Shown here piece after piece: positions 1-64,000 of a stretch of DNA of 64,000 nt. The stretch's first letter is position 1. Each line of letters starts with the position of its first letter. This DNA comes from Akkermansia sp. GTDB lineage: Bacteria; Verrucomicrobiota; Verrucomicrobiia; Verrucomicrobiales; Akkermansiaceae. The stretch covers positions 1 to 64,000 of the forward strand of contig JAFQEF010000070.1 of assembly GCA_017399165.1 (NCBI GenBank). Reading direction: 5' to 3'. The translations under genes and the position numbers were made by a program. A model generated the notes under the pieces. It searched no databases and was not told where the DNA came from. It was given only the letters and a program-made list of their open reading frames with translations.

Positions 1-88
1 CTACCTGGTTAAGACGTTCTAAAGGATCGCCTAAAGTGCTAATTCTTTCTAATTTAAACTCCTCATCAAAGAACCCGGAAAAACGCAT
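1..88 (-). CDS. Transposase N-terminal fragment (cut by window edge)
   Basis: Reading the minus strand from an ATG at 88 gives 29 codons open to the window edge. The peptide begins MRFSGFFDEEF and contains GDPLERLN. That GDPLxxLN signature close to the start is typical of IS5-like/IS1182-like DDE transposases, where it precedes the catalytic domain. The rest of the gene, and whether it is intact, lies outside the window. I could not identify the terminal inverted repeat with confidence in the AT-rich 89-230 stretch. What else it could be: any protein sharing this short N-terminus. Confidence 0.6.
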   Translation of the reverse strand, partial: MRFSGFFDEEFKLERISTLGDPLERLNQV

Positions 89-238
89 AACGCTATTATA
101 CCATACAGTTTAGATAAAAGAAAGAGTTTTTAGAGATTCCCATTTCGTATATCGTAATTCGTATTTACAAATTGCCATTTTACTAATTGTTCCCACGCGT
201 AGGCGATTATAAGGGGGTACAATACGCTATCTGTAAAA

Positions 239-269
239 AGCCCCTCCTGCCGTGGTGGCGAGAGGGGCT
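239..269 (-). terminator. Rho-independent terminator of the GT35 gene
   Basis: AGCCCCTC (239-246) pairs with GAGGGGCT (262-269). Read on the minus strand the hairpin is followed by a run of five T. It lies 23 bases beyond the stop of the phosphorylase-like gene. Confidence 0.8.
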
Positions 270-292
270 GAGAATTGATGGTTGCCGTGGGC

Positions 293-1969
293 TCAGGCGT
301 TGTACATCTTGGTGTAGTATTCGTCTGCCATGCGGTCGGAGTTGAACGCGGGGGAGATGTCCTCCATGGCGTTGAATACGCGGTCAATCCAAGCCTCCTT
401 GTTATCGTAGTACAAGGGCAGCACCTTGGACTCCAGCACGCTGTAGAAGTTGTCGCGGTCGGAGCGGTCGCGGGCCTCGGGGGCGAGCCCGGCCTTAGCC
501 TCGGGGATCATGAAGCAGTTTTCACCATCCTTGGCGAACTCACGCACCCAACCATCATTGGTGGAAATGGTGAGAGACCCGTTCATGGCGGCAGACATGC
601 CGGAGGTGCCGGAGGCCTCGCGCGTTACGACGGGGTTGTTCAGCCAGATATCGGAGCCGTTCTTGAGCATGCGGCTCAGCCCCAGCTCGTAGCCGGTGAG
701 CACGGCACAGCGCGGGTATTTATCGCTGAGCTTGTTGAGCTTGTTAAAGATATCCACCGCTGTAAAGTCCGTGGGGTAGGGCTTGCCTGCCCAAATCATC
801 TGTACGGGGCGGTTGGTGCGCTGCAACATGCGCTCAAACATGACGGGGTTCTCCGTAATGAGGGCGGGGCGCTTGTAGGCTGCAAAGCGGCGTGCCCATA
901 CAATGGTGAGGGTGTCCTGGTCAAAAAGATGCCCGGTTTGCTCACCCACTACACGGAACAGCTCCTTCTTGAGGGCGCGTTTGCGGTTGACAAAGGCGCG
1001 CTTGTCTCGTGCGGCAAAGGCCTCCGCCAATTCGGGGTCTTGCCAGTACTCCAGATTTTGGGCATTGGTTACGTGAGTGATGGGGCAAATATCGCTGTAG
1101 CCCTGCCACATTTGGCGGGATACCTCGCCATGCAGCTCAGATACACCGTTGGCAATATGAGAGAGTCGCAGCGCTGCCAGCGTGTAGTTGAAGGTTTGCT
1201 CGTTGGGATCCAACTTGAGCATGGCGCGTACTTGGTCCAGGCTCAGGCCGTCGAAGAAGGAGAAGTTGGCCATCAGGTTGATGTCCATCTTCTCATTGCC
1301 GGCTTCCTCCGGGGTGTGGGTGGTGAACACAAAACGCTTGCGCACCTCCTCCACATTGCCGCCGTTGCGTGCCAGCATGTTAAAGGCTGCACCAATGGCG
1401 TGTGCCTCATTCATGTGGTAAATCTCCGGTTCTACACCCAGCTCTTCGAACAAGCGGGCACCACCCTGACCCAATACGATGTACTGGGAGATTCGGGTCA
1501 TGGGGTTGGAGTCGTACAAACGCTGTGTAATGGAGCGACTTACGGCATCGTTCTCAGGCAAATCCGTGCTCAGGAAGAACATGGGGGCCGTGCCGAAGGT
1601 TTCCGGGCGCAGGTAGTAGGCCTTTACCCATACCGGGGCGTTGCAAATGTGAATGAGGAACTTGATGTTGTGGTCCTCCAGGAAACTGTACTCTTTGCGG
1701 CGGTACTGCACGGCCATGGACCCGTCTTCTGCGCGAATCTGGTTGTAGTAGCCGTAAGACCACAGAATACCCACGCCGACCAGGTTTTGCTTTAAAGCCC
1801 CTGCGGAGCGCATGTGTGAGCCCGCTAAATAACCGAGGCCGCCGGAGTAAATTTTGAACACGTTGTCAATGGCGTACTCCATGCAGAAGTAGGCTACGGA
1901 CTTGCTGTACTTGGGGTCTATCTCATACGGGTGTGCGTACTGAGCCGGAAGAAAAGAGGATGTACTCAT
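293..1969 (-). CDS. Alpha-glucan phosphorylase-like protein (GT35), PLP lysine replaced
   Basis: A 558-residue GT35-family protein, related to the alpha-glucan phosphorylases that release glucose-1-phosphate from glycogen or maltodextrin. Seen: an N-terminal block YFCMEYAIDN followed by SGGLGYLAGSH, the HMNEAHAIGAAF block, VWARRFAAYKRPALI in the middle, and EASGTSGMSAAMNG near the C-terminus. In classical phosphorylases the last motif carries the lysine that binds pyridoxal phosphate (GTxxMK). Here that position is serine, so ordinary phosphorolysis is doubtful. Length matches the short form of the family. I chose the ATG at 1969; an in-frame ATG at 2035 lies inside a hairpin and adds a non-conserved leader. 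It is a single gene with its own terminator. It could be a catalytically altered relative or a glycosyltransferase. Confidence 0.8.
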   Translation of the reverse strand: MSTSSFLPAQYAHPYEIDPKYSKSVAYFCMEYAIDNVFKIYSGGLGYLAGSHMRSAGALKQNLVGVGILWSYGYYNQIRAEDGSMAVQYRRKEYSFLEDHNIKFLIHICNAPVWVKAYYLRPETFGTAPMFFLSTDLPENDAVSRSITQRLYDSNPMTRISQYIVLGQGGARLFEELGVEPEIYHMNEAHAIGAAFNMLARNGGNVEEVRKRFVFTTHTPEEAGNEKMDINLMANFSFFDGLSLDQVRAMLKLDPNEQTFNYTLAALRLSHIANGVSELHGEVSRQMWQGYSDICPITHVTNAQNLEYWQDPELAEAFAARDKRAFVNRKRALKKELFRVVGEQTGHLFDQDTLTIVWARRFAAYKRPALITENPVMFERMLQRTNRPVQMIWAGKPYPTDFTAVDIFNKLNKLSDKYPRCAVLTGYELGLSRMLKNGSDIWLNNPVVTREASGTSGMSAAMNGSLTISTNDGWVREFAKDGENCFMIPEAKAGLAPEARDRSDRDNFYSVLESKVLPLYYDNKEAWIDRVFNAMEDISPAFNSDRMADEYYTKMYNA

Positions 1970-2012
1970 CTTTTTGATTGTAATTATGTATTTGCTGAAG
2001 ATTTTTTTGACT

Positions 2013-2042
2013 CCGCCTTGCTTACATGATTGCATAAGGCGG
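2013..2042 (-). promoter_or_regulatory. Hairpin upstream of the GT35 gene
   Basis: CCGCCTT (2013-2019) pairs with AAGGCGG (2036-2042) around a 16-base loop, about 45 bases before the preferred start of the GT35 gene. No T run follows on either strand, so it is not a normal terminator. It may be a 5'-UTR structure; its function is unknown. Confidence 0.3.
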
Positions 2043-2197
2043 AAATACGCTTATTTTATACACTATCTCTGCCATAGAGAAAAGAAAAAAACACAGCGGT
2101 GACGTAAAAAAAAGAGTGATGTGGCGTTTTTTTGATTGATACGAGTTTGTTATTGTGATAGTGTTTAGAACGCAAGAATCATATACCCTTTATTATT

Positions 2198-3817
2198 ATG
2201 AAATATTCTATTATCAGCATGTTGTTGGCAGTTGGTGCCTTACCTTTGCTTGAGGCTGAGGAGGCGGTGCAGATGCGGGTGACTAAAGCTGCCGTGTTCA
2301 AAAATGGCTATAGCCAAGTAAGCTTGTGTGGTGACATTAATACGGCTGATACGCAGTTGGAGGTGTCCGGTATGCCTGTGCCTATTTTGGGAAGTTTTTG
2401 GTGGAAAGCCCCGCAAGGCTCAAACGTGCAGGAGGTAAGAAGCGAAACTGTGACTCGCAACGTGCCCAAACAAAATTATAGTACGTTGGATTTTTTGTTG
2501 GCCAACGCGGGGCAGCAGGCAGAGATTGTGCTGGCCAATGGGGCGAAGATAGAGGGTATCATTCATACCCCCGAACCCTCTCTCCCCTCGGGCTCATTTC
2601 TGAAACATAATGTGGAGGAGCCTTCAGAAAATCAGGAGTATGACAACTTGGATGAGGTGTCTGAATCGCTCCTGAAACAGAGAGCGCGTGCTGAAATTGA
2701 TTTGGTGCAGCTGCGTACAGCCGGTGGTTTTATTACACTGCGAGAGCGAAATATCCTTTATGCGGAGGTTAAGACCCCCACACCACAATTGCCTACATCC
2801 GAGCAAAAAGTCAATACTCTGGTATTTGAGTTGGATGCCCCCGCCACCGGAAAAGAGCTGCAAGTAAGCGGTTTATGCCGCGGTTTGAGCTGGCTGCCGA
2901 GTTATCGTATGGATTTGGGGAGCGATGACAAAGCTCTGTTCCAATGCAAGGCGATGATCATGAATGAGTTGGCAGACCTCAACAATGTGCAGTTGGAGCT
3001 GGTGATGGGCTACCCCGCCTTGGGTAAATACCTGCTGCCGTCTCCCGTGGCTCAACAGCATTCCCTCTTCGGTTTCCTTAAAGAGCTTAGCTCTGAGGAT
3101 TCGCAAAGCAGCCGCCGAGAAATTGCCCTCACTAATAACATCAGCGGCTGGTATCAAACGGGAAAAAAGTCGGATTCAAGCGACTTAACGCAGGCTGAGG
3201 ACCTCTTCTTCTATGCCATCCCCAACCTCAGTTGTGCCACCGGGCAAACTGTAACGAGAGAGCTCTTCTGTGGAGAGGTGGGCTATAGTCATGTTTATAC
3301 TTGGAATATCCCCACACAATCCGATATTCAGCGCTGGCAGGAGAGCCGCCGCTCTCATTACGGCAGTGAGATAACCCCGCCCAATGAAGTATGGCATTGT
3401 GTCAAAGTTCACAACAGCTTGAAAATGCCGTGGACCGGCGGCGTGCTGGATTGCTATGCAGAGGGGCGCCTTGTAGGCCGTACAGAAATGACCTTTACCG
3501 CAGATGGTGGCTCTACTTTGGTGCGCCTTAATAAAACTATGCAGGCCCCCGTGCAGTTCTCTGAAACGATACTGAAAGAAAATGGTGATGTTTTGACCAT
3601 GGAGGGTAAGTTGAGCCTCACCAATTACTCCGATAAGGAGATGCACGTCATCATCACCAAAGAAGTGTCCGGCACCCCGCTGAGCGCGAGCGATGCCGCT
3701 GCCACCACTTGCTCCCCGAATTATTATAAGAACCCCGATGGCCGGTTTGTATGGGAAGTTTGCGTGCAACCCGGTGAAACGAAAACAGTGACTTACCAAT
3801 ACAGCCATAAGGAGTAA
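2198..3817 (+). CDS. Exported DUF4139-type protein
   Basis: 539 residues with an N-terminal signal peptide (MKYSIISMLLAVGALPLLEA), so exported. After the signal, RVTKAAVFKNGYSQVSL and LEVSGMPVPILGSFWW match the beginning of DUF4139 (MuiA-like) proteins, where a beta-rich N-terminal part precedes the DUF4139 beta domain. The C-terminal third (GETKTVTYQYS at the end) fits the same family. The molecular function of DUF4139 proteins is not established; some are linked to cell surface or mucoidy phenotypes. It stands alone, with a convergent small gene downstream across a shared hairpin. The family is fairly sure, the role unknown. Confidence 0.6.
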   Translation: MKYSIISMLLAVGALPLLEAEEAVQMRVTKAAVFKNGYSQVSLCGDINTADTQLEVSGMPVPILGSFWWKAPQGSNVQEVRSETVTRNVPKQNYSTLDFLLANAGQQAEIVLANGAKIEGIIHTPEPSLPSGSFLKHNVEEPSENQEYDNLDEVSESLLKQRARAEIDLVQLRTAGGFITLRERNILYAEVKTPTPQLPTSEQKVNTLVFELDAPATGKELQVSGLCRGLSWLPSYRMDLGSDDKALFQCKAMIMNELADLNNVQLELVMGYPALGKYLLPSPVAQQHSLFGFLKELSSEDSQSSRREIALTNNISGWYQTGKKSDSSDLTQAEDLFFYAIPNLSCATGQTVTRELFCGEVGYSHVYTWNIPTQSDIQRWQESRRSHYGSEITPPNEVWHCVKVHNSLKMPWTGGVLDCYAEGRLVGRTEMTFTADGGSTLVRLNKTMQAPVQFSETILKENGDVLTMEGKLSLTNYSDKEMHVIITKEVSGTPLSASDAAATTCSPNYYKNPDGRFVWEVCVQPGETKTVTYQYSHKE

Positions 3818-3864
3818 ATTGACCGTAATTGTCCGACTTATAGGTGAACTTTGGTGTTGCATTT

Positions 3865-3902
3865 CCCCCACTGTGTGTGGCTTTTGCTCTGCACAGTGGG
3901 GG
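3865..3902. terminator. Perfect 11-bp hairpin between convergent genes
   Basis: CCCCCACTGTG (3865-3875) and CACAGTGGGGG (3892-3902) form a perfect stem between the stops of the DUF4139 gene and the convergent ribbon-helix-helix gene. Flanking T tracts are weak, but position and strength suggest bidirectional termination. Confidence 0.6.
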
Positions 3903-3922
3903 ATTTGTTGGTGGTATAATGC

Positions 3923-4150
3923 TTATGCTTGTGAGGCAAACTCTAAGGCAGAGCCCTCTGCATCAATTCTGCTCACCAGCTCAAACAGGTTAAGCCCGGC
4001 GATGTCTTCTTGCTCGGTAAAGCGTAAAAACGTCTCCAATGCGTCGGATAATACAGCGGTGCGGTTGTCGCACTCAAGGGTGTTCATGGCGGACTCCAAG
4101 CGGCTCATCTGAGCCTCGGAACAACGAAATGTGATGGATTTAAGCTTCAT
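3923..4150 (-). CDS. Small ribbon-helix-helix-like protein
   Basis: 75 residues. The N-terminus KSITFRCSEAQMSRLESAM followed by NRTAVLSDALETFLRF looks like a ribbon-helix-helix DNA-binding unit: a short beta strand, helix, N-R-T turn and a second helix. Such proteins act as transcriptional repressors or as antitoxins. A purine-rich GGGGGAG lies just before the ATG. There is no toxin-like gene beside it, because the upstream neighbour is divergent. It ends at a shared hairpin with the DUF4139 gene. I infer a DNA-binding role from pattern only. Confidence 0.5.
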   Translation of the reverse strand: MKLKSITFRCSEAQMSRLESAMNTLECDNRTAVLSDALETFLRFTEQEDIAGLNLFELVSRIDAEGSALEFASQA

Positions 4151-4255
4151 GGCTCCCCCAGATTAACATGTTGTGCCGCTTCTTCAAGCAAAGTTGGATG
4201 TATATCTCTAATTCATATAGAAATAGTATATAAATTATAGTAATATGCCCCTGCC

Positions 4256-4546
4256 ATGAAAACCATACGCAACATCACCCGATTCACCTACGAGTTCACC
4301 TCCTTCCAAGGCTGGCGTGTCACCTTGTGCCGTAACCAGATGCATTTTACCCGCTATTTTTCGGACAAGCAGTTTGGCGGCGAGCAAGAGTCTTTGGCAG
4401 CGGCACTAGCCACCAGAGAAAAAGTGCTGGCAGCCCTGCGGCGCTACCCGAATGACCCTGCACGCGCTTTTGACGAGTGCAGGGAGGATGCCCCGGCAAG
4501 CCTTTACCCCAAGGGGCTGCGCCCCCGCAAGGGCAGTGCTGCATAA
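4256..4546 (+). CDS. Small protein with AP2-like DNA-binding pattern
   Basis: 96 residues. The core GWRVTLCRNQMHFTRYFSD, then KQFGG, then a helix ESLAAALATREKVLAAL, has the layout of bacterial AP2-like domains: three beta strands carrying aromatic and basic residues, then one helix. The C-terminal tail is rich in proline, arginine and lysine. Divergent from the ribbon-helix-helix gene (start-to-start about 105 bases), so the two may share a control region. A strong terminator follows. Function not known; DNA binding is inferred from the pattern. Confidence 0.45.
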   Translation: MKTIRNITRFTYEFTSFQGWRVTLCRNQMHFTRYFSDKQFGGEQESLAAALATREKVLAALRRYPNDPARAFDECREDAPASLYPKGLRPRKGSAA

Positions 4547-4582
4547 GTGCTTTCTTGTTTCGTAAGCAGTAAGCGTTCAAAG

Positions 4583-4618
4583 GGAAATCCCGATTTGCGG
4601 TATCAAATCGGGATTTCC
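4583..4618 (+). terminator. Strong terminator
   Basis: A perfect 15-bp stem (4583-4597 with 4604-4618) and a 6-base loop, followed by TTGACTTTT. It ends the AP2-like gene before tsaC. Confidence 0.8.
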
Positions 4619-4653
4619 TTGACTTTTCTCTAACTTTACGCTAACATGCACGC

Positions 4654-5700
4654 ATGCAAACGCGTGTGATGGAGGTAGACCCGCTGGAGGACTGCCGCAA
4701 AGTGTACAAGGAAGCCGCCGCAGTATTGGCCGATGGTGGCTTGGTAGCAATCCCCACGGAAACCGTGTACGGGCTTGGCGCAGATGCCCTGAATACGGCA
4801 GCTGTGGCAGAGGTGTTCGCCGTGAAAGACCGCCCGAGCTTTGACCCGCTCATTTGCCATTTTGCCAATGCAAAAGGTATTAAGGATTATACGGATGTAC
4901 CTGCCGAGCTGCAGGATATGGTAGATAAATTGGCCAAAGAATTTTGGCCTGGCCCCATGACCCTGGTGCTGCCGCGCAAACCGATTATACCCGACATTGT
5001 GACCAGTGGCTTGCCTACGGTGGCATGCCGCGTGCCGAGCCATGAGGTGATGCGTGGTGTGGCGCGTGCATTGGGTCGCCCCATCGCTGCCCCCAGTGCC
5101 AACAAGTTCGGCCATATATCCCCCACTAGTGCCGGGGCTGTGATGAAGGAGCTCGGTGGGGCAATTCCGCTCATTTTGGATGCCGGAGCATGCTCCGAAG
5201 GCTTGGAGAGCACTATTTTAATGCCCTGTTTGGATGAAAAAGGTAAGCCTGCCGTGCGTTTGTTGAGAGAGGGCCCCATTACCCGCGAAAAACTGCGTGG
5301 TATTTGCCGTGTGCTTAAACCCGGTAAAGGTAAAACGGCGGCAGAAGAAGCCCTGCCCAATGCACCCGGTCAACTTAAGAGCCATTATGCACCATGTAAG
5401 CCGTTGATTCTGTGGAACCCGAAAGAGGAGTTCACCCCGCAGGAGGGCGTAGCCTACGGGCTCATTACCTATGAGGGTGATTCTCCCTTGGCAGCGCAGG
5501 ATTGCTGGGTGGAGACCATGCCGCTTTCCCCCGGTAGCGGGCGATTGGCAGAGGCTGCCGTGCGCCTTTTTGCCGTGATGCGCGCTATGGATGAAAATGA
5601 GGCGGTGCAGGTGATTGTTGCAGAGGAGTTGCCGGAAACCGGCTTGGGTTGTGCCATGATGGACCGCCTGCGCCGTGCATCTGCCAAGCGTGGTGAATAA
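4654..5700 (+). CDS. tsaC: Threonylcarbamoyl-AMP synthase, Sua5 type
   Basis: 348 residues. Makes threonylcarbamoyl-AMP from threonine, bicarbonate and ATP, the first step of t6A37 modification of ANN-decoding tRNAs in the cytoplasm. The YrdC domain (about residues 15-210) shows IPTETVYGLGADA near the N-terminus, the KDRP element, and SANKFGHISPT for nucleotide binding. The extra 130 residues match the Sua5 C-terminal domain (LPNAPGQLKSHYAP linker), so this is the long Sua5 form rather than short TsaC. First gene of a tight operon: the stop at 5698-5700 directly abuts the next ATG at 5701. Confidence 0.92.
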   Translation: MQTRVMEVDPLEDCRKVYKEAAAVLADGGLVAIPTETVYGLGADALNTAAVAEVFAVKDRPSFDPLICHFANAKGIKDYTDVPAELQDMVDKLAKEFWPGPMTLVLPRKPIIPDIVTSGLPTVACRVPSHEVMRGVARALGRPIAAPSANKFGHISPTSAGAVMKELGGAIPLILDAGACSEGLESTILMPCLDEKGKPAVRLLREGPITREKLRGICRVLKPGKGKTAAEEALPNAPGQLKSHYAPCKPLILWNPKEEFTPQEGVAYGLITYEGDSPLAAQDCWVETMPLSPGSGRLAEAAVRLFAVMRAMDENEAVQVIVAEELPETGLGCAMMDRLRRASAKRGE

Positions 5701-6213
5701 ATGCAGCGTATGAAGCGTTTTTTTCAAAAGCTTACCGTGGGGATTGTGCTGCGCGTGGTGCATGCAGCCCTGGTTGAATTGAAATCGCAGGATACTCGCG
5801 TGGCAGAGGAGTTTGCGCGCATGCCCGAGGGGCTCAGCTACTCCATCTACACCGGGCATAACGGCCCCGTTTTGCATGTAATATGGCAGGGCGGCAAGCT
5901 GCGCCGTGTGCGCAGTTTGCAAAAAGCCGGCTGTACCCTGCATATCAAATCCATGCCGCTTTCATTCCGCCTTTTCACGGGGCAAATGGGCCTGGCTCAG
6001 GCATACGCCGCACACGCTTTTACCATGGCGGGGGAGGTTGCGGATGTCATGCGCTTGGCGCGTTTGGTTAACATCGTGGAGTCTTACCTGTTCCCCAACA
6101 TCATTAATCGCCGTATCATGACGGATATACCCGCCCCGCAGCTGTGTTTTTTGCGTACCTATGCACGCATAGCATGGGGATTCCTTACCTTTAAATATCG
6201 TATTTCTGCCTAA
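5701..6213 (+). CDS. Uncharacterised protein, possible SCP2-like fold
   Basis: 170 residues, no signal peptide. The segment GLSYSIYTGHNGPVLHVIWQ and then LSFRLFTGQMGLAQAYAAHAF, MAGEVADVMRLARL resembles the sterol-carrier (SCP2) pattern, in which a hydrophobic sheet is followed by an fTGe(l)-like turn and an RLARL helix. This is weak, pattern-level evidence. It sits with no gap after tsaC and ten bases before an iron-type alcohol dehydrogenase, so it is probably cotranscribed with the alcohol and aldehyde dehydrogenases. A lipid or aldehyde-handling role would be speculation. Confidence 0.5.
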   Translation: MQRMKRFFQKLTVGIVLRVVHAALVELKSQDTRVAEEFARMPEGLSYSIYTGHNGPVLHVIWQGGKLRRVRSLQKAGCTLHIKSMPLSFRLFTGQMGLAQAYAAHAFTMAGEVADVMRLARLVNIVESYLFPNIINRRIMTDIPAPQLCFLRTYARIAWGFLTFKYRISA

Positions 6214-6222
6214 TATATACCT

Positions 6223-7401
6223 ATGTCGTACTTTGAATTTCAAAATGCCGTAAAATTGTTGTGCGGGGAGCTTGCTCTGGAGCGCATACCCAGTGAGCTG
6301 CAACACCTTAATGCCAAACGCCCGCTGGTGTTGTCTGATGCTGTGCTGGCAAAAATCGGCACCATGGCACAGGTAACCTCTGCCATGGAGGTAGAGGGGG
6401 TTACCCCGGCTGCCTGTTTTACCGATATCCCCGTGGATTCCTCACTGGCTGTGGTGAATAAAATTGCCGCATTTTATCGGGAGCAAGATTGTGACTCCAT
6501 TGTTGCCATTGGGGGTGGCTCTGTGATTGATACCGCAAAGGGGGTGCGTTTGGTGCTCTCTCAAGATACGGATGATATTTTCTCCATCAGCGGTTTAGAG
6601 AATGTAACCAACGGCAGGCATATTCCTTTTGTTGTGGTGCCCACCACCGCCGGTACGGGCTCTGAGTGCACGGGGGTGGCCGTTATTAAAAATGATGAAA
6701 ACGGGGTGAAAATGGAGTTCCTTTCTCCCTTTGTAGAGCCCGATGTTGCCGTGATAGACCCGCGTATGACAGAGGGGCTGCCACCCAAGGCTACCGCCTC
6801 CACGGGTATGGATGCTCTTTGCCATGCGGTAGAGGCCTGCACCTGCCTGCAAGCTAATCCCCTGAGCACGGCATACGGCACGGCTGCCATTCGCTTGATT
6901 GCTCAAAACCTTGAAACGGCCACCGTGAACGGCAAAAACCGTGAGGCAAGATTCAGCATGGCCTTGGCCTCCACCATGGCCGGTATTGCTTTCTCCAATT
7001 CTATGGTGGGAGCCGTGCATGCCATAGGCCATGCGTTGGGAGGTGTTTGCGGGGTGCCGCATGCCGTTGCCATGACTATTTTGTTGCCGCATGTGATGCG
7101 TTATAACCTGAGCCACAGTGCAGGGGATTATGCCGCCCTGTTACCGTGGCTTGTGGGTATGGATACCGCCATGGCTACCCCTGCCGATAAGCGTGCAGAG
7201 GCGGCTATTGAGGCGATTGAAGCCTTGGGTACCAAGCTGAATGCCGCTTGTGGCTTGCCCCTTACCCTTAGTGCTGCCGGGGTGAGCAAAGACTCTTTTG
7301 CCAAGGTGGCTGAGTTTGCCGTGAATGACGGGGCCCTCATTGTTAACCCCCGTGCTGCTACTGTAGAGCAGGTTGTGGAAATACTTAACGCAGCGTTCTG
7401 A
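6223..7401 (+). CDS. Iron-containing alcohol dehydrogenase
   Basis: 392 residues. NAD(P)-dependent group III alcohol dehydrogenase interconverting alcohols and aldehydes or ketones. Seen: the nucleotide-binding GGGSVIDTAKG near residue 95, PTTAGTGSECTG, and the metal-binding series starting at GMDALCHAVEA and continuing in HAIGHALGG and PHAVA, which supplies the aspartate and histidines for Fe2+. Length is normal for the family. Its stop overlaps the start of the aldehyde dehydrogenase (ATGA), so the two are translationally coupled. Together they could convert an alcohol through its aldehyde to an acid, or run in reverse during fermentation. Substrate not predictable. Confidence 0.9.
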   Translation: MSYFEFQNAVKLLCGELALERIPSELQHLNAKRPLVLSDAVLAKIGTMAQVTSAMEVEGVTPAACFTDIPVDSSLAVVNKIAAFYREQDCDSIVAIGGGSVIDTAKGVRLVLSQDTDDIFSISGLENVTNGRHIPFVVVPTTAGTGSECTGVAVIKNDENGVKMEFLSPFVEPDVAVIDPRMTEGLPPKATASTGMDALCHAVEACTCLQANPLSTAYGTAAIRLIAQNLETATVNGKNREARFSMALASTMAGIAFSNSMVGAVHAIGHALGGVCGVPHAVAMTILLPHVMRYNLSHSAGDYAALLPWLVGMDTAMATPADKRAEAAIEAIEALGTKLNAACGLPLTLSAAGVSKDSFAKVAEFAVNDGALIVNPRAATVEQVVEILNAAF

Positions 7402-8768
7402 TGATGAATAATATAGCCAATATTCAACGCCGTTTTTTTAATACGCACGCCACGCGCGACGTCAAGTTCCGCCGCGAGGCCCTCAAAAAGCTGCGCTCCG
7501 CCCTCAAGGAGTGGGAGCCCCGCATTTGCGAGGCCTTGCAAAGGGACCTCGGTAAATGCGCCATGGAGACCTTCATGACGGAGATTGGCATGGTGACATC
7601 CTCTCTCAATCACACCATCAGCCACTTGCGCCGTTGGAGCAAGCCCCGCCGTGTCCATACCCCCTTGGCTCAGTTTCCCTCTGTGAGCCGTGTTGTGCCG
7701 GATCCCTACGGCGTGGCTCTTATCATGAGCCCGTGGAATTACCCCGTGTTACTGTGCCTGGACCCGCTTGTGGCCGCTATTTCTGCCGGTAACTGCTGTG
7801 TGGTTAAGCCCTCTTCCATGACCCCTGCCACCTCTGCCGTGTTGGCGGAGATGTTGAGCTGCCTGTACCCCAAGGAATATGTGCATGTGGTGCTCGGTGG
7901 GAGAGACTCTACCGGGGTGCTCTTGGAGCAAAAGTTTGACTACATCTTCTTTACCGGCAGCCCGACGGTGGGGCATATTATCATGGATGCCGCAGCTCGC
8001 CACCTTACCCCCGTTACGCTGGAGCTTGGGGGTAAAAGCCCCTGTATTGTAGATGCCTCCGCCAATTTGCGTGTAGCTGCGCGCCGCATTGCTTTCGGTA
8101 AAATCCTGAATGCCGGGCAAACCTGCGTGGCCCCGGATTACCTCTTTATTCACCACAGCGTGAAGGCTGCCTTTGTGGAGGAGTACCGCAAGGCCGTTAA
8201 AGAAATGTTGGGTGAAGAACCGCTTAAAAACGAGGAGTTTACCCACATTATCTGCAAGCGCCATTTCGACCGCCTGATGGACCTCATGCAAGACGCCACG
8301 CCCGTGGTTGGCGGCAAGGGAGACCCCGCCACGCTGCGCATTGAACCCACGGTGTTGGACGCTGTTTCTCCCTCCTCCGCCTCCATGCAGCAGGAAATCT
8401 TCGGCCCGGTGCTCCCCATCCTCACCTGGGATACTTGGGAGGAGGTAGAGCAGTTTGTGCTCAGTCGCCCCCGCCCGCTGGCCTCTTATCTTTTCAGCAC
8501 GGATTCCGCTACAAAACAGCGCTTCTCGCATCATCTTTCCTTTGGTGGTGGGTGCATCAATGATACCATCATTCACCTTGCCGTGCATGGGCTTCCCTTT
8601 GGCGGTATTGGTGATAGCGGTATGGGCTCTTACCATGGCAAGGCCGGTTTTGATACTTTTACCCACTATAAATCCGTGCTTTCCAAGGCCAATTGGCTTG
8701 ACCTGCCGTTCCGCTATCATCCGTATTCAAAATTTGCAGAAAAAATATTGCGCTTCTTCTTGCGCTAA
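7401..8768 (+). CDS. Aldehyde dehydrogenase (NAD(P)+), class 3-like
   Basis: 455 residues, the short length of class 3/fatty aldehyde-type dehydrogenases. Seen: MSPWNYPV (Rossmann entry), FFTGSPTVG, the glutamate motif VTLELGGKSPC, and the catalytic cysteine in NAGQTCVAPDY. The C-terminus has FGGIGDSGMGSYHG, typical of this class. It overlaps the alcohol dehydrogenase by one base; a second ATG at 7404 is an alternative start. No hairpin terminator follows; a repeat array begins 11 bases after the stop. Confidence 0.9.
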   Translation: MMNNIANIQRRFFNTHATRDVKFRREALKKLRSALKEWEPRICEALQRDLGKCAMETFMTEIGMVTSSLNHTISHLRRWSKPRRVHTPLAQFPSVSRVVPDPYGVALIMSPWNYPVLLCLDPLVAAISAGNCCVVKPSSMTPATSAVLAEMLSCLYPKEYVHVVLGGRDSTGVLLEQKFDYIFFTGSPTVGHIIMDAAARHLTPVTLELGGKSPCIVDASANLRVAARRIAFGKILNAGQTCVAPDYLFIHHSVKAAFVEEYRKAVKEMLGEEPLKNEEFTHIICKRHFDRLMDLMQDATPVVGGKGDPATLRIEPTVLDAVSPSSASMQQEIFGPVLPILTWDTWEEVEQFVLSRPRPLASYLFSTDSATKQRFSHHLSFGGGCINDTIIHLAVHGLPFGGIGDSGMGSYHGKAGFDTFTHYKSVLSKANWLDLPFRYHPYSKFAEKILRFFLR

Positions 8769-8779
8769 TGTTTTTACAG

Positions 8780-8925
8780 TGTGAACGAAGAGAACTTATT
8801 TTGAAAGAGAATAGTCAGTGTGAGCGCAGCGAACCCTTCATGCCGGCGTAGTCGGCTCTTCATGTGAGCGAAAGCGAACCTTTCATGTCGGCATGGCCGA
8901 CCCTTCATGTGAACGAAGTGAACTT
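8780..8925. repeat. Left repeat array of the S23 cassette (22-nt units)
   Basis: Five consecutive units of about 22-23 bases, each a 15-16-base partly palindromic core followed by CTTCAT or TTTCAT. Cores alternate between a GTGAGCG-GCGAAC type (around 8820 and 8863) and a hairpin type (GTCGGC-ATG-GCCGAC, perfect, around 8887; a G-T variant around 8842). The last unit overlaps the 3' end of the S23 gene and supplies its stop codon. The GTGAGC and GAAC words are the reverse complement of the array on the other side of the gene. Confidence 0.85.
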
Positions 8926-9303
8926 ATTTTGAAAAGGGTGCGTTGCGCAAGCATTACTGGTGGTTTTGCTTTTTTTTGAAGTGTTTAAAGATGTTACCAG
9001 CATGTATCTAAGCTTTGTACACATATTCAGTAATTCCTTAGCTTGTTCCGGGCTGATAGTTTCAGATTCTTTGAGTAATTTTAACCAATAAAGACTTTCA
9101 TTGCATTCTTTCAACGCGAGTTGTAATTTGAATATAAAGTCATCTTTGCTGTATCCATACTTGGCTTCGTGAATGTTCGCACCTATGCTACTGCTGGATC
9201 GTAATAGTTGATTTTTGATGTTAGCCCTGTTGTGTATAGTATCAAACAACCGTATGATATCGGCTGCAAATTTTAGAGATAATGCGGCGAGCGGATCATT
9301 CAT
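8905..9303 (-). CDS. Four-helix-bundle protein (S23/IVP family)
   Basis: 132 residues, all-helical. FAADIIRLFDTI, QLLRSSSSIGANIHEAKYGYS and FKLQLALKECNESLYWLKLL are the conserved elements of the S23 / 23S rRNA intervening-sequence protein family (four helix bundle). Relatives include proteins coded in rRNA intervening sequences and the Avd accessory protein of diversity-generating retroelements. The biochemical role of free-standing members is unknown; basic surfaces suggest nucleic acid binding. No reverse transcriptase or variable repeat is nearby. The last residues (FTSFT) are coded by repeat-array sequence, so the repeats extend into the gene. The ATG lies 6 bases after a -10 box, predicting a leaderless mRNA. 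Confidence 0.85.
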   Translation of the reverse strand: MNDPLAALSLKFAADIIRLFDTIHNRANIKNQLLRSSSSIGANIHEAKYGYSKDDFIFKLQLALKECNESLYWLKLLKESETISPEQAKELLNMCTKLRYMLVTSLNTSKKSKTTSNACATHPFQNKFTSFT

Positions 9304-9309
9304 GGTGTT

Positions 9310-9338
9310 TTTATATCACAAACCCCAACATGTGTCAA
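9310..9338 (-). promoter_or_regulatory. Promoter of the S23 gene, leaderless
   Basis: On the minus strand TTGACA (9333-9338), a 17-base spacer, TATAAA (9310-9315), then 6 bases to the ATG. The transcript should begin at or within a base or two of the ATG. No Shine-Dalgarno site can fit. The repeat array begins 6 bases upstream of the -35 box. Confidence 0.75.
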
Positions 9339-9344
9339 TTTCAG

Positions 9345-9531
9345 TGTGAGCGCAGCGAGCCTATTTTAAGGGGTTGCGAAGCTCACATGAAGGGTTCGCG
9401 AAGCTCACATGAAGGGTTCGCGGTGCTCACATGAAGGGTTCGCGGTGCTCACATGAAGGGTTCGCGGTGCTCACATGAAGGGTTCGCAGTGCTCACATGA
9501 AGGGTTCGCATTGCTTACTGCGTAAGCAATG
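9345..9531. repeat. Right repeat array of the S23 cassette (22-nt tandem)
   Basis: A degenerate GTGAGCG unit at 9345 is followed from about 9373 by at least six tandem copies of a 22-base unit, ATGAAGG plus GTTCGCGGTGCTCAC, with one or two changes per copy. The array ends in a perfect hairpin, CATTGCTTA - CTGCG - TAAGCAATG (9509-9531). It lies between the S23 promoter and the GH18 gene. Confidence 0.9.
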
Positions 9532-9590
9532 TGGTGCGCCATATATTATTACTTATTTTCAATTTATGTCTTGGCAAAGGAGGGCAAAAG

Positions 9591-11087
9591 ATGTATAATA
9601 CATGCGTGAAGTGGTTCCTTATTATTCCTCTCCTGTTCTTTCAGTTTGGCCTGCTTGGTGCACTGGAGGTTGAAGCAAGATATACGCATGGTACATTCTA
9701 CAAGGGTGTAAACCAGCAGCCTGTTTTACAGCTCAAACTCACCGGTGAACCCGGGGAAAAGGTGACATCTCTGAGCTTTACGTCGGGAGAAACACTGAGT
9801 GTTTCTGCCATCAAAACCGTGCGTTTGGGAACAACTCGTGGGTGGAACGGCTTTACCATTAATACCAACAAGTTGATAGAACAGCAGGCCTCCGGGCGTT
9901 TTAGTAAGGGGAAAATCAATTTTAAAAAGGAGTTTGTTTTAGGGGATGGACCGCTCTACCTTTGGCTTTATTATGATATTGACAAAAGTGCCAAATATAA
10001 TGCCAAGATTGACGCTGTGTGCACCGCTGTAGAAACGGCAGATGGCAAGGTGATTACCCCCGAAGTAGTGCTGGCAGAGGGCATAAAAGAGCGTGTGATT
10101 GCCCGCGTGTACCCGTTCCCTTACCGCATTGTTCCCTATTACCGCCCGCGTTGGGTTAAGGGGTGGGGTAATGCAGAAAAAGCCGTTCACCTTACCCCGG
10201 CTCACTTTAATCTTTTTACGGATATTGTACACTTTGCCTATAGTGTAACGGCAGACGGAAATATCAGCTACCAGTGGGCCGGTGGCGGTATTGATGATAA
10301 AACCGTAGCAGATGGTGCCTTAAAAGAAATCAAGCGTTTGCATGCCGAGGCAAAATCCCGAGCCAGACTCATTGCCGGGTTCGGGCATATCGATGGCCCT
10401 ATGACCACCGCCGTGGCAGATCCCTACACGCGCCGTACCTTGGCTCATAATATGGCTCAATGGGCTATTACGCGTGGTTATCAGGGCATTGATATTGATT
10501 GGGAGTACCCGGACTCTTGGGAGCAGTGGACAAATTTGGGCTACTTTATTGCAGACTTGCGAGAGGAGCTCTCCGGCTCCGGTATCTCCATCAGCATCGC
10601 GGCCTCTGTCGGCTACAAGGTGCCTAACTACTGGACTACGGATCAGCTGGACTTCATCATGACCATGTCGTATGATGATTTAACGCCGGATAACCATGCC
10701 TCCATGCGTCTGTTTCAGCGAGATGCCGGTATTTGTCAGAATAAATTCCACATGCCCAAGCCTAAAATTGTACTTGGCTTACCCTTTTACAGTAATGAGC
10801 AGGGCAAGCTCACCTCTCAGTTCGGTTATGCCAGTGTTTATGGGTGGAACCCGCGTATGAAGCCCGATGAAAATAGCTGTCGCCTTAAAAAAGATGATGG
10901 TTCGCAGGGACCTATGCACACCTTTAACGGCCCCACTCTTATATCAGAGAAATGCCGGTGGGCCAAAGACAACAAGTACGGCGGTGTGATGATTTGGGCT
11001 TATGAAACCGACTTGCCCCTCAAACACAAGGCTTCCCTGAGCCGCGCTATGTATAAAATATTGCGCCAACCCAAGAAAAAAGAGTAG
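9591..11087 (+). CDS. Exported GH18 glycosidase with BNR-associated N-terminal domain
   Basis: 498 residues from the ATG at 9591, chosen because AAGGAGGG lies 6 bases before it; an upstream in-frame start at 9531 would begin inside the repeat array. A hydrophobic signal (about residues 6-25) marks export. Residues 30-115 resemble the N-terminal domain associated with BNR sialidases (paired beta strands, LKLTGEPGEKVTSLSF). The C-terminal barrel is GH18: the catalytic DxDxE is DIDWE with E305 as acid/base, and MIWAYETDL closes the barrel. GH18 enzymes cut chitin or the chitobiose core of N-glycans; in a gut bacterium a host-glycan target is plausible but inferred. Confidence 0.85.
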   Translation: MYNTCVKWFLIIPLLFFQFGLLGALEVEARYTHGTFYKGVNQQPVLQLKLTGEPGEKVTSLSFTSGETLSVSAIKTVRLGTTRGWNGFTINTNKLIEQQASGRFSKGKINFKKEFVLGDGPLYLWLYYDIDKSAKYNAKIDAVCTAVETADGKVITPEVVLAEGIKERVIARVYPFPYRIVPYYRPRWVKGWGNAEKAVHLTPAHFNLFTDIVHFAYSVTADGNISYQWAGGGIDDKTVADGALKEIKRLHAEAKSRARLIAGFGHIDGPMTTAVADPYTRRTLAHNMAQWAITRGYQGIDIDWEYPDSWEQWTNLGYFIADLREELSGSGISISIAASVGYKVPNYWTTDQLDFIMTMSYDDLTPDNHASMRLFQRDAGICQNKFHMPKPKIVLGLPFYSNEQGKLTSQFGYASVYGWNPRMKPDENSCRLKKDDGSQGPMHTFNGPTLISEKCRWAKDNKYGGVMIWAYETDLPLKHKASLSRAMYKILRQPKKKE

Positions 11088-11161
11088 GCACAGCTCTGAA
11101 TACTGTACCCGATTATGGGTGTATGTACAGTTTAATCCTCGTCGGCCCGAATGGCTTATTT

Positions 11162-12481
11162 TTATACGGAGATTAAAGTTTCTACAAAAAACTCAGTCGC
11201 GGGGAGAATTTGGATTTCGCCTGCCTCCATGTGAATTATTTCACGGTGATTATCCGTAATAATGTAACCACGTCGCAAATGGGTTTCTTTCATGGCGGAG
11301 GTTAAGGCTCGTTGTTCGCGTGTGCGGGTCTCCTCTGTGGAGATGTCATGGCATACCTGCACTAGTATTTTTTCGCCGTTTTTGAGAATAGCTATGAAAT
11401 CTACCTCATAATTTTCCACTGTTTTGTAATAGAAAATATCGGGTGTGAGTCGGCGCAAAAAGCAAAAAACCATGTTTTCGAGTATTTGACCATGGTTTTT
11501 CAGAATTTGTGTACTCAGAGAGGCTGCCATAGAGTGGTCTACGCAATATATTTTGCGGAACTCCCTGGCTTGCTTTGCAACAGAGGCACTATAGGTTGGT
11601 ATGGCGAAGACAAAGTAGGCATCCTCCAGCCATTGCAGAAATTGAGTGATGGTTTCTCGACTTACTTTATAGCCCAATGATTTTACCTCGTCATGAACCT
11701 TACGTACGGAAAACAAGGTGCCTATGCCATTGATAATCCTGCTGGCTAAATGTCGCAGAACTTGCGGATACCGTATGTCATAGCGCTCTATAACATCTCT
11801 GAGCAATAAGGCATTGAAGTATTCCTGATGCAGCTGATGGCGCATGGTGGGGGATGCACCGAATACGGCCGGAAAACCGCCCTCTGTTTTGTATTGTTCC
11901 CATGCCTTGCGGATGGCGAAGCGGCGGTCGCTTCCCTTGATGTCTTTTGTTACGCCGCAGCGTATCAGGTATTCAGAGAAGGAAAAGGGGAATAGCTCCC
12001 AACTTAAGGTACGGCCTCGCAGGCTTGTGCCTATTTCTCTTGACAGCATGCGTGCAGATGAGCCGGTAATGTATATCTCGCTATTTTCATCCCTTCTCAA
12101 ACGTTCCACAAAAAGTTCCCAGTTGGGGTATATCTGTATCTCATCAAAGAAGAAATAAACCTTTTCTTTTCTCCTTTTTTCCGGGAATGTACTGTAGTAG
12201 GCGTTGTGGATGGTATCCCACCCGCCTTGGTGCAATGCCAGTAATCGTTCGTCAGAAAAGTTGATCCACACGATGTTTTCTCTGGAGACTCCATTTTGAA
12301 CCAGCCTCTCCATGATAGCTTCCATCAGGGTGGATTTACCGCACCGGCGTACTCCCATAACGATTGTTACGACACCATCCAGCACTTCTATTTGCTGTTC
12401 CCGGGGACTGTATGTATGCAACGTTCGTGTTTGATTGTCCGTTATTTGTTCAGTGATAACGGCTTTAAGTTCATCGTTCAT
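11162..12481 (-). CDS. AAA ATPase with DUF4143 domain (copy 1)
   Basis: 439 residues. Walker A GVRRCGKST (43-51), Walker B YFFFDEIQ, a sensor-like ITGSSARML, then the DUF4143 C-terminal half with LENMVFCFLRR and a nuclease-like strand FYYKTVENYEVDFI. In AAA_14/DUF4143 proteins this last part resembles a PD-(D/E)xK fold (EVDF followed by ILVQVC). Family function is not established. It is clearly homologous over its whole length to the gene at 29715-31046. The ATG is 6 bases after the predicted -10, with no Shine-Dalgarno site, and the gene is more AT-rich than its neighbours. Confidence 0.85.
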   Translation of the reverse strand: MNDELKAVITEQITDNQTRTLHTYSPREQQIEVLDGVVTIVMGVRRCGKSTLMEAIMERLVQNGVSRENIVWINFSDERLLALHQGGWDTIHNAYYSTFPEKRRKEKVYFFFDEIQIYPNWELFVERLRRDENSEIYITGSSARMLSREIGTSLRGRTLSWELFPFSFSEYLIRCGVTKDIKGSDRRFAIRKAWEQYKTEGGFPAVFGASPTMRHQLHQEYFNALLLRDVIERYDIRYPQVLRHLASRIINGIGTLFSVRKVHDEVKSLGYKVSRETITQFLQWLEDAYFVFAIPTYSASVAKQAREFRKIYCVDHSMAASLSTQILKNHGQILENMVFCFLRRLTPDIFYYKTVENYEVDFIAILKNGEKILVQVCHDISTEETRTREQRALTSAMKETHLRRGYIITDNHREIIHMEAGEIQILPATEFFVETLISV

Positions 12482-12487
12482 GCCCTT

Positions 12488-12516
12488 AAATTATCATTTT
12501 TTTGTCTTTTTGGCAA
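12488..12516 (-). promoter_or_regulatory. Promoter of ATPase copy 1, leaderless
   Basis: Minus strand TTGCCA (12511-12516), 17 bases, TAATTT (12488-12493), 6 bases, ATG. An overlapping GATAAT (12490-12495) is an alternative -10. The spacer holds AAAAAAATGATA, also present at the same place before ATPase copy 2. Confidence 0.55.
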
Positions 12517-12522
12517 GTTAAA

Positions 12523-12618
12523 TTAGAACTTTGGCCGCCGTGGACGGCCAAAATTTGAATTTTTGGTCGCCGCAGACGGCCAAAATCTGAAATTTTGGCC
12601 GTGCGGGACGACCAAAAT
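12523..12618. repeat. Three 32-nt palindromic tandem repeats upstream of ATPase 1
   Basis: Units at 12523-12554, 12555-12586 and 12587-12618, each exactly 32 bases. Each holds a palindromic core of the form TTTGGCC(G)...CGGCCAAA separated by about 6 variable bases; arms vary between units in a way that partly keeps pairing (GGCC and GGTC against GGCC and GACC). The array begins 6 bases upstream of the -35 box of the ATPase promoter. Unit-to-unit gaps are constant, with no unique spacers. Confidence 0.9.
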
Positions 12619-12753
12619 AAAAAAATACGGGCTATAATCGTGTAAAACGCAGCCGTTGGCAGCAGAGTAGTACACAATAAATTCATCCATCGTATTTCGG
12701 GGGTAGCATTTCTGCTTGACATTTTGCTGAGCTTCAGGCACTCTTAGCGCGCA

Positions 12754-13983
12754 ATGAATAACACTGTACTCATTATCGGAGCTGGTGGTGTGGGTCATGT
12801 AGTGGCTCACAAGTGCGCCCAGATGGCAGATGTCTACAAAAACATCCATCTGGCTTCCCGTACCAAGAGCAAGTGCGATGCCATAGCGGCAGATGTACTT
12901 GCCCGCAGCGGTGTGCAGATTACTACGCATGCGGTGGATGCCGACAATGTGCCCGCCACGGTCGCCCTCATTAAGGAGGTACAGCCCGATCTCGTGCTCA
13001 ATGTGGCGCTGCCCTACCAGGACCTTCCCCTGATGGATGCCTGCTTGGAGGCCGGTGTAAACTACCTTGACACCGCCAACTACGAGCCCCGAGACGTTGC
13101 TAAGTTTGAGTACAGCTGGCAGTGGGCATATCAGGACCGCTTCAAGAACGCCGGGCTTTATGCGCTGCTCGGCTCCGGGTTCGACCCCGGTGTTACCAAT
13201 GTGTACACCGCCTGGGCTCTTAAGCACCACTTTGATGAAATTGAGTACCTCGACATCATTGATGTTAACGGGGGCGACCACGGCCAAGCTTTTGCTACCA
13301 ATTTCAACCCCGAGATTAACATCCGCGAGGTAACAGCCCCTTGCCGCCACTGGGAGAACGGAGATTTCCAAGAGACTGCCGCCATGAGCATGCACCAGCC
13401 GTTCTCTTGCCCGGACGGTGTTGGCACTTATGAGATTTACCGCATGTACCATGAGGAGATGGAGTCTCTGGTTAAGCACATACCCACCATCAAACGTGCC
13501 CAGTTCTGGATGAGCTTCTCCCCCAACTACATCAACCACCTCACCGTTCTCAAAAACGTGGGTATGACCCGCATTGACCCCGTTGTATACAACGGCGTGG
13601 AGATTGTGCCCCTGCAGTTCCTCAAAGCCGTGTTGCCCGACCCCGGCGACCTCGGTAAAACTACCCATGGCCGCACCTGCATCGGCTGCGTGATTCAGGG
13701 TAAGAAGGACGGCAAGTACAAGGCTGTTTACATTTACAACATCTGTGACCACGAGGAGTGCTTCCGCGAGGTCGGTTCTCAGGCTATCTCCTACACCACG
13801 GGGGTTCCGGCTGCCATCGGCGGCCGCCTCATCCTCTCCGGCGTTTGGGGAGGGCAGGGTGTCTTCAATATGGAGCAAAATGACCCCGACCCCTTCATGG
13901 ATGCCCTCAATCAATACGGCCTCCCCTGGAACTGTATCGAACTCACCGAGGAGCAGGCCAAGGCCCTTCGCGTTGCTGAGTAA
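12754..13983 (+). CDS. Carboxynorspermidine/carboxyspermidine synthase (saccharopine dehydrogenase family)
   Basis: 409 residues. NADPH-dependent condensation of aspartate semialdehyde with a diamine (diaminopropane or putrescine), a step in the alternative polyamine route via carboxy-(nor)spermidine. Seen: a Rossmann start VLIIGAGGVGHVVAHKCAQ with the GxGGxG fingerprint, NVALPYQDLPLMDACLE, a GSGFDPGVTNVY motif, and VNGGDHG. Length of about 400 and the VAHKCAQ variant distinguish this group from true saccharopine dehydrogenases. The usual partner decarboxylase (NspC) is not adjacent. Terminator follows. Confidence 0.85.
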   Translation: MNNTVLIIGAGGVGHVVAHKCAQMADVYKNIHLASRTKSKCDAIAADVLARSGVQITTHAVDADNVPATVALIKEVQPDLVLNVALPYQDLPLMDACLEAGVNYLDTANYEPRDVAKFEYSWQWAYQDRFKNAGLYALLGSGFDPGVTNVYTAWALKHHFDEIEYLDIIDVNGGDHGQAFATNFNPEINIREVTAPCRHWENGDFQETAAMSMHQPFSCPDGVGTYEIYRMYHEEMESLVKHIPTIKRAQFWMSFSPNYINHLTVLKNVGMTRIDPVVYNGVEIVPLQFLKAVLPDPGDLGKTTHGRTCIGCVIQGKKDGKYKAVYIYNICDHEECFREVGSQAISYTTGVPAAIGGRLILSGVWGGQGVFNMEQNDPDPFMDALNQYGLPWNCIELTEEQAKALRVAE

Positions 13984-14006
13984 TTTTACAGTTCATCTTC
14001 TTTTTC

Positions 14007-14039
14007 CGCCCGTTATTGCTTTTATCGCTTTAACGGGCG
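14007..14039 (+). terminator. Terminator after the carboxynorspermidine synthase gene
   Basis: CGCCCGTTA (14007-14015) pairs with TAACGGGCG (14031-14039), followed by TTTCTTTAT. Confidence 0.8.
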
Positions 14040-14072
14040 TTTCTTTATATTGAGGGGGAAAATTGCTTCTTC

Positions 14073-14100
14073 TTGACATTCATATTGAATCTGTTATAAT
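14073..14100 (+). promoter_or_regulatory. Near-consensus promoter of the DpnI gene
   Basis: TTGACA (14073-14078), 16 bases, TATAAT (14095-14100). The ATG is at 14114, so the leader would be only about 6-8 bases with no Shine-Dalgarno site. This also rules out an in-frame start at 14063, which lies upstream of the promoter. Confidence 0.8.
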
Positions 14101-14113
14101 TGTGGCACAAGGT

Positions 14114-14881
14114 ATGGATTTAAATTTTGACTTATCGTTAGCAGCCGCATATACCTCCAAACGACAACGCAATAGAGTGCTGACGGAGGCTTGGATGGCG
14201 CAGAACGCGTATTGCCCGTCATGTGGTGAATCCGTGAGTCAACATATACCTAATAAACCCGTGGCAGATTTTTATTGTCCGAGATGTTCGGAAGATTATG
14301 AATTAAAAAGTAAAGTAGGTGTTTATACGAACTCGGCAATAGATGGTGCTTATCATACAATGATTCAGCGAATTAACAGTGATACGGCACCGTCATTTTT
14401 CTTTTTATCTCACAATGAAAAAAGGGTTCATTCTCTTTTTGTAACGCCTGCGTGTTTTTTGTCAGATTCTGTTATTATTAAAAGAAAACCGACTAAGGTC
14501 AAGGGGCGCACGAATCTTTGGATTGGTTGTAGTATTGATTTGCGGGGAATACCGGAGAGTGGCAGAATCTATTATGTTCGTAATGGTGAGGAGTGCTCTC
14601 GCCAAGAAGTGGTGGACCATTATGCTGCATCTGCTTTTTTACGCACAACAGAGATTAAAGCGGGCTTACGAGGGTGGTTGTTGGATGTCTTATGTTGTAT
14701 CGAACGATTAAAACGAAAAACATTTTCGTTGGCGGATGTTTATCGTTTTGAAAATTATCTTTCAGCAAAGCATCCGGATAATCGAAATGTACAGGCAAAG
14801 ATACGCCAGCAATTGCAGTTGTTGAGAGATATGGGGTACTTGCGTTTTACCGGCAGGGGTAATTACGAGTTAATGTCATAA
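14114..14881 (+). CDS. dpnI: DpnI-type methyl-directed restriction endonuclease
   Basis: 255 residues, against 254 in pneumococcal DpnI, and similar along the whole length. DpnI cuts GATC only when the adenine is methylated, so it destroys Dam-methylated incoming DNA. Seen: a zinc site of two CxxC pairs (YCPSC and YCPRC), the PD-(D/E)xK active site as VADFYC (D52) and ELK (E63, K65), and the C-terminal winged helix that also reads methyl-adenine (IRQQLQLLRDMGYLRF, GRGNYEL). The start at 14114 aligns with the DpnI N-terminus. No DpnC/D-like partner or methylase is adjacent. Low GC relative to the flanks suggests acquisition. Confidence 0.93.
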   Translation: MDLNFDLSLAAAYTSKRQRNRVLTEAWMAQNAYCPSCGESVSQHIPNKPVADFYCPRCSEDYELKSKVGVYTNSAIDGAYHTMIQRINSDTAPSFFFLSHNEKRVHSLFVTPACFLSDSVIIKRKPTKVKGRTNLWIGCSIDLRGIPESGRIYYVRNGEECSRQEVVDHYAASAFLRTTEIKAGLRGWLLDVLCCIERLKRKTFSLADVYRFENYLSAKHPDNRNVQAKIRQQLQLLRDMGYLRFTGRGNYELMS

Positions 14882-14924
14882 CTCATTGAAGTTTGAATAC
14901 AAATAAACATCAGAGAAGAAACAC

Positions 14925-16655
14925 ATGAAGAATATGGGAGATCGTTTGCAAACGTATATCATGCAGGGCATGATGGGGGATGAAGAGGCGCGGGATTTGG
15001 CCATACAGCTGTGTTACCTCGGGGAAGGTGAATTGCCGGCTATTTGTGAGCAATGGTTGTATAGCAACGCTCTGCAGGGGGATATGCGTAGCCGTTTGAT
15101 GTATTGTGACTTGGCCGCGGTCGGAAGGATTAAGGGGGCTCATTGGGGGGTGGTAGAGCAGTGGGCTCGTGAAATTGTGAAAGATTCTCCTGCAAACGGA
15201 TATTATATATTAGCGGGGGTGTATAGTGAAAAAAACAGTGTTTTAGCCAATGAGGAGAAGATGGTGGAGTGTCTGAAGGCATCTGCCGCGGCAGGGAATG
15301 TGCACGCCGCTTTATGGTTGGCGGAGTATTATTGGTATGATGCCCCGGATACAGTGTCGGCCAAGCAGGTGCGCGCTTTGCTGGAGAAGGGGTTGACTTT
15401 GGCGGTGGAGGCCCGCCCGTATTCCTTGTTGATTGACGTGTGTGACAGCATGGATGATTATGATGCATCCATGCGTTATCTGAAACGCTGGAGCAAGGAT
15501 GCCCCTAAAGCTGTGGAGCCGTGCATGCGAGTAGCATTCCGCTATTTGCAGGGAAAAGGCGTGCGTAAAAATGAGGAATTGGCACTCAAATATTTTGAAA
15601 AGGGGGCCTACCTCGGGGATGCTGATGCCATGTTTTATGTAGGCTTTTTAAACCAGATGGGTACGGGGTGCCGCCGTAATATCAAGCGGGCCGTGGAGTA
15701 TTATGTGCGCGCTGTGGATGCCGGAAATGCCCGGGCTTGCGAGGCGTTGGGGGCTATGTACTGCAATGGGAACGGCGTGAAACAAGATATAGCACGTGGT
15801 TTGCAGTATTTGGAGCTGGGGGCAGAGCGGGGGGAGTGCCTGAGCTGTGTCAATTTGGCGGATATGCATTACCATGGCAGAGGCGTTGAGCAGGATATAA
15901 CGCGCGCGGCTGAGATGCTGGATAAAGCTGCGCAATGTTTGGAGGAAGATGACGAGGTGTCTCGCGAGGCCTTGGCAGACCTGCGGGAGATAGTTGAGGC
16001 TAATGGATGGCCGACGACAGCGTGCAAGATTCCGCTTGTTACGGAGGAAGAGATGCAGCGAGCCATTCAAAAGAATGATTTTGATGATGTTTCATACAGG
16101 ACATTAAGAAACATGATTGATGAGCCCTGCAACCCGGAGGTGATGCACCATGCTTGGTTTTTGATGCAGATTAGGGTGTTGTCGGAGCCTCGCTTGAGAA
16201 ATTATATTGATGTGTTGCGCGATTTGGCGGAGTCTCATGCGGAGCTGGCCGTGATGGTGGGTGATATGTATTACCACCGTGTGGGTGTTAAGCGCAATGC
16301 GGCGTCTGCCATGTTGTTCTATCGCAAGGCGTTGGAAAATGGTAAGCAAGCCTCTGCATATCTGCGTATTGTGCTCGGTTTGCATGAGAATGTGCTTAAA
16401 GGCGGGCGAGAGGCTGTGCCCCAATGGCTGGCAGAGGTGCCGGCGGAGGAGGCAGACATGGCCGCGGTATGGTACATGATGGGCCTGTTGTACAGCGTTG
16501 GCTTGTATGTGGAGGCCTCTGCCGACAGAGCGACAGAGCTGTTTGCCAAAGCGGCAGATGCCGGCTTTAAGGGCGACCCCGCGGCAGATTTGAATCACTG
16601 GCAGTGCGGGGCTAAATCCCTGCGGGATTGCGTTTTGCCGGAGAAGAATTGGTAA
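14925..16655 (+). CDS. Sel1-repeat (TPR-like) protein
   Basis: 576 residues, no signal peptide and no membrane segment. At least four clear Sel1 repeats lie between about 200 and 340: YLQGKGVRKNEELALKYFEKGA, then MGTGCRRNIKRAVEYYVRA, CNGNGVKQDIARGLQYLELGA and YHGRGVEQDITRAAEMLDKAA. More degenerate repeats occur near 445-475 and 505-545. Sel1 repeats form a helical solenoid that mediates protein-protein contacts; the partner is unknown. It follows the DpnI gene by 43 bases in the same direction, so cotranscription is possible, but a functional link is not shown. Confidence 0.8.
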   Translation: MKNMGDRLQTYIMQGMMGDEEARDLAIQLCYLGEGELPAICEQWLYSNALQGDMRSRLMYCDLAAVGRIKGAHWGVVEQWAREIVKDSPANGYYILAGVYSEKNSVLANEEKMVECLKASAAAGNVHAALWLAEYYWYDAPDTVSAKQVRALLEKGLTLAVEARPYSLLIDVCDSMDDYDASMRYLKRWSKDAPKAVEPCMRVAFRYLQGKGVRKNEELALKYFEKGAYLGDADAMFYVGFLNQMGTGCRRNIKRAVEYYVRAVDAGNARACEALGAMYCNGNGVKQDIARGLQYLELGAERGECLSCVNLADMHYHGRGVEQDITRAAEMLDKAAQCLEEDDEVSREALADLREIVEANGWPTTACKIPLVTEEEMQRAIQKNDFDDVSYRTLRNMIDEPCNPEVMHHAWFLMQIRVLSEPRLRNYIDVLRDLAESHAELAVMVGDMYYHRVGVKRNAASAMLFYRKALENGKQASAYLRIVLGLHENVLKGGREAVPQWLAEVPAEEADMAAVWYMMGLLYSVGLYVEASADRATELFAKAADAGFKGDPAADLNHWQCGAKSLRDCVLPEKNW

Positions 16656-16702
16656 CGCCGGGGTACCCGGATAAATTAAAAGGGATATTACATTTTTGTG
16701 CA

Positions 16703-16718
16703 GGGGGGGCGCCCCCCC
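16703..16718. repeat. G7-CG-C7 palindrome
   Basis: A perfect 16-base palindrome GGGGGGGCGCCCCCCC between the convergent ends of the Sel1 gene and nuoN. It lies 18 bases from the nuo terminator hairpin. It may end transcription from the left, but no T run follows. Confidence 0.6.
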
Positions 16719-16735
16719 TATGCGATAAAAAGCAA

Positions 16736-16767
16736 AACCGCTGTGTCTTGGAGAAGGCACAGCGGTT
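16736..16767 (-). terminator. Terminator of the nuo operon
   Basis: AACCGCTGTG (16736-16745) pairs with CACAGCGGTT (16758-16767). Read on the minus strand it is followed by TTTTGCTTTTT. It lies 21 bases past the nuoN stop. Confidence 0.85.
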
Positions 16768-16788
16768 AAAAATGTAGTGTAGGCTGTT

Positions 16789-18234
16789 TTACAGGTTGCC
16801 CGTGAGGAGGGGCCAGGTGCCCAAGGCAATGAGCAGGATGACGCAAGCGGTCATGACACCAGCCGTTACCATGGGGATGCACAGGGGCTTATCCTCTGCC
16901 TGGGGTTTCTCCCAGTACATTTCACGGATAACTTTGAAGTAGTAGTAGAAGCCTGCTGCGGCACCGATAATCATGATGATGAGGAGCGTGGTGAACCAGC
17001 AGCTCATATCCTCAAGTGCGTAGGCATTGACCAAGGCGCAGAAGGAGTCGAACTTCACAATGAAGCCGTAGGTAAGCGGCACACCTGCCAAGGAGGCAAA
17101 GGCTACGGTGATGAGGAAGGCTATGACGGGGTTGGTTTTGCCGAGTGCGCGGAAGGCGGAGATTTCCTCGCTGCCGCGCTGGGTGCGTACCATGGCAATG
17201 GCGTAGAACGCGGCCATGGTGGCGAGCAGATAGGCGGTGAGGTAGCTTGCTACCTGGGCCTGAGCCTCTGCACCCGTGCCGTTGATGAGGAACACCATGA
17301 TGAAACCGGCCTGTGCGATGGAGGAGTAACCCAACAAGCGCTTGGCGTTGGTTTGACCAATGGCACCCAAGTTACCGATGAGCAGGGTGATGGCGGTGAG
17401 AATCACCAAGCACTGCAGCATGGGTACAAGTTGCATATCTGCAAACGGGGCTAAGAGCATGCACAATACGGCAAAACCGGCGGTCTTGGAGGCCACTGCC
17501 AAGAAAGCAGATACCGGGGTGGGGGCACCCTGGTACACATCCGGAATCCAGATGTGCATGGGGGCGGTGCCGGTCTTGAAGAAGGCACCGGCCAGCAACA
17601 GAGCCATGGCCAGCATGAAGCCCACGCTCATGGCGGGATCTGCGGCAAAGAAGACGTGGTATACCACGGCGGCATCCAGCAGGAAGGTGCCGGTCATGCC
17701 ATAGTACCAAGCTGCGCCGAATACCAGCAAGCCCGTGCTCATGGCACCCAAGATGAGGTACTTGACACCGGCCTCGATAGAGCCTTGGTTGCGGCGGAAA
17801 TAGCCCGCCAGCACGTAAGAGCTGAGGGTGACTACCTCCAAGCTCACAAAGAGCATGATGATGTCTTTAGCCTGGGTGAGGGCGCAAATGCCGGCGCAGG
17901 CGATAAGGGGCAGGGCATACAGCTCGGAGGAGCCCTCCTCACTATCGGTGCCGGAAACGGCCTCGCAGGTAATCTTGCGGTAGTCGTATGCTAACAGAAT
18001 GGTAAGGGCTGTGGCAATGACCGCCAGCATACGGAACTGGCTGAGCTCTGCCTCACCGTTCATGAAGAATGCGGCTGCTACGGCACCGGCTGCCCCGAAG
18101 AGAGCGTAGAAGCTCTTGGGAAGCTTGGGCAGGAAGCAGTCGGCCATCAGAATGAGGGTGGCCAGACCCACCAGTGTGAATTCCGGGATAAATTGTGCCC
18201 AGGTGTAGGTGGCTGAAATCATAGATGTTTCCAT
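16789..18234 (-). CDS. nuoN: NADH-quinone oxidoreductase subunit N
   Basis: 481 residues, about 13-14 membrane segments. One of three antiporter-like proton-pumping subunits of complex I. Seen: the central KTGTAPMHIWIPDVYQGAPTP element, with the conserved lysine and proline-rich turn of NuoN/NuoM/NuoL, YLILGAMSTGLLVFG with a membrane helix around it, and LGYSSIAQAGFI. Last gene of the operon, 21 bases after nuoM, followed by a terminator. An internal ATG four codons later is an alternative start. Confidence 0.95.
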   Translation of the reverse strand: METSMISATYTWAQFIPEFTLVGLATLILMADCFLPKLPKSFYALFGAAGAVAAAFFMNGEAELSQFRMLAVIATALTILLAYDYRKITCEAVSGTDSEEGSSELYALPLIACAGICALTQAKDIIMLFVSLEVVTLSSYVLAGYFRRNQGSIEAGVKYLILGAMSTGLLVFGAAWYYGMTGTFLLDAAVVYHVFFAADPAMSVGFMLAMALLLAGAFFKTGTAPMHIWIPDVYQGAPTPVSAFLAVASKTAGFAVLCMLLAPFADMQLVPMLQCLVILTAITLLIGNLGAIGQTNAKRLLGYSSIAQAGFIMVFLINGTGAEAQAQVASYLTAYLLATMAAFYAIAMVRTQRGSEEISAFRALGKTNPVIAFLITVAFASLAGVPLTYGFIVKFDSFCALVNAYALEDMSCWFTTLLIIMIIGAAAGFYYYFKVIREMYWEKPQAEDKPLCIPMVTAGVMTACVILLIALGTWPLLTGNL

Positions 18235-18255
18235 AATATTCTTTTAACGGTGGGT

Positions 18256-19746
18256 TCAGAGAACGATGAAGGGGAAGATACCGAAGACGACGATGAAGAG
18301 GGCGAGGAAGGCCGCAGCGAGTTTATCTGTGCAGCTCAACCCGGTGGCGCGCTCAGAGGCAAGCCCGGTTTCACCCTCAAAGATACGGCGGAACGCACGC
18401 AGCATATACACGGCGCTGATGACTAAGCCCCACAGGGCAAAGACGGTTGCCAACTGCACGGGCCCAAGCCCGCCGAACCAGCCGGAGATGGTGTTGAGCA
18501 TGCCGCACTCAAATTGCGGCTCACCCCAGGTCCACCCCTGGAAGCAGGATACGAATACCGTGAACTCACCGGCAAAGTTTGCCAACAGAGGCAGGCCGAT
18601 GGAGGCCAAGCCGGCCAAGCCGAAGAGGAAACCCAACCACGGCAGTTTGTTGGCTAAGCCGCCCATGGAGTCCATCTCAAGCGTGCGGGTTTGGCTCTCA
18701 ATTTGCCCGTTGAGCAAGAAGAGCAGGGCAATGGTGAGCCCATGTGCCAGCATTAATACGGCAGCACCCTTGAAGGCAAGCTCGTTGTCACCACCCAAGG
18801 CTACATAGGCTGCAAAGGCCAGGAAGATGTAGCCCATGTGCATGACGGAGGAGTTACCCAGCATGTCATCCAAGCGGGTTTGGGCTACGGTGACATAGCC
18901 TACCCACAGCACATTGCCCAGCAAGAGCACCAGCAACACGTTGTTCCAGCAGCCGAAGAAATCTGCGCAGGCGGGGCCAAAGGCCCATGCCAGTGTGAAC
19001 AGACCATACAAGCCAAACTTCTTGAGCACGCCGGCATGCAACATGGCAATGGGCGTGGGGGCACTGGCGTATGCCGGGGCTGCCCAGCTGTGGAAGGGGA
19101 AGAGCGATACCAAGGTGCCGAAACCTGCCAGTAATAATCCGGCGGTCATGCAACCCGTGGGTACGGTGCCGGCGGCTACTGCGGCTTTCATGGCGGTGAA
19201 GCTCCATGCCCCCATTTGGTTGCACAGCAACAACAAACCTGCCAGCAATACCATGGAGGCCAAGCCCAAGTATACCGTGGCTGTCCAGGCTACGGTGCGG
19301 CGGTCGCCGCGGCCATAGTAACCAATCATCACGAAGGTGGGGATGAGGGCCAACTCATGGAATGCGTAGAAGGAGATGATGTTGTCGGACAAGAATGCGC
19401 CGATGGCACCGGTGGAGAGAAGCATGGCAGAGATGCTCCAGCTGCGCTCTGCCTCCTTGTTGGGGGCCTTGAGGCCGAGGATGGCCCCGAAGGTAACCAG
19501 CACGGAGAGTGTAAGCATGATGCGGCTGAGCGGTAAGCTCAGGGTGAATTGCAGGTCATGCCCGGCAAAGGTGCTCCAGCAGGCGCAGCTTGCGCAGTCC
19601 TCGCACAGTGTGGTGCTGATGACGGCCCACAATCCCATTATCAGTGTGAAGGTGGCACTTGCCATGGCCGTGAGGCGAGCCGGTGCCTTGGCCAGCCCGA
19701 TGAGGGCGGCTGCAATCACAGGTACTAATATAAGCCAGATAAGCAT
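18256..19746 (-). CDS. nuoM: NADH-quinone oxidoreductase subunit M
   Basis: 496 residues, about 14 membrane segments. Antiporter-like proton-pumping subunit of complex I. Seen: AFHELALIPTFVMIGYYG, carrying the conserved glutamate of helix 5, FPFHSWAAPAYASAPTPIAMLHAGVLKKFG with the pumping lysine and broken helix, and NSSVMHMGYIFLA. It lies 15 bases after nuoL and 21 bases before nuoN. Confidence 0.95.
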   Translation of the reverse strand: MLIWLILVPVIAAALIGLAKAPARLTAMASATFTLIMGLWAVISTTLCEDCASCACWSTFAGHDLQFTLSLPLSRIMLTLSVLVTFGAILGLKAPNKEAERSWSISAMLLSTGAIGAFLSDNIISFYAFHELALIPTFVMIGYYGRGDRRTVAWTATVYLGLASMVLLAGLLLLCNQMGAWSFTAMKAAVAAGTVPTGCMTAGLLLAGFGTLVSLFPFHSWAAPAYASAPTPIAMLHAGVLKKFGLYGLFTLAWAFGPACADFFGCWNNVLLVLLLGNVLWVGYVTVAQTRLDDMLGNSSVMHMGYIFLAFAAYVALGGDNELAFKGAAVLMLAHGLTIALLFLLNGQIESQTRTLEMDSMGGLANKLPWLGFLFGLAGLASIGLPLLANFAGEFTVFVSCFQGWTWGEPQFECGMLNTISGWFGGLGPVQLATVFALWGLVISAVYMLRAFRRIFEGETGLASERATGLSCTDKLAAAFLALFIVVFGIFPFIVL

Positions 19747-19761
19747 TGTCGTAAAATCAGG

Positions 19762-21618
19762 TTAAAGTGAATGGAATGTGAAGGCGAGTATGAACATGAT
19801 GAAGAGTACACCCAAGCCGATAACCAGGGAGTAGGCACGCAGGGAGCCACCCTGTATCCAGCTGAGCAGTATACCGAATCGCCCGATGAGCCAAGAGGTG
19901 CCTTGTACGCAGATGCCGCGTATCAAGGTAGTGTCAATGAACTCCAGAATACGGGTGCCGCAGTCTTGCACCAGGCCAATGAGCCCTTTGTCGTAGAACT
20001 TGTCTATGTACATGCGCTCACGCAGGGCGGTGGAGAGGGCGTTGCCGGCCAGGGGATCCGTACTGCGCTTGCCGCAGCCGTATACCAGCCAAGCCAAAGC
20101 CAAGCCCAGTACCAGAGAGCCCATGCTCACATAGAAGGGCAAGCCCAGCTCAAAACCATGTGCATGGAAACCCTCAAACGGTACCAGGGAGTCTGCCATG
20201 AAACCATAGCCGGAGATAACGGCCATGATAGCCAGGATGATGAGCGGCAGGCTCATGGTGAAGCTCTTTTCCGTGGCGTGCTCTGCGCCGTGTGCGCGGG
20301 CGTTGCCCAAGAAGGCGACAAGGCACAGGCGAGCCATGTAGAAGGTGGTGAGGGCTGCTACACCGGCACCTACCCAGAAGAAGACGGGGCTCTTGGCCAG
20401 CGCGGCATCCAAGATAAGCTCCTTGGAGAAGAAGCCGGAGAAGCCGGGGATGGCGATGAGGGCGAATGTACCCATCAGGAAGCATACGGTGGTGATGGGC
20501 ATCTTCTTGGCCAAACCACCCATTTTCCAGATGTCTTGCTCGTGGTGGCAGCCTACGATGATGGCTCCGGCCCCCAAGAAGAGCAGGGCTTTGAACCAAG
20601 CGTGTGTGTACAGGTGGAACATGGCGGCCTCACCTGCCAACAGACCCACGGCCATGACCATGTAGCCCAGCTGAGATAAGGTGGAGTATGCCAGCACGCG
20701 CTTGATGTCGTCTTGCTGCACGGCCATGAGGGCGGCCAATACTGCCGTAATGGCACCCACGCTTGCTATGACGGTGCAGGCGGTGTCTGTAAAGGCGGCT
20801 TCACCCATGCTTACTTGCAGGCGTACCAGCATGTATACACCGGCGGCCACCATGGTGGCGGCGTGGATGAGTGCGGATACCGGGGTGGGGCCTTCCATGG
20901 CGTCCGGCAACCATACATGCAGCGGGAACTGGGCGGATTTACCGACCGCACCGCAGAACAGGCACAGTACCGTGGCGGTGAGTACGGCGGCGGGTATGCC
21001 GGCGGTGGCTGCCCCCATCTCAGAGAAGGTGAGGGTGCCGAATACGGCCATGGTCAGCAGAATGCCGATGAGGAAACCGAAGTCGCCCACGCGGTTGGTG
21101 ATAAAGGCCTTCTTGGCGGCATCGGCTGCGCTCTCTTTGTTGAACCAGTGGCCGATGAGCAGGTAGGAGGAGAAACCCACCATTTCCCAACCGATGAAGG
21201 TCATGGCCAAGTTGTCAGCCATCACAATCATGGTCATACTGAACATGAAGATGCTCAGCCCCGCAAAGTAGCGGCTCTTGTTGGAGGGGTCACCCTTCAT
21301 GTAACCAATGGAGAAGATGTGTACCAGCAGGCCGATGCCGGTTACTACCAGCATCATACGCATGGCCAGCGGGTCCATCAGCAAACCGAGGCTCAGGGAG
21401 GGCATGCCCTCTGTGGAGATGGGCATCCAGGTGTAAATGTCGGGCGTAGCGGCGGGCAGTGCGCCACTTAAATAGGCTACGCACAGTCCGAAGGTGCCGA
21501 GGGCGGACAAGATGGAGAGTGTTGCTGCACAGCAAGCACACTTGCGGAAGCACAGCCAGTTGATGGCTGCCACTGCCAACGGCAACAGAAGGAATAACCA
21601 GGGAAGATTCTGTATCAT
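19762..21618 (-). CDS. nuoL: NADH-quinone oxidoreductase subunit L
   Basis: 618 residues with about 15-16 membrane segments, including the C-terminal part that forms the lateral helix along the membrane arm. Seen: FIGWEMVGFSSYLLIGHW with the key glutamate, QFPLHVWLPDAMEGPTPVSA, LIHAATMVAAGVYM, and STLSQLGYMVMAVG. Antiporter-like proton channel at the distal end of complex I. 18 bases from nuoK and 15 from nuoM. Confidence 0.96.
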   Translation of the reverse strand: MIQNLPWLFLLLPLAVAAINWLCFRKCACCAATLSILSALGTFGLCVAYLSGALPAATPDIYTWMPISTEGMPSLSLGLLMDPLAMRMMLVVTGIGLLVHIFSIGYMKGDPSNKSRYFAGLSIFMFSMTMIVMADNLAMTFIGWEMVGFSSYLLIGHWFNKESAADAAKKAFITNRVGDFGFLIGILLTMAVFGTLTFSEMGAATAGIPAAVLTATVLCLFCGAVGKSAQFPLHVWLPDAMEGPTPVSALIHAATMVAAGVYMLVRLQVSMGEAAFTDTACTVIASVGAITAVLAALMAVQQDDIKRVLAYSTLSQLGYMVMAVGLLAGEAAMFHLYTHAWFKALLFLGAGAIIVGCHHEQDIWKMGGLAKKMPITTVCFLMGTFALIAIPGFSGFFSKELILDAALAKSPVFFWVGAGVAALTTFYMARLCLVAFLGNARAHGAEHATEKSFTMSLPLIILAIMAVISGYGFMADSLVPFEGFHAHGFELGLPFYVSMGSLVLGLALAWLVYGCGKRSTDPLAGNALSTALRERMYIDKFYDKGLIGLVQDCGTRILEFIDTTLIRGICVQGTSWLIGRFGILLSWIQGGSLRAYSLVIGLGVLFIMFILAFTFHSL

Positions 21619-21636
21619 ATTGCTTGAGCCTTGGGG

Positions 21637-21954
21637 TTAATCTTTCAGGGTGGTGATAGCCGTGCTCTCTACCGACTTGCGGGCGCGGAACATGGCAACG
21701 ATAAGGGCAAGGCCAATGGCGACTTCTGCTGCCGCTATGGCTACGATAAACAGGGACAGTACCTGCGGGTCATACACGGGTACACCCTCCGTGCCTTGGG
21801 CACGGGAGAAGGCTACCAGCGATATGTTGGCGGCACTGAGCATCATCTCAAGGCACATGAATACCACGATGATGTTTTTGCGAATGAGTACGCCCGCCAA
21901 CCCGATGGAGAACAGGATGCCGGAGAGTATCAGATAATGAGCTAAAGGTGTCAT
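21637..21954 (-). CDS. nuoK: NADH-quinone oxidoreductase subunit K
   Basis: 105 residues with three membrane helices. Seen: LFSIGLAGVLIRKNIIVVFMCLEMML, carrying the conserved glutamate of the second helix, then a third helix AAAEVAIGLALIVAMF with the second buried glutamate. These carboxylates lie on the proton path linking quinone reduction to pumping. Length is normal. Confidence 0.95.
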   Translation of the reverse strand: MTPLAHYLILSGILFSIGLAGVLIRKNIIVVFMCLEMMLSAANISLVAFSRAQGTEGVPVYDPQVLSLFIVAIAAAEVAIGLALIVAMFRARKSVESTAITTLKD

Positions 21955-21971
21955 GGTGATGTGTCTTGTGG

Positions 21972-22574
21972 TTAGTCTTTACGAATCTTGCGGCCTAAGG
22001 CAACGGCACCTACCGTACCCGCCAGCAACGCAAAGCTGAGGATGACAAAGGGAATGTTGTATTGAGAGAACAGGGTGGCTCCCAAGGTCTTGACGTCGGC
22101 ATTGTCCTCTGCCAACTGCGGCAGTGCCCCGCCGGAGAGCTCGCCCTCTGCGGTTGCAGCGGTAGCCTCGGGCTTACAATCCTCACAGCACAGGGCTTTC
22201 ACCGGGCATACGCCATCCGTTGCGCCCGGCAACAGCAGGGCGGCTTTGGTGACCATGCCGGCAAATACACCGGCTATCACAACGCCGATGATGGCGCGCG
22301 GCAGGTTGGAGAGGTTGGCCTCCTCGCTCTTGACATCGAGCATCATGACCACGAAGAGGAAGAGTACCAGAATCGCACCCGCGTAGACGATGATTTGTAC
22401 GATACCCAGGAACTGAGCCCCCATGCCGAAGTATACGGCTGCTGTGGAGGCAAAGCTCAGAGCCATACACATGGCAGAGTTTACGGGGTTGCGGGAGGCT
22501 ACCACGCCAAAGGCGCTCAGCACGGCGATGGTGGCGAACAAGTAAAACAAGATGGATGATATAGCTGCGTCCAT
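21972..22574 (-). CDS. nuoJ: NADH-quinone oxidoreductase subunit J
   Basis: 200 residues, five membrane helices. Seen: RNPVNSAMCMALSFASTAAVYFG and IVQIIVYAGAILVLFLFVVMMLD, the signature third helix of NuoJ with its pi-bulge region. Between the fourth and fifth helices is an insert of about 50 residues with several cysteines (CPVKALCCEDC) and acidic residues, larger than in E. coli. It is 12 bases after nuoI. Confidence 0.93.
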   Translation of the reverse strand: MDAAISSILFYLFATIAVLSAFGVVASRNPVNSAMCMALSFASTAAVYFGMGAQFLGIVQIIVYAGAILVLFLFVVMMLDVKSEEANLSNLPRAIIGVVIAGVFAGMVTKAALLLPGATDGVCPVKALCCEDCKPEATAATAEGELSGGALPQLAEDNADVKTLGATLFSQYNIPFVILSFALLAGTVGAVALGRKIRKD

Positions 22575-22586
22575 AATCGTATGTTT

Positions 22587-23153
22587 TTATTTGTGTTGGT
22601 TCCACTTGTTTACAAGCCCCTTGCGGGTGCCGCCGAGCTTGTAGAGGGTTTCTTTGTTACGGATGGCATCCTTGCGATCCGTGGGGGTGATGAGGTACTC
22701 TTTGGAGAGGAAGATAGCCTGCTCCGGGCATGCCTCTTGGCACATGCCGCAGTAGATGCAGCGCAGCATGTCGATTTCGAACTCGGCCGGGGCTTTCTCC
22801 TGCTTTTGGCAAGAGGCATCGGGGCTGACGGCTCCGGGGGTAATTTTGATGGCGCGTGCCGGGCAGATAAACTCGCAGAGCTGGCAAGATACGCAACGCT
22901 CGCGACCATCCTCACCGCGTACCAATGTGGGGGCACCACGGTAGTAGTCGGGCAGGTTGGCATCCCAACGCTGCTCGGGGAAGGGCATACAGGCACCTAC
23001 GCCCTTACCGTTGAATGCCTTTTTACTGCGGCTCTTGCCCATGAGGGAGAGCGCCAAGTGCTTGAAGGTAATGGCAAGCCCCTTAACCAACTCTACAACA
23101 TAAATCTTGTCGAGTATGGAGAACTTGGGGCGCTTAACGGGAATGTAAGACAT
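22587..23153 (-). CDS. nuoI: NADH-quinone oxidoreductase subunit I (two 4Fe-4S clusters)
   Basis: 188 residues. Electron-transfer subunit carrying clusters N6a and N6b next to the quinone site. Two ferredoxin motifs are visible: CVSCQLCEFICPARAI and CIYCGMCQEACPEQAI, each with CxxCxxCxxxCP spacing. The N-terminal amphipathic helix (LVKGLAITFKHLALSL) anchors it to the membrane arm. It is 21 bases from nuoH. Confidence 0.96.
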   Translation of the reverse strand: MSYIPVKRPKFSILDKIYVVELVKGLAITFKHLALSLMGKSRSKKAFNGKGVGACMPFPEQRWDANLPDYYRGAPTLVRGEDGRERCVSCQLCEFICPARAIKITPGAVSPDASCQKQEKAPAEFEIDMLRCIYCGMCQEACPEQAIFLSKEYLITPTDRKDAIRNKETLYKLGGTRKGLVNKWNQHK

Positions 23154-23174
23154 AGCTTGAAATCCTTGGGGTGT

Positions 23175-24452
23175 TTAGTTGATGAAGTAGATGATGGCGG
23201 CTGTCAGGAAGATGTTGGCTACGGTGACTTCCAGGAAGACGAGCCAGCCGAGTTTCATCACCTGATCCCAGCGGAAGCGCGGCAGGGTCCAGCGCACCCA
23301 CACGAAGAAGAAGATGAAGGCAACCAGCTTGATGAGGAACATGACAAACTGGCAAATAACGGCAAACCAGTCGCACCAGTTGTGCAGGGCGGCATCTGCC
23401 CCGAACCCGATGGACCAACCACCCAGGAAGAGGGTGACCACCAAGGCCGAGCCGATAACCATGGCTGCATATTCACCCATGAAGAATGAGGCAAACTTCA
23501 TGGAGGAGTACTCGGAGTGGTAACCGCCTACAAGGTCGGTCTCACACTCGGCCATATCGAAGGGGGTGCGGTTGGCTTCTGCAAAGACACAGGTTACGAA
23601 TACCACGAAGCTGATGAGCATGGGCAGCATCATGAACCAACGCTCCCAAGTGAGCCCCTCGCCCCACAGGGGCAGCAGGGTCCAGCCGTTGTCTGCCTGG
23701 TATTGTACGATGCTCTGCAGGTTGAGCGTGCCGAACATCATGAGCAGCGGGATGATGGAAAGCCCCATGGCTACCTCATAAGAGATGAGCTGTGCCGTGG
23801 CTCGCAGACCACCCAAGAACGGATACTTGGAGTTAGAGCTCCAGCCGGCCAGCGTTAAGCCGTATACAGAAAGACCGGAGATGGCGAATATCCACAACGG
23901 GCCGATGCCCAAGTTGGCTACGCACATGTTGACGTCTCCCAGCGGGGTGCTGAACCCGGAGGCAAAGGGAATAACGGCGGCTGCTACCAGCGGCGGCCCC
24001 AATACCAACATGGGGGCAAGGGTAAAGTATACCTTGCGCACATAGCTGGGGGTGAGCTCTTGCTTGAGGAAGAGCTTGGCGCCGTCCAAGCAGGGCTGCA
24101 TGAGACCAAAGGTGGGGATTTCGCGGTCCAGCTTCAGCCAGCGGAAAAGCTTGGCAATCCAACAATCTTGCGGCACGCCGAAGAAGTGCAGCAATTTTTT
24201 GCAGGGCTGCTCCTCTTTGCTGCCGAAGCGTTGGAAGAGGTGCAGGGGGATACCGGCACGGTTGGGACCGGGGCGGTCCTGAATCCAGCCGGCTACTCGA
24301 CGCTCAATCCACACGGAAAGTACCACAAAAGCCAAAATGACGGCGAATACCAGCACAAGCTTCAGGATGGTAACGATCAGGTAGAACCACATCCCGCAGC
24401 ATGCGGAGTCGCAGCCGTTGGCCAGGATGGAGGCTAATACGTTATGTTCCAT
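23175..24452 (-). CDS. nuoH: NADH-quinone oxidoreductase subunit H
   Basis: 425 residues, longer than the usual 325-350. Membrane subunit that forms the quinone cavity. Seen: VWIERRVAGWIQDRPGPNRAG in the first loop, ISYEVAMGLS, and the RTPFDMAECETDLVGGYHSEYSSM quinone-site loop, plus VRWTLPRFRWDQ near the end. An insert of about 60 residues after the first helix (RFGSKEEQPCKKLLHFFGVPQ) accounts for the extra length. Confidence 0.95.
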   Translation of the reverse strand: MEHNVLASILANGCDSACCGMWFYLIVTILKLVLVFAVILAFVVLSVWIERRVAGWIQDRPGPNRAGIPLHLFQRFGSKEEQPCKKLLHFFGVPQDCWIAKLFRWLKLDREIPTFGLMQPCLDGAKLFLKQELTPSYVRKVYFTLAPMLVLGPPLVAAAVIPFASGFSTPLGDVNMCVANLGIGPLWIFAISGLSVYGLTLAGWSSNSKYPFLGGLRATAQLISYEVAMGLSIIPLLMMFGTLNLQSIVQYQADNGWTLLPLWGEGLTWERWFMMLPMLISFVVFVTCVFAEANRTPFDMAECETDLVGGYHSEYSSMKFASFFMGEYAAMVIGSALVVTLFLGGWSIGFGADAALHNWCDWFAVICQFVMFLIKLVAFIFFFVWVRWTLPRFRWDQVMKLGWLVFLEVTVANIFLTAAIIYFIN

Positions 24453-24477
24453 GGTGTTAATGTTCGGTTTTTAAATG

Positions 24478-26208
24478 TTACTTTTTGGCTTTTTCGCGTT
24501 CAATCAGGGGGATTGTTACGCCGGTGTCGAGAATAACCTTACCCTCGTTGCCGATGTTACCCCAAGTGAGACCCTTCATGGGTTCAAACTCCTGGGCCAT
24601 TTCTTCCAAAATAATCATCGGGCTGGGGCAGGCAATGACGCGCGGGCAGTCACAGCCGAGCAGCTCGGTGAGGCGGCGCAGAATATCCCAGTCGGGGCGG
24701 GCCTCGCCAAGGGGCTCTATGGCTTTGTTGAGGCGCTGTATGCGGCCTGCCACGTTGATCATGGTGCCGTACTTCTCTGCAAAGGTTACACCGGGCAGCA
24801 CCACGTCTGCCTTCTTGGTGGTTGCGCTCTCCGTGTGATCCATCACCAGCAGGTAATCCAGGGTGTCCAAATCTTCCTCGGGGATACCGGCATCCGCGGT
24901 TACATCCTCACCCAAGGCAATCAGGAACCGTATGCTGTGGTTCTTGACTCCACGGCGAATAGCGGCAAGCCCCGTGCCGGTCTTGCCCAAAATCATCTTG
25001 GCACCGGTGCTGTTGGGGTTACGGTCCTCGCTGATGAGCATGCCGTCGTTCTCGCCCTTACGGGGTACAATATCTATCTTGGTAACACCCAGCTGGCGGG
25101 CCAGGGCACGTACCATGTAGAGCTCTTCATTGGTCATGCGGGCAGAGCAGATGATGGCGGTCTCTGCCGGGGCGCAGGAGTGCAGCTGCTCTACCACCAT
25201 GTTGAGGGTGGCATCCCACGTACTGGGGCGCTGCGGGGCTCCGGCATCCGTCTTGACCAACGGGGTCTTGATACGGGCCTCGGAGTTGATGAATTTGTAG
25301 TTCAGTCGGTGGCTGTCGGGCATCCAGCAGCTGTTTACCTCATCATTCTGACGCGGGGTAATGCGGTATACCTGCTGCTCGCGGGTCCAGATGTTGATGT
25401 TGGTGCCGGTGCCGCAGTTGACATCAATGGTCGGCGTGCTCTTGAGGAACCATACACGCATCTTGAAGCGGAAGTCCTTGCTGGTCATGGCACCCACGGG
25501 GCAAATATCCACCACGTTCATGGAGTAGTTGCTGTCCAGCTGAGTGCCGGGGTAGCAAGCAATGGCGTTGTGGGTGCCACGGCCTACAACGCCGAGCACT
25601 TCCTCGCCCACAATCTCTTTCATGAAACGCACACAGCGGCGGCAGAGCACGCAGCGCTCTTGGTCCAAGTTCACGCGCGGGCCGATGGAGAGGTTCTTGC
25701 CTTTCTTGGTCTTGCTTTCGGTGAAACGGTGGGTGCCGCTGCCGTAGTCGTTGGTATACTCCTGGAGCTTACATTCGCCTGCTTGGTCGCAAATGGGGCA
25801 GTCAAGCGGGTGGTTGGTGAGCAAGAACTCCAGCACGCCGCGGCGGGCTTCTTCACACAACTTGGCATCGGTGCGTATGCCCATGTTCTCTGCCACTGTG
25901 TTGGCGCAGGCAATAACGGCACGCGGCATCCACTGGATGTCTTGGTAGCCGTCCTTATTGTACATGGGGGTGGCACCCGGGGCCAGGCGCGGGGGCATGC
26001 CTTGCTCTACCAAGCACATGCGGCAAGAGCCGGCTACGGACAGTTTGGGGTGGTAGCAGAAGCAGGGTACGTGCACGCCGACGGAGTTACAGGCGTCTGC
26101 AATGCGGGTTCCCTTCGGGAAGCGATACCATTTGCCGTTAATCTGGACGTTCACTTTGCCCTCGGCAGCTGCGGCATCCTTCGGCAGTATTGTAGGTTTT
26201 GTGCTCAT
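24478..26208 (-). CDS. nuoG: NADH-quinone oxidoreductase subunit G (short form)
   Basis: 576 residues from the ATG at 26208; a GTG at 26232 would overlap nuoF. Iron-sulfur subunit of the peripheral arm. The N-terminal 2Fe-2S ferredoxin site is visible (VHVPCFCYHPKLSVAGSCRMCLVE), then the histidine-ligated cluster (HPLDCPICDQAGECKLQ), then CVLCRRCVRFMKE. The molybdopterin-oxidoreductase-like part follows (VNCGTGTNINIW; DVVLPGVTFAEKYGT) but is much shorter than in E. coli (908 residues). It starts 13 bases after nuoF. Confidence 0.94.
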   Translation of the reverse strand: MSTKPTILPKDAAAAEGKVNVQINGKWYRFPKGTRIADACNSVGVHVPCFCYHPKLSVAGSCRMCLVEQGMPPRLAPGATPMYNKDGYQDIQWMPRAVIACANTVAENMGIRTDAKLCEEARRGVLEFLLTNHPLDCPICDQAGECKLQEYTNDYGSGTHRFTESKTKKGKNLSIGPRVNLDQERCVLCRRCVRFMKEIVGEEVLGVVGRGTHNAIACYPGTQLDSNYSMNVVDICPVGAMTSKDFRFKMRVWFLKSTPTIDVNCGTGTNINIWTREQQVYRITPRQNDEVNSCWMPDSHRLNYKFINSEARIKTPLVKTDAGAPQRPSTWDATLNMVVEQLHSCAPAETAIICSARMTNEELYMVRALARQLGVTKIDIVPRKGENDGMLISEDRNPNSTGAKMILGKTGTGLAAIRRGVKNHSIRFLIALGEDVTADAGIPEEDLDTLDYLLVMDHTESATTKKADVVLPGVTFAEKYGTMINVAGRIQRLNKAIEPLGEARPDWDILRRLTELLGCDCPRVIACPSPMIILEEMAQEFEPMKGLTWGNIGNEGKVILDTGVTIPLIEREKAKK

Positions 26209-26221
26209 TCGTTCAAAAGGT

Positions 26222-27631
26222 TTAGTCTTCACGGATCAGGAACTGACGTGCCTCTTTGGCCTCCTCACTGTGGGGCTTGAGGGCGTTAATCGGTTTGGTA
26301 AGTGCCAGGAACTCGTCACGGAACTTCGTGGTGAATGCCTGTGTGGGCCAGGAACAGGCCTCACCGAAGGCACACACGGTGCGCCCGCAGATGTTGTCTG
26401 CCACGGATTTGAGCAGATCCACATCCTCCGGGGAGCCCTTGCCCTCGCAAATACGGGTGGAGAGTTTCAGCATCCAGGGGTTACCCTCGCGGCAGGGGGA
26501 GCACTGGCCGCAGGATTCCCAAGCAAAGAAGCGGTTAAGGTTGTTGAGGCACTTGGGCATGCTGCGAGTGTCATCCATCACGATAACACCGCCGGAGCCG
26601 CTCATGGAGCCGAACTTGGCAATGCTGTCCAAATCCATGGGTACATCAAAGATGCTCATCTCGCGGATGGTGCCGTCGGGGTTGCGGTCGGTGAGCACCT
26701 CGTCGCAACGCATAACCTTGGCAGATGCACCGCCGGGGATGATGGCCTTGAACTTGCGGCCGATGCGCGGGCCACCGCAAATATCGTACAGCAATTCACC
26801 ATAGGTGATGGAGCCGGAGATAATCTCATACACGCCGGGGCGCTTTACGTCGCCGCTCACGCCGATGATTCGGGTGCCGGGGCTGCGCTGTGCGCCCTCT
26901 GCGGCATAGGCCTCTCCGCCCATCATCATAACTTGGCGTACCTGGCAGAGGGACTCCACGTTGTTAACAATGGTGGGGCAACCATACAGACCAATGGCTG
27001 CGGGGAAGTAGGGGGGCTTAATGCGCGGGTACGGGCGCACGCCTTCAATGGAGTTGATAAGGCCGGTTTCCTCACCGCAAATGTATGCCCCCGCACCGCG
27101 GTGAAGCACAATCTTGAGGTTGAAACCGCTCTTCTGAATGTCTTCACCCAGGTAGCCCTTGGCCTCTGCCTCTTTAATGGCATTGTTCATGATGCGTGCT
27201 GCCTCCGGGAACTCCTCGCGCATGTAGATAACTGCGTAGTGAGCCTGTACGGCGTAGCAGGCAATAATCATACCCTCCAGCAGCTGGTGAGGGTCCTGGT
27301 GTACGATGAAACGGTCTTTGAAGGTGCCGGGCTCGGACTCATCGCAGTTGCATACCAAGTATACGGGCTTGGTGTTGCCCTTGGGGATGAAGGTCCACTT
27401 GACACCGGTGGGGAAACCTGCACCGCCACGGCCGCGCAGCCCGCTCTTCTTAACTTCATTGATGACATCGGCAGGCTCCATCTTAAGCACCTTCTTGAGG
27501 GTCTTGTAGCCGCCGTCTTTAATGAAACATTTGATGGAAGGATCATACCCCTCGCGGTCAATGTTCTTGAAGATGCGGCGCGTTTCCTTCGGGTGCGGCT
27601 CTCTGCCGGGTTTGTAGGTAATTTCGCTCAT
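26222..27631 (-). CDS. nuoF: NADH-quinone oxidoreductase subunit F (FMN, NADH site)
   Basis: 469 residues from the ATG at 27631; the longer reading would need a TTG at 27640. It binds NADH and FMN and holds cluster N3. Seen: RGRGGAGFPTGVKW (FMN/NADH glycine-rich motif), CNCDESEPGTFKDR, GAGAYICGEETGLINSIEG, and the 4Fe-4S motif SCGQCSPCREG with a distant cysteine in GRTVCAFG. Length is normal. Part of the nuoEFG electron-input module. Confidence 0.96.
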   Translation of the reverse strand: MSEITYKPGREPHPKETRRIFKNIDREGYDPSIKCFIKDGGYKTLKKVLKMEPADVINEVKKSGLRGRGGAGFPTGVKWTFIPKGNTKPVYLVCNCDESEPGTFKDRFIVHQDPHQLLEGMIIACYAVQAHYAVIYMREEFPEAARIMNNAIKEAEAKGYLGEDIQKSGFNLKIVLHRGAGAYICGEETGLINSIEGVRPYPRIKPPYFPAAIGLYGCPTIVNNVESLCQVRQVMMMGGEAYAAEGAQRSPGTRIIGVSGDVKRPGVYEIISGSITYGELLYDICGGPRIGRKFKAIIPGGASAKVMRCDEVLTDRNPDGTIREMSIFDVPMDLDSIAKFGSMSGSGGVIVMDDTRSMPKCLNNLNRFFAWESCGQCSPCREGNPWMLKLSTRICEGKGSPEDVDLLKSVADNICGRTVCAFGEACSWPTQAFTTKFRDEFLALTKPINALKPHSEEAKEARQFLIRED

Positions 27632-27646
27632 GTTTCGCAAAAGGGG

Positions 27647-28249
27647 TTACTTGTTCTTCTTTTCGGCTGCAACCTGCTTTTTGCAGGCGGACACGATTTC
27701 GTCCACCTTCTTGCGGGTTACTTGGGAGTATAGGGTGTCATTCACCATGACATTGGGGCCGAACCCGCAGTTGGCCAAGCATTCAACGGGCTCTATGCTG
27801 AAGATGCCGTTCTCGCTCACGACCATGGGCTCCTCATCGCAAATCTCTGCTTGGTTTACCCCAATCTTCTTGCAGATGTAGGCCATGAGCTCCTCGCCAC
27901 CGCTCAGGGCGCAAGCCAAGGTGCGGCATACACGGAAGTGGAACTTGCCCGGGCATTTACGGTGTATGCCGGGGTAGAAGGTGACAATGCCCGCCACGTG
28001 AATGGGCGTGCTCTTGCACATCTCGGCTATCCACGGTATGGCATCCGCGCAAATGTAGCCGAACTCCTCTTGTACGTGGTGAATGATGGGGAGCACAGCA
28101 GACTGCTCTTTACCCTCGGGGTACAGAGCCACAAGTTCTTTCGCCTTCTCTACGAGTTCCGGCGTTACCTCAAACTTCGGGAAGAATTGCTCCCCGGGGG
28201 AGGGCTGAGCCGCCGTGATGGCGTCTATGGCATTAGGTGTTTCAGACAT
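27647..28249 (-). CDS. nuoE: NADH-quinone oxidoreductase subunit E (2Fe-2S)
   Basis: 200 residues, a thioredoxin-like 2Fe-2S subunit that pairs with NuoF. Seen: the helical N-terminal part with LPIIHHVQEEFGYI, the first cysteine pair in FRVCRTLACALSGG, and the second in VECLANCGFGPNVMVND. A lysine-rich tail follows. It is 32 bases downstream of nuoD. Confidence 0.94.
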   Translation of the reverse strand: MSETPNAIDAITAAQPSPGEQFFPKFEVTPELVEKAKELVALYPEGKEQSAVLPIIHHVQEEFGYICADAIPWIAEMCKSTPIHVAGIVTFYPGIHRKCPGKFHFRVCRTLACALSGGEELMAYICKKIGVNQAEICDEEPMVVSENGIFSIEPVECLANCGFGPNVMVNDTLYSQVTRKKVDEIVSACKKQVAAEKKNK

Positions 28250-28281
28250 GGTGGTATTGTGTAAGTTTGCTGTTTATGGGT

Positions 28282-29526
28282 TTAGCGGTCACATTCGCCC
28301 TGTACAAAGTCAAAGGAGCCCAAAATGGCGCCAACGTCACTTACCAAGTGGCCCGGCAGGAGCTTGGGCAAAATGGAGAGCGTGCAGTAAGAGGGGCTGC
28401 GCATCTTCAGGCGGTTAGCAATGCCGCCGCCCTTGCTGTCCAGGAAGAAGCCCAGCTCGCCTTTCGGGTTCTCTGCCGCAAAGTATACTTGCCCGACCGG
28501 GGCATTGACGCTTTGGGTGGTAACCATGAACTGGCGAATCAGCTCCTCAATGTTTTGCATGGCATCCTTCTTGTCGGGCAATATGCCCTTGTCGGTCTGC
28601 ACGCAAATGGGGCCACCCGGCAGTGTGGCGATGACCTGGCGGATAATGCGTACGGACTGGCGGATTTCCTCCATGCGTACCTGGAATCGGGCGTAGCAGT
28701 CGCCTTCCTCTGCCACGGGTACATCAAACTCGTATTTTTCGTAGCCCAGGTAGGGGTTGGTCTTGCGCAGGTCTCTCTTAACACCGCTGGCGCGCAGGTT
28801 GTTGCCGGTCATGCCGCAGTCCAACGCCATTTGCTTGGTGATAACACCCACACCTACAAGGCGATCAATGAAAATCTTGTTGTGGAGCAACAGCTTCTCC
28901 ATCTCATCTACGGTGCGCAGGGCACTGTCGCAGAACTCGAGGATTTGCTTCTCTATGCCCTTGGGCAGGTCGCGGGTCATGCCGCCGATGCGCGTGTAGC
29001 TGGAGGTAAAGCGTGCGCCGCATATCTGCTCGTACAGGTTGTGTACCTTCTCTTTCTCCTCAAAGGCATAAAGGAAAGCGGTCATGGCACCGGTATCCAT
29101 GGCGTATACGCCCGTACCCAGGAAACAGGAGGATATGCGGGATAACTCGCAGCACAGCACGCGGATGGCTTGGCCACGCTCCGGCAACTCCCAGCCCATC
29201 AGCTTCTCTACAGCGCAGGCGTATGCAATGTTGTTGCTCATCGGGGCCAAGTAGTCAAAGCGGTCCGTATAGGCTACATATTGGTTATAATGGCAGTTCT
29301 CTGCTATCTTTTCCATGCCGCGGTGCAGGTAGCCGATAATGGGATCGCAAGATACAATCTCTTCACCGTCAATTACCAGCTTCAGTCGCAACACGCCGTG
29401 TGTCGCCGGGTGTGACGGCCCCACATTGAGCGTTACCAGCTCTCCATGGTCCTCCGCATCGTTCTTCAGGTAATCCATCGCTACGCTCGTAGCATCAGGC
29501 ACTTGTAAAGTTCTCGTCGTGTTCAT
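28282..29526 (-). CDS. nuoD: NADH-quinone oxidoreductase subunit D (49-kDa subunit)
   Basis: 414 residues. Forms the quinone-reducing site with NuoB. Seen: LNVGPSHPATHGVLRLKL near residue 35, IGYLHRGMEKIAE with the conserved histidine-arginine, DRFDYLAPMSNN, and a GDCYARFQVRMEEI-type C-terminal block. First gene of this operon; nuoA, nuoB and nuoC do not precede it. The first 20 codons and the upstream region are duplicated at 31574-31746. A 5'-UTR of about 85 bases is predicted. Confidence 0.95.
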   Translation of the reverse strand: MNTTRTLQVPDATSVAMDYLKNDAEDHGELVTLNVGPSHPATHGVLRLKLVIDGEEIVSCDPIIGYLHRGMEKIAENCHYNQYVAYTDRFDYLAPMSNNIAYACAVEKLMGWELPERGQAIRVLCCELSRISSCFLGTGVYAMDTGAMTAFLYAFEEKEKVHNLYEQICGARFTSSYTRIGGMTRDLPKGIEKQILEFCDSALRTVDEMEKLLLHNKIFIDRLVGVGVITKQMALDCGMTGNNLRASGVKRDLRKTNPYLGYEKYEFDVPVAEEGDCYARFQVRMEEIRQSVRIIRQVIATLPGGPICVQTDKGILPDKKDAMQNIEELIRQFMVTTQSVNAPVGQVYFAAENPKGELGFFLDSKGGGIANRLKMRSPSYCTLSILPKLLPGHLVSDVGAILGSFDFVQGECDR

Positions 29527-29640
29527 AATCTAAAGCTCTAAGGCCACCTCAGGCCACTTTGGTGCTCACACATTAAACCCTTTTTTCTCCCGAATTTCAA
29601 GCCTAAAGTGTAGCTCCCTATTATATTTATGTGCTTTTTT
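29468..29640. repeat. 173-bp direct repeat, left copy (nuoD start and upstream)
   Basis: Covers the first 20 codons of nuoD and about 114 bases upstream. It matches 31574-31746 base for base with about seven substitutions and no gap that I could see (roughly 96 percent identical). It forms the left border of the stretch holding ATPase copy 2. Confidence 0.92.
29620..29625 (-). promoter_or_regulatory. Probable -10 of the nuo operon
   Basis: TATAAT on the minus strand, about 94 bases before the nuoD ATG. It is kept in the duplicated copy at 31726-31731. No good -35 is visible at 16-18 bases, so an activator or extended element may be needed. Confidence 0.45.
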
Positions 29641-29714
29641 TAATGTTAGTTATGGCTAATTTTTTTAGGTGTTAATCCCTTTTGTTTTGATATGAATTAT
29701 TTCTATTTTTGCCC

Positions 29715-31046
29715 TTATTCAATTTCCCAAGGGTCTTTGGCTGCTAAAAATTGAGAGGCCGAGCGTCGTTTTATCCTGCCATGGGCCGTTGAAATATCTT
29801 GTCGAATGTCGTCATCGGATATAATGAACGAGGTGGTAATACCGGTTTCTCTCATGGCGGCTTCGGCTGCTCGAATTTCTCGGTCTTTTGTTTTGCTATC
29901 TTCCATATTCGCGCACACTTGTACAAGTATTTTTTCATGCGAGAAAGGGTGAATAGATAAAAAGTCTACTTCCAAACCATTTTCTGTTCGGTAGTAATAT
30001 ACCTCCGGGCTGATGCGTCGCAATGCAATGAATACCATATTTTCCAGTATCTGTCCACGTTGGTCGGAAAATGTTCCGCATAGGGACGTTATCATGGCGT
30101 GGTCAACGCAATATACTTTACGCATCAGCTTGAATCTCTCGGCTACAGATGCAGTGCACGCCGGTATGTTGAAGAGGAAATAGGCATCTTCAAGCCATTC
30201 AATGTATTGCAGAACAGTTTCTTTGCTGACGCTGATTCCTTGACTACGAAAATCGTTGCATATTTTGTTAACGGAAAATTGTCCTCCGATGCTACCGAGC
30301 ATTCGCTTAGCCAGTTGCCTAAGTACAAGCGGCTGCGAGATGTTATAGCGGTCTATAATATCTCGGTATAGTAAGGTGTCGAAATAATCTTGGTGTATAT
30401 GAATTCTCGTTGCTTTATCTTGCTCGTACACTTCCGGGAATCCTCCTTCTTGCTTGTAGTTATTCCAAGCTTGCGCTATTTTCATTTTAGTTGTAGTGCC
30501 TTTCCCGTGGCGAGGAATACCCTTGCGTGTCAAATACTCGCCGAATGAAAAAGGAAAGAGTTCCCAAGATAAAGATCGCCCCCTTAGTGCTGTGTGTATT
30601 TCCTTTGATAAAAGTTTTGCAGATGACCCCGTGAGGTAAATGTCACAGTTTTCATCTCGTCGAAGACGCTCGACAAATAATTCCCAATCTTGGAATGTTT
30701 GAATTTCGTCAAAACAAAAGTATACCGTTTCGCTCAGCCTTTTTCCCGGGGACATACTGTAGTAGGCTTCGTACAGCTCGTTCCAATTTCCGGTTCTGAG
30801 TTCGGATAATCGTTCGTCTGCAAAATTTATCATTACCATGTTTTCGCGAGGTACCCCTTGTTCCTCTAAAATGGAAAGTCTATTTTCCATGAGTGTGGAT
30901 TTTCCACAGCGTCTCACTCCTACATTTACCATAATTTTGCCCGAAACGGCTCGCGGCCGGATATCTCTCGGAGCCGTTTTTTTGAACTTTTTCTCCTGAA
31001 AGTTGGTTATCATATCGGTAAATATTTCTCGTAAACTCATTTTCAT
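29715..31046 (-). CDS. AAA ATPase with DUF4143 domain (copy 2)
   Basis: 443 residues, homologous throughout to the gene at 11162-12481. Walker A GVRRCGKST lies at the same positions (43-51), YFCFDEIQ is Walker B, LTGSSAKLLSKEI the sensor-like segment, and LENMVFIALRR plus YYYRTENGLEVDFLSI the DUF4143 nuclease-like end. Function not established. It lies between two direct copies of the nuoD 5' region and so looks inserted or captured upstream of the nuo operon. The ATG is 5 bases after the -10 (a second ATG two codons later is possible). No obvious terminator: a short stem and a T7 run lie at about 29646-29670. Confidence 0.85.
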   Translation of the reverse strand: MKMSLREIFTDMITNFQEKKFKKTAPRDIRPRAVSGKIMVNVGVRRCGKSTLMENRLSILEEQGVPRENMVMINFADERLSELRTGNWNELYEAYYSMSPGKRLSETVYFCFDEIQTFQDWELFVERLRRDENCDIYLTGSSAKLLSKEIHTALRGRSLSWELFPFSFGEYLTRKGIPRHGKGTTTKMKIAQAWNNYKQEGGFPEVYEQDKATRIHIHQDYFDTLLYRDIIDRYNISQPLVLRQLAKRMLGSIGGQFSVNKICNDFRSQGISVSKETVLQYIEWLEDAYFLFNIPACTASVAERFKLMRKVYCVDHAMITSLCGTFSDQRGQILENMVFIALRRISPEVYYYRTENGLEVDFLSIHPFSHEKILVQVCANMEDSKTKDREIRAAEAAMRETGITTSFIISDDDIRQDISTAHGRIKRRSASQFLAAKDPWEIE

Positions 31047-31051
31047 GGCTT

Positions 31052-31080
31052 TTTATATCATTTTTTTCCCCCTTATACAA
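31052..31080 (-). promoter_or_regulatory. Promoter of ATPase copy 2, leaderless
   Basis: Minus strand TTGTAT (31075-31080), 17 bases, TATAAA (31052-31057), 5 bases, ATG. It shares AAAAAAATGATA with ATPase 1 and TGATATAAAAA with the S23 promoter. The palindromic array starts 13 bases beyond the -35. Confidence 0.7.
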
Positions 31081-31093
31081 GTACAAAAAATAA

Positions 31094-31213
31094 AAACTTG
31101 TCCGCTGAGCGGCTAAGAAATGCCGAAACTTGTCCGCTGGGCGGCTAAGAAATGCCGAAACTTGTCCGCTGGGCGGCTAAGAAATGTCAAAACTTGTCCG
31201 CTGGGCGGCTAAG
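31094..31213. repeat. Four 32-nt palindromic tandem repeats upstream of ATPase 2
   Basis: Units at 31094-31125, 31126-31157 and 31158-31189, plus a partial unit at 31190-31213, period exactly 32. Each has a 21-base core, CTTGTCCGC-TGG-GCGGCTAAG, that can fold into a stem with one mismatch and a G-T pair, then an AAATGCCGAAA-type linker. Only two or three positions differ between units. Unrelated in sequence to the array at 12523-12618 but with the same period and the same place. Confidence 0.92.
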
Positions 31214-31462
31214 TTTTTCTATTTAAGCTCGGCAACGGGAGGGTAGAATAAATAAAAAAAGGGAACACAGTCCATGTGTTTGTCATGGGGGGGCGCGTCC
31301 GAAAAATGACCCGATGGTGTTACAGGCGCCTCACCGAGTCAATTCAAATGATGGGGGCTTTTTTTAGACTGAGGTTTAACCCTGTTTGTCTTTTTTGATG
31401 CGAATGAGCATATTGGAGAGTATAGCGGCGCAGCTGCCGGTGGTGATTTGCCTATAAAATAA
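31214..31462. other. Gene-free stretch beyond the ATPase 2 array
   Basis: I see no credible gene here. It holds scattered T runs (31217, 31359, 31392) and a G-rich patch near 31288. A 36-codon reading frame (31376-31486, minus) starts inside a terminator hairpin and was rejected. Confidence 0.5.
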
Positions 31463-31486
31463 ATGGCTGACATTGTGGTCAGCCAT
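31463..31486 (-). terminator. Terminator after the chimeric small gene
   Basis: ATGGCTGAC (31463-31471) pairs perfectly with GTCAGCCAT (31478-31486). On the minus strand it is followed by TTTATTTTATAGG. It resembles the terminator at 32495-32519 with paired base changes that keep the stem. Confidence 0.75.
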
Positions 31487-31500
31487 CTGTTCTTGTGTCT

Positions 31501-31632
31501 TCAGAAGATGATGTACTCTCCGGCTTCGTTCTGCCTGTTGGGTATAATCTCTTCCTCCACCGGTTTACTGATGAGGTAATCCATCGCTACGCTCGTAGCA
31601 TCAGGTGCTTGTAAAATTCTCGTCGTGTTCAT
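31501..31632 (-). CDS. Chimeric 43-residue ORF: NuoD N-terminus joined to FtsK-gamma-like C-terminus
   Basis: 43 residues read from the ATG at 31632. The first 20 residues are those of NuoD with two changes (MNTTRILQAPD...), ending DYL. The remaining 23 (ISKPVEEEIIPNRQNEAGEYIIF in two halves) are the last 23 of the protein at 32530-32985 with one change. The frame is kept across the junction, which lies in the 8-base shared word AGGTAATC. It has a copy of the nuo -10 region upstream and its own terminator downstream. Whether the peptide is made or does anything is unknown; it may be a fresh rearrangement scar. Confidence 0.7.
   Translation of the reverse strand: MNTTRILQAPDATSVAMDYLISKPVEEEIIPNRQNEAGEYIIF
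31503..31581. repeat. 79-bp repeat, copy of the 3' end of the 32530-32985 gene
   Basis: Matches 32532-32610 at a constant offset of 1029 bases with about two substitutions. It is fused at its right end directly to the nuoD-start copy. Confidence 0.9.
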
Positions 31633-31746
31633 AATCTAAAGCTCTTAGGCCACCTCAGGCCACTTTGGTGCTCACACATTAACCCCTTTTTTCTCCCGAA
31701 TTTCAAGCCTAAAGTGTAGCTCTCTATTATATTTATGCGCTTTTTT
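31574..31746. repeat. 173-bp direct repeat, right copy of the nuoD start region
   Basis: Second copy of 29468-29640, including the TATAAT (31726-31731 on this copy) and the first 20 NuoD codons. Sequence similarity stops abruptly at about 31747. Confidence 0.92.
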
Positions 31747-31844
31747 CGAGCTAGTTTAAGCTAATTTAACGCGCTGATAATTCCTATGTAATCTGTATAT
31801 TTTTACCATGTGCAGGCAAAAATACGTGGCGGCCTTGAGGGGGC

Positions 31845-32459
31845 TTATCTTTGGCGGGGTGCCTTATTTTCTCGGTGAGATGAGTACCAGTAGTACAGCA
31901 TATAGGGCGGGCCTGCCACTACTGTGGCAGCAGCGGCCCCGACATTCATCAGCACCGTTGCCGGCAAGTCTACACAAACGGCGGTCAGCGCGCCGAAGGG
32001 CAGGGCGTACAGGGCATGAGCATCCATGTGCTCGCCTCCCACTGCAGAGTAATAACGCCGCACACAGTTACTTTTGACACTTTTTGCCGTGCGTGGCAGG
32101 GTTGTTAATTGTGGTAAATCTTCTGCCCACTCAAGGTTAAGGTGGTCTTCCCCCCTGAGTATTTGGCGAGAGCTGGTTAGTGAAAGCGGAACATAGACGG
32201 TGTTTGCGGTCTCTTCATCGATGCTGTAGAGCAGGTGTTCTCCGCATTCACACTTGCCATGCCCTCTCCCCGGGCCTGCCATTCCCTGCGCATAGAGTCG
32301 CCCGCTCACGTTGTAGAGCGGGGCTTTGTCTGAGCACTCCGTTACTTTGTCTTTGGTGTAGCCTCTATAGATAATATGCTTGTGCAGATTACAAGTGCAA
32401 CTGCACAGCATGAGCAGGGCGAGAGAAACAGAAAGACGCAGTAAGGACGGAGCACTCAT
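31845..32459 (-). CDS. Probable lipoprotein, YceK/YidQ-like ending
   Basis: 204 residues. The N-terminal signal LLRLSVSLALLMLCSC ends in a lipobox-like LCSC, so a membrane-anchored lipoprotein is likely. The middle is not recognisable. The C-terminal HALYALPFGALTAVCVDLPATVLMNVG and LYYWYSSH resemble the short hydrophobic end of YceK/YidQ lipoproteins. Function unknown. It lies between the duplicated nuoD region and the FtsK-gamma-like gene, same direction. Confidence 0.5.
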   Translation of the reverse strand: MSAPSLLRLSVSLALLMLCSCTCNLHKHIIYRGYTKDKVTECSDKAPLYNVSGRLYAQGMAGPGRGHGKCECGEHLLYSIDEETANTVYVPLSLTSSRQILRGEDHLNLEWAEDLPQLTTLPRTAKSVKSNCVRRYYSAVGGEHMDAHALYALPFGALTAVCVDLPATVLMNVGAAAATVVAGPPYMLYYWYSSHRENKAPRQR

Positions 32460-32494
32460 GAGTTGTTGCTGTCTCGTAATGCGTGGTTAAATAA

Positions 32495-32519
32495 ATGGCT
32501 GCCGTTGCAGGGCAGTCAT
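32495..32519 (-). terminator. Terminator of the FtsK-gamma-like gene
   Basis: ATGGCTGCC (32495-32503) pairs with GGCAGTCAT (32511-32519), one G-T pair. On the minus strand TTTATTT follows. Confidence 0.7.
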
Positions 32520-32529
32520 AGTTTGCAGA

Positions 32530-32985
32530 TTAGAAGATGATGTACTCTCCGGCTTCGTTCTGCCTGTTGGGTATAATCTCTTCCTCCACCAGTTTGCTGA
32601 TGAGGTAATCTGCCTGCGATGGCGTAATATCCAAACGATTCACCAAAATAGCGCGACTGATTCTGCCGAGGTGCAGGGCAATTTCACATGCTTTGCTGAA
32701 CTGTAACCACATCTCCGGGGAGTTGGTGCCGTAATCCCCGCTGCCCTCATCGCTGTCGTTAAGCAGCATGGCTATGTCTTCCAGTAAATCCGGCTTTTCC
32801 TCCGCTGCTGTCAATTGTAAGGCTCCCAATATGCTGTCTTTGGCACTTTGCAAAAGCTTTTCCGTTTCGCACACGGCGTTCATTGTTTCATCTGTTTCGC
32901 TGCTTATGCCTTTGAGAGCATCCAAACTGCGGTTGATGTCTGCTTTTGCGCGGTAGAGATAATCAGTAAGTTGATGAGAGTCCAT
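32530..32985 (-). CDS. Small protein with FtsK-gamma-like winged helix
   Basis: 151 residues. The N-terminal 80 residues are helical and acidic. The C-terminal 60 residues (ACEIALHLGRISRAILVNRL, then ITPSQADYLISKLVEEEIIP) have the pattern of the FtsK gamma winged-helix domain, which in FtsK reads the KOPS sequence. No motor domain is present. It could be a stand-alone DNA-binding protein. The last 26 codons are duplicated at 31503-31581. Terminator downstream; AT-rich divergent promoter region shared with the ArsC-like gene. Confidence 0.55.
   Translation of the reverse strand: MDSHQLTDYLYRAKADINRSLDALKGISSETDETMNAVCETEKLLQSAKDSILGALQLTAAEEKPDLLEDIAMLLNDSDEGSGDYGTNSPEMWLQFSKACEIALHLGRISRAILVNRLDITPSQADYLISKLVEEEIIPNRQNEAGEYIIF
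32532..32610. repeat. 79-bp repeat, original in the FtsK-gamma-like gene
   Basis: Partner of 31503-31581, encoding the last residues of the 151-residue protein. Confidence 0.9.
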
Positions 32986-33157
32986 GCTGGTATTCTATCA
33001 CCTTGTTGCCCTCTCTGCAATAAAAATGTTAACTTTTCTGAAAGAAAAATGTGTTATTTTTCAAAAAATTACCAATTTTTAGAAAAAAATAAGATTTTTT
33101 TGCAAAATGTCAAAGAAAATCCTTGCAATGCTATAGGAAATAGGGTAAATAAAAGCC

Positions 33158-33520
33158 ATGAGCACACAATTCATCGAGTACCCCAAATGCACGACCTGCA
33201 AAAAGGCCAAGAAGTGGCTTGAGGAGCAGGGGGTAGCATACTCGGGACGCCATATAGCGCAGCAGGCCCCCACGGCAGAAGAGTTGCGCACATGGTGGCA
33301 AGCCAGCGGACTTCCCCTTAAGCGATTCTTCAATACCTGCGGTGTTAAATACCGCGAGCTGAATCTGGCGAGCAAGCTTGGTGATATGAGTGATGACGAG
33401 CAGCTGCAATTATTGGCAAGTGATGGCATGCTGGTAAAGCGCCCCTTGCTGGTAACGGCAGATGGTACTGTGGTGCCCGGCTTTAAAGAGTCCGTATGGA
33501 GCAGTGCCCTTGGTAAGTAA
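33158..33520 (+). CDS. ArsC/Spx-family thioredoxin-fold protein
   Basis: 120 residues. IEYPKCTTCKKAKKWLEE near the N-terminus carries a CxxC in the position of the ArsC/Spx active site; LKRFFNTCGVKYRELNL and KRPLLV complete the family pattern. The group includes arsenate reductase-like YffB proteins and Spx-type regulators. No arsenic resistance genes are near, so a YffB-like reductase is more likely than a true arsenate reductase. The upstream 170 bases are very AT-rich with several T and A runs. Strong terminator downstream. Confidence 0.85.
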   Translation: MSTQFIEYPKCTTCKKAKKWLEEQGVAYSGRHIAQQAPTAEELRTWWQASGLPLKRFFNTCGVKYRELNLASKLGDMSDDEQLQLLASDGMLVKRPLLVTADGTVVPGFKESVWSSALGK

Positions 33521-33543
33521 AGATTTGTTCATGTATGCGCGAA

Positions 33544-33610
33544 GGTGGGCGTGAAGGAGAGAGCACGACCCACCCCTTACAAAGCCGCCCTCCCCGGATA
33601 GGGAGGGCGG
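33544..33610 (+). terminator. Double hairpin terminator
   Basis: First hairpin: GGTGGGCGTG (33544-33553) with CACGACCCACC (33564-33574, one bulge). Second, stronger: CCGCCCTCCC (33585-33594) with GGGAGGGCGG (33601-33610), then TTCCCTTT. It follows the ArsC-like gene. Confidence 0.7.
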
Positions 33611-33722
33611 TTCCCTTTGGGGCGATGGGGTACAACCGTGCACTTGAGAATAAAAGGCATTTTATGCGTCAGTGAGGCAAGGGATGCTTGAGCAGCGTTT
33701 CTGCTTGTGTTAAGATATAAGC

Positions 33723-34682
33723 ATGTGGAAATCATGTATGGTGATGATGGGGGCCGGTGCTGCCATGGTAGCGCAGTCTGCAAGCATTGAGTGGGTGCCG
33801 GATATTGATGCCGCCGTAGAAAAAGCAACCCGAGAGGGCAAGATGCTACTGGTGGAGTTTACGGGCTCCGACTGGTGCAAGGCCTGCATTTTGCAAAAGA
33901 AACAGGTGCTGGCTCAGCCTGCCTTTGCAGAATGGGTGCAAAAACACTATATACCCGTAGAGATAGATGTGCCCAACAACGCCGCCTTGGTGGGTGGTAA
34001 AGAGCAATTGCAAAAAAACAAAAAGTTTTGTGATGACCATGGAGTCAAGATATTCCCCTCTCTGCTGATTATGAGCCCTGAGCTGGTGCTCATAGGCGGG
34101 TGCCAAGGTGCGCATTCCTCTCCACAAAGTGCCATCTCTGCGCTGGAGTCGTGTAAGCCGGCTGTAGATGCTTATAAGCAGGCCATGAGCTTGCAGGGGG
34201 AGGCCCGAGCCCTCGCTCTGTATGATATCTACCGGCAGCAACCACAGGAGTTTCGCAAATACAATTACCCCCTCATGCAGCAGATTGCTGAGGCAGATGC
34301 AAATGACGTGACCGGCCTGCGTGCGGAGTATGCGCAGACTCGTCAAATGAAGGAGCTTGAAAAAGCTCTGGCGCAAGCCCGGAGCTTTGATACCAAGCTT
34401 GCCGTTATTAATGATGTGCTCGCGCAAGTGTTGCCGGATAATAAAGCCTCTGTGGTGAGATACAAAGAGTCTCTGTTGAGAATGGAGGTTACGCGGCTTA
34501 TGGCGCACCCGTCATCTGTGGGGGATATTCTCAAGGCTCGTGAGCTTTCTTTGCAAGCTGTTGAATGTATAACAGATGAAAAGAAACGGACAGAGCAAAA
34601 ACGGGTGATGCTGGAGTACTTTGCAGACCCTGAGGCTCTGTTTAAAGCTCGCACTGACGCTCAAAAGAATACAAAAAAATAA
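33723..34682 (+). CDS. Exported thioredoxin-like protein
   Basis: 319 residues with a short signal peptide (about residues 1-20). Residues 25-140 are a thioredoxin-like domain of the thioredoxin_7/DsbD-gamma kind: LLVEFTGSDWCKACILQKKQ with CxxC (WCKAC), and later VKIFPSLLIMSP with the cis-proline. The rest is helical and not recognised. It would act in thiol chemistry in the periplasm. Single gene ending 18 bases before the rpmE2 promoter. Confidence 0.75.
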   Translation: MWKSCMVMMGAGAAMVAQSASIEWVPDIDAAVEKATREGKMLLVEFTGSDWCKACILQKKQVLAQPAFAEWVQKHYIPVEIDVPNNAALVGGKEQLQKNKKFCDDHGVKIFPSLLIMSPELVLIGGCQGAHSSPQSAISALESCKPAVDAYKQAMSLQGEARALALYDIYRQQPQEFRKYNYPLMQQIAEADANDVTGLRAEYAQTRQMKELEKALAQARSFDTKLAVINDVLAQVLPDNKASVVRYKESLLRMEVTRLMAHPSSVGDILKARELSLQAVECITDEKKRTEQKRVMLEYFADPEALFKARTDAQKNTKK

Positions 34683-34700
34683 TGTTTTTAAAGAAATGGC

Positions 34701-34728
34701 TTGACACGTGGGCGGATATGAGTATAAT
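34701..34728 (+). promoter_or_regulatory. Near-consensus promoter of rpmE2
   Basis: TTGACA (34701-34706), 16 bases, TATAAT (34723-34728). The ATG is 37 bases further on, giving a leader of about 30 bases. Confidence 0.85.
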
Positions 34729-34765
34729 CTCTGCGCGCTGCGACGGTAACGCAGCCTGAAAGACT

Positions 34766-35035
34766 ATGAAAGCTGATCTGCATCCTAAGTACAATCCTGT
34801 AGTGTTCGTGGACATCACCACGGGCCGCCGCTTCATCACTCGCTCCACCGCTACCTCCGCTAAGACTGAGGTTATCGATGGTGTTGAGCACTACGTGATT
34901 TCCTGCGGTATCACCTCCGACTCTCACCCCTTCTTCACCGGTAAGAACCAGTTCGTGGACACCGAGGGTCGCATCGACAAGTTCCAGAAGCGTTTCGGCT
35001 CTGTACGCCGCGCCAAGAAGCCGACTCTTTCCTAA
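34766..35035 (+). CDS. rpmE2: Ribosomal protein bL31, type B (zinc-free)
   Basis: 89 residues. MKADLHPKYNPVVFVD and SDSHPFFTGKNQFVDTEGR are the type B L31 signatures. The zinc-binding cysteines of type A L31 are absent, so it is the C-minus form that in other bacteria replaces the zinc form under zinc limitation. Whether a type A copy exists elsewhere cannot be seen. Own strong promoter and terminator. Confidence 0.95.
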   Translation: MKADLHPKYNPVVFVDITTGRRFITRSTATSAKTEVIDGVEHYVISCGITSDSHPFFTGKNQFVDTEGRIDKFQKRFGSVRRAKKPTLS

Positions 35036-35083
35036 GTCTGCCCGCGCATGCGAGTGCGCACAAGTTATTGTCTTTTTCATTGG

Positions 35084-35113
35084 GCTGCCATGTTTTACAT
35101 GGCAGCTTTTTTT
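35084..35113 (+). terminator. Terminator of rpmE2
   Basis: GCTGCCATG (35084-35092), loop TTTTA, CATGGCAGC (35098-35106), then T7. Confidence 0.9.
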
Positions 35114-35172
35114 AGCATTGCAACGCGCCCAAAATCTGCTAGAATAAGCTGCATAACAACACTCTTATCGTT

Positions 35173-37353
35173 ATGGCTGCAAAATTAAAACGGTTGTTCA
35201 GCGTTTTTGCAATAGGTATATGGCTGCAAACTCCTCTCTGTGTTTGCGGGGCAGAGCCGTTGCCTGCGCCCACCGCACCGGCAGACTCACCGCTTCTTTC
35301 CTACCGTACCGTTTATCCGCAGTGGGCTGCCATGACCCCGCAGCGTATGCAGCAAGAGCTCAAACACCATGTTGCAGAATTGGAGGCTGCTTTGGAGAAA
35401 ATACGCAAGGTGAATCCGCAAGATGCCTGCTGGGAAAACACATTTGCGCCGTTTGAACAGGCTCTTTGTCAAATACGGTTTATGGGGGCATCTGCCGCTA
35501 CCTTGGCAGATGTGTGTGCCGATGCGGAACTGCGGCAGCAGTACCAAGCATTTTGCCGTGAAATTTCTATTCTTACTGTCAAGGTGTTTCATGATGATAA
35601 AATCTGGAGCTTAATGAAGGCGGCAGTGGCGTCCCCTGCCACACAGTCTCTTCCCCCTCAACAGAGAAGTGCCATGGAGTGCATTTGCGACAGATTTAAG
35701 TCTAACGGTGCCGACCTGCCGCCCGAGGCTCGAGCACGTGCCACGAAAATTTATGAGGAGTTGATTCAATTAGGTTACGATTATCAGCGCAATATCGAGG
35801 AGAGCGTGGCCAAGGTACAGTTACATGTTACGGAGCATGTCGGCATGTTGAACGGCGTATCGGGGCGCTTGTTGCTGAGAGCCCGTAACAATGCGAAGCG
35901 GGAAGGGAAAAAAGGACTCTTGTTTCGGGTAGAGGACAATACCCTGAGGTGGCTGTTGACAACCTGCAAGAGTGAAGAAGGCCGCAAACTGGCGTGGGAG
36001 GCTTGGTGCACCCTTGCTCATACGGAGCAGCATGATAACGTGGCGCTCGCGGCACGCATTTTGGCATTGAGACATGAGCTTGCTCTTAGCGAGGGCTACT
36101 CATCATACGCAGATGCCGTTGGAGACCAGTTGAGAATGCTCACTACCGGTAAGGAGGCCTTGGCTTTTGTTGATGAGATGCTACTGCGCATGAAACCCGC
36201 TTTTGATGCAGAGGTTGCTGAGATTTTGCGCCTTTATAACGAAGCCGAGCATAAAAATGTGCAGGCCTTGCCACCGTGGGATTTGCCGTATGCTCAAAAC
36301 TTATATGCGGAGCAATCTACGGCTCTGCAAAGTAATGCTATCAGCGATTTTTTGCCGACAAAAGAAGCGCTGCGCGGTGCGTTGGCTTTATTCAGTAAAC
36401 TCTACTCCATCCGCATTGTAGAGCGAGAAACCATGTATCTCCCCGGCGCGGATCCTGCATCTGCCGTGCAAGTGTGGCACCCCGCCGTTGCCTGTTATGA
36501 GGTATATGATAAGGAAAGCTCCGCTTTACTGGGGCTTATCTACTTGGATATGTTTGACCGCCCGGGGAAACCTACGGTTGCTCAGGCATCTTATGTGCGG
36601 GATTCGTCCAATGGAACCCTGCCACATGTTGCGATTGTGCAATTAAATATCAGCGGAGACACATTATCGCATCGTGAGCTTTGCGCCCTTTTCCATGAAT
36701 GGGGGCATGCCTTGCAGTTTGTGATGGGGCAGGGCTGTGTTTACTCTCAAAACGCCTTCGGGCAGGAGATCGACTTCATTGAATTTGCCAGCACGTTTAA
36801 CGCTTTATGGGCAAATGAGCCACAGGTGCTGGCTGAGTTTGCGCGCCACTACTCCACGGGGGAGCCGTGCCCCCTGCCGCTATTGGAGGCGGCCTGCCGT
36901 AATCAGTCTGAATATAGCGTTTCAACAATAATGGACCGCTTGCGAGACTTTAAGGTGGATATGGAAATGCACCTGTTTTATGAGGAAAAGTTCAAGGGGA
37001 AGGATTTTAATGAAGCCGCCTATGCTGTAGTAAAACCATGGATGGTGCCGTTAACGGAAACACCCCCGAGCCACCTGCTGCTCGTGCCGCATTGCATGCG
37101 GACTATGTATGGCTCCAATTACTACTCCTATATGTGGTGCGAGGTGATGGCGGCAGATGCGTTCTCCAGATTCCGCACGCCCGATGGCTTTGACTTTTGC
37201 TTAGGTTTGGAGTTACGGCGCGCTATTTTTGAAAAAGGGGCATCTGAACCCGCTATGGAGATGTTCCGTAAGTTTATGGGCCGTAGCCCGCAGCCGGATG
37301 CGTATTTGGAATACCTTAAACAGAATCAAACAACCCCTCAACAAATAAAATAA
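35173..37353 (+). CDS. Exported M3-family oligopeptidase, copy 1
   Basis: 726 residues with a signal peptide (LFSVFAIGIWLQTPLCVCGA). Zinc oligopeptidase of family M3 (thimet/Dcp type) cutting short peptides. The active site is LFHEWGHALQF (H508, E509, H512), with the third ligand glutamate expected in IEFAST downstream. WHP and DMFDRPGKP are further M3 signatures. In most M3 enzymes the motif is HEFGH; here the middle residue is tryptophan. First of three tandem paralogs, 9 bases before the next. An exported trio suggests periplasmic peptide breakdown. Confidence 0.9.
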   Translation: MAAKLKRLFSVFAIGIWLQTPLCVCGAEPLPAPTAPADSPLLSYRTVYPQWAAMTPQRMQQELKHHVAELEAALEKIRKVNPQDACWENTFAPFEQALCQIRFMGASAATLADVCADAELRQQYQAFCREISILTVKVFHDDKIWSLMKAAVASPATQSLPPQQRSAMECICDRFKSNGADLPPEARARATKIYEELIQLGYDYQRNIEESVAKVQLHVTEHVGMLNGVSGRLLLRARNNAKREGKKGLLFRVEDNTLRWLLTTCKSEEGRKLAWEAWCTLAHTEQHDNVALAARILALRHELALSEGYSSYADAVGDQLRMLTTGKEALAFVDEMLLRMKPAFDAEVAEILRLYNEAEHKNVQALPPWDLPYAQNLYAEQSTALQSNAISDFLPTKEALRGALALFSKLYSIRIVERETMYLPGADPASAVQVWHPAVACYEVYDKESSALLGLIYLDMFDRPGKPTVAQASYVRDSSNGTLPHVAIVQLNISGDTLSHRELCALFHEWGHALQFVMGQGCVYSQNAFGQEIDFIEFASTFNALWANEPQVLAEFARHYSTGEPCPLPLLEAACRNQSEYSVSTIMDRLRDFKVDMEMHLFYEEKFKGKDFNEAAYAVVKPWMVPLTETPPSHLLLVPHCMRTMYGSNYYSYMWCEVMAADAFSRFRTPDGFDFCLGLELRRAIFEKGASEPAMEMFRKFMGRSPQPDAYLEYLKQNQTTPQQIK

Positions 37354-37362
37354 CAAGAGCTT

Positions 37363-39549
37363 ATGTTAAAGCATTTCATTTTATGGGCTGCGTTGTCTGC
37401 AAGCGGCTTGGCCTTTGCCTCTCAAACTGTGGCCCCTCCGGCCGAGCAGGTGGGGGCTGTGGCTGCTCACCCGTTCTTTCGCTCTGCAGATTTACCTGCT
37501 TGGTCTGCCTTAACCCCGCAGCAGGCGGTGGCAGATGCCGAGTATGCCGCGCAATTAGCCTTGGAGCGCATATCTGCTATATGCAGGCTCACCCCCGAGG
37601 AGGCCACGATTGAGAATACCTATTTGGCGGTGGATGATGCCTCTGACGAGCTGCAGTGCGTGGTGATGCTGTCTCAACATTTGTTGTATGCAAATGATAC
37701 GGCGGAAAACCGCGCGGCGTCTGAGAAAGTGTCGGACATTATGTCTGATTTAACGGCAGAGATTTACAGCAATGAAAAGTTGTGGCAATTGATGCAGGCT
37801 GCCGACACCCCGGAAAAAGTAGCCGTGCTTTCACCTGCTAAAAAACGAGCCGTTAAGCAGTTGTATGATATTTTCGTGGACAATGGCGCCAACTTATCTG
37901 CCGAGAAAAAGGCACAGAGAAATGCCTTGGAAAAGGAGATGATGCAATTATCCATGCAATTTGAAAAGCATTTGCAGGATTTTACCCAAAATTGGGAACT
38001 GTTGATAAAGAACAAAGAAGAATTGACGGGAGTGCCGGACCCTCTGATGCTGGACATGCGCCGCGCGGCAGCGGAAAAAGGGCTTGATGGATGGTTGGTG
38101 ACACTGCGTGACGAAACCGCCGCGCCTGTTATGGCTATGTGCGCCGTTGAATCTACCCGCAAAAAATGCTGGGAGGCGGTGTTTGGCTATGGGGCGGGGA
38201 GCGAGTATGACACAGCCCCCATCATTGCACAATTGATGGAGAAACGCCAGGCCTTTGCAGAGCTGCTTGGCTTTAAAAATTATGCGGACTACGAGGCACG
38301 CACGCGCATGGTTCACAGCGGTGATGAGGCCTTGGCCTTTGTGGATGATATGATACGTAAGCTAAAACCTGCGTATGATAAAGAGGTTGCCGCTCAATTA
38401 AAAGCATTTGAAGAGTTTTGTGATAAGCCGGTTTCCTCGCTTAACCCATGGGATGAGTTGTTTGCCACCTATGTGTATTATAATGAGGCTCAGTTGGGTA
38501 GTGGGGTGGATCTTTCCCCCTACCTCAAATGCAACCAAGTGATTAACGGCATGTTGGCCGTGTATTCCAAGCTTTTGGGGGTAACGTATAAGCAGGTGCC
38601 TTCCGTATGCCTCAAGCCCGGGCAGACCTGCCCGCAGGGTAAGGTGGAGGTGTGGCACCCAAGTGTTAAATGTATAGCCGTTTATGATACGGCAACAAAT
38701 GTACACTCGGGCACCTTCTATTTGGACCTTTACCGTAGGGATAATAAGCGAACCGGAGCTTGGTGTGCCCCGTTGCGTTTGGCAGAGCCCGGCCCGGGCG
38801 GTGCCGTGCAAGAGCCTCACATTGCCGCGTTGATGGCTAATTTTGAACCGCCCGAAAAAGGGGTGCCCAATCTACTGTCCCATTCGGAGCTTGTGGTGCT
38901 TTTCCATGAGTTCGGGCACATGATGCACCACTTGCTCAGCCATACAGAGCTGAAAGGGCATTGCGCCATGGGCGTTGCATGGGATTTTACGGAGTTCCCC
39001 AGCACGCTTGCTGAAAACTGGGCGTGGTCGCCGGAGGTGCTGGCTGTTTTTGCTCGCCATTATCGCACAAAACAGGCATGCCCCGAGCAGTATCTTAAAT
39101 CTCTGTCAGAGGATCGCAAGGCAATGCAGGTTTCCATGTATATGGAGATTTTGTGTAAAGCGAAGTTGGATTTGGAGATTCACATGCACTATGCACAAAA
39201 GTTCAAGGGGCGGTCTTTGGATGAAGTATCTGCGGCAATTGCCAAGGATTGCCAATTGCCGTATGCCTCAACACCCTATTCTTGTTTGCGTAATTTATCC
39301 CACTGTTTTTCCGGTGGCTATGCTGCCGGGGTGTACACTTACCTGTGGTCAGAGGTAATGGCGGCAGATGCCTTTACTCTATTTGAACATAGTGGGTTGA
39401 TGAATCCGCAAATCGGTAAAAAATACCGAGAAACCATTTTGGAGAAGGGGGATAGCATACCGGCAGATGAACTTTACCGCATGTTTATGGGGCGCGACCC
39501 GGATGCCGATGCCCTGATAAGAAGACACAAGCTTCAACACAACCTTTAA
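37363..39549 (+). CDS. Exported M3-family oligopeptidase, copy 2
   Basis: 728 residues, with a signal peptide at the N-terminus (ILWAALSASGLAFA). The zinc site is LFHEFGHMMHHLL (H515, E516, H519) with EFPSTLAENWAW supplying the third ligand. DLYRRDNKRTGAWC and WHPSVK match the M3 fold. Closer to copy 3 than to copy 1: both have GAWC, EFGHMMH and ENWAW blocks. It is 3 bases from the next gene. Confidence 0.92.
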   Translation: MLKHFILWAALSASGLAFASQTVAPPAEQVGAVAAHPFFRSADLPAWSALTPQQAVADAEYAAQLALERISAICRLTPEEATIENTYLAVDDASDELQCVVMLSQHLLYANDTAENRAASEKVSDIMSDLTAEIYSNEKLWQLMQAADTPEKVAVLSPAKKRAVKQLYDIFVDNGANLSAEKKAQRNALEKEMMQLSMQFEKHLQDFTQNWELLIKNKEELTGVPDPLMLDMRRAAAEKGLDGWLVTLRDETAAPVMAMCAVESTRKKCWEAVFGYGAGSEYDTAPIIAQLMEKRQAFAELLGFKNYADYEARTRMVHSGDEALAFVDDMIRKLKPAYDKEVAAQLKAFEEFCDKPVSSLNPWDELFATYVYYNEAQLGSGVDLSPYLKCNQVINGMLAVYSKLLGVTYKQVPSVCLKPGQTCPQGKVEVWHPSVKCIAVYDTATNVHSGTFYLDLYRRDNKRTGAWCAPLRLAEPGPGGAVQEPHIAALMANFEPPEKGVPNLLSHSELVVLFHEFGHMMHHLLSHTELKGHCAMGVAWDFTEFPSTLAENWAWSPEVLAVFARHYRTKQACPEQYLKSLSEDRKAMQVSMYMEILCKAKLDLEIHMHYAQKFKGRSLDEVSAAIAKDCQLPYASTPYSCLRNLSHCFSGGYAAGVYTYLWSEVMAADAFTLFEHSGLMNPQIGKKYRETILEKGDSIPADELYRMFMGRDPDADALIRRHKLQHNL

Positions 39550-39552
39550 ATT

Positions 39553-41751
39553 ATGAGATACCGATTCCTTTCCGCTGTTAGCGTTTCTATACTTGCGTTG
39601 TTCGCCCCTGTTACTGCGCAGCAAGGGGCATCCCCCGCCGTGGTTCAGTCCGCAGCGGTAGAGCACCCCTTGTTCCGCACGCAGTTGTACCCTGCGTGGT
39701 CTGCCATGACCCCCAAGCAGGCTATACTTGATACGGAGGCTGCCGTGCAGCTGGCAGAGCAGCATATCCATGCACTTTGCAAGCTGGAGCCACAGCACAT
39801 GACCTTTGAAAACACCTTTGTGGCATACGCAGAGGCCGTAGCAGAGCTGGAGCAAACCCAGCAATACCTGCACCACCTTATTGCCGTGAAGGATGACCGC
39901 ACGCTGCAACAGGTGCAAGCCTACCTTATGGGGGCTCTCACGCAGTTTGATGCGCAGCTTATGCAAAATGACCAACTGTGGCAGGTCATTAAAACGGCAT
40001 CCGAGCAGCCGTGGGTGCAGCAGCTATCCCCCGAGCAAAAACGCCTTGTAGACCAAACGGTGTTGCATTTTATCCATAGCGGTGCGGCCCTTAACGCCGC
40101 GCAAAAAAAACGCAAGGCTGAGCTTAACCTGCAACTGGGGCAGTTGGCTATGCGCTATGGGCGCAATGTGCAGGAAGCAACGGCGGCGTGGTCTCTGCTG
40201 ATAACGGACCCTGCCGAGCTGCGTGGGGTTTCCCCCGCGCGCATGGCGGCTGCAGAAGCCGAGGCGCGCGCCCGTGGGCTCTCTACTCCGGAGCAGCCTG
40301 CTTGGCTCATTACCCTGAATGCCGGTTTGGCTATGGATGTGATGGCCACGTGCAATGTGGCGGAAACGCGCCGCAAGTGTTGGGAGGGTACCAAATCCCC
40401 CGGTGCCGGTAGTAAATATGATAATGCGCCCATCATTGCAGCCATGATGCAGCTACGCCATGAGTATGCTCAGCTGATTGGTTATAAAAACTATGCGGAT
40501 ATGAAAGCCGCCACGCGCATGATGAAAAACGGGCAAGCCGCGCTGGACTTTGTGGATACCATGATGCGCGAGCTTAAACCCGCTTTTGATAAAGAAAATG
40601 CCCGGTTGCTGGAGTATATGTCTCAACTTAAGAATGAAAAGGTAACTCAAATTGACCCTTGGGATGAGCGTAAATACGCCTCCATGATGGCGGGAGAGCG
40701 CTACGCCTTCAACACGGCATCCGTTCGCCCCTATTTTGAGAAACAGCAGGTTATAGACGGCTTGTTCTCCCTTTGCTCTAAGTTGTTTGGCGTAACATAC
40801 CGTGAGCTGCCCTCCGTGTATCTTGAACCCGGGCAAACCTTGCCGCAGGGCTATGCAGAGGTGTGGCACCCGGCGGTTAAGCTTTATGCCGTATTTGATA
40901 CGCAAAGCGGGCAGCATTTGGGCTCTTTTTACTTAGATTTACACCCCCGCAAAGGCAAGCGCCCCGGTGCGTGGTGTATGCCCCTGCGCATGGGGCAAAG
41001 CACGCCCGATGCCGCTGTTGCAGAACCTCATTTGGCGGCACTGGTGGCCAATTTCTGCTCTGCTGCTCCCGGGCAACCGGCTCTGTTCTCTCACCCCGAG
41101 CTCCAAATCTTTTTCCACGAGTTCGGGCACATGATGCACTATATGCTGGGGCGCACGCGCTACCTGCGCCATTGCAGCCCGGCTGTGGAATGGGATTTTG
41201 CGGAGATGCCCAGCCAGTTGTTGGAGAACTGGGCATGGGAGCCCGAGGCTCTGGCCACATTTGCCTTCCATTACCAAACCGGCGAGCCTATACCGCAAGA
41301 GTATCTGCAAAAGCTGGCAGCCAGCCGCTCCTTTATGCCGGCCACCAACCACATGCGCTCCCTTTGCATTGCTAAGCTTGATTTAGAGATGCACATGAAC
41401 TATGCAGATAAGTTTGCCGGTAAAGATCCGGATGCCGTCGCCGCAGAAATGCTGGCTCCCTATACAGCCCCGTTCTCCGTGCAGGCTCCCTGCATTATGC
41501 GTAATCTGCTGCATTGTTTTCAAGGTGGGTATGCGGCCGGGTACTATACGTATAAGTGGTCCGAAACCCTTTCTACAGATGCCTTCCTGCGCTTTAAAAA
41601 GGATGGCATCTTTAATGAGCAAACAGGGGCTGCATACCGCAAAGCCATTCTTGAAAAAGGGGCAAGCGAGCCGGCGCGTGATATCTACCGCGACTTCATG
41701 GGGCGAGATGTTGACCCCGATGCCCTCCTTAAATACCAAGGTTTAAAATGA
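39553..41751 (+). CDS. Exported M3-family oligopeptidase, copy 3
   Basis: 732 residues with a signal peptide (LSAVSVSILALFAPVTA). The zinc site FFHEFGHMMHYML (H522, E523, H526), followed by EMPSQLLENWAWEP. Also DLHPRKGKRPGAWCMPLR. Same architecture as copy 2. Its stop overlaps the ATG of the next gene (ATGA), so the downstream membrane protein is translationally coupled to it. Confidence 0.92.
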   Translation: MRYRFLSAVSVSILALFAPVTAQQGASPAVVQSAAVEHPLFRTQLYPAWSAMTPKQAILDTEAAVQLAEQHIHALCKLEPQHMTFENTFVAYAEAVAELEQTQQYLHHLIAVKDDRTLQQVQAYLMGALTQFDAQLMQNDQLWQVIKTASEQPWVQQLSPEQKRLVDQTVLHFIHSGAALNAAQKKRKAELNLQLGQLAMRYGRNVQEATAAWSLLITDPAELRGVSPARMAAAEAEARARGLSTPEQPAWLITLNAGLAMDVMATCNVAETRRKCWEGTKSPGAGSKYDNAPIIAAMMQLRHEYAQLIGYKNYADMKAATRMMKNGQAALDFVDTMMRELKPAFDKENARLLEYMSQLKNEKVTQIDPWDERKYASMMAGERYAFNTASVRPYFEKQQVIDGLFSLCSKLFGVTYRELPSVYLEPGQTLPQGYAEVWHPAVKLYAVFDTQSGQHLGSFYLDLHPRKGKRPGAWCMPLRMGQSTPDAAVAEPHLAALVANFCSAAPGQPALFSHPELQIFFHEFGHMMHYMLGRTRYLRHCSPAVEWDFAEMPSQLLENWAWEPEALATFAFHYQTGEPIPQEYLQKLAASRSFMPATNHMRSLCIAKLDLEMHMNYADKFAGKDPDAVAAEMLAPYTAPFSVQAPCIMRNLLHCFQGGYAAGYYTYKWSETLSTDAFLRFKKDGIFNEQTGAAYRKAILEKGASEPARDIYRDFMGRDVDPDALLKYQGLK

Positions 41752-42431
41752 TGATGACTCTTGCAGATATCTTGGATATTGCCTCAGAGCTTGCCATCTA
41801 TGGCGGATGGTTCCTTATTCTCCTTGTGGGTGGTATTTTGTATTGGTGGTGGAAAAATAAGAGGGTAATCACCCCCATGAAACGCGCTATCGATTCTGAA
41901 AATACCGCCGCGTTTGAGGCCTTGGTACACAAACATTACAAGGCCCTTTGCCATGAGGATAACCTTACATTTGTCATGGTGTTTGACTACTTGGTGGAGC
42001 GTAATTGCCTGCCGTGCATGCGTGTGTTGTTCTCTTGCGATACTGCTTCGGCGTGGCAACAGGTGTATCTGAAACAAGACTCGGTAACGGAAGGCCCGCT
42101 GTGGGAAACCATTAACTTTGGTTCCCTTGAAATGTTGCGCCTGTTGCTGGAGCAGGGGATGCAAGCGGAATCGGAGCGCACATCGCCATGGCTTTGGGCT
42201 GTTTCTTGCGGCTTGGTAGAGCATGCTCGCCTCTTGGATGCGTTCGGAGCAAATACCATCACCCCCGAGCAACAGAGCAAAGAAAAAACGCTCGATGAAG
42301 AGTTGCTGGATGAAGCCGCTTGGGAGAATGATCATCAGCACTACATTGAAACGATAGATTATCTTACCGAGCGCCGCTACCCCGTGCCGGATGCAGCAAA
42401 ACGCATAGCTGAGCAATGGCGTACCCCATGA
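41748..42431 (+). CDS. Membrane-anchored ankyrin-like protein A
   Basis: 227 residues. One membrane helix near the N-terminus (GGWFLILLVGGILYWWW, about 19-35), then a soluble helical part. ETINFGSLEMLRLLLEQGM and SPWLWAVSCGLVEHARLLDAFGAN have ankyrin-repeat spacing. The protein is paralogous to the next one: SPWL, EHARLLxxxG and EQQSK recur at the same places. Coupled to M3 copy 3 by an ATGA overlap, which suggests work with the peptidases at the membrane. Function unknown. Confidence 0.65.
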   Translation: MMMTLADILDIASELAIYGGWFLILLVGGILYWWWKNKRVITPMKRAIDSENTAAFEALVHKHYKALCHEDNLTFVMVFDYLVERNCLPCMRVLFSCDTASAWQQVYLKQDSVTEGPLWETINFGSLEMLRLLLEQGMQAESERTSPWLWAVSCGLVEHARLLDAFGANTITPEQQSKEKTLDEELLDEAAWENDHQHYIETIDYLTERRYPVPDAAKRIAEQWRTP

Positions 42432-43135
42432 AAAACGATTTGCTGATTCTTGCCGCCAAATTGGTGGTTGCGGGGCTTATGGTGAGCGCGTGCCTGTTGT
42501 GTGGGTGGCGATACGTGTTATATGGTGCGTTGTTGATTGCTGCCCTTTTGGTGGTGTTGTGGTTATTGTTGCTCTCAAGGCAATGCTATTGGCGTGTGCG
42601 GCATGATTTGACCTATGTCAGACCGTCGATGCGTTTTCATGAAGCCGTGCAGCAAGGGGATACCACCACATTTGAAAAATTATTGCTGCGCTACATGCTG
42701 CTTTGGCGCAGTGGACAACACCTGGCCTTGTGTGAAAAAGTGTTCTGCGATGTGGTGCAGGCAGATGCTATGCCTTTGATGCATATTTTGTTGCAGCAAG
42801 CAGATGCCGCATGGTGGCAATCCTGCCATGCGGATTCCCTCTGCCACGTCATCCTCCACGGCTCACCTCAAATGCTTCGGTTCCTTATAGAGCAGGGCAT
42901 GTGTACGGAGGCGGAGTGGGAATCCCCCTGGCTGATAGCCCTCATCAATTCCCGCTTGGAGCACGCTCGTGTTCTGGCAACCATGGGGTGTGCCAATATC
43001 TCAGCCGAGCAACAGTCCCGTTCTGCTTGGCCTCCTTTGCCCCAAATCCTTAATGATGCTTCCTTTTGGGCTTCTCCGGCACAACATCGAGCTGTGGCAG
43101 AATTTTTAGAAACAACTGTTAAGGTTTCTGATTGA
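42428..43135 (+). CDS. Membrane-anchored ankyrin-like protein B
   Basis: 235 residues from the ATG at 42428, which overlaps the previous stop (ATGA); a start four codons upstream is less likely. Two hydrophobic stretches (LAAKLVVAGLMVSACLLCGW and YGALLIAALLVVLWLLLL) form one hairpin anchor. The soluble part repeats the pattern of protein A: ILHGSPQMLRFLIEQGM, SPWLIALINSRLEHARVLATMG, EQQSR. Duplicate of protein A. Function unknown. Confidence 0.65.
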   Translation: MKNDLLILAAKLVVAGLMVSACLLCGWRYVLYGALLIAALLVVLWLLLLSRQCYWRVRHDLTYVRPSMRFHEAVQQGDTTTFEKLLLRYMLLWRSGQHLALCEKVFCDVVQADAMPLMHILLQQADAAWWQSCHADSLCHVILHGSPQMLRFLIEQGMCTEAEWESPWLIALINSRLEHARVLATMGCANISAEQQSRSAWPPLPQILNDASFWASPAQHRAVAEFLETTVKVSD

Positions 43136-43392
43136 TAATGAAGCTTAACTCTTCCGCACGCCATAGCACGTAGTGCGGCGGTGGTCAGACGCCAACTCAG
43201 AAAATCGCCATTCAGAAATCTTATCACACGTGTCCCAAAGTTTTTAGGGAATATTGCCATTGTGTACTTAAAATCGGCGTGTTTTGTCGAATATTCCTTG
43301 GCAGGGGTATCATGTAGCTCATTCATTACCGTAAGATTAATGTGTCCCAAATCATCGGGACACGTATGTGTTTTTTGATGAAAAAAAGGAGC
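43136..43392 (+). other. Gene-free stretch with a possible terminator
   Basis: No credible gene. GTGTCCC (43342-43348) and GGGACAC (43357-43363) form a 7-bp hairpin, with T6 starting 8 bases later, probably ending the M3 operon. The word CGTGTCCCAAA also occurs near 43228 and GTGTCCCAAA at 43342, so a short duplication is possible. Confidence 0.5.
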
Positions 43393-43420
43393 TTGATTTC
43401 TGCGGGGGATATGCTATCAT
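43393..43420 (+). promoter_or_regulatory. Promoter of the glycosidase gene
   Basis: TTGATT (43393-43398), 16 bases, TATCAT (43415-43420). The ATG is 30 bases downstream. Confidence 0.5.
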
Positions 43421-43450
43421 GTTGGGTAGTTAAACAATTAACTCGATCTT

Positions 43451-46006
43451 ATGCATCACAATTTATTCATCGCAACGCTAATGGCAGCACTTTGTGTTCA
43501 GGCAGGTGCTGTGGAGTATCCGGGGGTGGCCCCGGGTAAGGCTGATGTTAAGGTAGAAAGCGCAAGCAATACCTATACTATTGGCAATGAGCTGGTGAGC
43601 GCAACTTTTAGCCAACAGGGGCAGGGGGTTGTATTCGGCGGGTTTTGCACGGCGGATGGCGTGCAGCTGCTGGAGGGTGGCAAACCTGTGTTCTCTATCA
43701 AATTGGGGGACGGCAGGGAGCTGAACTCCACCAATATGCAGGCCACAAAACTGACCGTGGAGCAACTGCAGCCCGAGCCGAGCTCTCTGACTGTTTCCAA
43801 GCAACAGGCAGGCAAGGCAATATCTGCTGTGTTCACTGCCCCCAATGCTCAATTCTCTGTGCAATGGCGTGCGGTGCTGCGTGATGGTTCTCACTATATT
43901 CGCCAAGAGGTAACCCTCAACGCCGGCAAGGAGCCTGTGCCTTTTGCCACTATCACCCCTCTCTCCGTCAAGCCCACGGCAGCAGGTGGTATTCCTTCCA
44001 TATCCGGCAATACTACACACGGTACGCTTGTTATTACGGATAAATTGTTTATGGGGTTGGAGACCCCCATGTCCGTGATGACGGTGGGGCAGCATGGCTC
44101 CGACAGCAAGGATGCCTGGAATGCCGAGGGCTGGACCCCGGAGATGTTCGGCAACGTGTTTGCCGTGCCGAGCAGCTTTGCGGAGGTGTACGGCAACAAG
44201 TTTGATGCCAAGGTTGGCCCGACCGTGCGAGATTTGCTGGCAGCTGAGGGACCCGTTAAGTTTACCGAGCCCGGTGAGTGTGTTATCGACTTCAAGTACG
44301 AGAGCGGTAACAATCGGCTCAATATTGTTGCGGTGCAGTTAGTGACAACGAATGGACAAGTGGTGTCAGAGGATGTTCACCCCGGGTACACGGGCAATCG
44401 CTCCGTTGCGTCGGAGTACCGTTTGCTGGTGCCTGTGGCCGGTACATACCACCTGCGCTATTGGATTGAGAAAAAGACCGAGCCCGTAACGAGCAACGGC
44501 CGCATTGCTTTGTCTCTGCCCACGGCTTATGCAGAGGAAAATGCTGCCGAAGCCATACCGGAGGATCTTGTGCGTGGTACTTGGGTGAGAAAAACCAACC
44601 TTAACCCGGACACGCCGTGGCAGGTGAACTCTGTGATTGGCTTGTTTGCCCCCGGCCAGCAGCGCCGCTCCCTCTTGGCCTACTTGGAGAGAGAGCGCCC
44701 CGTACCATACCGCACCATGGTACACTATAACGACTGGTATGAGATTGGCATTACTCGCCACGACTACAGCGACCCGATGAAGCGCACTACGGAGAAGATT
44801 TCTCTGGATGTTATCAACACCTGGAAGCGTGAGCTGTTTGAAAAGCGTGGCGTTAAGATTGATGCCTACATGATTGACGACGGCTGGGATGACTTTAACA
44901 GCTTGTGGGATTTCCATATCGGTTTCCCCAATGGCTTTGCAGAGATTAACAAGGTTGCTACCTCTATGGATTGTGGCATGGGCACGTGGTTGGGCCCTGT
45001 GGGTGGCTATGGCCGCTCCAAGTCTCTGCGTATTGCCTATTGGAATGCCACGCACCCCAAGAACCAAATCTCTAACTTTGAACTGTCCAACCCCATCTAT
45101 TTCAACGCCTTTGTGGGGCGCTGCAAAGACATGGTGAAGAACTACGACATGCGCTACTTCAAGTTCGATGGCATTTCTACCAAGTTCCATGCCAAAGGAC
45201 CGGGTGCCTTGGAGGACGCCGAGGGGATTCTGCGCGTGCTGGCAGAGCTGCGCAAGGCTCGCCCCGACATTTACCTGAACACCACGGTAGGCACTTGGGC
45301 AAGCCCGTTCTGGTTCATGCATGCAGACTCCATTTGGCGCCAGGAGAACGACTTCGACCAAATCGGCAACATGGGCGATGCCCGCGACAGATGGATGACC
45401 TACCGCGACCGTTTGGTGCATGAGGTATTTGTGCAGGGCTCCCCGCTCATGCCCATTAACGCCATCATGACGCACGGTACTATTCTTACCCACAATGGTC
45501 CGCCCCGTGTCATGAGCAAGGACCCCGCCAACTGCGTGAAGGAGATGCGTGCCTCGTTCACCAGCGGCTCCGGCCTGCAGGAGGTTTACGCAGATGCCGT
45601 TATTTTGGCCCAGAACAATGGTCAACTGTGGGATGAACTGGCCCAATGCATTGCCTGGATCCGCCGCAATGCGGATGTGCTGGCTGATACTCACTGGGTG
45701 GGTGGTAACCCTTGGGATAAGCAGAAAAAGGACGGCGATATTTATGGCTGGGCCTCTTGGAACATGAATAAGTGCACCTTGTCTCTGCGCAATTCCTCTA
45801 AGCACGTGAAGACGCTTAAGTGCACCTTGCGTGAGATTCTGGATGTTCCGCCCACGGTTAAGGGTACGGTGGTGCTCCGCAGCTCCTTTGCGGACCAGAC
45901 ACGACTCCCCATCATGGATACGCCCATTGATGTTGACCAACCCCTCGAGATTACCATCAAACCGTTTGATGTAGTCGCAATGGAGGGTGTTTGCGACATG
46001 CAATAA
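43451..46006 (+). CDS. Exported glycosidase, clan GH-D-like (GH36-related)
   Basis: 851 residues with a signal peptide (LFIATLMAALCVQAGA). A beta-rich N-terminal half is followed by a TIM-barrel: VKIDAYMIDDGWDDFNSLWDF (about 470-490) is the typical DDGW of GH36/GH27/GH31-like enzymes. MRYFKFDGIS holds the likely nucleophile aspartate, and HADSIWRQENDFDQIG sits where the acid/base region is expected. C-terminal residues form a beta sandwich (LRNSSKHVKTLKC). In databases such proteins are often mislabelled enterotoxin. Substrate unknown; an alpha-galactoside or host glycan is likely. The MFS transporter follows in the same direction. Confidence 0.65.
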   Translation: MHHNLFIATLMAALCVQAGAVEYPGVAPGKADVKVESASNTYTIGNELVSATFSQQGQGVVFGGFCTADGVQLLEGGKPVFSIKLGDGRELNSTNMQATKLTVEQLQPEPSSLTVSKQQAGKAISAVFTAPNAQFSVQWRAVLRDGSHYIRQEVTLNAGKEPVPFATITPLSVKPTAAGGIPSISGNTTHGTLVITDKLFMGLETPMSVMTVGQHGSDSKDAWNAEGWTPEMFGNVFAVPSSFAEVYGNKFDAKVGPTVRDLLAAEGPVKFTEPGECVIDFKYESGNNRLNIVAVQLVTTNGQVVSEDVHPGYTGNRSVASEYRLLVPVAGTYHLRYWIEKKTEPVTSNGRIALSLPTAYAEENAAEAIPEDLVRGTWVRKTNLNPDTPWQVNSVIGLFAPGQQRRSLLAYLERERPVPYRTMVHYNDWYEIGITRHDYSDPMKRTTEKISLDVINTWKRELFEKRGVKIDAYMIDDGWDDFNSLWDFHIGFPNGFAEINKVATSMDCGMGTWLGPVGGYGRSKSLRIAYWNATHPKNQISNFELSNPIYFNAFVGRCKDMVKNYDMRYFKFDGISTKFHAKGPGALEDAEGILRVLAELRKARPDIYLNTTVGTWASPFWFMHADSIWRQENDFDQIGNMGDARDRWMTYRDRLVHEVFVQGSPLMPINAIMTHGTILTHNGPPRVMSKDPANCVKEMRASFTSGSGLQEVYADAVILAQNNGQLWDELAQCIAWIRRNADVLADTHWVGGNPWDKQKKDGDIYGWASWNMNKCTLSLRNSSKHVKTLKCTLREILDVPPTVKGTVVLRSSFADQTRLPIMDTPIDVDQPLEITIKPFDVVAMEGVCDMQ

Positions 46007-46026
46007 AATATCCCATTATGTTTTAG

Positions 46027-46057
46027 CCCCCCTCCTGAGCTAGCCTCGGGAGGGGGG
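46027..46057 (+). terminator. Strong hairpin after the glycosidase gene
   Basis: CCCCCCTCCTGAG and CTCGGGAGGGGGG form a 13-bp stem with one wobble and a 5-base loop. Only AGCGTTTAT follows, so the T run is poor. Confidence 0.65.
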
Positions 46058-46113
46058 AGCGTTTATACGGTAGCCTGTGTGTGCCCCTTGGTGTAAAAGT
46101 ATGAAATAGTCAA

Positions 46114-47319
46114 ATGAACTCACAAGAAAAGAATTACAACAAAACTTTGATAGCCTGTTACTTGGGTTTTGTTACGCAGGCAATCACCGCAAACTTTGCC
46201 CCACTCCTGTTTTTAACCTTTAAGGGGGTGTATAAGGTTTCTCTTGAGCAAATTGCGCTTATTCCCTTTACCTTTTACCTGACCCAGCTTTTTGTTGACC
46301 TTGCTGCCACCAAATATGCAGATAAAATAGGCTACCGCGCCTGTGTAACGGTGTCTCAAGTGATTTCTGCTTTGGGCCTTGTGCTGATGGTGGTGTTGCC
46401 GGATATGCTGGGCACCCCGTTTGTGGGTATCATTATTGCCGTGGTGCTTTATGCCATTGGCAGTGGCCTTATAGAGGTGCTGGTAAGCCCTGTGGTGGAG
46501 GCATGCCCCTTTAAAAATAAAGACGGTATGATGAGCCTGCTGCACTCCTTTTATTGCTGGGGGGCGGTGGCTGTTATTTTAGGCTCCACCATCTTTTTTG
46601 CCGTGTTCGGGGTGGAAAACTGGAAACTGCTGACGTTGATTTGGGCTGCTATCCCGCTGTATAACACCTTCAATTTTCTCACATGCCCCATTGAGCGCCT
46701 GCCGGAGAGCGCAGAGGGCAACTCAACGCGCAAGCTGCTGCGCCTGCCGCTGTTTTGGCTGCTTATTTTGCTGATGATATGCTCCGGCGCGTCGGAGGCC
46801 TCCATGGCGCAGTGGGCATCTGCCTTCACGGAGTCCGCCTTGGGTGTATCGAAAGCCGTTGGCGATTTGGCCGGGCCGTGCTTGTTTGCCGCGTTTATGG
46901 GCGTATCACGCTTGCTATACGGCAAGATGAGCGCGAGCCTTAATTTGGTGAACACCATGCTGATGTCCGGCGTTTTGTGTGCCGTGTGCTATTTTGTGGC
47001 CTCTCTGGCGGCACTGCCTCTTGTAGGCTTGGCGGGCTGTGCCTTGTGCGGCCTTGCCGTGGGCATCATGTGGCCGGGCTCCATCAGCATTTCCGCACAA
47101 AAATGCCCCTTCGGCGGCACTGCCTTGTTTGCGTTCCTAGCCCTTGCCGGAGACCTTGGCGCAACCCTCAGCCCCACGATGGTGGGCTATGTCTCTGAAC
47201 TTGCCAACGGCAATCTCAAAACCGGCCTCCTCGTCGCCTCCGCTTTCCCTATCTTGCTTGTCATTTGCTTGCTGATTATCAAAAGCGTTAAACAGAGCAG
47301 GGCTACGGAAAATGGGTGA
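46114..47319 (+). CDS. MFS transporter
   Basis: 401 residues, twelve membrane segments. The loop after helix 2 (ATKYADKIGYR) fits the MFS D-x(R/K)-x-GxR loop, and LHSFYCWGAVAVILGS and FLALAGDLGATLSPTMVGY are typical of the sugar-porter-like branch (FucP-like or related). Cytoplasmic C-terminus KSVKQSRATENG. Next to the exported glycosidase, it probably takes up a product of that enzyme; the substrate cannot be named. Confidence 0.85.
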   Translation: MNSQEKNYNKTLIACYLGFVTQAITANFAPLLFLTFKGVYKVSLEQIALIPFTFYLTQLFVDLAATKYADKIGYRACVTVSQVISALGLVLMVVLPDMLGTPFVGIIIAVVLYAIGSGLIEVLVSPVVEACPFKNKDGMMSLLHSFYCWGAVAVILGSTIFFAVFGVENWKLLTLIWAAIPLYNTFNFLTCPIERLPESAEGNSTRKLLRLPLFWLLILLMICSGASEASMAQWASAFTESALGVSKAVGDLAGPCLFAAFMGVSRLLYGKMSASLNLVNTMLMSGVLCAVCYFVASLAALPLVGLAGCALCGLAVGIMWPGSISISAQKCPFGGTALFAFLALAGDLGATLSPTMVGYVSELANGNLKTGLLVASAFPILLVICLLIIKSVKQSRATENG

Positions 47320-47418
47320 GATGATATGATTGCTGCTCGTCTTCGTAACACACGTGTTCAGCCCCGGCACTGCAAGGCACAGGGCTGTGGCGGTCAAGAT
47401 TCCCGGCTTGGTGGGCTA

Positions 47419-48972
47419 TTATTTTTGTAATCTTTCTGGGCGGGGGGCACAGCCGAGCTGTTGGAGCAGCATCACGCTCTCCCAATCCATCAAACTCAGA
47501 TGCCCTTGGCGAAGCATGCGCTCTAAGCGAGTGTAGCCATCGTTATCGCAGGCATTCAAATCTGCCCCGGCCTCCGCCAGCAGACGGATGATGGGGGCAC
47601 AGGAACGCTGCTGCGGTATCCGGAGGTCATGCACATACGGCAGTGCCAGCAACGGGGTGAGCCCCTGCGCATCACGGGCGTTCACATCTGCCCCGGCTTC
47701 AATGAGCAGCCTCGCCTTGATGTCTTTTTGTGGGCAGAAAGCGTTGATATAGAAAAGAGCGGTTCGCCCCTGCGCGTCTCGTGCATTCACATTCACCCCG
47801 GCGCGGAGCCATTTGTGTACCTCTATGGCGGGTTTGTGCGGGTCTGCCACGGCCAGCATCAGCTGTGTGCGCCCGGCGGCATCCACCACTTGTGCTTTTT
47901 GTTGCAGCTCTGCAAGCAGGGCCTGCGGATTCTCCAGAATATGCTGAATGCCAAGCCCGAGCTTCTTTTCGCGTGCCAGCATATAGGCGGTTTTGCCGTC
48001 CTCGTTCTTGCGGGTGGCATCCAGCCCCAATTCGATGAAATGGCGGGCCTGCTGCATATCATGATAGTCCCCCTCTCCCTTTGTTACCAGATTACAGAAG
48101 TAGGGTGTGTACCAGTTTTCATCATTCAGCACTGCACCGTGGCAGATGAGCAGATTGACGGTGTCTACCTTAGCCCGAGAACGATGCAGCAGCAGATGCT
48201 CCGTCCACTGGCCGATAGTTGCCTCATCGATATCTCGCACCCGGAACCCGTGCTGCAACAGCAGCGGCACCAGTTCAGCAGAGTGGTCGCTGAGCACCGC
48301 ACGTGTCATCATCGAGCCTCCCCCCAGGTTCGGATCAGCCCCGGCTTGCAGCAGCAGGGCTGTAATGATAACTTCGTTCTTTTTCGGCCCATCGGTGATA
48401 ATCCCCATGCATTGAGATAAAGCACAGGCTCTGTTGAAATTCGGGTCTGCCCCGGACTTTAAGAGTCGCTCCACCTCTGCCACATTGCCTACCGCCGCAG
48501 CGGCTGTCAGGCGGGCTCCTGCGCTTATCGGAACGCCGGCTTGTTCAAATTCTTTTTTCAGAAACTCGTAGGGGTAATACAGGCAGCAATTCAGCTCTGC
48601 GGCATTCAAGCCATCCTTATTGCGAGCATGCAGGTTAATTCCGGCATCGCGAAGGAAATCGAAAAGTTCTTTTGTAATTTCATATTCGCTATGACCATCT
48701 ACGGATTTGATAGCCAGCATCAGAGCATTATTGCCTGCTGCATCCGCCGCATTTACATTAGCCCCTCGGCGTAGCAGTTCACGCATGGCTGAATCATCAT
48801 GTCGGTATGATTGAATGCTCTTGACCGCAGCCTCGAGAAAAGCCGCATCTAATGGTGCCACCGGTGCTACCGGCGCTGCGTTATTCCCCGCTTGCTGCTC
48901 CGCTGCGGTTACGAGAGCCCCTACGGATGTCAGCGCTGCATGCACAAAATATACTAAAGTTCTCAGCTTCAT
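47419..48972 (-). CDS. Exported ankyrin-repeat protein
   Basis: 517 residues with a signal peptide (about residues 1-24). Ankyrin units are clear: LRRGANVNAADAAGNNALMLAI, FLRDAGINLHARNKDGLNAAEL, LLKSGADPNFNRACALSQC, LRAGVNVNARDAQGRTALFYI, LIEAGADVNARDAQGLTPLLAL, LAEAGADLNACDNDGYTRLERML. The N-terminal linker is rich in Ala and Pro. Probably periplasmic; partner unknown. It is convergent with the MFS gene, with the two stops about 100 bases apart. Confidence 0.85.
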   Translation of the reverse strand: MKLRTLVYFVHAALTSVGALVTAAEQQAGNNAAPVAPVAPLDAAFLEAAVKSIQSYRHDDSAMRELLRRGANVNAADAAGNNALMLAIKSVDGHSEYEITKELFDFLRDAGINLHARNKDGLNAAELNCCLYYPYEFLKKEFEQAGVPISAGARLTAAAAVGNVAEVERLLKSGADPNFNRACALSQCMGIITDGPKKNEVIITALLLQAGADPNLGGGSMMTRAVLSDHSAELVPLLLQHGFRVRDIDEATIGQWTEHLLLHRSRAKVDTVNLLICHGAVLNDENWYTPYFCNLVTKGEGDYHDMQQARHFIELGLDATRKNEDGKTAYMLAREKKLGLGIQHILENPQALLAELQQKAQVVDAAGRTQLMLAVADPHKPAIEVHKWLRAGVNVNARDAQGRTALFYINAFCPQKDIKARLLIEAGADVNARDAQGLTPLLALPYVHDLRIPQQRSCAPIIRLLAEAGADLNACDNDGYTRLERMLRQGHLSLMDWESVMLLQQLGCAPRPERLQK

Positions 48973-49055
48973 AGTATTCGGAAGATGGTTCTTTGTTACG
49001 GTGTCTAATTGTTTCTGATATAGTGCAATAAATTGGTTATCGTTAAATGTGGATA

Positions 49056-49847
49056 TTAATCACTATTCATTCCGCGACTTTTTTGACGCAGTGCCGTGTC
49101 CTTTTGTCGTCTGTTAGTATTAATAACTCGACAAATCGGCATAGTGACGGGAGAAAGAGCCGTTAATGTTATAGAAAAAGGGATATCAGCAATGTACCCG
49201 GCATATACCAGAGGCCGCATGGCATAGTACACCCAAGTATAATTTTCACAAGGTGTCCAATCATCATTAAGATAGGGAGTTCGTACATAATATTTCCCAT
49301 CACGTAACTCGCAAATGGAGTTCAATTCCTTATATTGATTTTTCGGAGTTATATTAATAGGAGTTGCTTTATCGTAATCAAAATCTTCGCTGAAAATATA
49401 TGATGAAGCTATGCTGGAATTCGTGCTTACTAATAATGTACTATTATACCTGCTATGAGCATTTGCTGCTTTTTCGCCTTCAGGGGAAGACGTCTGCAAC
49501 AACATTGGTGAACTTGGATTAAAAATAGGATCAAACCAGAAAAGAGCAGGTGCTTCCTTGTTTTTCCAACAATAAGGAATCTCCACGTATAGTTGATTAT
49601 TATATTTCCAAAATTTACATTGCTCCAATGGCTGTGTTCCCGGATAATCGGGAACTTGTGTGCCTATACAATCAAGAGCATCACCAACACGCGTATAGAA
49701 ATAGCATGAGCTTAAAAAGAATAATAACAAGACAGAGAAGAAAAAGAGTAGAATTCTTCTGAAATGGATAGACAAACATCCTGCTATCCTCTTTGCTTTC
49801 GCCTCCTCATTCAACTTCATAAACATGCTTATTTTTTGCCCCTTCAT
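49056..49847 (-). CDS. Probable lipoprotein, YceK/YidQ-like
   Basis: 263 residues from the ATG at 49847; ATGs at 49826 and 49820 are also possible. The longer reading to 49976 runs into tRNA-like and hairpin sequence and is unlikely. A hydrophobic stretch ILLFFFSVLLLFFLSSC ends in a lipobox-like SSC. Downstream YTRVGDALDCIGTQVPDYPGTQ and the late VYAGYIADIPFSITLTALSP fit the YceK/YidQ lipoprotein pattern, with a large central insert. Low GC. Function unknown. Confidence 0.5.
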   Translation of the reverse strand: MKGQKISMFMKLNEEAKAKRIAGCLSIHFRRILLFFFSVLLLFFLSSCYFYTRVGDALDCIGTQVPDYPGTQPLEQCKFWKYNNQLYVEIPYCWKNKEAPALFWFDPIFNPSSPMLLQTSSPEGEKAANAHSRYNSTLLVSTNSSIASSYIFSEDFDYDKATPINITPKNQYKELNSICELRDGKYYVRTPYLNDDWTPCENYTWVYYAMRPLVYAGYIADIPFSITLTALSPVTMPICRVINTNRRQKDTALRQKSRGMNSD

Positions 49848-49945
49848 AGTGAAAATATTTTGATCGTAACTACGCAAACTGCATGATTGTACTAAAATGA
49901 TATTCAATATGCAAGCATAAATACCAACTTTCCGCCGCCTCCTTG

Positions 49946-50086
49946 CCCCGGTTCGATTCATCGGGGCTCTACCCACCCCCCAAGCCGCTTGCAGGGCAAG
50001 CGGTCCCCTCGCAGAGGTGTCTGCTCGGCTTGGGGGCAGGCTGCTGCGTCACTCGCAGCCTGCCCGCTCGGTCGCGGGTTCGAGCC
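49946..50086. other. Highly structured stretch with an inverted tRNA T-arm copy
   Basis: Four hairpins in 140 bases: CCCCG with CGGGG (49946-49966); CCCCCAAGCCG (49977-49987) with CGGCTTGGGGG (50026-50036), enclosing CCGCTTGC with GCAAGCGG (49985-50003); and CAGGCTGC (50037-50044) with GCAGCCTG (50055-50062). Then GGTCGCGGGTTCGAGCC (50070-50086) is an exact 17-base inverted copy of part of the adjacent tRNA gene (50159-50175). Role unknown; it may be an RNA or a scar of an element at the tRNA. Confidence 0.65.
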
Positions 50087-50115
50087 AAAATCCGCCTTGG
50101 AGTATAAGCACAAAA

Positions 50116-50138
50116 AAGCGCACCGAGATGGTGCGCTT
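50116..50138 (-). terminator. Terminator of the tRNA
   Basis: AAGCGCACC (50116-50124), loop GAGAT, GGTGCGCTT (50130-50138). The minus strand continues with T4. Confidence 0.8.
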
Positions 50139-50146
50139 ATTTGAGC

Positions 50147-50219
50147 TAGCCCCGGCGGGGCTCGAACCCGCGACCAAGCGATTATGAGTCGCCTGCTCTA
50201 ACCACTGAGCTACAGGGCC
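50147..50219 (-). tRNA. tRNA with CAU anticodon, probably tRNA-Ile2 (lysidine)
   Basis: 73 bases, with D arm GCTC-AGTGGTTA-GAGC, anticodon arm GGCGA-CTCATAA-TCGCT (anticodon CAU), and T arm GCGGG-TTCGAGC-CCCGC. The acceptor stem pairs with two wobbles, and CCA is not encoded. The D and anticodon arms are close to E. coli ileX (tRNA-Ile2, whose C34 becomes lysidine); elongator tRNA-Met is the alternative. Confidence 0.85.
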
Positions 50220-50386
50220 GGGTTGATGTTAGCAAAGGCGGGCAGGGGAGTCAAGGATAAAAAAGAGTGGAGGGGGAAAAAGCAGTGTCATACAAAAAGA
50301 AAAACAGTTTTTTGGTGTCAGTATAAAAAAGAGGTGTCGACAAAGGATAATCATTGTGCTATGGTAGGGAAAATCAAATTTTGATT

Positions 50387-53300
50387 ATGAACAGAACCAT
50401 AACGACAACGCTGATGGTGATGGCCGGGACGGCAATGTATGCCTATGCCCAGGCACCCGTGCCTGCAGAGGAAGCACAGCCCGTGGCCGCAACGGCCGAG
50501 GCAGGTGCGCCGGTGCAGGAGTTGCAGCTGCAACAAGACCCTCAATTAATTGTGGGTAAGCTGCATAACGGTTTAACCTACATGATACGCCCCACGAAGG
50601 AGCCGGCAGGCCGCGCCAGTGTGCGCCTGTTTGTGCAAACGGGCTCTTTGGATGAGAATGAGGAGACGAGCGGTATCTCTCACTTTTTGGAGCACATGGT
50701 GTTTAACGGCAGCCGCAGTTTTGAGCGCGGTGAGCTGATACCGGCCATGCAGCGCTTGGGGCTTGGTTTTGGTGGAGATGCGAATGCCTACACCTCTTTG
50801 CAACATACGGTGTACATGTTGGACTTGCCCAACCAGAACCCGGAGACGGTGAATTTTGCCTTCACCATTATGCGCGATTTTGCGGATGGTGCCAAGTTGG
50901 AGGACTCTGCCATTGACCACGAGCGCGGCATTATTGTGAGCGAGCTCAAGAGCCGGGACTCCGAGAGCTACCGTGCCATGATTGCCACGATAGACCAGCT
51001 TGCAGAGGGCACGCGCATTGCCAAGTATATGCCCATTGGTAAGGAGGAGGTGATTAAGCACGCCCCCTACGAGCTGTTCCGTGACTATTACAAGAAACAC
51101 TATGTGCCGGAGCGCATGACGCTTATCGTAACGGGTGATTTTGAGCCGGCCACGGCGGAGAAGTGGATTCGCAACCACTTTGTAAGCATGCCCAAGGCAG
51201 AGAACCCGGAGCACCCCGCACTGGGTACCATTACCAACACCGGCCGCACGGTGCGTGTGTTGCCCGTTAAGGAGCAAGCCACGGTCAATATCTCTGCCGC
51301 CACGGTGAAACAGTACCAAGAAGAGCCGGACTCTTTGGAGAAGCGCATTAAGGACATGCCGTTGCAAATTGCCTGCGCCATGCTCAACAGCCGCTTGAGC
51401 CGCATTGCCCAGCAGGCGGACTCCCCGTTCAACGGCGCCTCTGTGGGCAGCGAGGTGATTTTTAACACGGCAGATGCCTTCAGCCTGAGTGTTTCTGCCG
51501 CCCCCGATAAATGGCAGGGTGCTTTGAGCCGTGCAGAGCAAGAGCTGCGCAAGGCTATTCAATATGGTTTCGAGGCTCATGAGTTTACGGAGATCCTCTC
51601 CGGCATTGCCTCAGACCTCACCCACTCCATCGAAACCTGGGAGAGCGTGCCGGCAGATGCCATGGCCTCTCACTTAATCAATGCCGTGGGCGATAAGCTG
51701 GTGCACACCTCCCCGCAGGAGGATATGCGCGTCTTCCAAATGGCTGTTCAGTTGATTTTGCAGAACCCGGACTGCTGCCGCGCCGCCCTGGAGCAAGCCT
51801 ACAATGCCGCCAACAGCAAGCTGACCGCCACCGGCACCATACCCGCAGATTTGACGGAGGAGAGCCTTGCCGCCGTGTTTGACACCGCCAACAAGGTAGC
51901 GGTGGAGAAACCCGAGCTGCGCGCAGCCAAGCCCTTTGCCTACGACAACATCGGCGAGCCGGGCAAGATTGTGAAGAAGGACCACATTGCGGATATTGAT
52001 GTGACCACCCTCACGCTCTCTAACGGCATTAAGGTGAACCTTAAACGCACAGACTACCGCAAAGGCGCACTCACGGTGAGTGCACAGGTGGATGGCGGCA
52101 ACCTCAAAATGCCGGTGGTTCCCGGCTTGAACACGGTTGCTGGCTCCGTTGTTGGGCTGAGTGCTCTTGAGGCGCACGATTTGGACGAGCTCAAGCGCAT
52201 TATGCTGGGGCACAATGTGGACCTCAACTTCGGCGTGAGCGACACGCGCATGAGCTACTCCGGCGGCACCACAGAGGAGGACTTGGAGCTGCAATGCAAG
52301 CTGATTGTGGCAGGTATTATGCACCCCGCCTACCGCCAAGAGGCCATTGCCATGATTCACCGCCGCCTGCCGGCCATGTACCGGCAGCTTACCACCACGC
52401 CCCAAGGGGCTTTCACACTCAACAGCGCCAAGGCTATGTATGGGGATGACCCCCGCTTCAACGTGCCTGCACGCGAGCAGGTGGAGGCTATCACCGTAGA
52501 GCAGGTTAAGGCCGCTATGGACCCCTTCTTCCAAAAAGGAGCTGTAGAGGTAACCTTGGTGGGCGACTTCGACATTGACAAGGCTCTGCCCATCATTGAG
52601 CGCACCTTTGGTGCCATGCCTGCCCGTAACCCCGAGTTTACCGAGCTGACCCCCGAGCAGCGCACCATCAACTTCCGCCCCTGGGGGCAGGAGGCATTCT
52701 TCCGCTACCACACCAATTTGGACAAAACCCTGGTGGTGCAGGTGCGCCCCGCCGGCAATGGTAAGGATGTTAAGCACAGCCGCCGCCTGCGTGTGTTGGC
52801 CTCCATTGCCCGTGCCAAGCTGTTCGACGGCATACGCGCCAAGATGGGCGAAACCTACTCACCCTCCGTATCCGTCAGCAACGCGCCGGACTTCGATAAC
52901 GCTGCCACCATTACCGCCGCAAGTGCCGGTGTTAAGCGCAACCGCAAGCTGGTGAATGATGCCATGATGGAGATTCTGGACAGCGTGGGCCGTGGCGAGT
53001 TCACGGAGGACGACTTCCAGTGCGCTATTCGCCCCATCATCGCCTCCTCTGAGAAAGCCCTGCGCCAAAACTCCTTCTGGTGCGGTGCTTTGGCAGACCT
53101 GCAGAGCGACCCCGAAAAGCTGGAGAACATCCGCAACGTGGTAGACGACTTCAAGTCCATCACCTTTGAGGAGATTCAGCAACTGGCCAAGGATGTGTTC
53201 GGCAACAAGAATGTAAACTGCTACTACACCGTGCCGGAGGACTACACCCCGGCAGATGAAGAGCAGCCTGCAGAGGCCGCCCCTGCCACAGAGGCTCAGC

Positions 53301-54754
53301 CCCCCATTGCCAAAGTTGCCCCCACGGTAGAGGATTATACCGTTGTAACCACCGCCACCACAGCAAAAGATGCCGAGTGGGCCGCCGTGGCAGATGCCCT
53401 GGTAGCCAAGTACCCCGGTGCAGAGAAGGTGGTGATACCCGCCCTTACCGAGCAAGACCTCACCGAGGCGCTGCGCAGCACCGGTGCCCGCTATGCTGCC
53501 ATTGTAGTTAAGCCCGAGGAGGTTGGCCGAGACACCATCAACCACATGCACCGCGCTGCCCGTAAGGTGGATTCAGACCTTTGGGGTGACTGCATTTGGG
53601 GCATTGTCACCGGTTACTCTGCCGCAGATGCCATGCGCATTGCTAAAGAAACCAAGCCCCTTGTCATCAAACGCTTGCTTGGCACCACCAATGTAGGCTG
53701 GCACCACTTTAACTACAGCTACTGTATTACGGACTGGACCAACAGCCCCATTTTGGAGCAAGACGGCGGCGTTGAACCCACCAGCACCACCTACGATAAA
53801 TCTACAGAAAAAGGCCGCCAACTGCTGGAGGACGGTTTCCAGAGCCTCTTTGCAGAGCGTTTGGAAAACGCCCGTTCCCAAATGGTTGTTACCTCCAGCC
53901 ACGCCACGCAGTTTAACCTGGAGATGCCCTTCTCCCGCGGGCTTATCTTCCCGTATGAGAACCGCTTCTACCAGCTCAAAAAGCGTCAAATGGGCTATTT
54001 CTTCCGCCCGCTCACCAAAGCCCGTCAAGGCAATTCCTCTTTGATCGGTAAATTGGTAGAGCAGCTCAATACCCCGGCTATCGAGCCCGATGGCAACACC
54101 CGCATTTGGTTGGCCGCCGGCAACTGCCTCTTTGGAGATGCCTGCCACACCAAAAACAGCATGGCCGTCACCGCCTTGTCCGCCTATACCTGCAACCAGG
54201 TAGTGGGCTACACCGTACCCTCTTGGTATGGGGCAGGGGGCTGGGGTACCCTCAGCTGCTTCTTCGATGCCGCCAACGGCACACCGTTCTCTCATGCCTG
54301 GTTTATCAACAACCAGTTCATGCTGCACAACACGCAGCAAATAGACCCCAAACTGCTCAATATTCAATTTAACGGTGAGCAGGTGGACCTCAAGCTGCAG
54401 AACGATGTGTTCCGCTCCGGCGCTGCCCTCAACCAGCAAAACGCCAAAGATGCCCTGGGCTACGTGCATGATCGAGATGTCGTCGCCTTCTATGGCGACC
54501 CCGCCTGGTCCGCCTCCCTCGACTGCTCCCAGTCCCCGTGCCCCGTGTGCATTGAGTGGCAAAACGACAAGCAGTTCACCATCACCGCCAATATGGACCA
54601 TAAGGGCCGCCTCGGCGTCTGGTTCCCCACTGCCGCCACCGGAGATGGTGCCACAGAGTGCAACGTAGAGGGTGCCGTGCTGACGGATGACTTCATCCTC
54701 ATCCCCGAGATTAAGCTTAAAAAAGGTGAAAAGCAAACGGTAATCATCAAATAA
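50387..54754 (+). CDS. Exported M16 metallopeptidase with fused C25-like cysteine peptidase domain
   Basis: 1455 residues from the ATG at 50387, followed by a signal peptide (TTLMVMAGTAMYAYAQ). Residues 50-960 are a two-repeat M16 (pitrilysin/PqqL) peptidase: the zinc site is HFLEH (H99, E102, H103) with a distal glutamate in ERGIIVSELKS, and a second, degenerate M16 unit runs from about 530 (LSNGIKVNLKRTDYRKG). The usual length is about 930. After an Ala/Pro/Glu linker (about 960-980) come 475 extra residues. There VVTSSHATQFNLEMPFSRG (H1172) and LAAGNCLFGDACHT (C1247) have the His-then-Cys spacing of clan CD peptidases of the gingipain (C25) kind. The C-terminal 100 residues are beta-rich. 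Strong terminator follows. The C25 assignment is by pattern and less certain. Confidence 0.85.
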   Translation: MNRTITTTLMVMAGTAMYAYAQAPVPAEEAQPVAATAEAGAPVQELQLQQDPQLIVGKLHNGLTYMIRPTKEPAGRASVRLFVQTGSLDENEETSGISHFLEHMVFNGSRSFERGELIPAMQRLGLGFGGDANAYTSLQHTVYMLDLPNQNPETVNFAFTIMRDFADGAKLEDSAIDHERGIIVSELKSRDSESYRAMIATIDQLAEGTRIAKYMPIGKEEVIKHAPYELFRDYYKKHYVPERMTLIVTGDFEPATAEKWIRNHFVSMPKAENPEHPALGTITNTGRTVRVLPVKEQATVNISAATVKQYQEEPDSLEKRIKDMPLQIACAMLNSRLSRIAQQADSPFNGASVGSEVIFNTADAFSLSVSAAPDKWQGALSRAEQELRKAIQYGFEAHEFTEILSGIASDLTHSIETWESVPADAMASHLINAVGDKLVHTSPQEDMRVFQMAVQLILQNPDCCRAALEQAYNAANSKLTATGTIPADLTEESLAAVFDTANKVAVEKPELRAAKPFAYDNIGEPGKIVKKDHIADIDVTTLTLSNGIKVNLKRTDYRKGALTVSAQVDGGNLKMPVVPGLNTVAGSVVGLSALEAHDLDELKRIMLGHNVDLNFGVSDTRMSYSGGTTEEDLELQCKLIVAGIMHPAYRQEAIAMIHRRLPAMYRQLTTTPQGAFTLNSAKAMYGDDPRFNVPAREQVEAITVEQVKAAMDPFFQKGAVEVTLVGDFDIDKALPIIERTFGAMPARNPEFTELTPEQRTINFRPWGQEAFFRYHTNLDKTLVVQVRPAGNGKDVKHSRRLRVLASIARAKLFDGIRAKMGETYSPSVSVSNAPDFDNAATITAASAGVKRNRKLVNDAMMEILDSVGRGEFTEDDFQCAIRPIIASSEKALRQNSFWCGALADLQSDPEKLENIRNVVDDFKSITFEEIQQLAKDVFGNKNVNCYYTVPEDYTPADEEQPAEAAPATEAQPPIAKVAPTVEDYTVVTTATTAKDAEWAAVADALVAKYPGAEKVVIPALTEQDLTEALRSTGARYAAIVVKPEEVGRDTINHMHRAARKVDSDLWGDCIWGIVTGYSAADAMRIAKETKPLVIKRLLGTTNVGWHHFNYSYCITDWTNSPILEQDGGVEPTSTTYDKSTEKGRQLLEDGFQSLFAERLENARSQMVVTSSHATQFNLEMPFSRGLIFPYENRFYQLKKRQMGYFFRPLTKARQGNSSLIGKLVEQLNTPAIEPDGNTRIWLAAGNCLFGDACHTKNSMAVTALSAYTCNQVVGYTVPSWYGAGGWGTLSCFFDAANGTPFSHAWFINNQFMLHNTQQIDPKLLNIQFNGEQVDLKLQNDVFRSGAALNQQNAKDALGYVHDRDVVAFYGDPAWSASLDCSQSPCPVCIEWQNDKQFTITANMDHKGRLGVWFPTAATGDGATECNVEGAVLTDDFILIPEIKLKKGEKQTVIIK

Positions 54755-54783
54755 CCACCAACGCTTAACACCCATTTCAAAAG

Positions 54784-54814
54784 CCCGGCAGCTCACAACA
54801 GCTACCGGGTTTTT
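54784..54814 (+). terminator. Terminator of the M16 gene
   Basis: CCCGGCAGCT (54784-54793) pairs with AGCTACCGGG (54800-54809), one mismatch, then T5. Confidence 0.8.
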
Positions 54815-54862
54815 CTGTGAGCATATTGTCCCCCTCTTTGCACGATTAAAAAATGTTAAAAC

Positions 54863-54890
54863 TTGCATTTATAAAAATAGAGGGTATAAT
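54863..54890 (+). promoter_or_regulatory. Promoter of the membrane protein gene
   Basis: TTGCAT (54863-54868), 16 bases, TATAAT (54885-54890). The ATG is 27 bases downstream. Confidence 0.7.
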
Positions 54891-54917
54891 ACACATAACT
54901 CAACAAGCTACTTCTCC

Positions 54918-55541
54918 ATGTTACACAATAGATTCGATTTCCGCGCTTATCTCTCCACTTGGTTTGTCGTGGCCGTTATCCCGTTGTCTGTACTTGTCAT
55001 CATGTATGCTCCCGACTCCTGGGGGTATGAAAACGGCATACTGGAAAACCTGCAAATGATACTCTTAATGCTCTGCCTCATATTCTGCATCACCGCCAAG
55101 GCAGATAAGCCACTTTACCTCTTCTGTGCCACCGTCGTGCTCTTCCTCATGTTGAGAGAGGTTAATTGTGGCCGCGTCCTGTTCTGGAGCCGCCCCGGGG
55201 AGATATTCCATTGCGGCCCGGCGGGTGACTATTTGAAATGGAAAGAAATACCGCATGGCTCCGTCATCAGAACCAGCGTATACGTCGCCGCCACGCTCTT
55301 ATGCCTCTTGGCTCTCTTCCGCAAAGGCAACCTCACCGCCATTGTCAACCTTGCATGGCGCACCCGCATCCCCTTCTGGGAGCTCCTCCTTCTTATCTGC
55401 GGTATTGCCACCGGCATGATTGCAGAAAGATTCAACATCTGTTTCCTGGCCGAAGAGATGGGAGAAATGCTCATGTACACCGCCCTTACCTCCGCCATAT
55501 ACCGCTACACCCGCTCTCTGCAGCCCCAAATCTCCGCTTAA
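54918..55541 (+). CDS. Multi-pass membrane protein of unknown function
   Basis: 207 residues with about six membrane helices (residues 15-32, 44-58, 65-80, 115-133, 147-163, 170-185). A conserved-looking loop GYENGILENLQMILLML and a periplasmic-side REVNCGRVLFW are present; proteins with the ENGxxE and REx(S/N)xGR pattern form an uncharacterised bacterial membrane family. No enzyme motif. It has its own promoter and lies before tRNA-Ala. Confidence 0.65.
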   Translation: MLHNRFDFRAYLSTWFVVAVIPLSVLVIMYAPDSWGYENGILENLQMILLMLCLIFCITAKADKPLYLFCATVVLFLMLREVNCGRVLFWSRPGEIFHCGPAGDYLKWKEIPHGSVIRTSVYVAATLLCLLALFRKGNLTAIVNLAWRTRIPFWELLLLICGIATGMIAERFNICFLAEEMGEMLMYTALTSAIYRYTRSLQPQISA

Positions 55542-55649
55542 ATCACCCCTTTTGTCATAAAAATTCACAATTTTATCACTTTTTACTTGCCAAACGCTCT
55601 AATCACATGTATACTTCCCCCGTCCTCACCGGACACCTCATCACAAAGC

Positions 55650-55722
55650 GGGGTATTAGCTCAGCTGGTAGAGCACTTCAATGGCATTGAAGGGGTCAGC
55701 GGTTCGAGTCCGCTATGCTCCA
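55650..55722 (+). tRNA. tRNA-Ala (GGC)
   Basis: 73 bases. Acceptor GGGGTAT with ATGCTCC, D arm GCTC-AGCTGGTA-GAGC, anticodon arm CTTCA-ATGGCAT-TGAAG (anticodon GGC), T arm AGCGG-TTCGAGT-CCGCT, discriminator A, no encoded CCA. It marks the left edge of the AT-rich accessory stretch. Confidence 0.95.
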
Positions 55723-55732
55723 GGCTTCGTAA

Positions 55733-55766
55733 AACAGCGTATCAGGTCACCTGATACGCTGTTTTT
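55733..55766 (+). terminator. Terminator of tRNA-Ala
   Basis: AACAGCGTATCAGG (55733-55746), loop TCA, CCTGATACGCTGTT (55750-55763), then TTT. Confidence 0.9.
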
Positions 55767-56000
55767 CTACGCCATCCGTGTGGGCGTAGCAAGCGAGCAT
55801 TAGCGAGACGCGAAGCCCCAAGGCAGGCCAGAATGGGCTGCCGCCAGGCGTAGGCCATTTGGTCTTACAGACCAAATGGTAAGAAGCCTAGCCTCGGCGG
55901 CCCGGGTGGGCGTATCGCAGAGAAGCCTCCAGAAAGCGAGCGTCAGCGGACGAAGCCGGGCAACACCCCCAGTCTCGGCATAGGCAGAACGAAACCGGAG
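55767..56000. repeat. Hairpin-rich repeats upstream of the GIY-YIG remnant
   Basis: Two imperfect copies of a block beginning TGGGCGTA (near 55781 and 55906), each with AGCGAGC, AGCG and GAAGCC words. Hairpins: CTACGCC with GGCGTAG (55767-55789), GGCAGGCC with GGGCTGCC (55822-55842), and a perfect CCATTTGGTC with GACCAAATGG (55855-55879). No gene seen. Confidence 0.7.
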
Positions 56001-56002
56001 CG

Positions 56003-56259
56003 TTGCATAAATCAGAACCCATTTCTACTACGTCTACATTCTGTGTGACATCCCCACCGGCAAGCATCACTACACAGGCATTGCTCATGATTTGCAAGAA
56101 CGCCTATCAATGCACAACGCCGGGCTCGTCCCCCACACCTCTAAATTTGCCCCGTGGTATAGAGAAACCGCCATTGCTTTCCGAGACAAAGAAAAAGCCT
56201 TTGCATACGAATGCTATCTTAAAACAGGAAACAGGCTCCGGCAGAGCCTATGCTATTAA
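56003..56259 (+). pseudogene. GIY-YIG nuclease gene, frameshifted
   Basis: In the frame from 56014, FYYVYILCDIPTGKHHYTGI, DLQERLSMHNAG, FAPWYRE and KEKAFAYECYLKTGN form a complete small GIY-YIG (UPF0213-type) domain of about 80 residues ending at TAA 56257-56259. The frame has a stop (TAA 56008-56010) directly upstream and no start. A TTG at 56003 in the next frame would connect if one C were added to the CCC at 56018-56020. So it is either a one-base deletion in the gene or a base-calling error. It is preceded by hairpin repeats. Confidence 0.7.
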
Positions 56260-56333
56260 ACGTATTATTTAGCTTGGGGTATCACATCTAATTTTACTAG
56301 GCTAATGTCGTTAGGAATGTTAAAATATTACTC

Positions 56334-56675
56334 ATGGACACACAGGATATTCTAAAATTCATCGTGAATGACGCATCTGCCAACTCTCCCTTGTCAACTG
56401 AATTTTTAAGGGCATTGCTAATCTCCTCAACCAAGGATGATCCCATCGATCGAAAGGAAGGATATTATAATGATGGGTTGGACTATTTTGAAAAACTCAC
56501 CCTAGCATTCATACGCAAGCATGCCGGATTCTTTGACAGTCCTGATTCCATTTGTGAAGCGTTCCGAATGGCTATCATTGCCGAGAAATTTCTAGTTCGC
56601 CAACAAGCCGAGCAAGCCAAAAAAAAACGCGATGAAAGCACTGCCGGCAGCCAATGCACCTCTCAAGCTACATAA
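56334..56675 (+). CDS. Hypothetical protein
   Basis: 113 residues, acidic first half and a lysine/glutamine-rich end (RQQAEQAKKKRDES). No motif recognised. Mostly helical by composition (EKLTLAFIRKHAGFF; ICEAFRMAIIAEKFLV). The ATG is 7 bases after a possible -10 (TAAAAT), so the mRNA may have almost no leader. Its 3' end overlaps antisense reading of a RhuM remnant. AT-rich. Confidence 0.5.
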   Translation: MDTQDILKFIVNDASANSPLSTEFLRALLISSTKDDPIDRKEGYYNDGLDYFEKLTLAFIRKHAGFFDSPDSICEAFRMAIIAEKFLVRQQAEQAKKKRDESTAGSQCTSQAT

Positions 56676-56729
56676 CCAGCTTTTAGTTATATAGACGAGA
56701 CCATTTTTCGCCCCGAACCGCGCAAGGTA

Positions 56730-56998
56730 CACCGATATCACCATATCTAAGTTATAGAAGTTCACGGGCTTAGTAGAAAATTCGGAATTTCCGAATTTTC
56801 TCAAAGTCGTTGCTTCCGCCAATTCGCCATCGGCATATATATTCTTGATATGCTCATTGATGGTTGACTCGCTTTCTGAAACAGCTCGGCCATCTGTTCC
56901 TGCGTCAGCCATACCGTATCTTCCTCAAAGGTGACGTTTACATTAGTCACCACATCCTCGGTATGGTATATCAATATGGGAAAATGATTTGTAGGCAT
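56730..56998 (-). pseudogene. RhuM-family gene remnant (frameshift and truncation)
   Basis: From the ATG at 56998, ILIYHTEDVVTNVNV, FEEDTVWLTQEQMAELFQ is the start of the RhuM (virulence protein) family. At about 56873 the frame shifts by one base: ESTINEHIKNIYADGEL and FYNLDMVISV continue in another frame and then homology stops. RhuM proteins are about 300 residues, so most of the gene is lost. RhuM genes are common beside type I restriction genes. Upstream on the minus strand TTGACA (57024-57029), 17 bases and TAAACA almost touch the ATG. Confidence 0.8.
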
Positions 56999-57148
56999 TG
57001 TGTTTATGGTTGACTGTTTTTGTTGTCAACGTAGCCAATCTTCACGTAACCGGGAAAGACGGATTCGTCTGTATGTATATGTAACCTTTACTTGTGTCCA
57101 TGAGGAGTTTGTTTCTATGATTGTATCATATATCGAAAAGACGTCAAC

Positions 57149-58021
57149 TCAAGATGACTCTTTCTCTTTGAATGTAGCCTTGCCATTTTCTATTACTCCT
57201 TTGATAATCTTGATTTTATCGGGAATATAGGAATCGCGTGCTCCTTCATTCATTCGCTTACGTCTCTCGTTAATGATGAACTCAACCTCGTCCGGTTCGA
57301 TTCGACAACGAGGTCCCAATGTTATTTTACTAATAAAACGCGTTATTTCGTTGGAAAAGAACATAGGAGGCAGACCTATAGAAAAGCGACTAAATCGCTC
57401 TTTCCTGATGACTATTCTATATTCGTTTTCATATTCCCAATCAGTATGCTTTCTACTAACTAACTTCCATATCGACTGATGAAAGTTCAGATTATCGTTA
57501 GCATCATAAGCGACCTGATTGACGCATAAATCATCATTGTAGAAGCATTTAATTAAAAAATCTCCTCCTCTGTTGTCTATTTTATCATACCCGTCATCAT
57601 AATTACCATAGCAAATGCAATAGGCATTGTAATTTTGTTGACGTAGAGGAGCGCAAATTTCGAAGTCTATTTTCTCACCCAGATTTTTTGGCTCTGCTCC
57701 TTCTTTTACAGAAAAATAGGGAATTTGTAATTCTATACAAGCGCCTGAGTACTTGTCGGCATAATTACCCCACAAAGCTTCATGATTAGCGTGTTTTGAT
57801 AAAGATATGAATCCGAAATCTCTATACTCGCCAACACTTCCATCTTTATACTTGAACTTCAATTCTGATAAATCATTAGCATCAGAGGCTCTCGTTAGTT
57901 TAAAATCTCCGTGTTCTAGCAGTCCAATAAGAGCAGTTGGTGTAATATATTTATACAGGGTTAAGGTTTTTTCTTTCTCTGCATATCGCAATTCTTTAAT
58001 GAGCGGTTTGTCGAATATCAT
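57149..58021 (-). CDS. DUF2971 protein
   Basis: 290 residues. LYKYITPTALIGLLEHGDFKL, RASDANDLSE, GFISLSKHANHEALWGNYAD and SGACIELQIPYF match DUF2971, and WEYENEYRIVIRKE is its late signature. Molecular function unknown; the family often appears in mobile or defence regions. AGGAGA lies 12 bases before the ATG. It follows the YgjP-like gene by 40 bases in the same direction, so it may belong to the restriction operon. Confidence 0.8.
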   Translation of the reverse strand: MIFDKPLIKELRYAEKEKTLTLYKYITPTALIGLLEHGDFKLTRASDANDLSELKFKYKDGSVGEYRDFGFISLSKHANHEALWGNYADKYSGACIELQIPYFSVKEGAEPKNLGEKIDFEICAPLRQQNYNAYCICYGNYDDGYDKIDNRGGDFLIKCFYNDDLCVNQVAYDANDNLNFHQSIWKLVSRKHTDWEYENEYRIVIRKERFSRFSIGLPPMFFSNEITRFISKITLGPRCRIEPDEVEFIINERRKRMNEGARDSYIPDKIKIIKGVIENGKATFKEKESS

Positions 58022-58061
58022 CGCTTGTTTTATCTCCTATAGTTAAACGTAATTGCTACGG

Positions 58062-58781
58062 TTAATCCTCCCAATTTTCCTCGTAGCTTAAAGGCTCTGC
58101 ATTGAGTGAAGAACGGATATGCCGCCAGTTGGGGCAATGCTGTTTTAGCAGATTGATGAACGTCTCGTTGTGGTCGGTTTCTATCAGGTGGCAAAGCTCG
58201 TGAATCAGCACATACTCCAGCCCGGCTGGATTCTTCATGGCCAAATCGGTGTTGATTTGGATATTTGTTGACTCCTTGTTGCAGGTACCCCAACGGGTAC
58301 GCATCTTGCGTATCAGATACGTTGGAACAGGGACTCCAATCTTGGCGGTCAAGACAGGTAATTTTCGCTCTAACTCACCTTTTAGGTAGTCACGATACCA
58401 TTCCTGTTGCAGATTCTCCCGGGCGTCTCGGGTTGTTGATGCATACACATACATCTCCATGTATTTACCCTTAAGCTCGATTCGGTGAGGTTGTCCGGTG
58501 GGTATCTCTATTACCTTCAATAAGTATCTCTTGCCTTTGAAGTAATGGCTTTCCCCGCTCACAAAGCTGCGTTTGGTCAAACGTAACTGAGAGAGCAACT
58601 CTCTTTGCTCCGAACGAATCCATGGCAGGCGATGAATTAACGCCAATCGTATGGCTTCTTCGTCCATGCTCATAGGGGCAGATACCTCTACCTCTGCATC
58701 AGGCGGACACACCGCTATACGCAAGTGCTTAATAGGCTTGCGTATGACCTGAGCAACTATACCGGAAATCTCAATGTGCAT
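58062..58781 (-). CDS. YgjP-like (DUF45) metallopeptidase
   Basis: 239 residues. MRTRWGTCNKEST, INTDLAMKNPAGLEYVLIHELCHLIE and the following HNETFINLLKQHCPNW are the YgjP/DUF45 signature; HELCH (near residue 195) is the zinc-binding HExxH. Such genes are regular neighbours of type I restriction genes, where their role is not known. It overlaps the 3' end of hsdR by 11 bases, so coupling is likely. Confidence 0.85.
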   Translation of the reverse strand: MHIEISGIVAQVIRKPIKHLRIAVCPPDAEVEVSAPMSMDEEAIRLALIHRLPWIRSEQRELLSQLRLTKRSFVSGESHYFKGKRYLLKVIEIPTGQPHRIELKGKYMEMYVYASTTRDARENLQQEWYRDYLKGELERKLPVLTAKIGVPVPTYLIRKMRTRWGTCNKESTNIQINTDLAMKNPAGLEYVLIHELCHLIETDHNETFINLLKQHCPNWRHIRSSLNAEPLSYEENWED

Positions 58782-61700
58782 GGCTCTTAGCCAGATTGAA
58801 TATCATCTCAACCATATCATCAGCCTGAGCAACTTCCAGCGCTTCTAATGAGCGGCGAAGCGCCTTCCTTAGCTTTCGTTCCTTCATGGTGTTAGTCTCG
58901 AATCCAGGCTGGGCGTTGTTGGTGATGCAAGAATCCATTATCTCAGCAAAACGCTCACGTTCAGATACATCCATTGACTCCGGAGCGTTATCAAAAAGAG
59001 CTTTTTGGCGAGCTGTAGACAGTTTTGGCGAATACCCCGGTTGACGAGTGCCGCCGGACACTACCTCCTTTGCCAGCTTCTCTATTTTCTGTAAGAACTC
59101 CTTGTAGCTGATAGCCTCCTCCTTCAGTTGCTTAACAATTTCATCAAGCAGTTTTGACAGCTTGTCATAGAACTTAGGATTCTTACAGCTTTTCTCTGTG
59201 ATATCCCGCTTGATGTTGTTGCTGATGGTATCTGCTGCATTCTTCTCGCCGACCTTTTTCTTTACCTGCTCTCCGGTTTCCTCAGCGTTGGCTGCAATCA
59301 ATTCGGAAAGAGTCTTGCCGTTCAGCGTAGTCAAGACCGTGCTAGGCTCAGCTTTTACAAAAGCATCCACCAGCTGACGCATTTTTGCCTCAACCGTTTT
59401 CATGTCTACATAGTCACCGCTACACAGTTTTACCTCGTCACGCATATCAACATAATGATGAACCTTAGCAGATATTGCGTCCATCTGTTTTTGCGTATAT
59501 CCGGCTTCTACTGCTTCATACTTAATCTGTGCAAAGGCTCTCACCAGCGAAGCGGTGAACGTGTATAGCGCATGGCGTTGCTGCGCATGCTTATCCAGAT
59601 TAGCCCCTATACAGAAGTAGTTCAGATAATCATCGCGTTTTTTGGGCTCCATTACAGGCTCGCAAAGCGCATCCAGTTGTTCCAGGCATTGGTCGAGCCG
59701 TTTCTTAGCTTCTAGCAGGCGGTCTTTCAATAAACCCTCAATGTCTTCCTTATCGTAGCCGTCAAAGGCATCGGAAGTGAAGTCACGGTAGGCGTCCTCT
59801 AATCTAGGGAATAGCTCCTGATAATCTACAATATACCCGTATTCCTTGCTGTCGCCATCCAGTCGATTCACTCGACAGATGGCTTGGAACAAGCCATGGT
59901 CTCGCATCTTTTTATCGATGTACAGGTACGTTGCCGGAGGCGCATCAAAACCGGTCAGTAGCTTATCTACCACTATAAGTAGTCTCATACGCCCCGGTTC
60001 CTCGATAAACATCTTTTTGATTTTGGTCTCAAACTCGGACACCACATCCGTCTTATCCGGGTCGAAATCAAATTCTTTCAGCATCCGGCGGCTTACCTCA
60101 TACTTGTAGTAGTCTTCGTTTGCTACAGCTTGCGAACCTGCTGTGCGGATAGCACTCTTATCCGGAACAAAGGAGGAAATCACAGCACACTTGCCATGTA
60201 ACTCAACTCGTTTACTGAAAATATCATAGAAGCGGAACGCCTCATAAATGCTACCTGCTACCAAGATGGCTGTACCTTGAGACGTACATAAACGTGGCTT
60301 CGTAGTAAAATCCAGACAAATGTCCGTAGCGATGTTCTCCAAACGCTCCTTGGAGGAGAATACGGCGGAAACGGTACCCCACTTCTGCTTTACTTGGCGC
60401 TTGGCCTCATCCGTCATGTCTAAGGTGATACGCTCAAACCACATATCGAGACGGTCTTGTCCCACCACTCGGTTTTCGATATTGCGCGCCTCATAGCGTA
60501 AGTCCAGAACCACGCCATCGCGCACAGCCTCATCGAACTTATAGGTGTGGATGTATGTGCCGAATACCTGCTGTGAAGTAGCTTTATCCTTTTTCATCAA
60601 GGGCGTTCCGGTAAAACCTATGTACATTTGAGTACCGCCCAGCACAGCATCCATCGCTTTCTTCATCCTTCCGGATTCGCTGCGGTGGCATTCGTCAACA
60701 AATACAAACAGCTCTCCCTTAACAGAGAAGTTTTCTATCTTGTAATTGCTCAGCTGGCGAATAAAATCGTCGTAATTGTCCTTGTCTCTGAACTTGTGCA
60801 GAAGAGAGCAGATAATCGAGGGACATGTCTCATCAGGCGATTGCTTTTGCTTTTCCGGCTTGCTGTTATTGAGCTTGTGCAGTAATTGTTCGGCATTTTT
60901 AGCCCGGAATGGTTTGTAATTCGTGTTGGCGAAGTTTTTTTCTATCTGCTCATCCAACTCTACGCGGTCAGTAACAATCAGCACGCGGGCTTGCGGATTG
61001 TTTTCTAATATCCACTTGGCTAGCCATACCATCAGCAGACTCTTACCACTACCCTGCGTATGCCAAATGATGCCACCCTCGCGTTCTCTCACTCTTTTTT
61101 GGGCTGCTTTAATGCCGTGGTACTGGTTCTGTCTCGCCACCTTCTTGATGCCAGCATCAAAGATTGTGAAGTTATGGATGAAATCCAACAACATCTCTTT
61201 GTTACACATGGCTTCCAAGTGCTCAAATAGATGTAGTCTGCTTTCGTCCATCGGGTCACGCTTCCACTCCAGATAGTATTTCTCCGGGGTATTTGTGGTG
61301 CCATACCGAAGGCCTTGGGATTCGTTGCCCGCCATCACCAGCTGGATCGTACTGAAGAAATGAGGTATCTCATCCCTATTCTGGTACGTCAGATTCTGGC
61401 GAATACCTTGCGAAACGCTTACAGCAGCTTTTTTGAGCTCCAATACGCCCAAAGCGATGCCATTCACATACAACACGACATCCGGGCGGCGCATGCCTGT
61501 TTCCGTGCTCCTCATGGACACCTCCTCAGCAATACCGAAATCATTATTCAAAGGATTGTCCCAGTCGATGTAATGAACAGTTTCGTAGTTCTCTCCTATA
61601 CCCGGGCTTACCTTTGCTCCATAGTACAGTCTTTCGTAGACAGCCTTGTTGCTCTCGTACAAATCGCTGGAGCTATTACGTACCCGGTTAAGCTCGGTGA

Positions 61701-61914
61701 TTGCGGCAGAAGCCGTTTGTGGCGAGTGTCCTTGTTTTTGGATTAGCCAGTTGCTAAGAATATCCTCTTCAATGGGAGATGTCCGGGCTAATTCAGCCTC
61801 AGTAACTTCCCACTTGCCAAGATATTCATACCCTAGCTGGTCTTTGAAAAGATCGATAACCTTATCCTGGGTACAGCGTTCTGCCTCACCTATCTGAGAT
61901 TCCAAAGTGCTCAT
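58771..61914 (-). CDS. hsdR: Type I restriction enzyme, R subunit
   Basis: 1047 residues from the ATG at 61914, which overlaps the stop of the upstream gene (ATGA); a longer reading to 62079 is just overlap. ATP-driven translocase and nuclease of a type I system. The nuclease is near residues 140-165 (RRPDVVLYVNG then VLELKK, the PD-ExK elements). Helicase motifs: IIWHTQGSGKSLLMVW (Walker A), VFVDECHRSESGRM (motif II as DECH), GFTGTPL (motif III), and LIVVDKLLTGFDAPPATYLYIDK and AICRVNR (V-VI). The C-terminal helical region binds the methylase core. Length is normal. A partial S subunit gene is upstream; hsdM must lie beyond the window. Confidence 0.95.
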   Translation of the reverse strand: MSTLESQIGEAERCTQDKVIDLFKDQLGYEYLGKWEVTEAELARTSPIEEDILSNWLIQKQGHSPQTASAAITELNRVRNSSSDLYESNKAVYERLYYGAKVSPGIGENYETVHYIDWDNPLNNDFGIAEEVSMRSTETGMRRPDVVLYVNGIALGVLELKKAAVSVSQGIRQNLTYQNRDEIPHFFSTIQLVMAGNESQGLRYGTTNTPEKYYLEWKRDPMDESRLHLFEHLEAMCNKEMLLDFIHNFTIFDAGIKKVARQNQYHGIKAAQKRVREREGGIIWHTQGSGKSLLMVWLAKWILENNPQARVLIVTDRVELDEQIEKNFANTNYKPFRAKNAEQLLHKLNNSKPEKQKQSPDETCPSIICSLLHKFRDKDNYDDFIRQLSNYKIENFSVKGELFVFVDECHRSESGRMKKAMDAVLGGTQMYIGFTGTPLMKKDKATSQQVFGTYIHTYKFDEAVRDGVVLDLRYEARNIENRVVGQDRLDMWFERITLDMTDEAKRQVKQKWGTVSAVFSSKERLENIATDICLDFTTKPRLCTSQGTAILVAGSIYEAFRFYDIFSKRVELHGKCAVISSFVPDKSAIRTAGSQAVANEDYYKYEVSRRMLKEFDFDPDKTDVVSEFETKIKKMFIEEPGRMRLLIVVDKLLTGFDAPPATYLYIDKKMRDHGLFQAICRVNRLDGDSKEYGYIVDYQELFPRLEDAYRDFTSDAFDGYDKEDIEGLLKDRLLEAKKRLDQCLEQLDALCEPVMEPKKRDDYLNYFCIGANLDKHAQQRHALYTFTASLVRAFAQIKYEAVEAGYTQKQMDAISAKVHHYVDMRDEVKLCSGDYVDMKTVEAKMRQLVDAFVKAEPSTVLTTLNGKTLSELIAANAEETGEQVKKKVGEKNAADTISNNIKRDITEKSCKNPKFYDKLSKLLDEIVKQLKEEAISYKEFLQKIEKLAKEVVSGGTRQPGYSPKLSTARQKALFDNAPESMDVSERERFAEIMDSCITNNAQPGFETNTMKERKLRKALRRSLEALEVAQADDMVEMIFNLAKSHAH

Positions 61915-63884
61915 AATTTCTCTTCGGTTTGGTATGCCTGTTGCGGATGATTTGTTTGTTTTTCCTTGGCTTTTAGTACATGATGCAGAACCATCGAGCG
62001 CAGTATACGCAGTAGGGTTCTCTTTTCTCTGCCCAAGATGCTTGCCATCTCTACGCTTGTTACCCAACGATTTCGGCATAAATCACAGATTGCGGTTTCC
62101 ATTTCCTCCTGGCTTACCTTTTTGGATGCCTTCACTTTTAGTACAGATTCCGGCAGCTGTGACATTAGGTGTGACATTTGCGTGGATTTTTCCTCGAGCT
62201 GTGACATTTGATTGAAAAGAGGTAAATCTTCCTCATTCCTTTTATTATTAATAGCTCCAATAGTTGAGGAATTGTTCGCAACTTCTCTGGTGAGGTGTGA
62301 CATTTGCTGTGACATTTGCTCGGTATTTCCATGGAACTGTGACATTTGTCTTGCATTTGCCTCACTCCAGCAATATTTCATGCCTCGAGTGCGTCCTTTG
62401 GTCTTCAGATAGCCGCGTTCCACAAAGCGGGACAAATATCGGCTTAAATCAGCAGGATGCATCGGCAACATGTTTTGAATATCACCATGAGAGATGAAAC
62501 TGTCGAAGGGTACGCAGACCAGCACCAGCTTTTCAAACGATGAGAGTTGTGAAAAATCCTGTGCGCCAATGCGATGAATAATAGCATCCAGATTCTTGCG
62601 TGGAATCATTCCAACAGAGGGCAAAAACCATACAACTCTCCATGGATTACCCAGTTCGCTTATTTGCGGGAACGCAAGGCAAGTGTCAAACCACCCCTTG
62701 GTGATTTTCTCTACTCCACTACCGGCTTTATCCCCCATACCCAATGCCTGGAACATGCGTTGCAGGTTCTTGTTGCGGCAAATGCTAATCTGCTCCGAGT
62801 CGGTGAAGAGCGTGTCTTTATTCACTAACATGGTGCCCGGATTTACAAACTTCAACCCCTCCGGGCGCTTGGTAATCCGGATTCCGGCATCCACCCAATA
62901 GTCCGCATGAATGATGGTATTGGCAACCGCTTCGCGCAAAGCAATGTCGGCGAGTGTTTCCCCTTTGCGGGTCATGTCCTTGTTCAACTCAAATGGACGT
63001 TTCAAGCCTAATTGAAGGCGCCCCAGCACCTGGAATGTGAACTCATACAGATTGCCGGCCCATGAACCATCATTCGTTAAGCGATCACTCCACCGGGCAT
63101 TCTCATCCGTGGAGTTCTCGTATTCAAAGTAATCCAATTGGAAGCTGGGCCATAAATCAAGAATGGAGTCATGCTTGCCGAACATGAGTAAACCAGCCAG
63201 TGTTACACCAGTTTCTCCCGTGGCGCGGTCTGTTCGATAGGCTCTTAACTTTCGCAGCAGTCCTTCATCGCTCTCGTGTTGCCACAGAGTTCCCATGGGA
63301 GTATCCCGCATACGATTGCGGAATTTTCTCAGCGTTACAGAGTCAATATCACCCAGCGTACTATGCGGTAGGATATGGTCGTCTTGGGAATAGGTTTGTA
63401 TCAGAAAGACATCCCGATTGCGGCGCATCCGGGCTATCTCAGTCTCGCCACACTGCACATCCGCTTCCTGCTGGCGGATATAGCACAGCTTTTCATCCTT
63501 GCTCAGATGCACCGGCTGGTGCTCTGGACTTGCTACAGGAACTCTGATGGCAAGGATTTCCTTACCCTCTAATTCCATTTTCTCCACACAGCCGGGACGG
63601 GAGCATAAGTTACAGCTTACCTGCTGGCTGTTGTTGAGCAGATCCACCAGTTCCTTATGCCGCTTGTCGATGTTGGGGACACCTTTCACCTCGCCATCAT
63701 CAGTCACACCGAGGATGAGTATACCGCCCACGGTATTCGCAAACGCACTATACGTGCGCCGCAGCTCCTTGTTCGGCAGACCTCCCTCTGCCAGCTTGAA
63801 CTCCAGCTTCAAGCCCTCTTTCCATTCCTTGTGTTCTTTATACAGGCGCTTCACCTCTTGCACCAATGACTCCGTGTCACTCAT
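61911..63884 (-). CDS. AlbA_2 and GHKL-ATPase protein in the type I operon
   Basis: 657 residues. The N-terminal domain (EGLKLEFKLAEGGLPNKELRRTYSAFANT, GGILILGVTDDGEVKG) is AlbA_2 (Schlafen-type, divergent AAA_4). The middle has REAVANTIIHADYW and AGSGVEKI, the HATPase_c_4 nucleotide-binding pattern. Then comes a winged-helix-like part, and a linker (about 510-575) with a duplicated block QMSQ-x6-QMSxxMSxL. The C-terminus is another helix-turn-helix-like unit. AAGGAG lies 10 bases before the ATG. It sits between hsdS and hsdR and is coupled to hsdR. Role in such operons not established; regulation or RNA-cleaving activity have been suggested for AlbA_2 relatives. Confidence 0.85.
   Translation of the reverse strand: MSDTESLVQEVKRLYKEHKEWKEGLKLEFKLAEGGLPNKELRRTYSAFANTVGGILILGVTDDGEVKGVPNIDKRHKELVDLLNNSQQVSCNLCSRPGCVEKMELEGKEILAIRVPVASPEHQPVHLSKDEKLCYIRQQEADVQCGETEIARMRRNRDVFLIQTYSQDDHILPHSTLGDIDSVTLRKFRNRMRDTPMGTLWQHESDEGLLRKLRAYRTDRATGETGVTLAGLLMFGKHDSILDLWPSFQLDYFEYENSTDENARWSDRLTNDGSWAGNLYEFTFQVLGRLQLGLKRPFELNKDMTRKGETLADIALREAVANTIIHADYWVDAGIRITKRPEGLKFVNPGTMLVNKDTLFTDSEQISICRNKNLQRMFQALGMGDKAGSGVEKITKGWFDTCLAFPQISELGNPWRVVWFLPSVGMIPRKNLDAIIHRIGAQDFSQLSSFEKLVLVCVPFDSFISHGDIQNMLPMHPADLSRYLSRFVERGYLKTKGRTRGMKYCWSEANARQMSQFHGNTEQMSQQMSHLTREVANNSSTIGAINNKRNEEDLPLFNQMSQLEEKSTQMSHLMSQLPESVLKVKASKKVSQEEMETAICDLCRNRWVTSVEMASILGREKRTLLRILRSMVLHHVLKAKEKQTNHPQQAYQTEEKL
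62158..62347. repeat. Duplicated TGTGACATTT block inside the AlbA_2 gene
   Basis: The word TGTGACATT(T/A) begins at 62158, 62170, 62200, 62296, 62308 and 62338. Spacings are 12 and 30 bases, then the same 12 and 30 again, so the whole block is repeated 138 bases apart. It codes for QMS(Q/H) motifs in the linker. Confidence 0.9.
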
Positions 63885-63911
63885 ATGAAATCTTCTCCTT
63901 GTTTCGTGTTA

Positions 63912-64000
63912 CTATACCAGACGTATGCGTCCTGTCAAAAGGTTTTGCATCATTCCTTGCTTGATACAACTTAATTTACTCAACTCTTTTTGGAGAGAAC
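63912..64000 (-). CDS. hsdS: Type I restriction S subunit, C-terminal end (cut by window edge)
   Basis: 28 codons before a TAG at 63914-63912, open to the window edge. The peptide ends KLSCIKQGMMQNLLTGRIRL plus V. KxxxIKQGxMQxLLTG(K/R) is the usual last helix and end of type I specificity subunits. It is 27 bases from the start of the AlbA_2 gene, giving the order hsdS, AlbA_2, hsdR. Confidence 0.85.
   Translation of the reverse strand, partial: SLQKELSKLSCIKQGMMQNLLTGRIRLV

Follow-up and report, generated by a model that had tools for sequence, protein, structure and literature searches.

The gene at 50387–54754 of the Akkermansia DNA analysed here (the window, 64,000 nucleotides in all) encodes two unrelated protease folds, an M16 metallopeptidase and a gingipain-like domain of clan CD fold, in a genuine fusion that extends across the genus, with activity predicted for both sites. 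The new element in this fusion is the gingipain-like family, which the libraries searched (Pfam, NCBIfam) leave unnamed. We hold the architecture and the clan-CD-fold assignment, taken jointly, with high confidence. The best explanation of the whole, to which we give a probability of roughly 0.55, is a tethered pair of proteases that would first cut a substrate and then digest it.

Layout of the gene and its M16 half

The reading frame (+ strand) begins with an ATG at 50387, stops at 54752–54754 and has a product of 1455 aa. Its parts are listed below with the evidence for each.

50387–54754, + strand: whole gene, exported M16 peptidase fused to a gingipain-like domain, 1455 aa; fused frame conserved across the genus
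50387–50449, + strand: predicted Sec signal peptide, residues 1–21 (MNRTITTTLMVMAGTAMYAYA, cleavage before QA), no lipobox; read from the sequence by eye
50534–51931, + strand: M16 catalytic half, residues 50–515; Pfam PF00675 and PF05193, PDB 9ldy (E = 7e-73) and PqqL 6ofs (E = 8e-53)
50681–50695, + strand: zinc site H99-F-L-E102-H103, third ligand probably E179 (DHERG), 76 residues downstream; from the sequence, with HxxEH in all fused or adjacent M16 proteins examined
51932–53251, + strand: second M16 repeat, non-catalytic, residues 516–955, no HxxEH; a single HxxEH in the whole protein, and the model matches C-terminal M16 halves
53252–53329, + strand: flexible Ala/Pro/Glu linker, residues 956–981; pLDDT 30–36 in the model of residues 516–1455
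53330–54751, + strand: gingipain-like domain of clan CD fold, residues 982–1455, 474 residues; AlphaFold2 pLDDT 93 and pTM 0.93, RgpB Z 23.2, Kgp Z 21.8
53732–53734, + strand: D1116, candidate acid of the S1 pocket; D or E in 38/38, putative equivalent of RgpB Asp163
53900–53902, + strand: H1172, predicted catalytic histidine; conservation and profile alignment
54125–54127, + strand: C1247, predicted catalytic cysteine; conservation and profile alignment
54224–54226, + strand: W1280, candidate S1-lid tryptophan; W in 36/38, putative equivalent of RgpB Trp284
54536–54751, + strand: C-terminal beta-sandwich subdomain, residues 1384–1455, at the position of the gingipain IgSF domain; seen as strands in the model, with matches at Z 5.3 only, so that the assignment is weak

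Six single-contig or other high-quality genomes (G028, G038, G063, G119, G142, G147) and many species carry this fused frame uninterrupted, and we therefore regard the reading frame as genuine.

Both Pfam matches were above cut-off (PF00675, 84.8 bits; PF05193, 121.4 bits) and placed the M16 domains at residues 70–404. The putative PqqL-type M16 peptidase 9ldy of P. gingivalis aligned over residues 48–942, and the modelled fold of the second repeat resembled the C-terminal halves of 9ldy (Z 34.2), PqqL (Z 30.3) and FusC (Z 29.4). The sole HxxEH in the protein lies in the first repeat, with E179 at the expected site. By these comparisons, residues 50 to ~950 are a single-chain, two-repeat M16 peptidase of the PqqL/FusC type with an intact zinc site. 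The initial annotation had called an M16 zinc peptidase about 500 residues longer than two-repeat enzymes, and it was right in both respects: the Pfam matches, the 9ldy/PqqL alignment and the HFLEH...E site bear out the first, and the extra region amounts to ~474 residues (982–1455).

PqqL, FusC and 9ldy are, like this M16 part, single chains of two repeats with one active site and a signal peptide, but the Akkermansia protein bears ~500 more residues with a second peptidase-like domain. Fus/PqqL loci have a TonB-dependent transporter adjoining (PMC6793856), whereas the Akkermansia gene has no conserved neighbour of this kind. When a FusC/PqqL-like import operon was sought around the gene in relatives, no conserved neighbour was found beyond a 207-aa ORF in close relatives; with neither transporter nor partner gene conserved beside it, the neighbourhood points to no substrate.

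Several other genes of the window were recorded. Three M3-family oligopeptidase genes stand in tandem at 35173–41751 (+ strand); a survey of Akkermansia peptidases reports multiple M03A copies in all Akkermansia species (PMC10540074). Three ankyrin-repeat proteins are encoded near this cluster and upstream of the fusion gene (41748–43135 and 47419–48972), and an 851-aa protein at 43451–46006 gave no Pfam match above cut-off. A type I restriction R subunit, a YgjP-like metallopeptidase, a DUF2971 protein and a Schlafen-AlbA_2 protein lie side by side at 57149–63884 (− strand), possibly as a defence island.

The gingipain-like domain

The AlphaFold2 model of residues 982–1455, built on an alignment of 22 sequences, reached a pLDDT of 93 and a pTM of 0.93. 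Kgp alone fell under E 0.001 in Foldseek (at about 1e-6), while VIA-align placed RgpB first (Z 23.2, 277 residues, 3.1 Å) and then Kgp (Z 21.8), the gingipain match spanning ~280 residues of the domain model at an rmsd of 3.1–3.4 Å. Below the gingipains in VIA-align came CHAT/Csx29 and separase (Z 9–14), DdvA and C11 peptidases, nearly all of them members of clan CD. In the model, H191 (domain numbering) follows the strand formed by residues 185–188 and C266 the strand formed by residues 258–262; this placement agrees with the description of RgpB, whose catalytic His and Cys are found where two neighbouring core strands end (PMC4357240). The structure prediction thus returned the caspase-like clan-CD fold expected from the initial annotation, with gingipains as the best match (Z 22–23 over ~280 residues).

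Sequence searches with residues 982–1455 against Pfam, NCBIfam and the PDB gave noise only. The profile search against C25 went against the initial proposal: PF01364, the C25 model, did not match the domain, nor did it match anything else in the protein, its relatives or its own genome. Since PF01364 does not recognise the domain, we describe it as C25-like rather than as a shown C25 member. A profile alignment (hhalign) of 38 diverse members with 29 C25 domains of the same phylum was weak (189 columns, E 0.04, probability ~1%); it pairs SSHAT with the C25 GHG and GNCLxG with the C25 CxxG, so that His and Cys are in register, and also pairs a D-x-DPxxDxxWGIxTG segment with the C25 segment D-xxPDxxxGRxpaxT. 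The modelled fold and the predicted catalytic residues agree by two routes, an agreement that does not imply C25 membership.

Of 79 homologues, 78 retain H1172 and 76 retain C1247. The two residues had been picked out earlier from the motifs SSHATQ and GNCLFGDA, 75 residues apart; these positions are correct, and such conservation shows that the motifs are not chance. In the 38 diverse members, a set from which one Cys-less, catalytically dead Akkermansia clade had been excluded beforehand, both residues are always present (38/38), as is D or E at position 1116 (38/38); W occupies position 1280 in 36 of the 38, and His-Ala, not the clan CD motif His-Gly, was found in 37. The family motif reads [ST][SG]HA[TS]...GNC[LM]x[GA]. 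In the C25-type CxxGDx seen in the initial annotation, the Asp is not a conserved residue (D, N, H, L or Q; D in 17/38). The spacing between His and Cys is 50–53 in most distant members and 65–77 in the Akkermansia-like group, where an insertion makes it wider. D1116 and W1280 are plausible counterparts of RgpB Asp163 and Trp284, and as such would favour a basic P1 residue.

With RgpB and Kgp the domain shares its fold, a CxxG running on from the Cys, a core strand before each of His and Cys, a conserved Trp that follows the Cys where gingipains have the S1 lid, a beta-sandwich at the C-terminus and export. It differs from them in overall sequence (10–11% identity), in having His-Ala instead of His-Gly, in a His–Cys spacing of 50–77 residues and in the segment inserted in Akkermansia. 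Unlike the gingipains, the Akkermansia protein has no gingipain prodomain and no recognised T9SS C-terminal signal, and it is fused to M16.

TIGR03790 was considered as a name for the family and rejected, as its members are encoded at other loci and gave no significant profile match to the domain. They occur in the same genomes as the domain. One TIGR03790 protein of this genome (on contig C126) and nine others weakly resemble C25 in profile comparison (hhalign E 0.004), and this uncharacterised family might, as judged from the profiles, lie near the gingipain fold.

Distribution and history of the fusion

In the family sample, the domain was present in 40 of 41 Akkermansia genomes, and in 35 of the 40 its frame is at least 1337 aa. 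All long frames fetched with enough upstream sequence contain M16 in the same frame. The one genome without the domain has no M16 orthologue either and keeps only a distant M16 paralogue. The other Akkermansiaceae encode the domain as a protein by itself (~450–530 aa), several copies having a recognisable signal peptide; their M16 orthologue is encoded apart from it, at an unlinked locus, in an open frame of 972–1118 aa. Fused proteins occur on both deep branches of the Akkermansia tree, and the split forms, either adjacent separate genes (L054, L143, L041/L142/L059) or unlinked ones (L051, L061/L144), are nested within it. This pattern suggests a fusion ancestral to Akkermansia that has been undone several times since. 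The split copy in L041 bears a signal peptide of its own.

Across the phylum, the domain was found in 58 of 289 sampled Verrucomicrobiota genomes, about a fifth of a sample that is rich in Akkermansia. Elsewhere in Verrucomicrobiota it is joined to transglutaminase-like domains (in both orders), GH127, a weakly matched propeller and EF-hands; four such proteins (L178, L180, L183, L179) carry transglutaminase-like domains or a GH127 enzyme. Fusion to M16 was observed in Akkermansia only among the Verrucomicrobiota genomes sampled. A search of open-licence papers gave no description of the fusion or of a gingipain-like Akkermansia protein.

In one clade, the fused proteins no longer have the cysteine site. 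The seven members fetched (L133–L139) have GPGE, GPGQ, GSGA and similar sequences without the Cys, and three are without the His as well; all retain the fusion and an intact zinc site (HLLEH). The gingipain-like part diverges 1.29 times as much as the M16 part in this clade, compared with a ratio of 1.00 in clades with both sites, from which the two parts appear to be under comparable constraint there. The dead clade keeps the domain at a mean identity of 58%. The ratio of 1.29 reads as modest relaxation, not decay. Because the Cys, and in some members the His, is lost and the domain is nevertheless kept, catalysis by the domain would not always be needed. The initial annotation had pointed to two unrelated protease chemistries in one chain. 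Outside this clade that description fits, both predicted sites being conserved; inside it the cysteine site is dead, so the pair of chemistries has not been retained throughout.

Proposed action, alternatives and significance

A model of residues 516–1455, covering the second M16 repeat, the linker and the gingipain-like domain, contains two well-folded modules. A docked arrangement of these modules was sought in the model and not found (overall pTM 0.54), and together with the low linker pLDDT (30–36) this value predicts no fixed packing. Two genes that some lineages keep apart and others fuse usually work together. The domain and the M16 peptidase, separate elsewhere and fused in Akkermansia, are on that ground likely to be the products of two cooperating genes.

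We propose that the protein would be exported through Sec and would act in the periplasm or at the outer membrane. There the gingipain-like module would serve as a cysteine endopeptidase (H1172/C1247) that nicks folded proteins, perhaps with a preference for a basic P1 residue, and the M16 module, with its PqqL/FusC-type zinc chamber, would then degrade the polypeptides released. The long flexible linker would let the two enzymes work independently yet close together. For the cut-then-digest mechanism taken by itself, we put the chances slightly short of even. More tentatively still, the domain may represent a new clan-CD family across Verrucomicrobiota, a mobile extracellular module carried by unrelated enzymes (M16, transglutaminase-like, GH127), which in Akkermansia would have become part of a tethered protein-degrading machine, one clade later turning single-site with a dead cysteine module.

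The cysteine module could instead be a maturation protease that cuts the linker or the chain and frees the M16 enzyme or itself, in which case the fusion would be a zymogen and the mature form two enzymes. The flexible, exposed linker has a lysine (IAK, followed by VAP) adjoining the domain, gingipains become active when their prodomain is proteolysed (PMC4357240), and some Akkermansia encode the two parts in neighbouring but separate genes (L041/L142, L054, L143). However, dead-Cys clades retain the fusion uncut, and other genera export the domain alone with no M16 nearby; we consider maturation unlikely. A marginally less likely explanation is that the C-terminal module mainly binds or scaffolds, its catalysis being secondary or vestigial in the fusion. 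The clade without Cys, and partly without His, would fit this explanation, as it keeps both domain and fusion while the domain changes faster relative to M16 than in other clades, but in the rest of the family, throughout the phylum and whether fused or free-standing, His, Cys and the residues surrounding them do not vary.

Clan CD also has ligating members, such as PorU (within the C25 group) and legumain, and the module might be a transpeptidase or sortase-like ligase that attaches proteins to a surface anchor and does not degrade them. A role in processing or attachment would fit the fusions seen elsewhere, in which the module is joined to transglutaminase-like, GH127 and other domains, but here its partner is a degradative M16 enzyme, and we consider ligation improbable. 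An assembly or annotation error as the source of the fusion, or a chance resemblance of the His and Cys motifs, is hardly credible: a few draft assemblies (L032, L038, L048) do have frameshifts near the M16/domain junction, but the frame is continuous in high-quality genomes and many species, and model confidence and Z scores are very high.

Akkermansia lives on mucin and host proteins. The peptidase Amuc_0576, of which A. muciniphila cells grown on mucin had more in their outer-membrane fraction (PMC4960237), was considered as a putative A. muciniphila orthologue of the fusion protein solely from chromosomal position, the gene of G038 standing at ~701 kb of a 2.65-Mb chromosome, roughly the proportion expected. 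The available text of the Akkermansia peptidase survey, a MEROPS comparison, names no C25-type or M16 enzyme (PMC10540074), and the module may therefore have been missed. The clade with the dead cysteine site is a natural experiment that separates the two predicted activities. As a predicted fused metallo/cysteine protease found nearly throughout the genus, the protein is a candidate for host-protein degradation or envelope maintenance.
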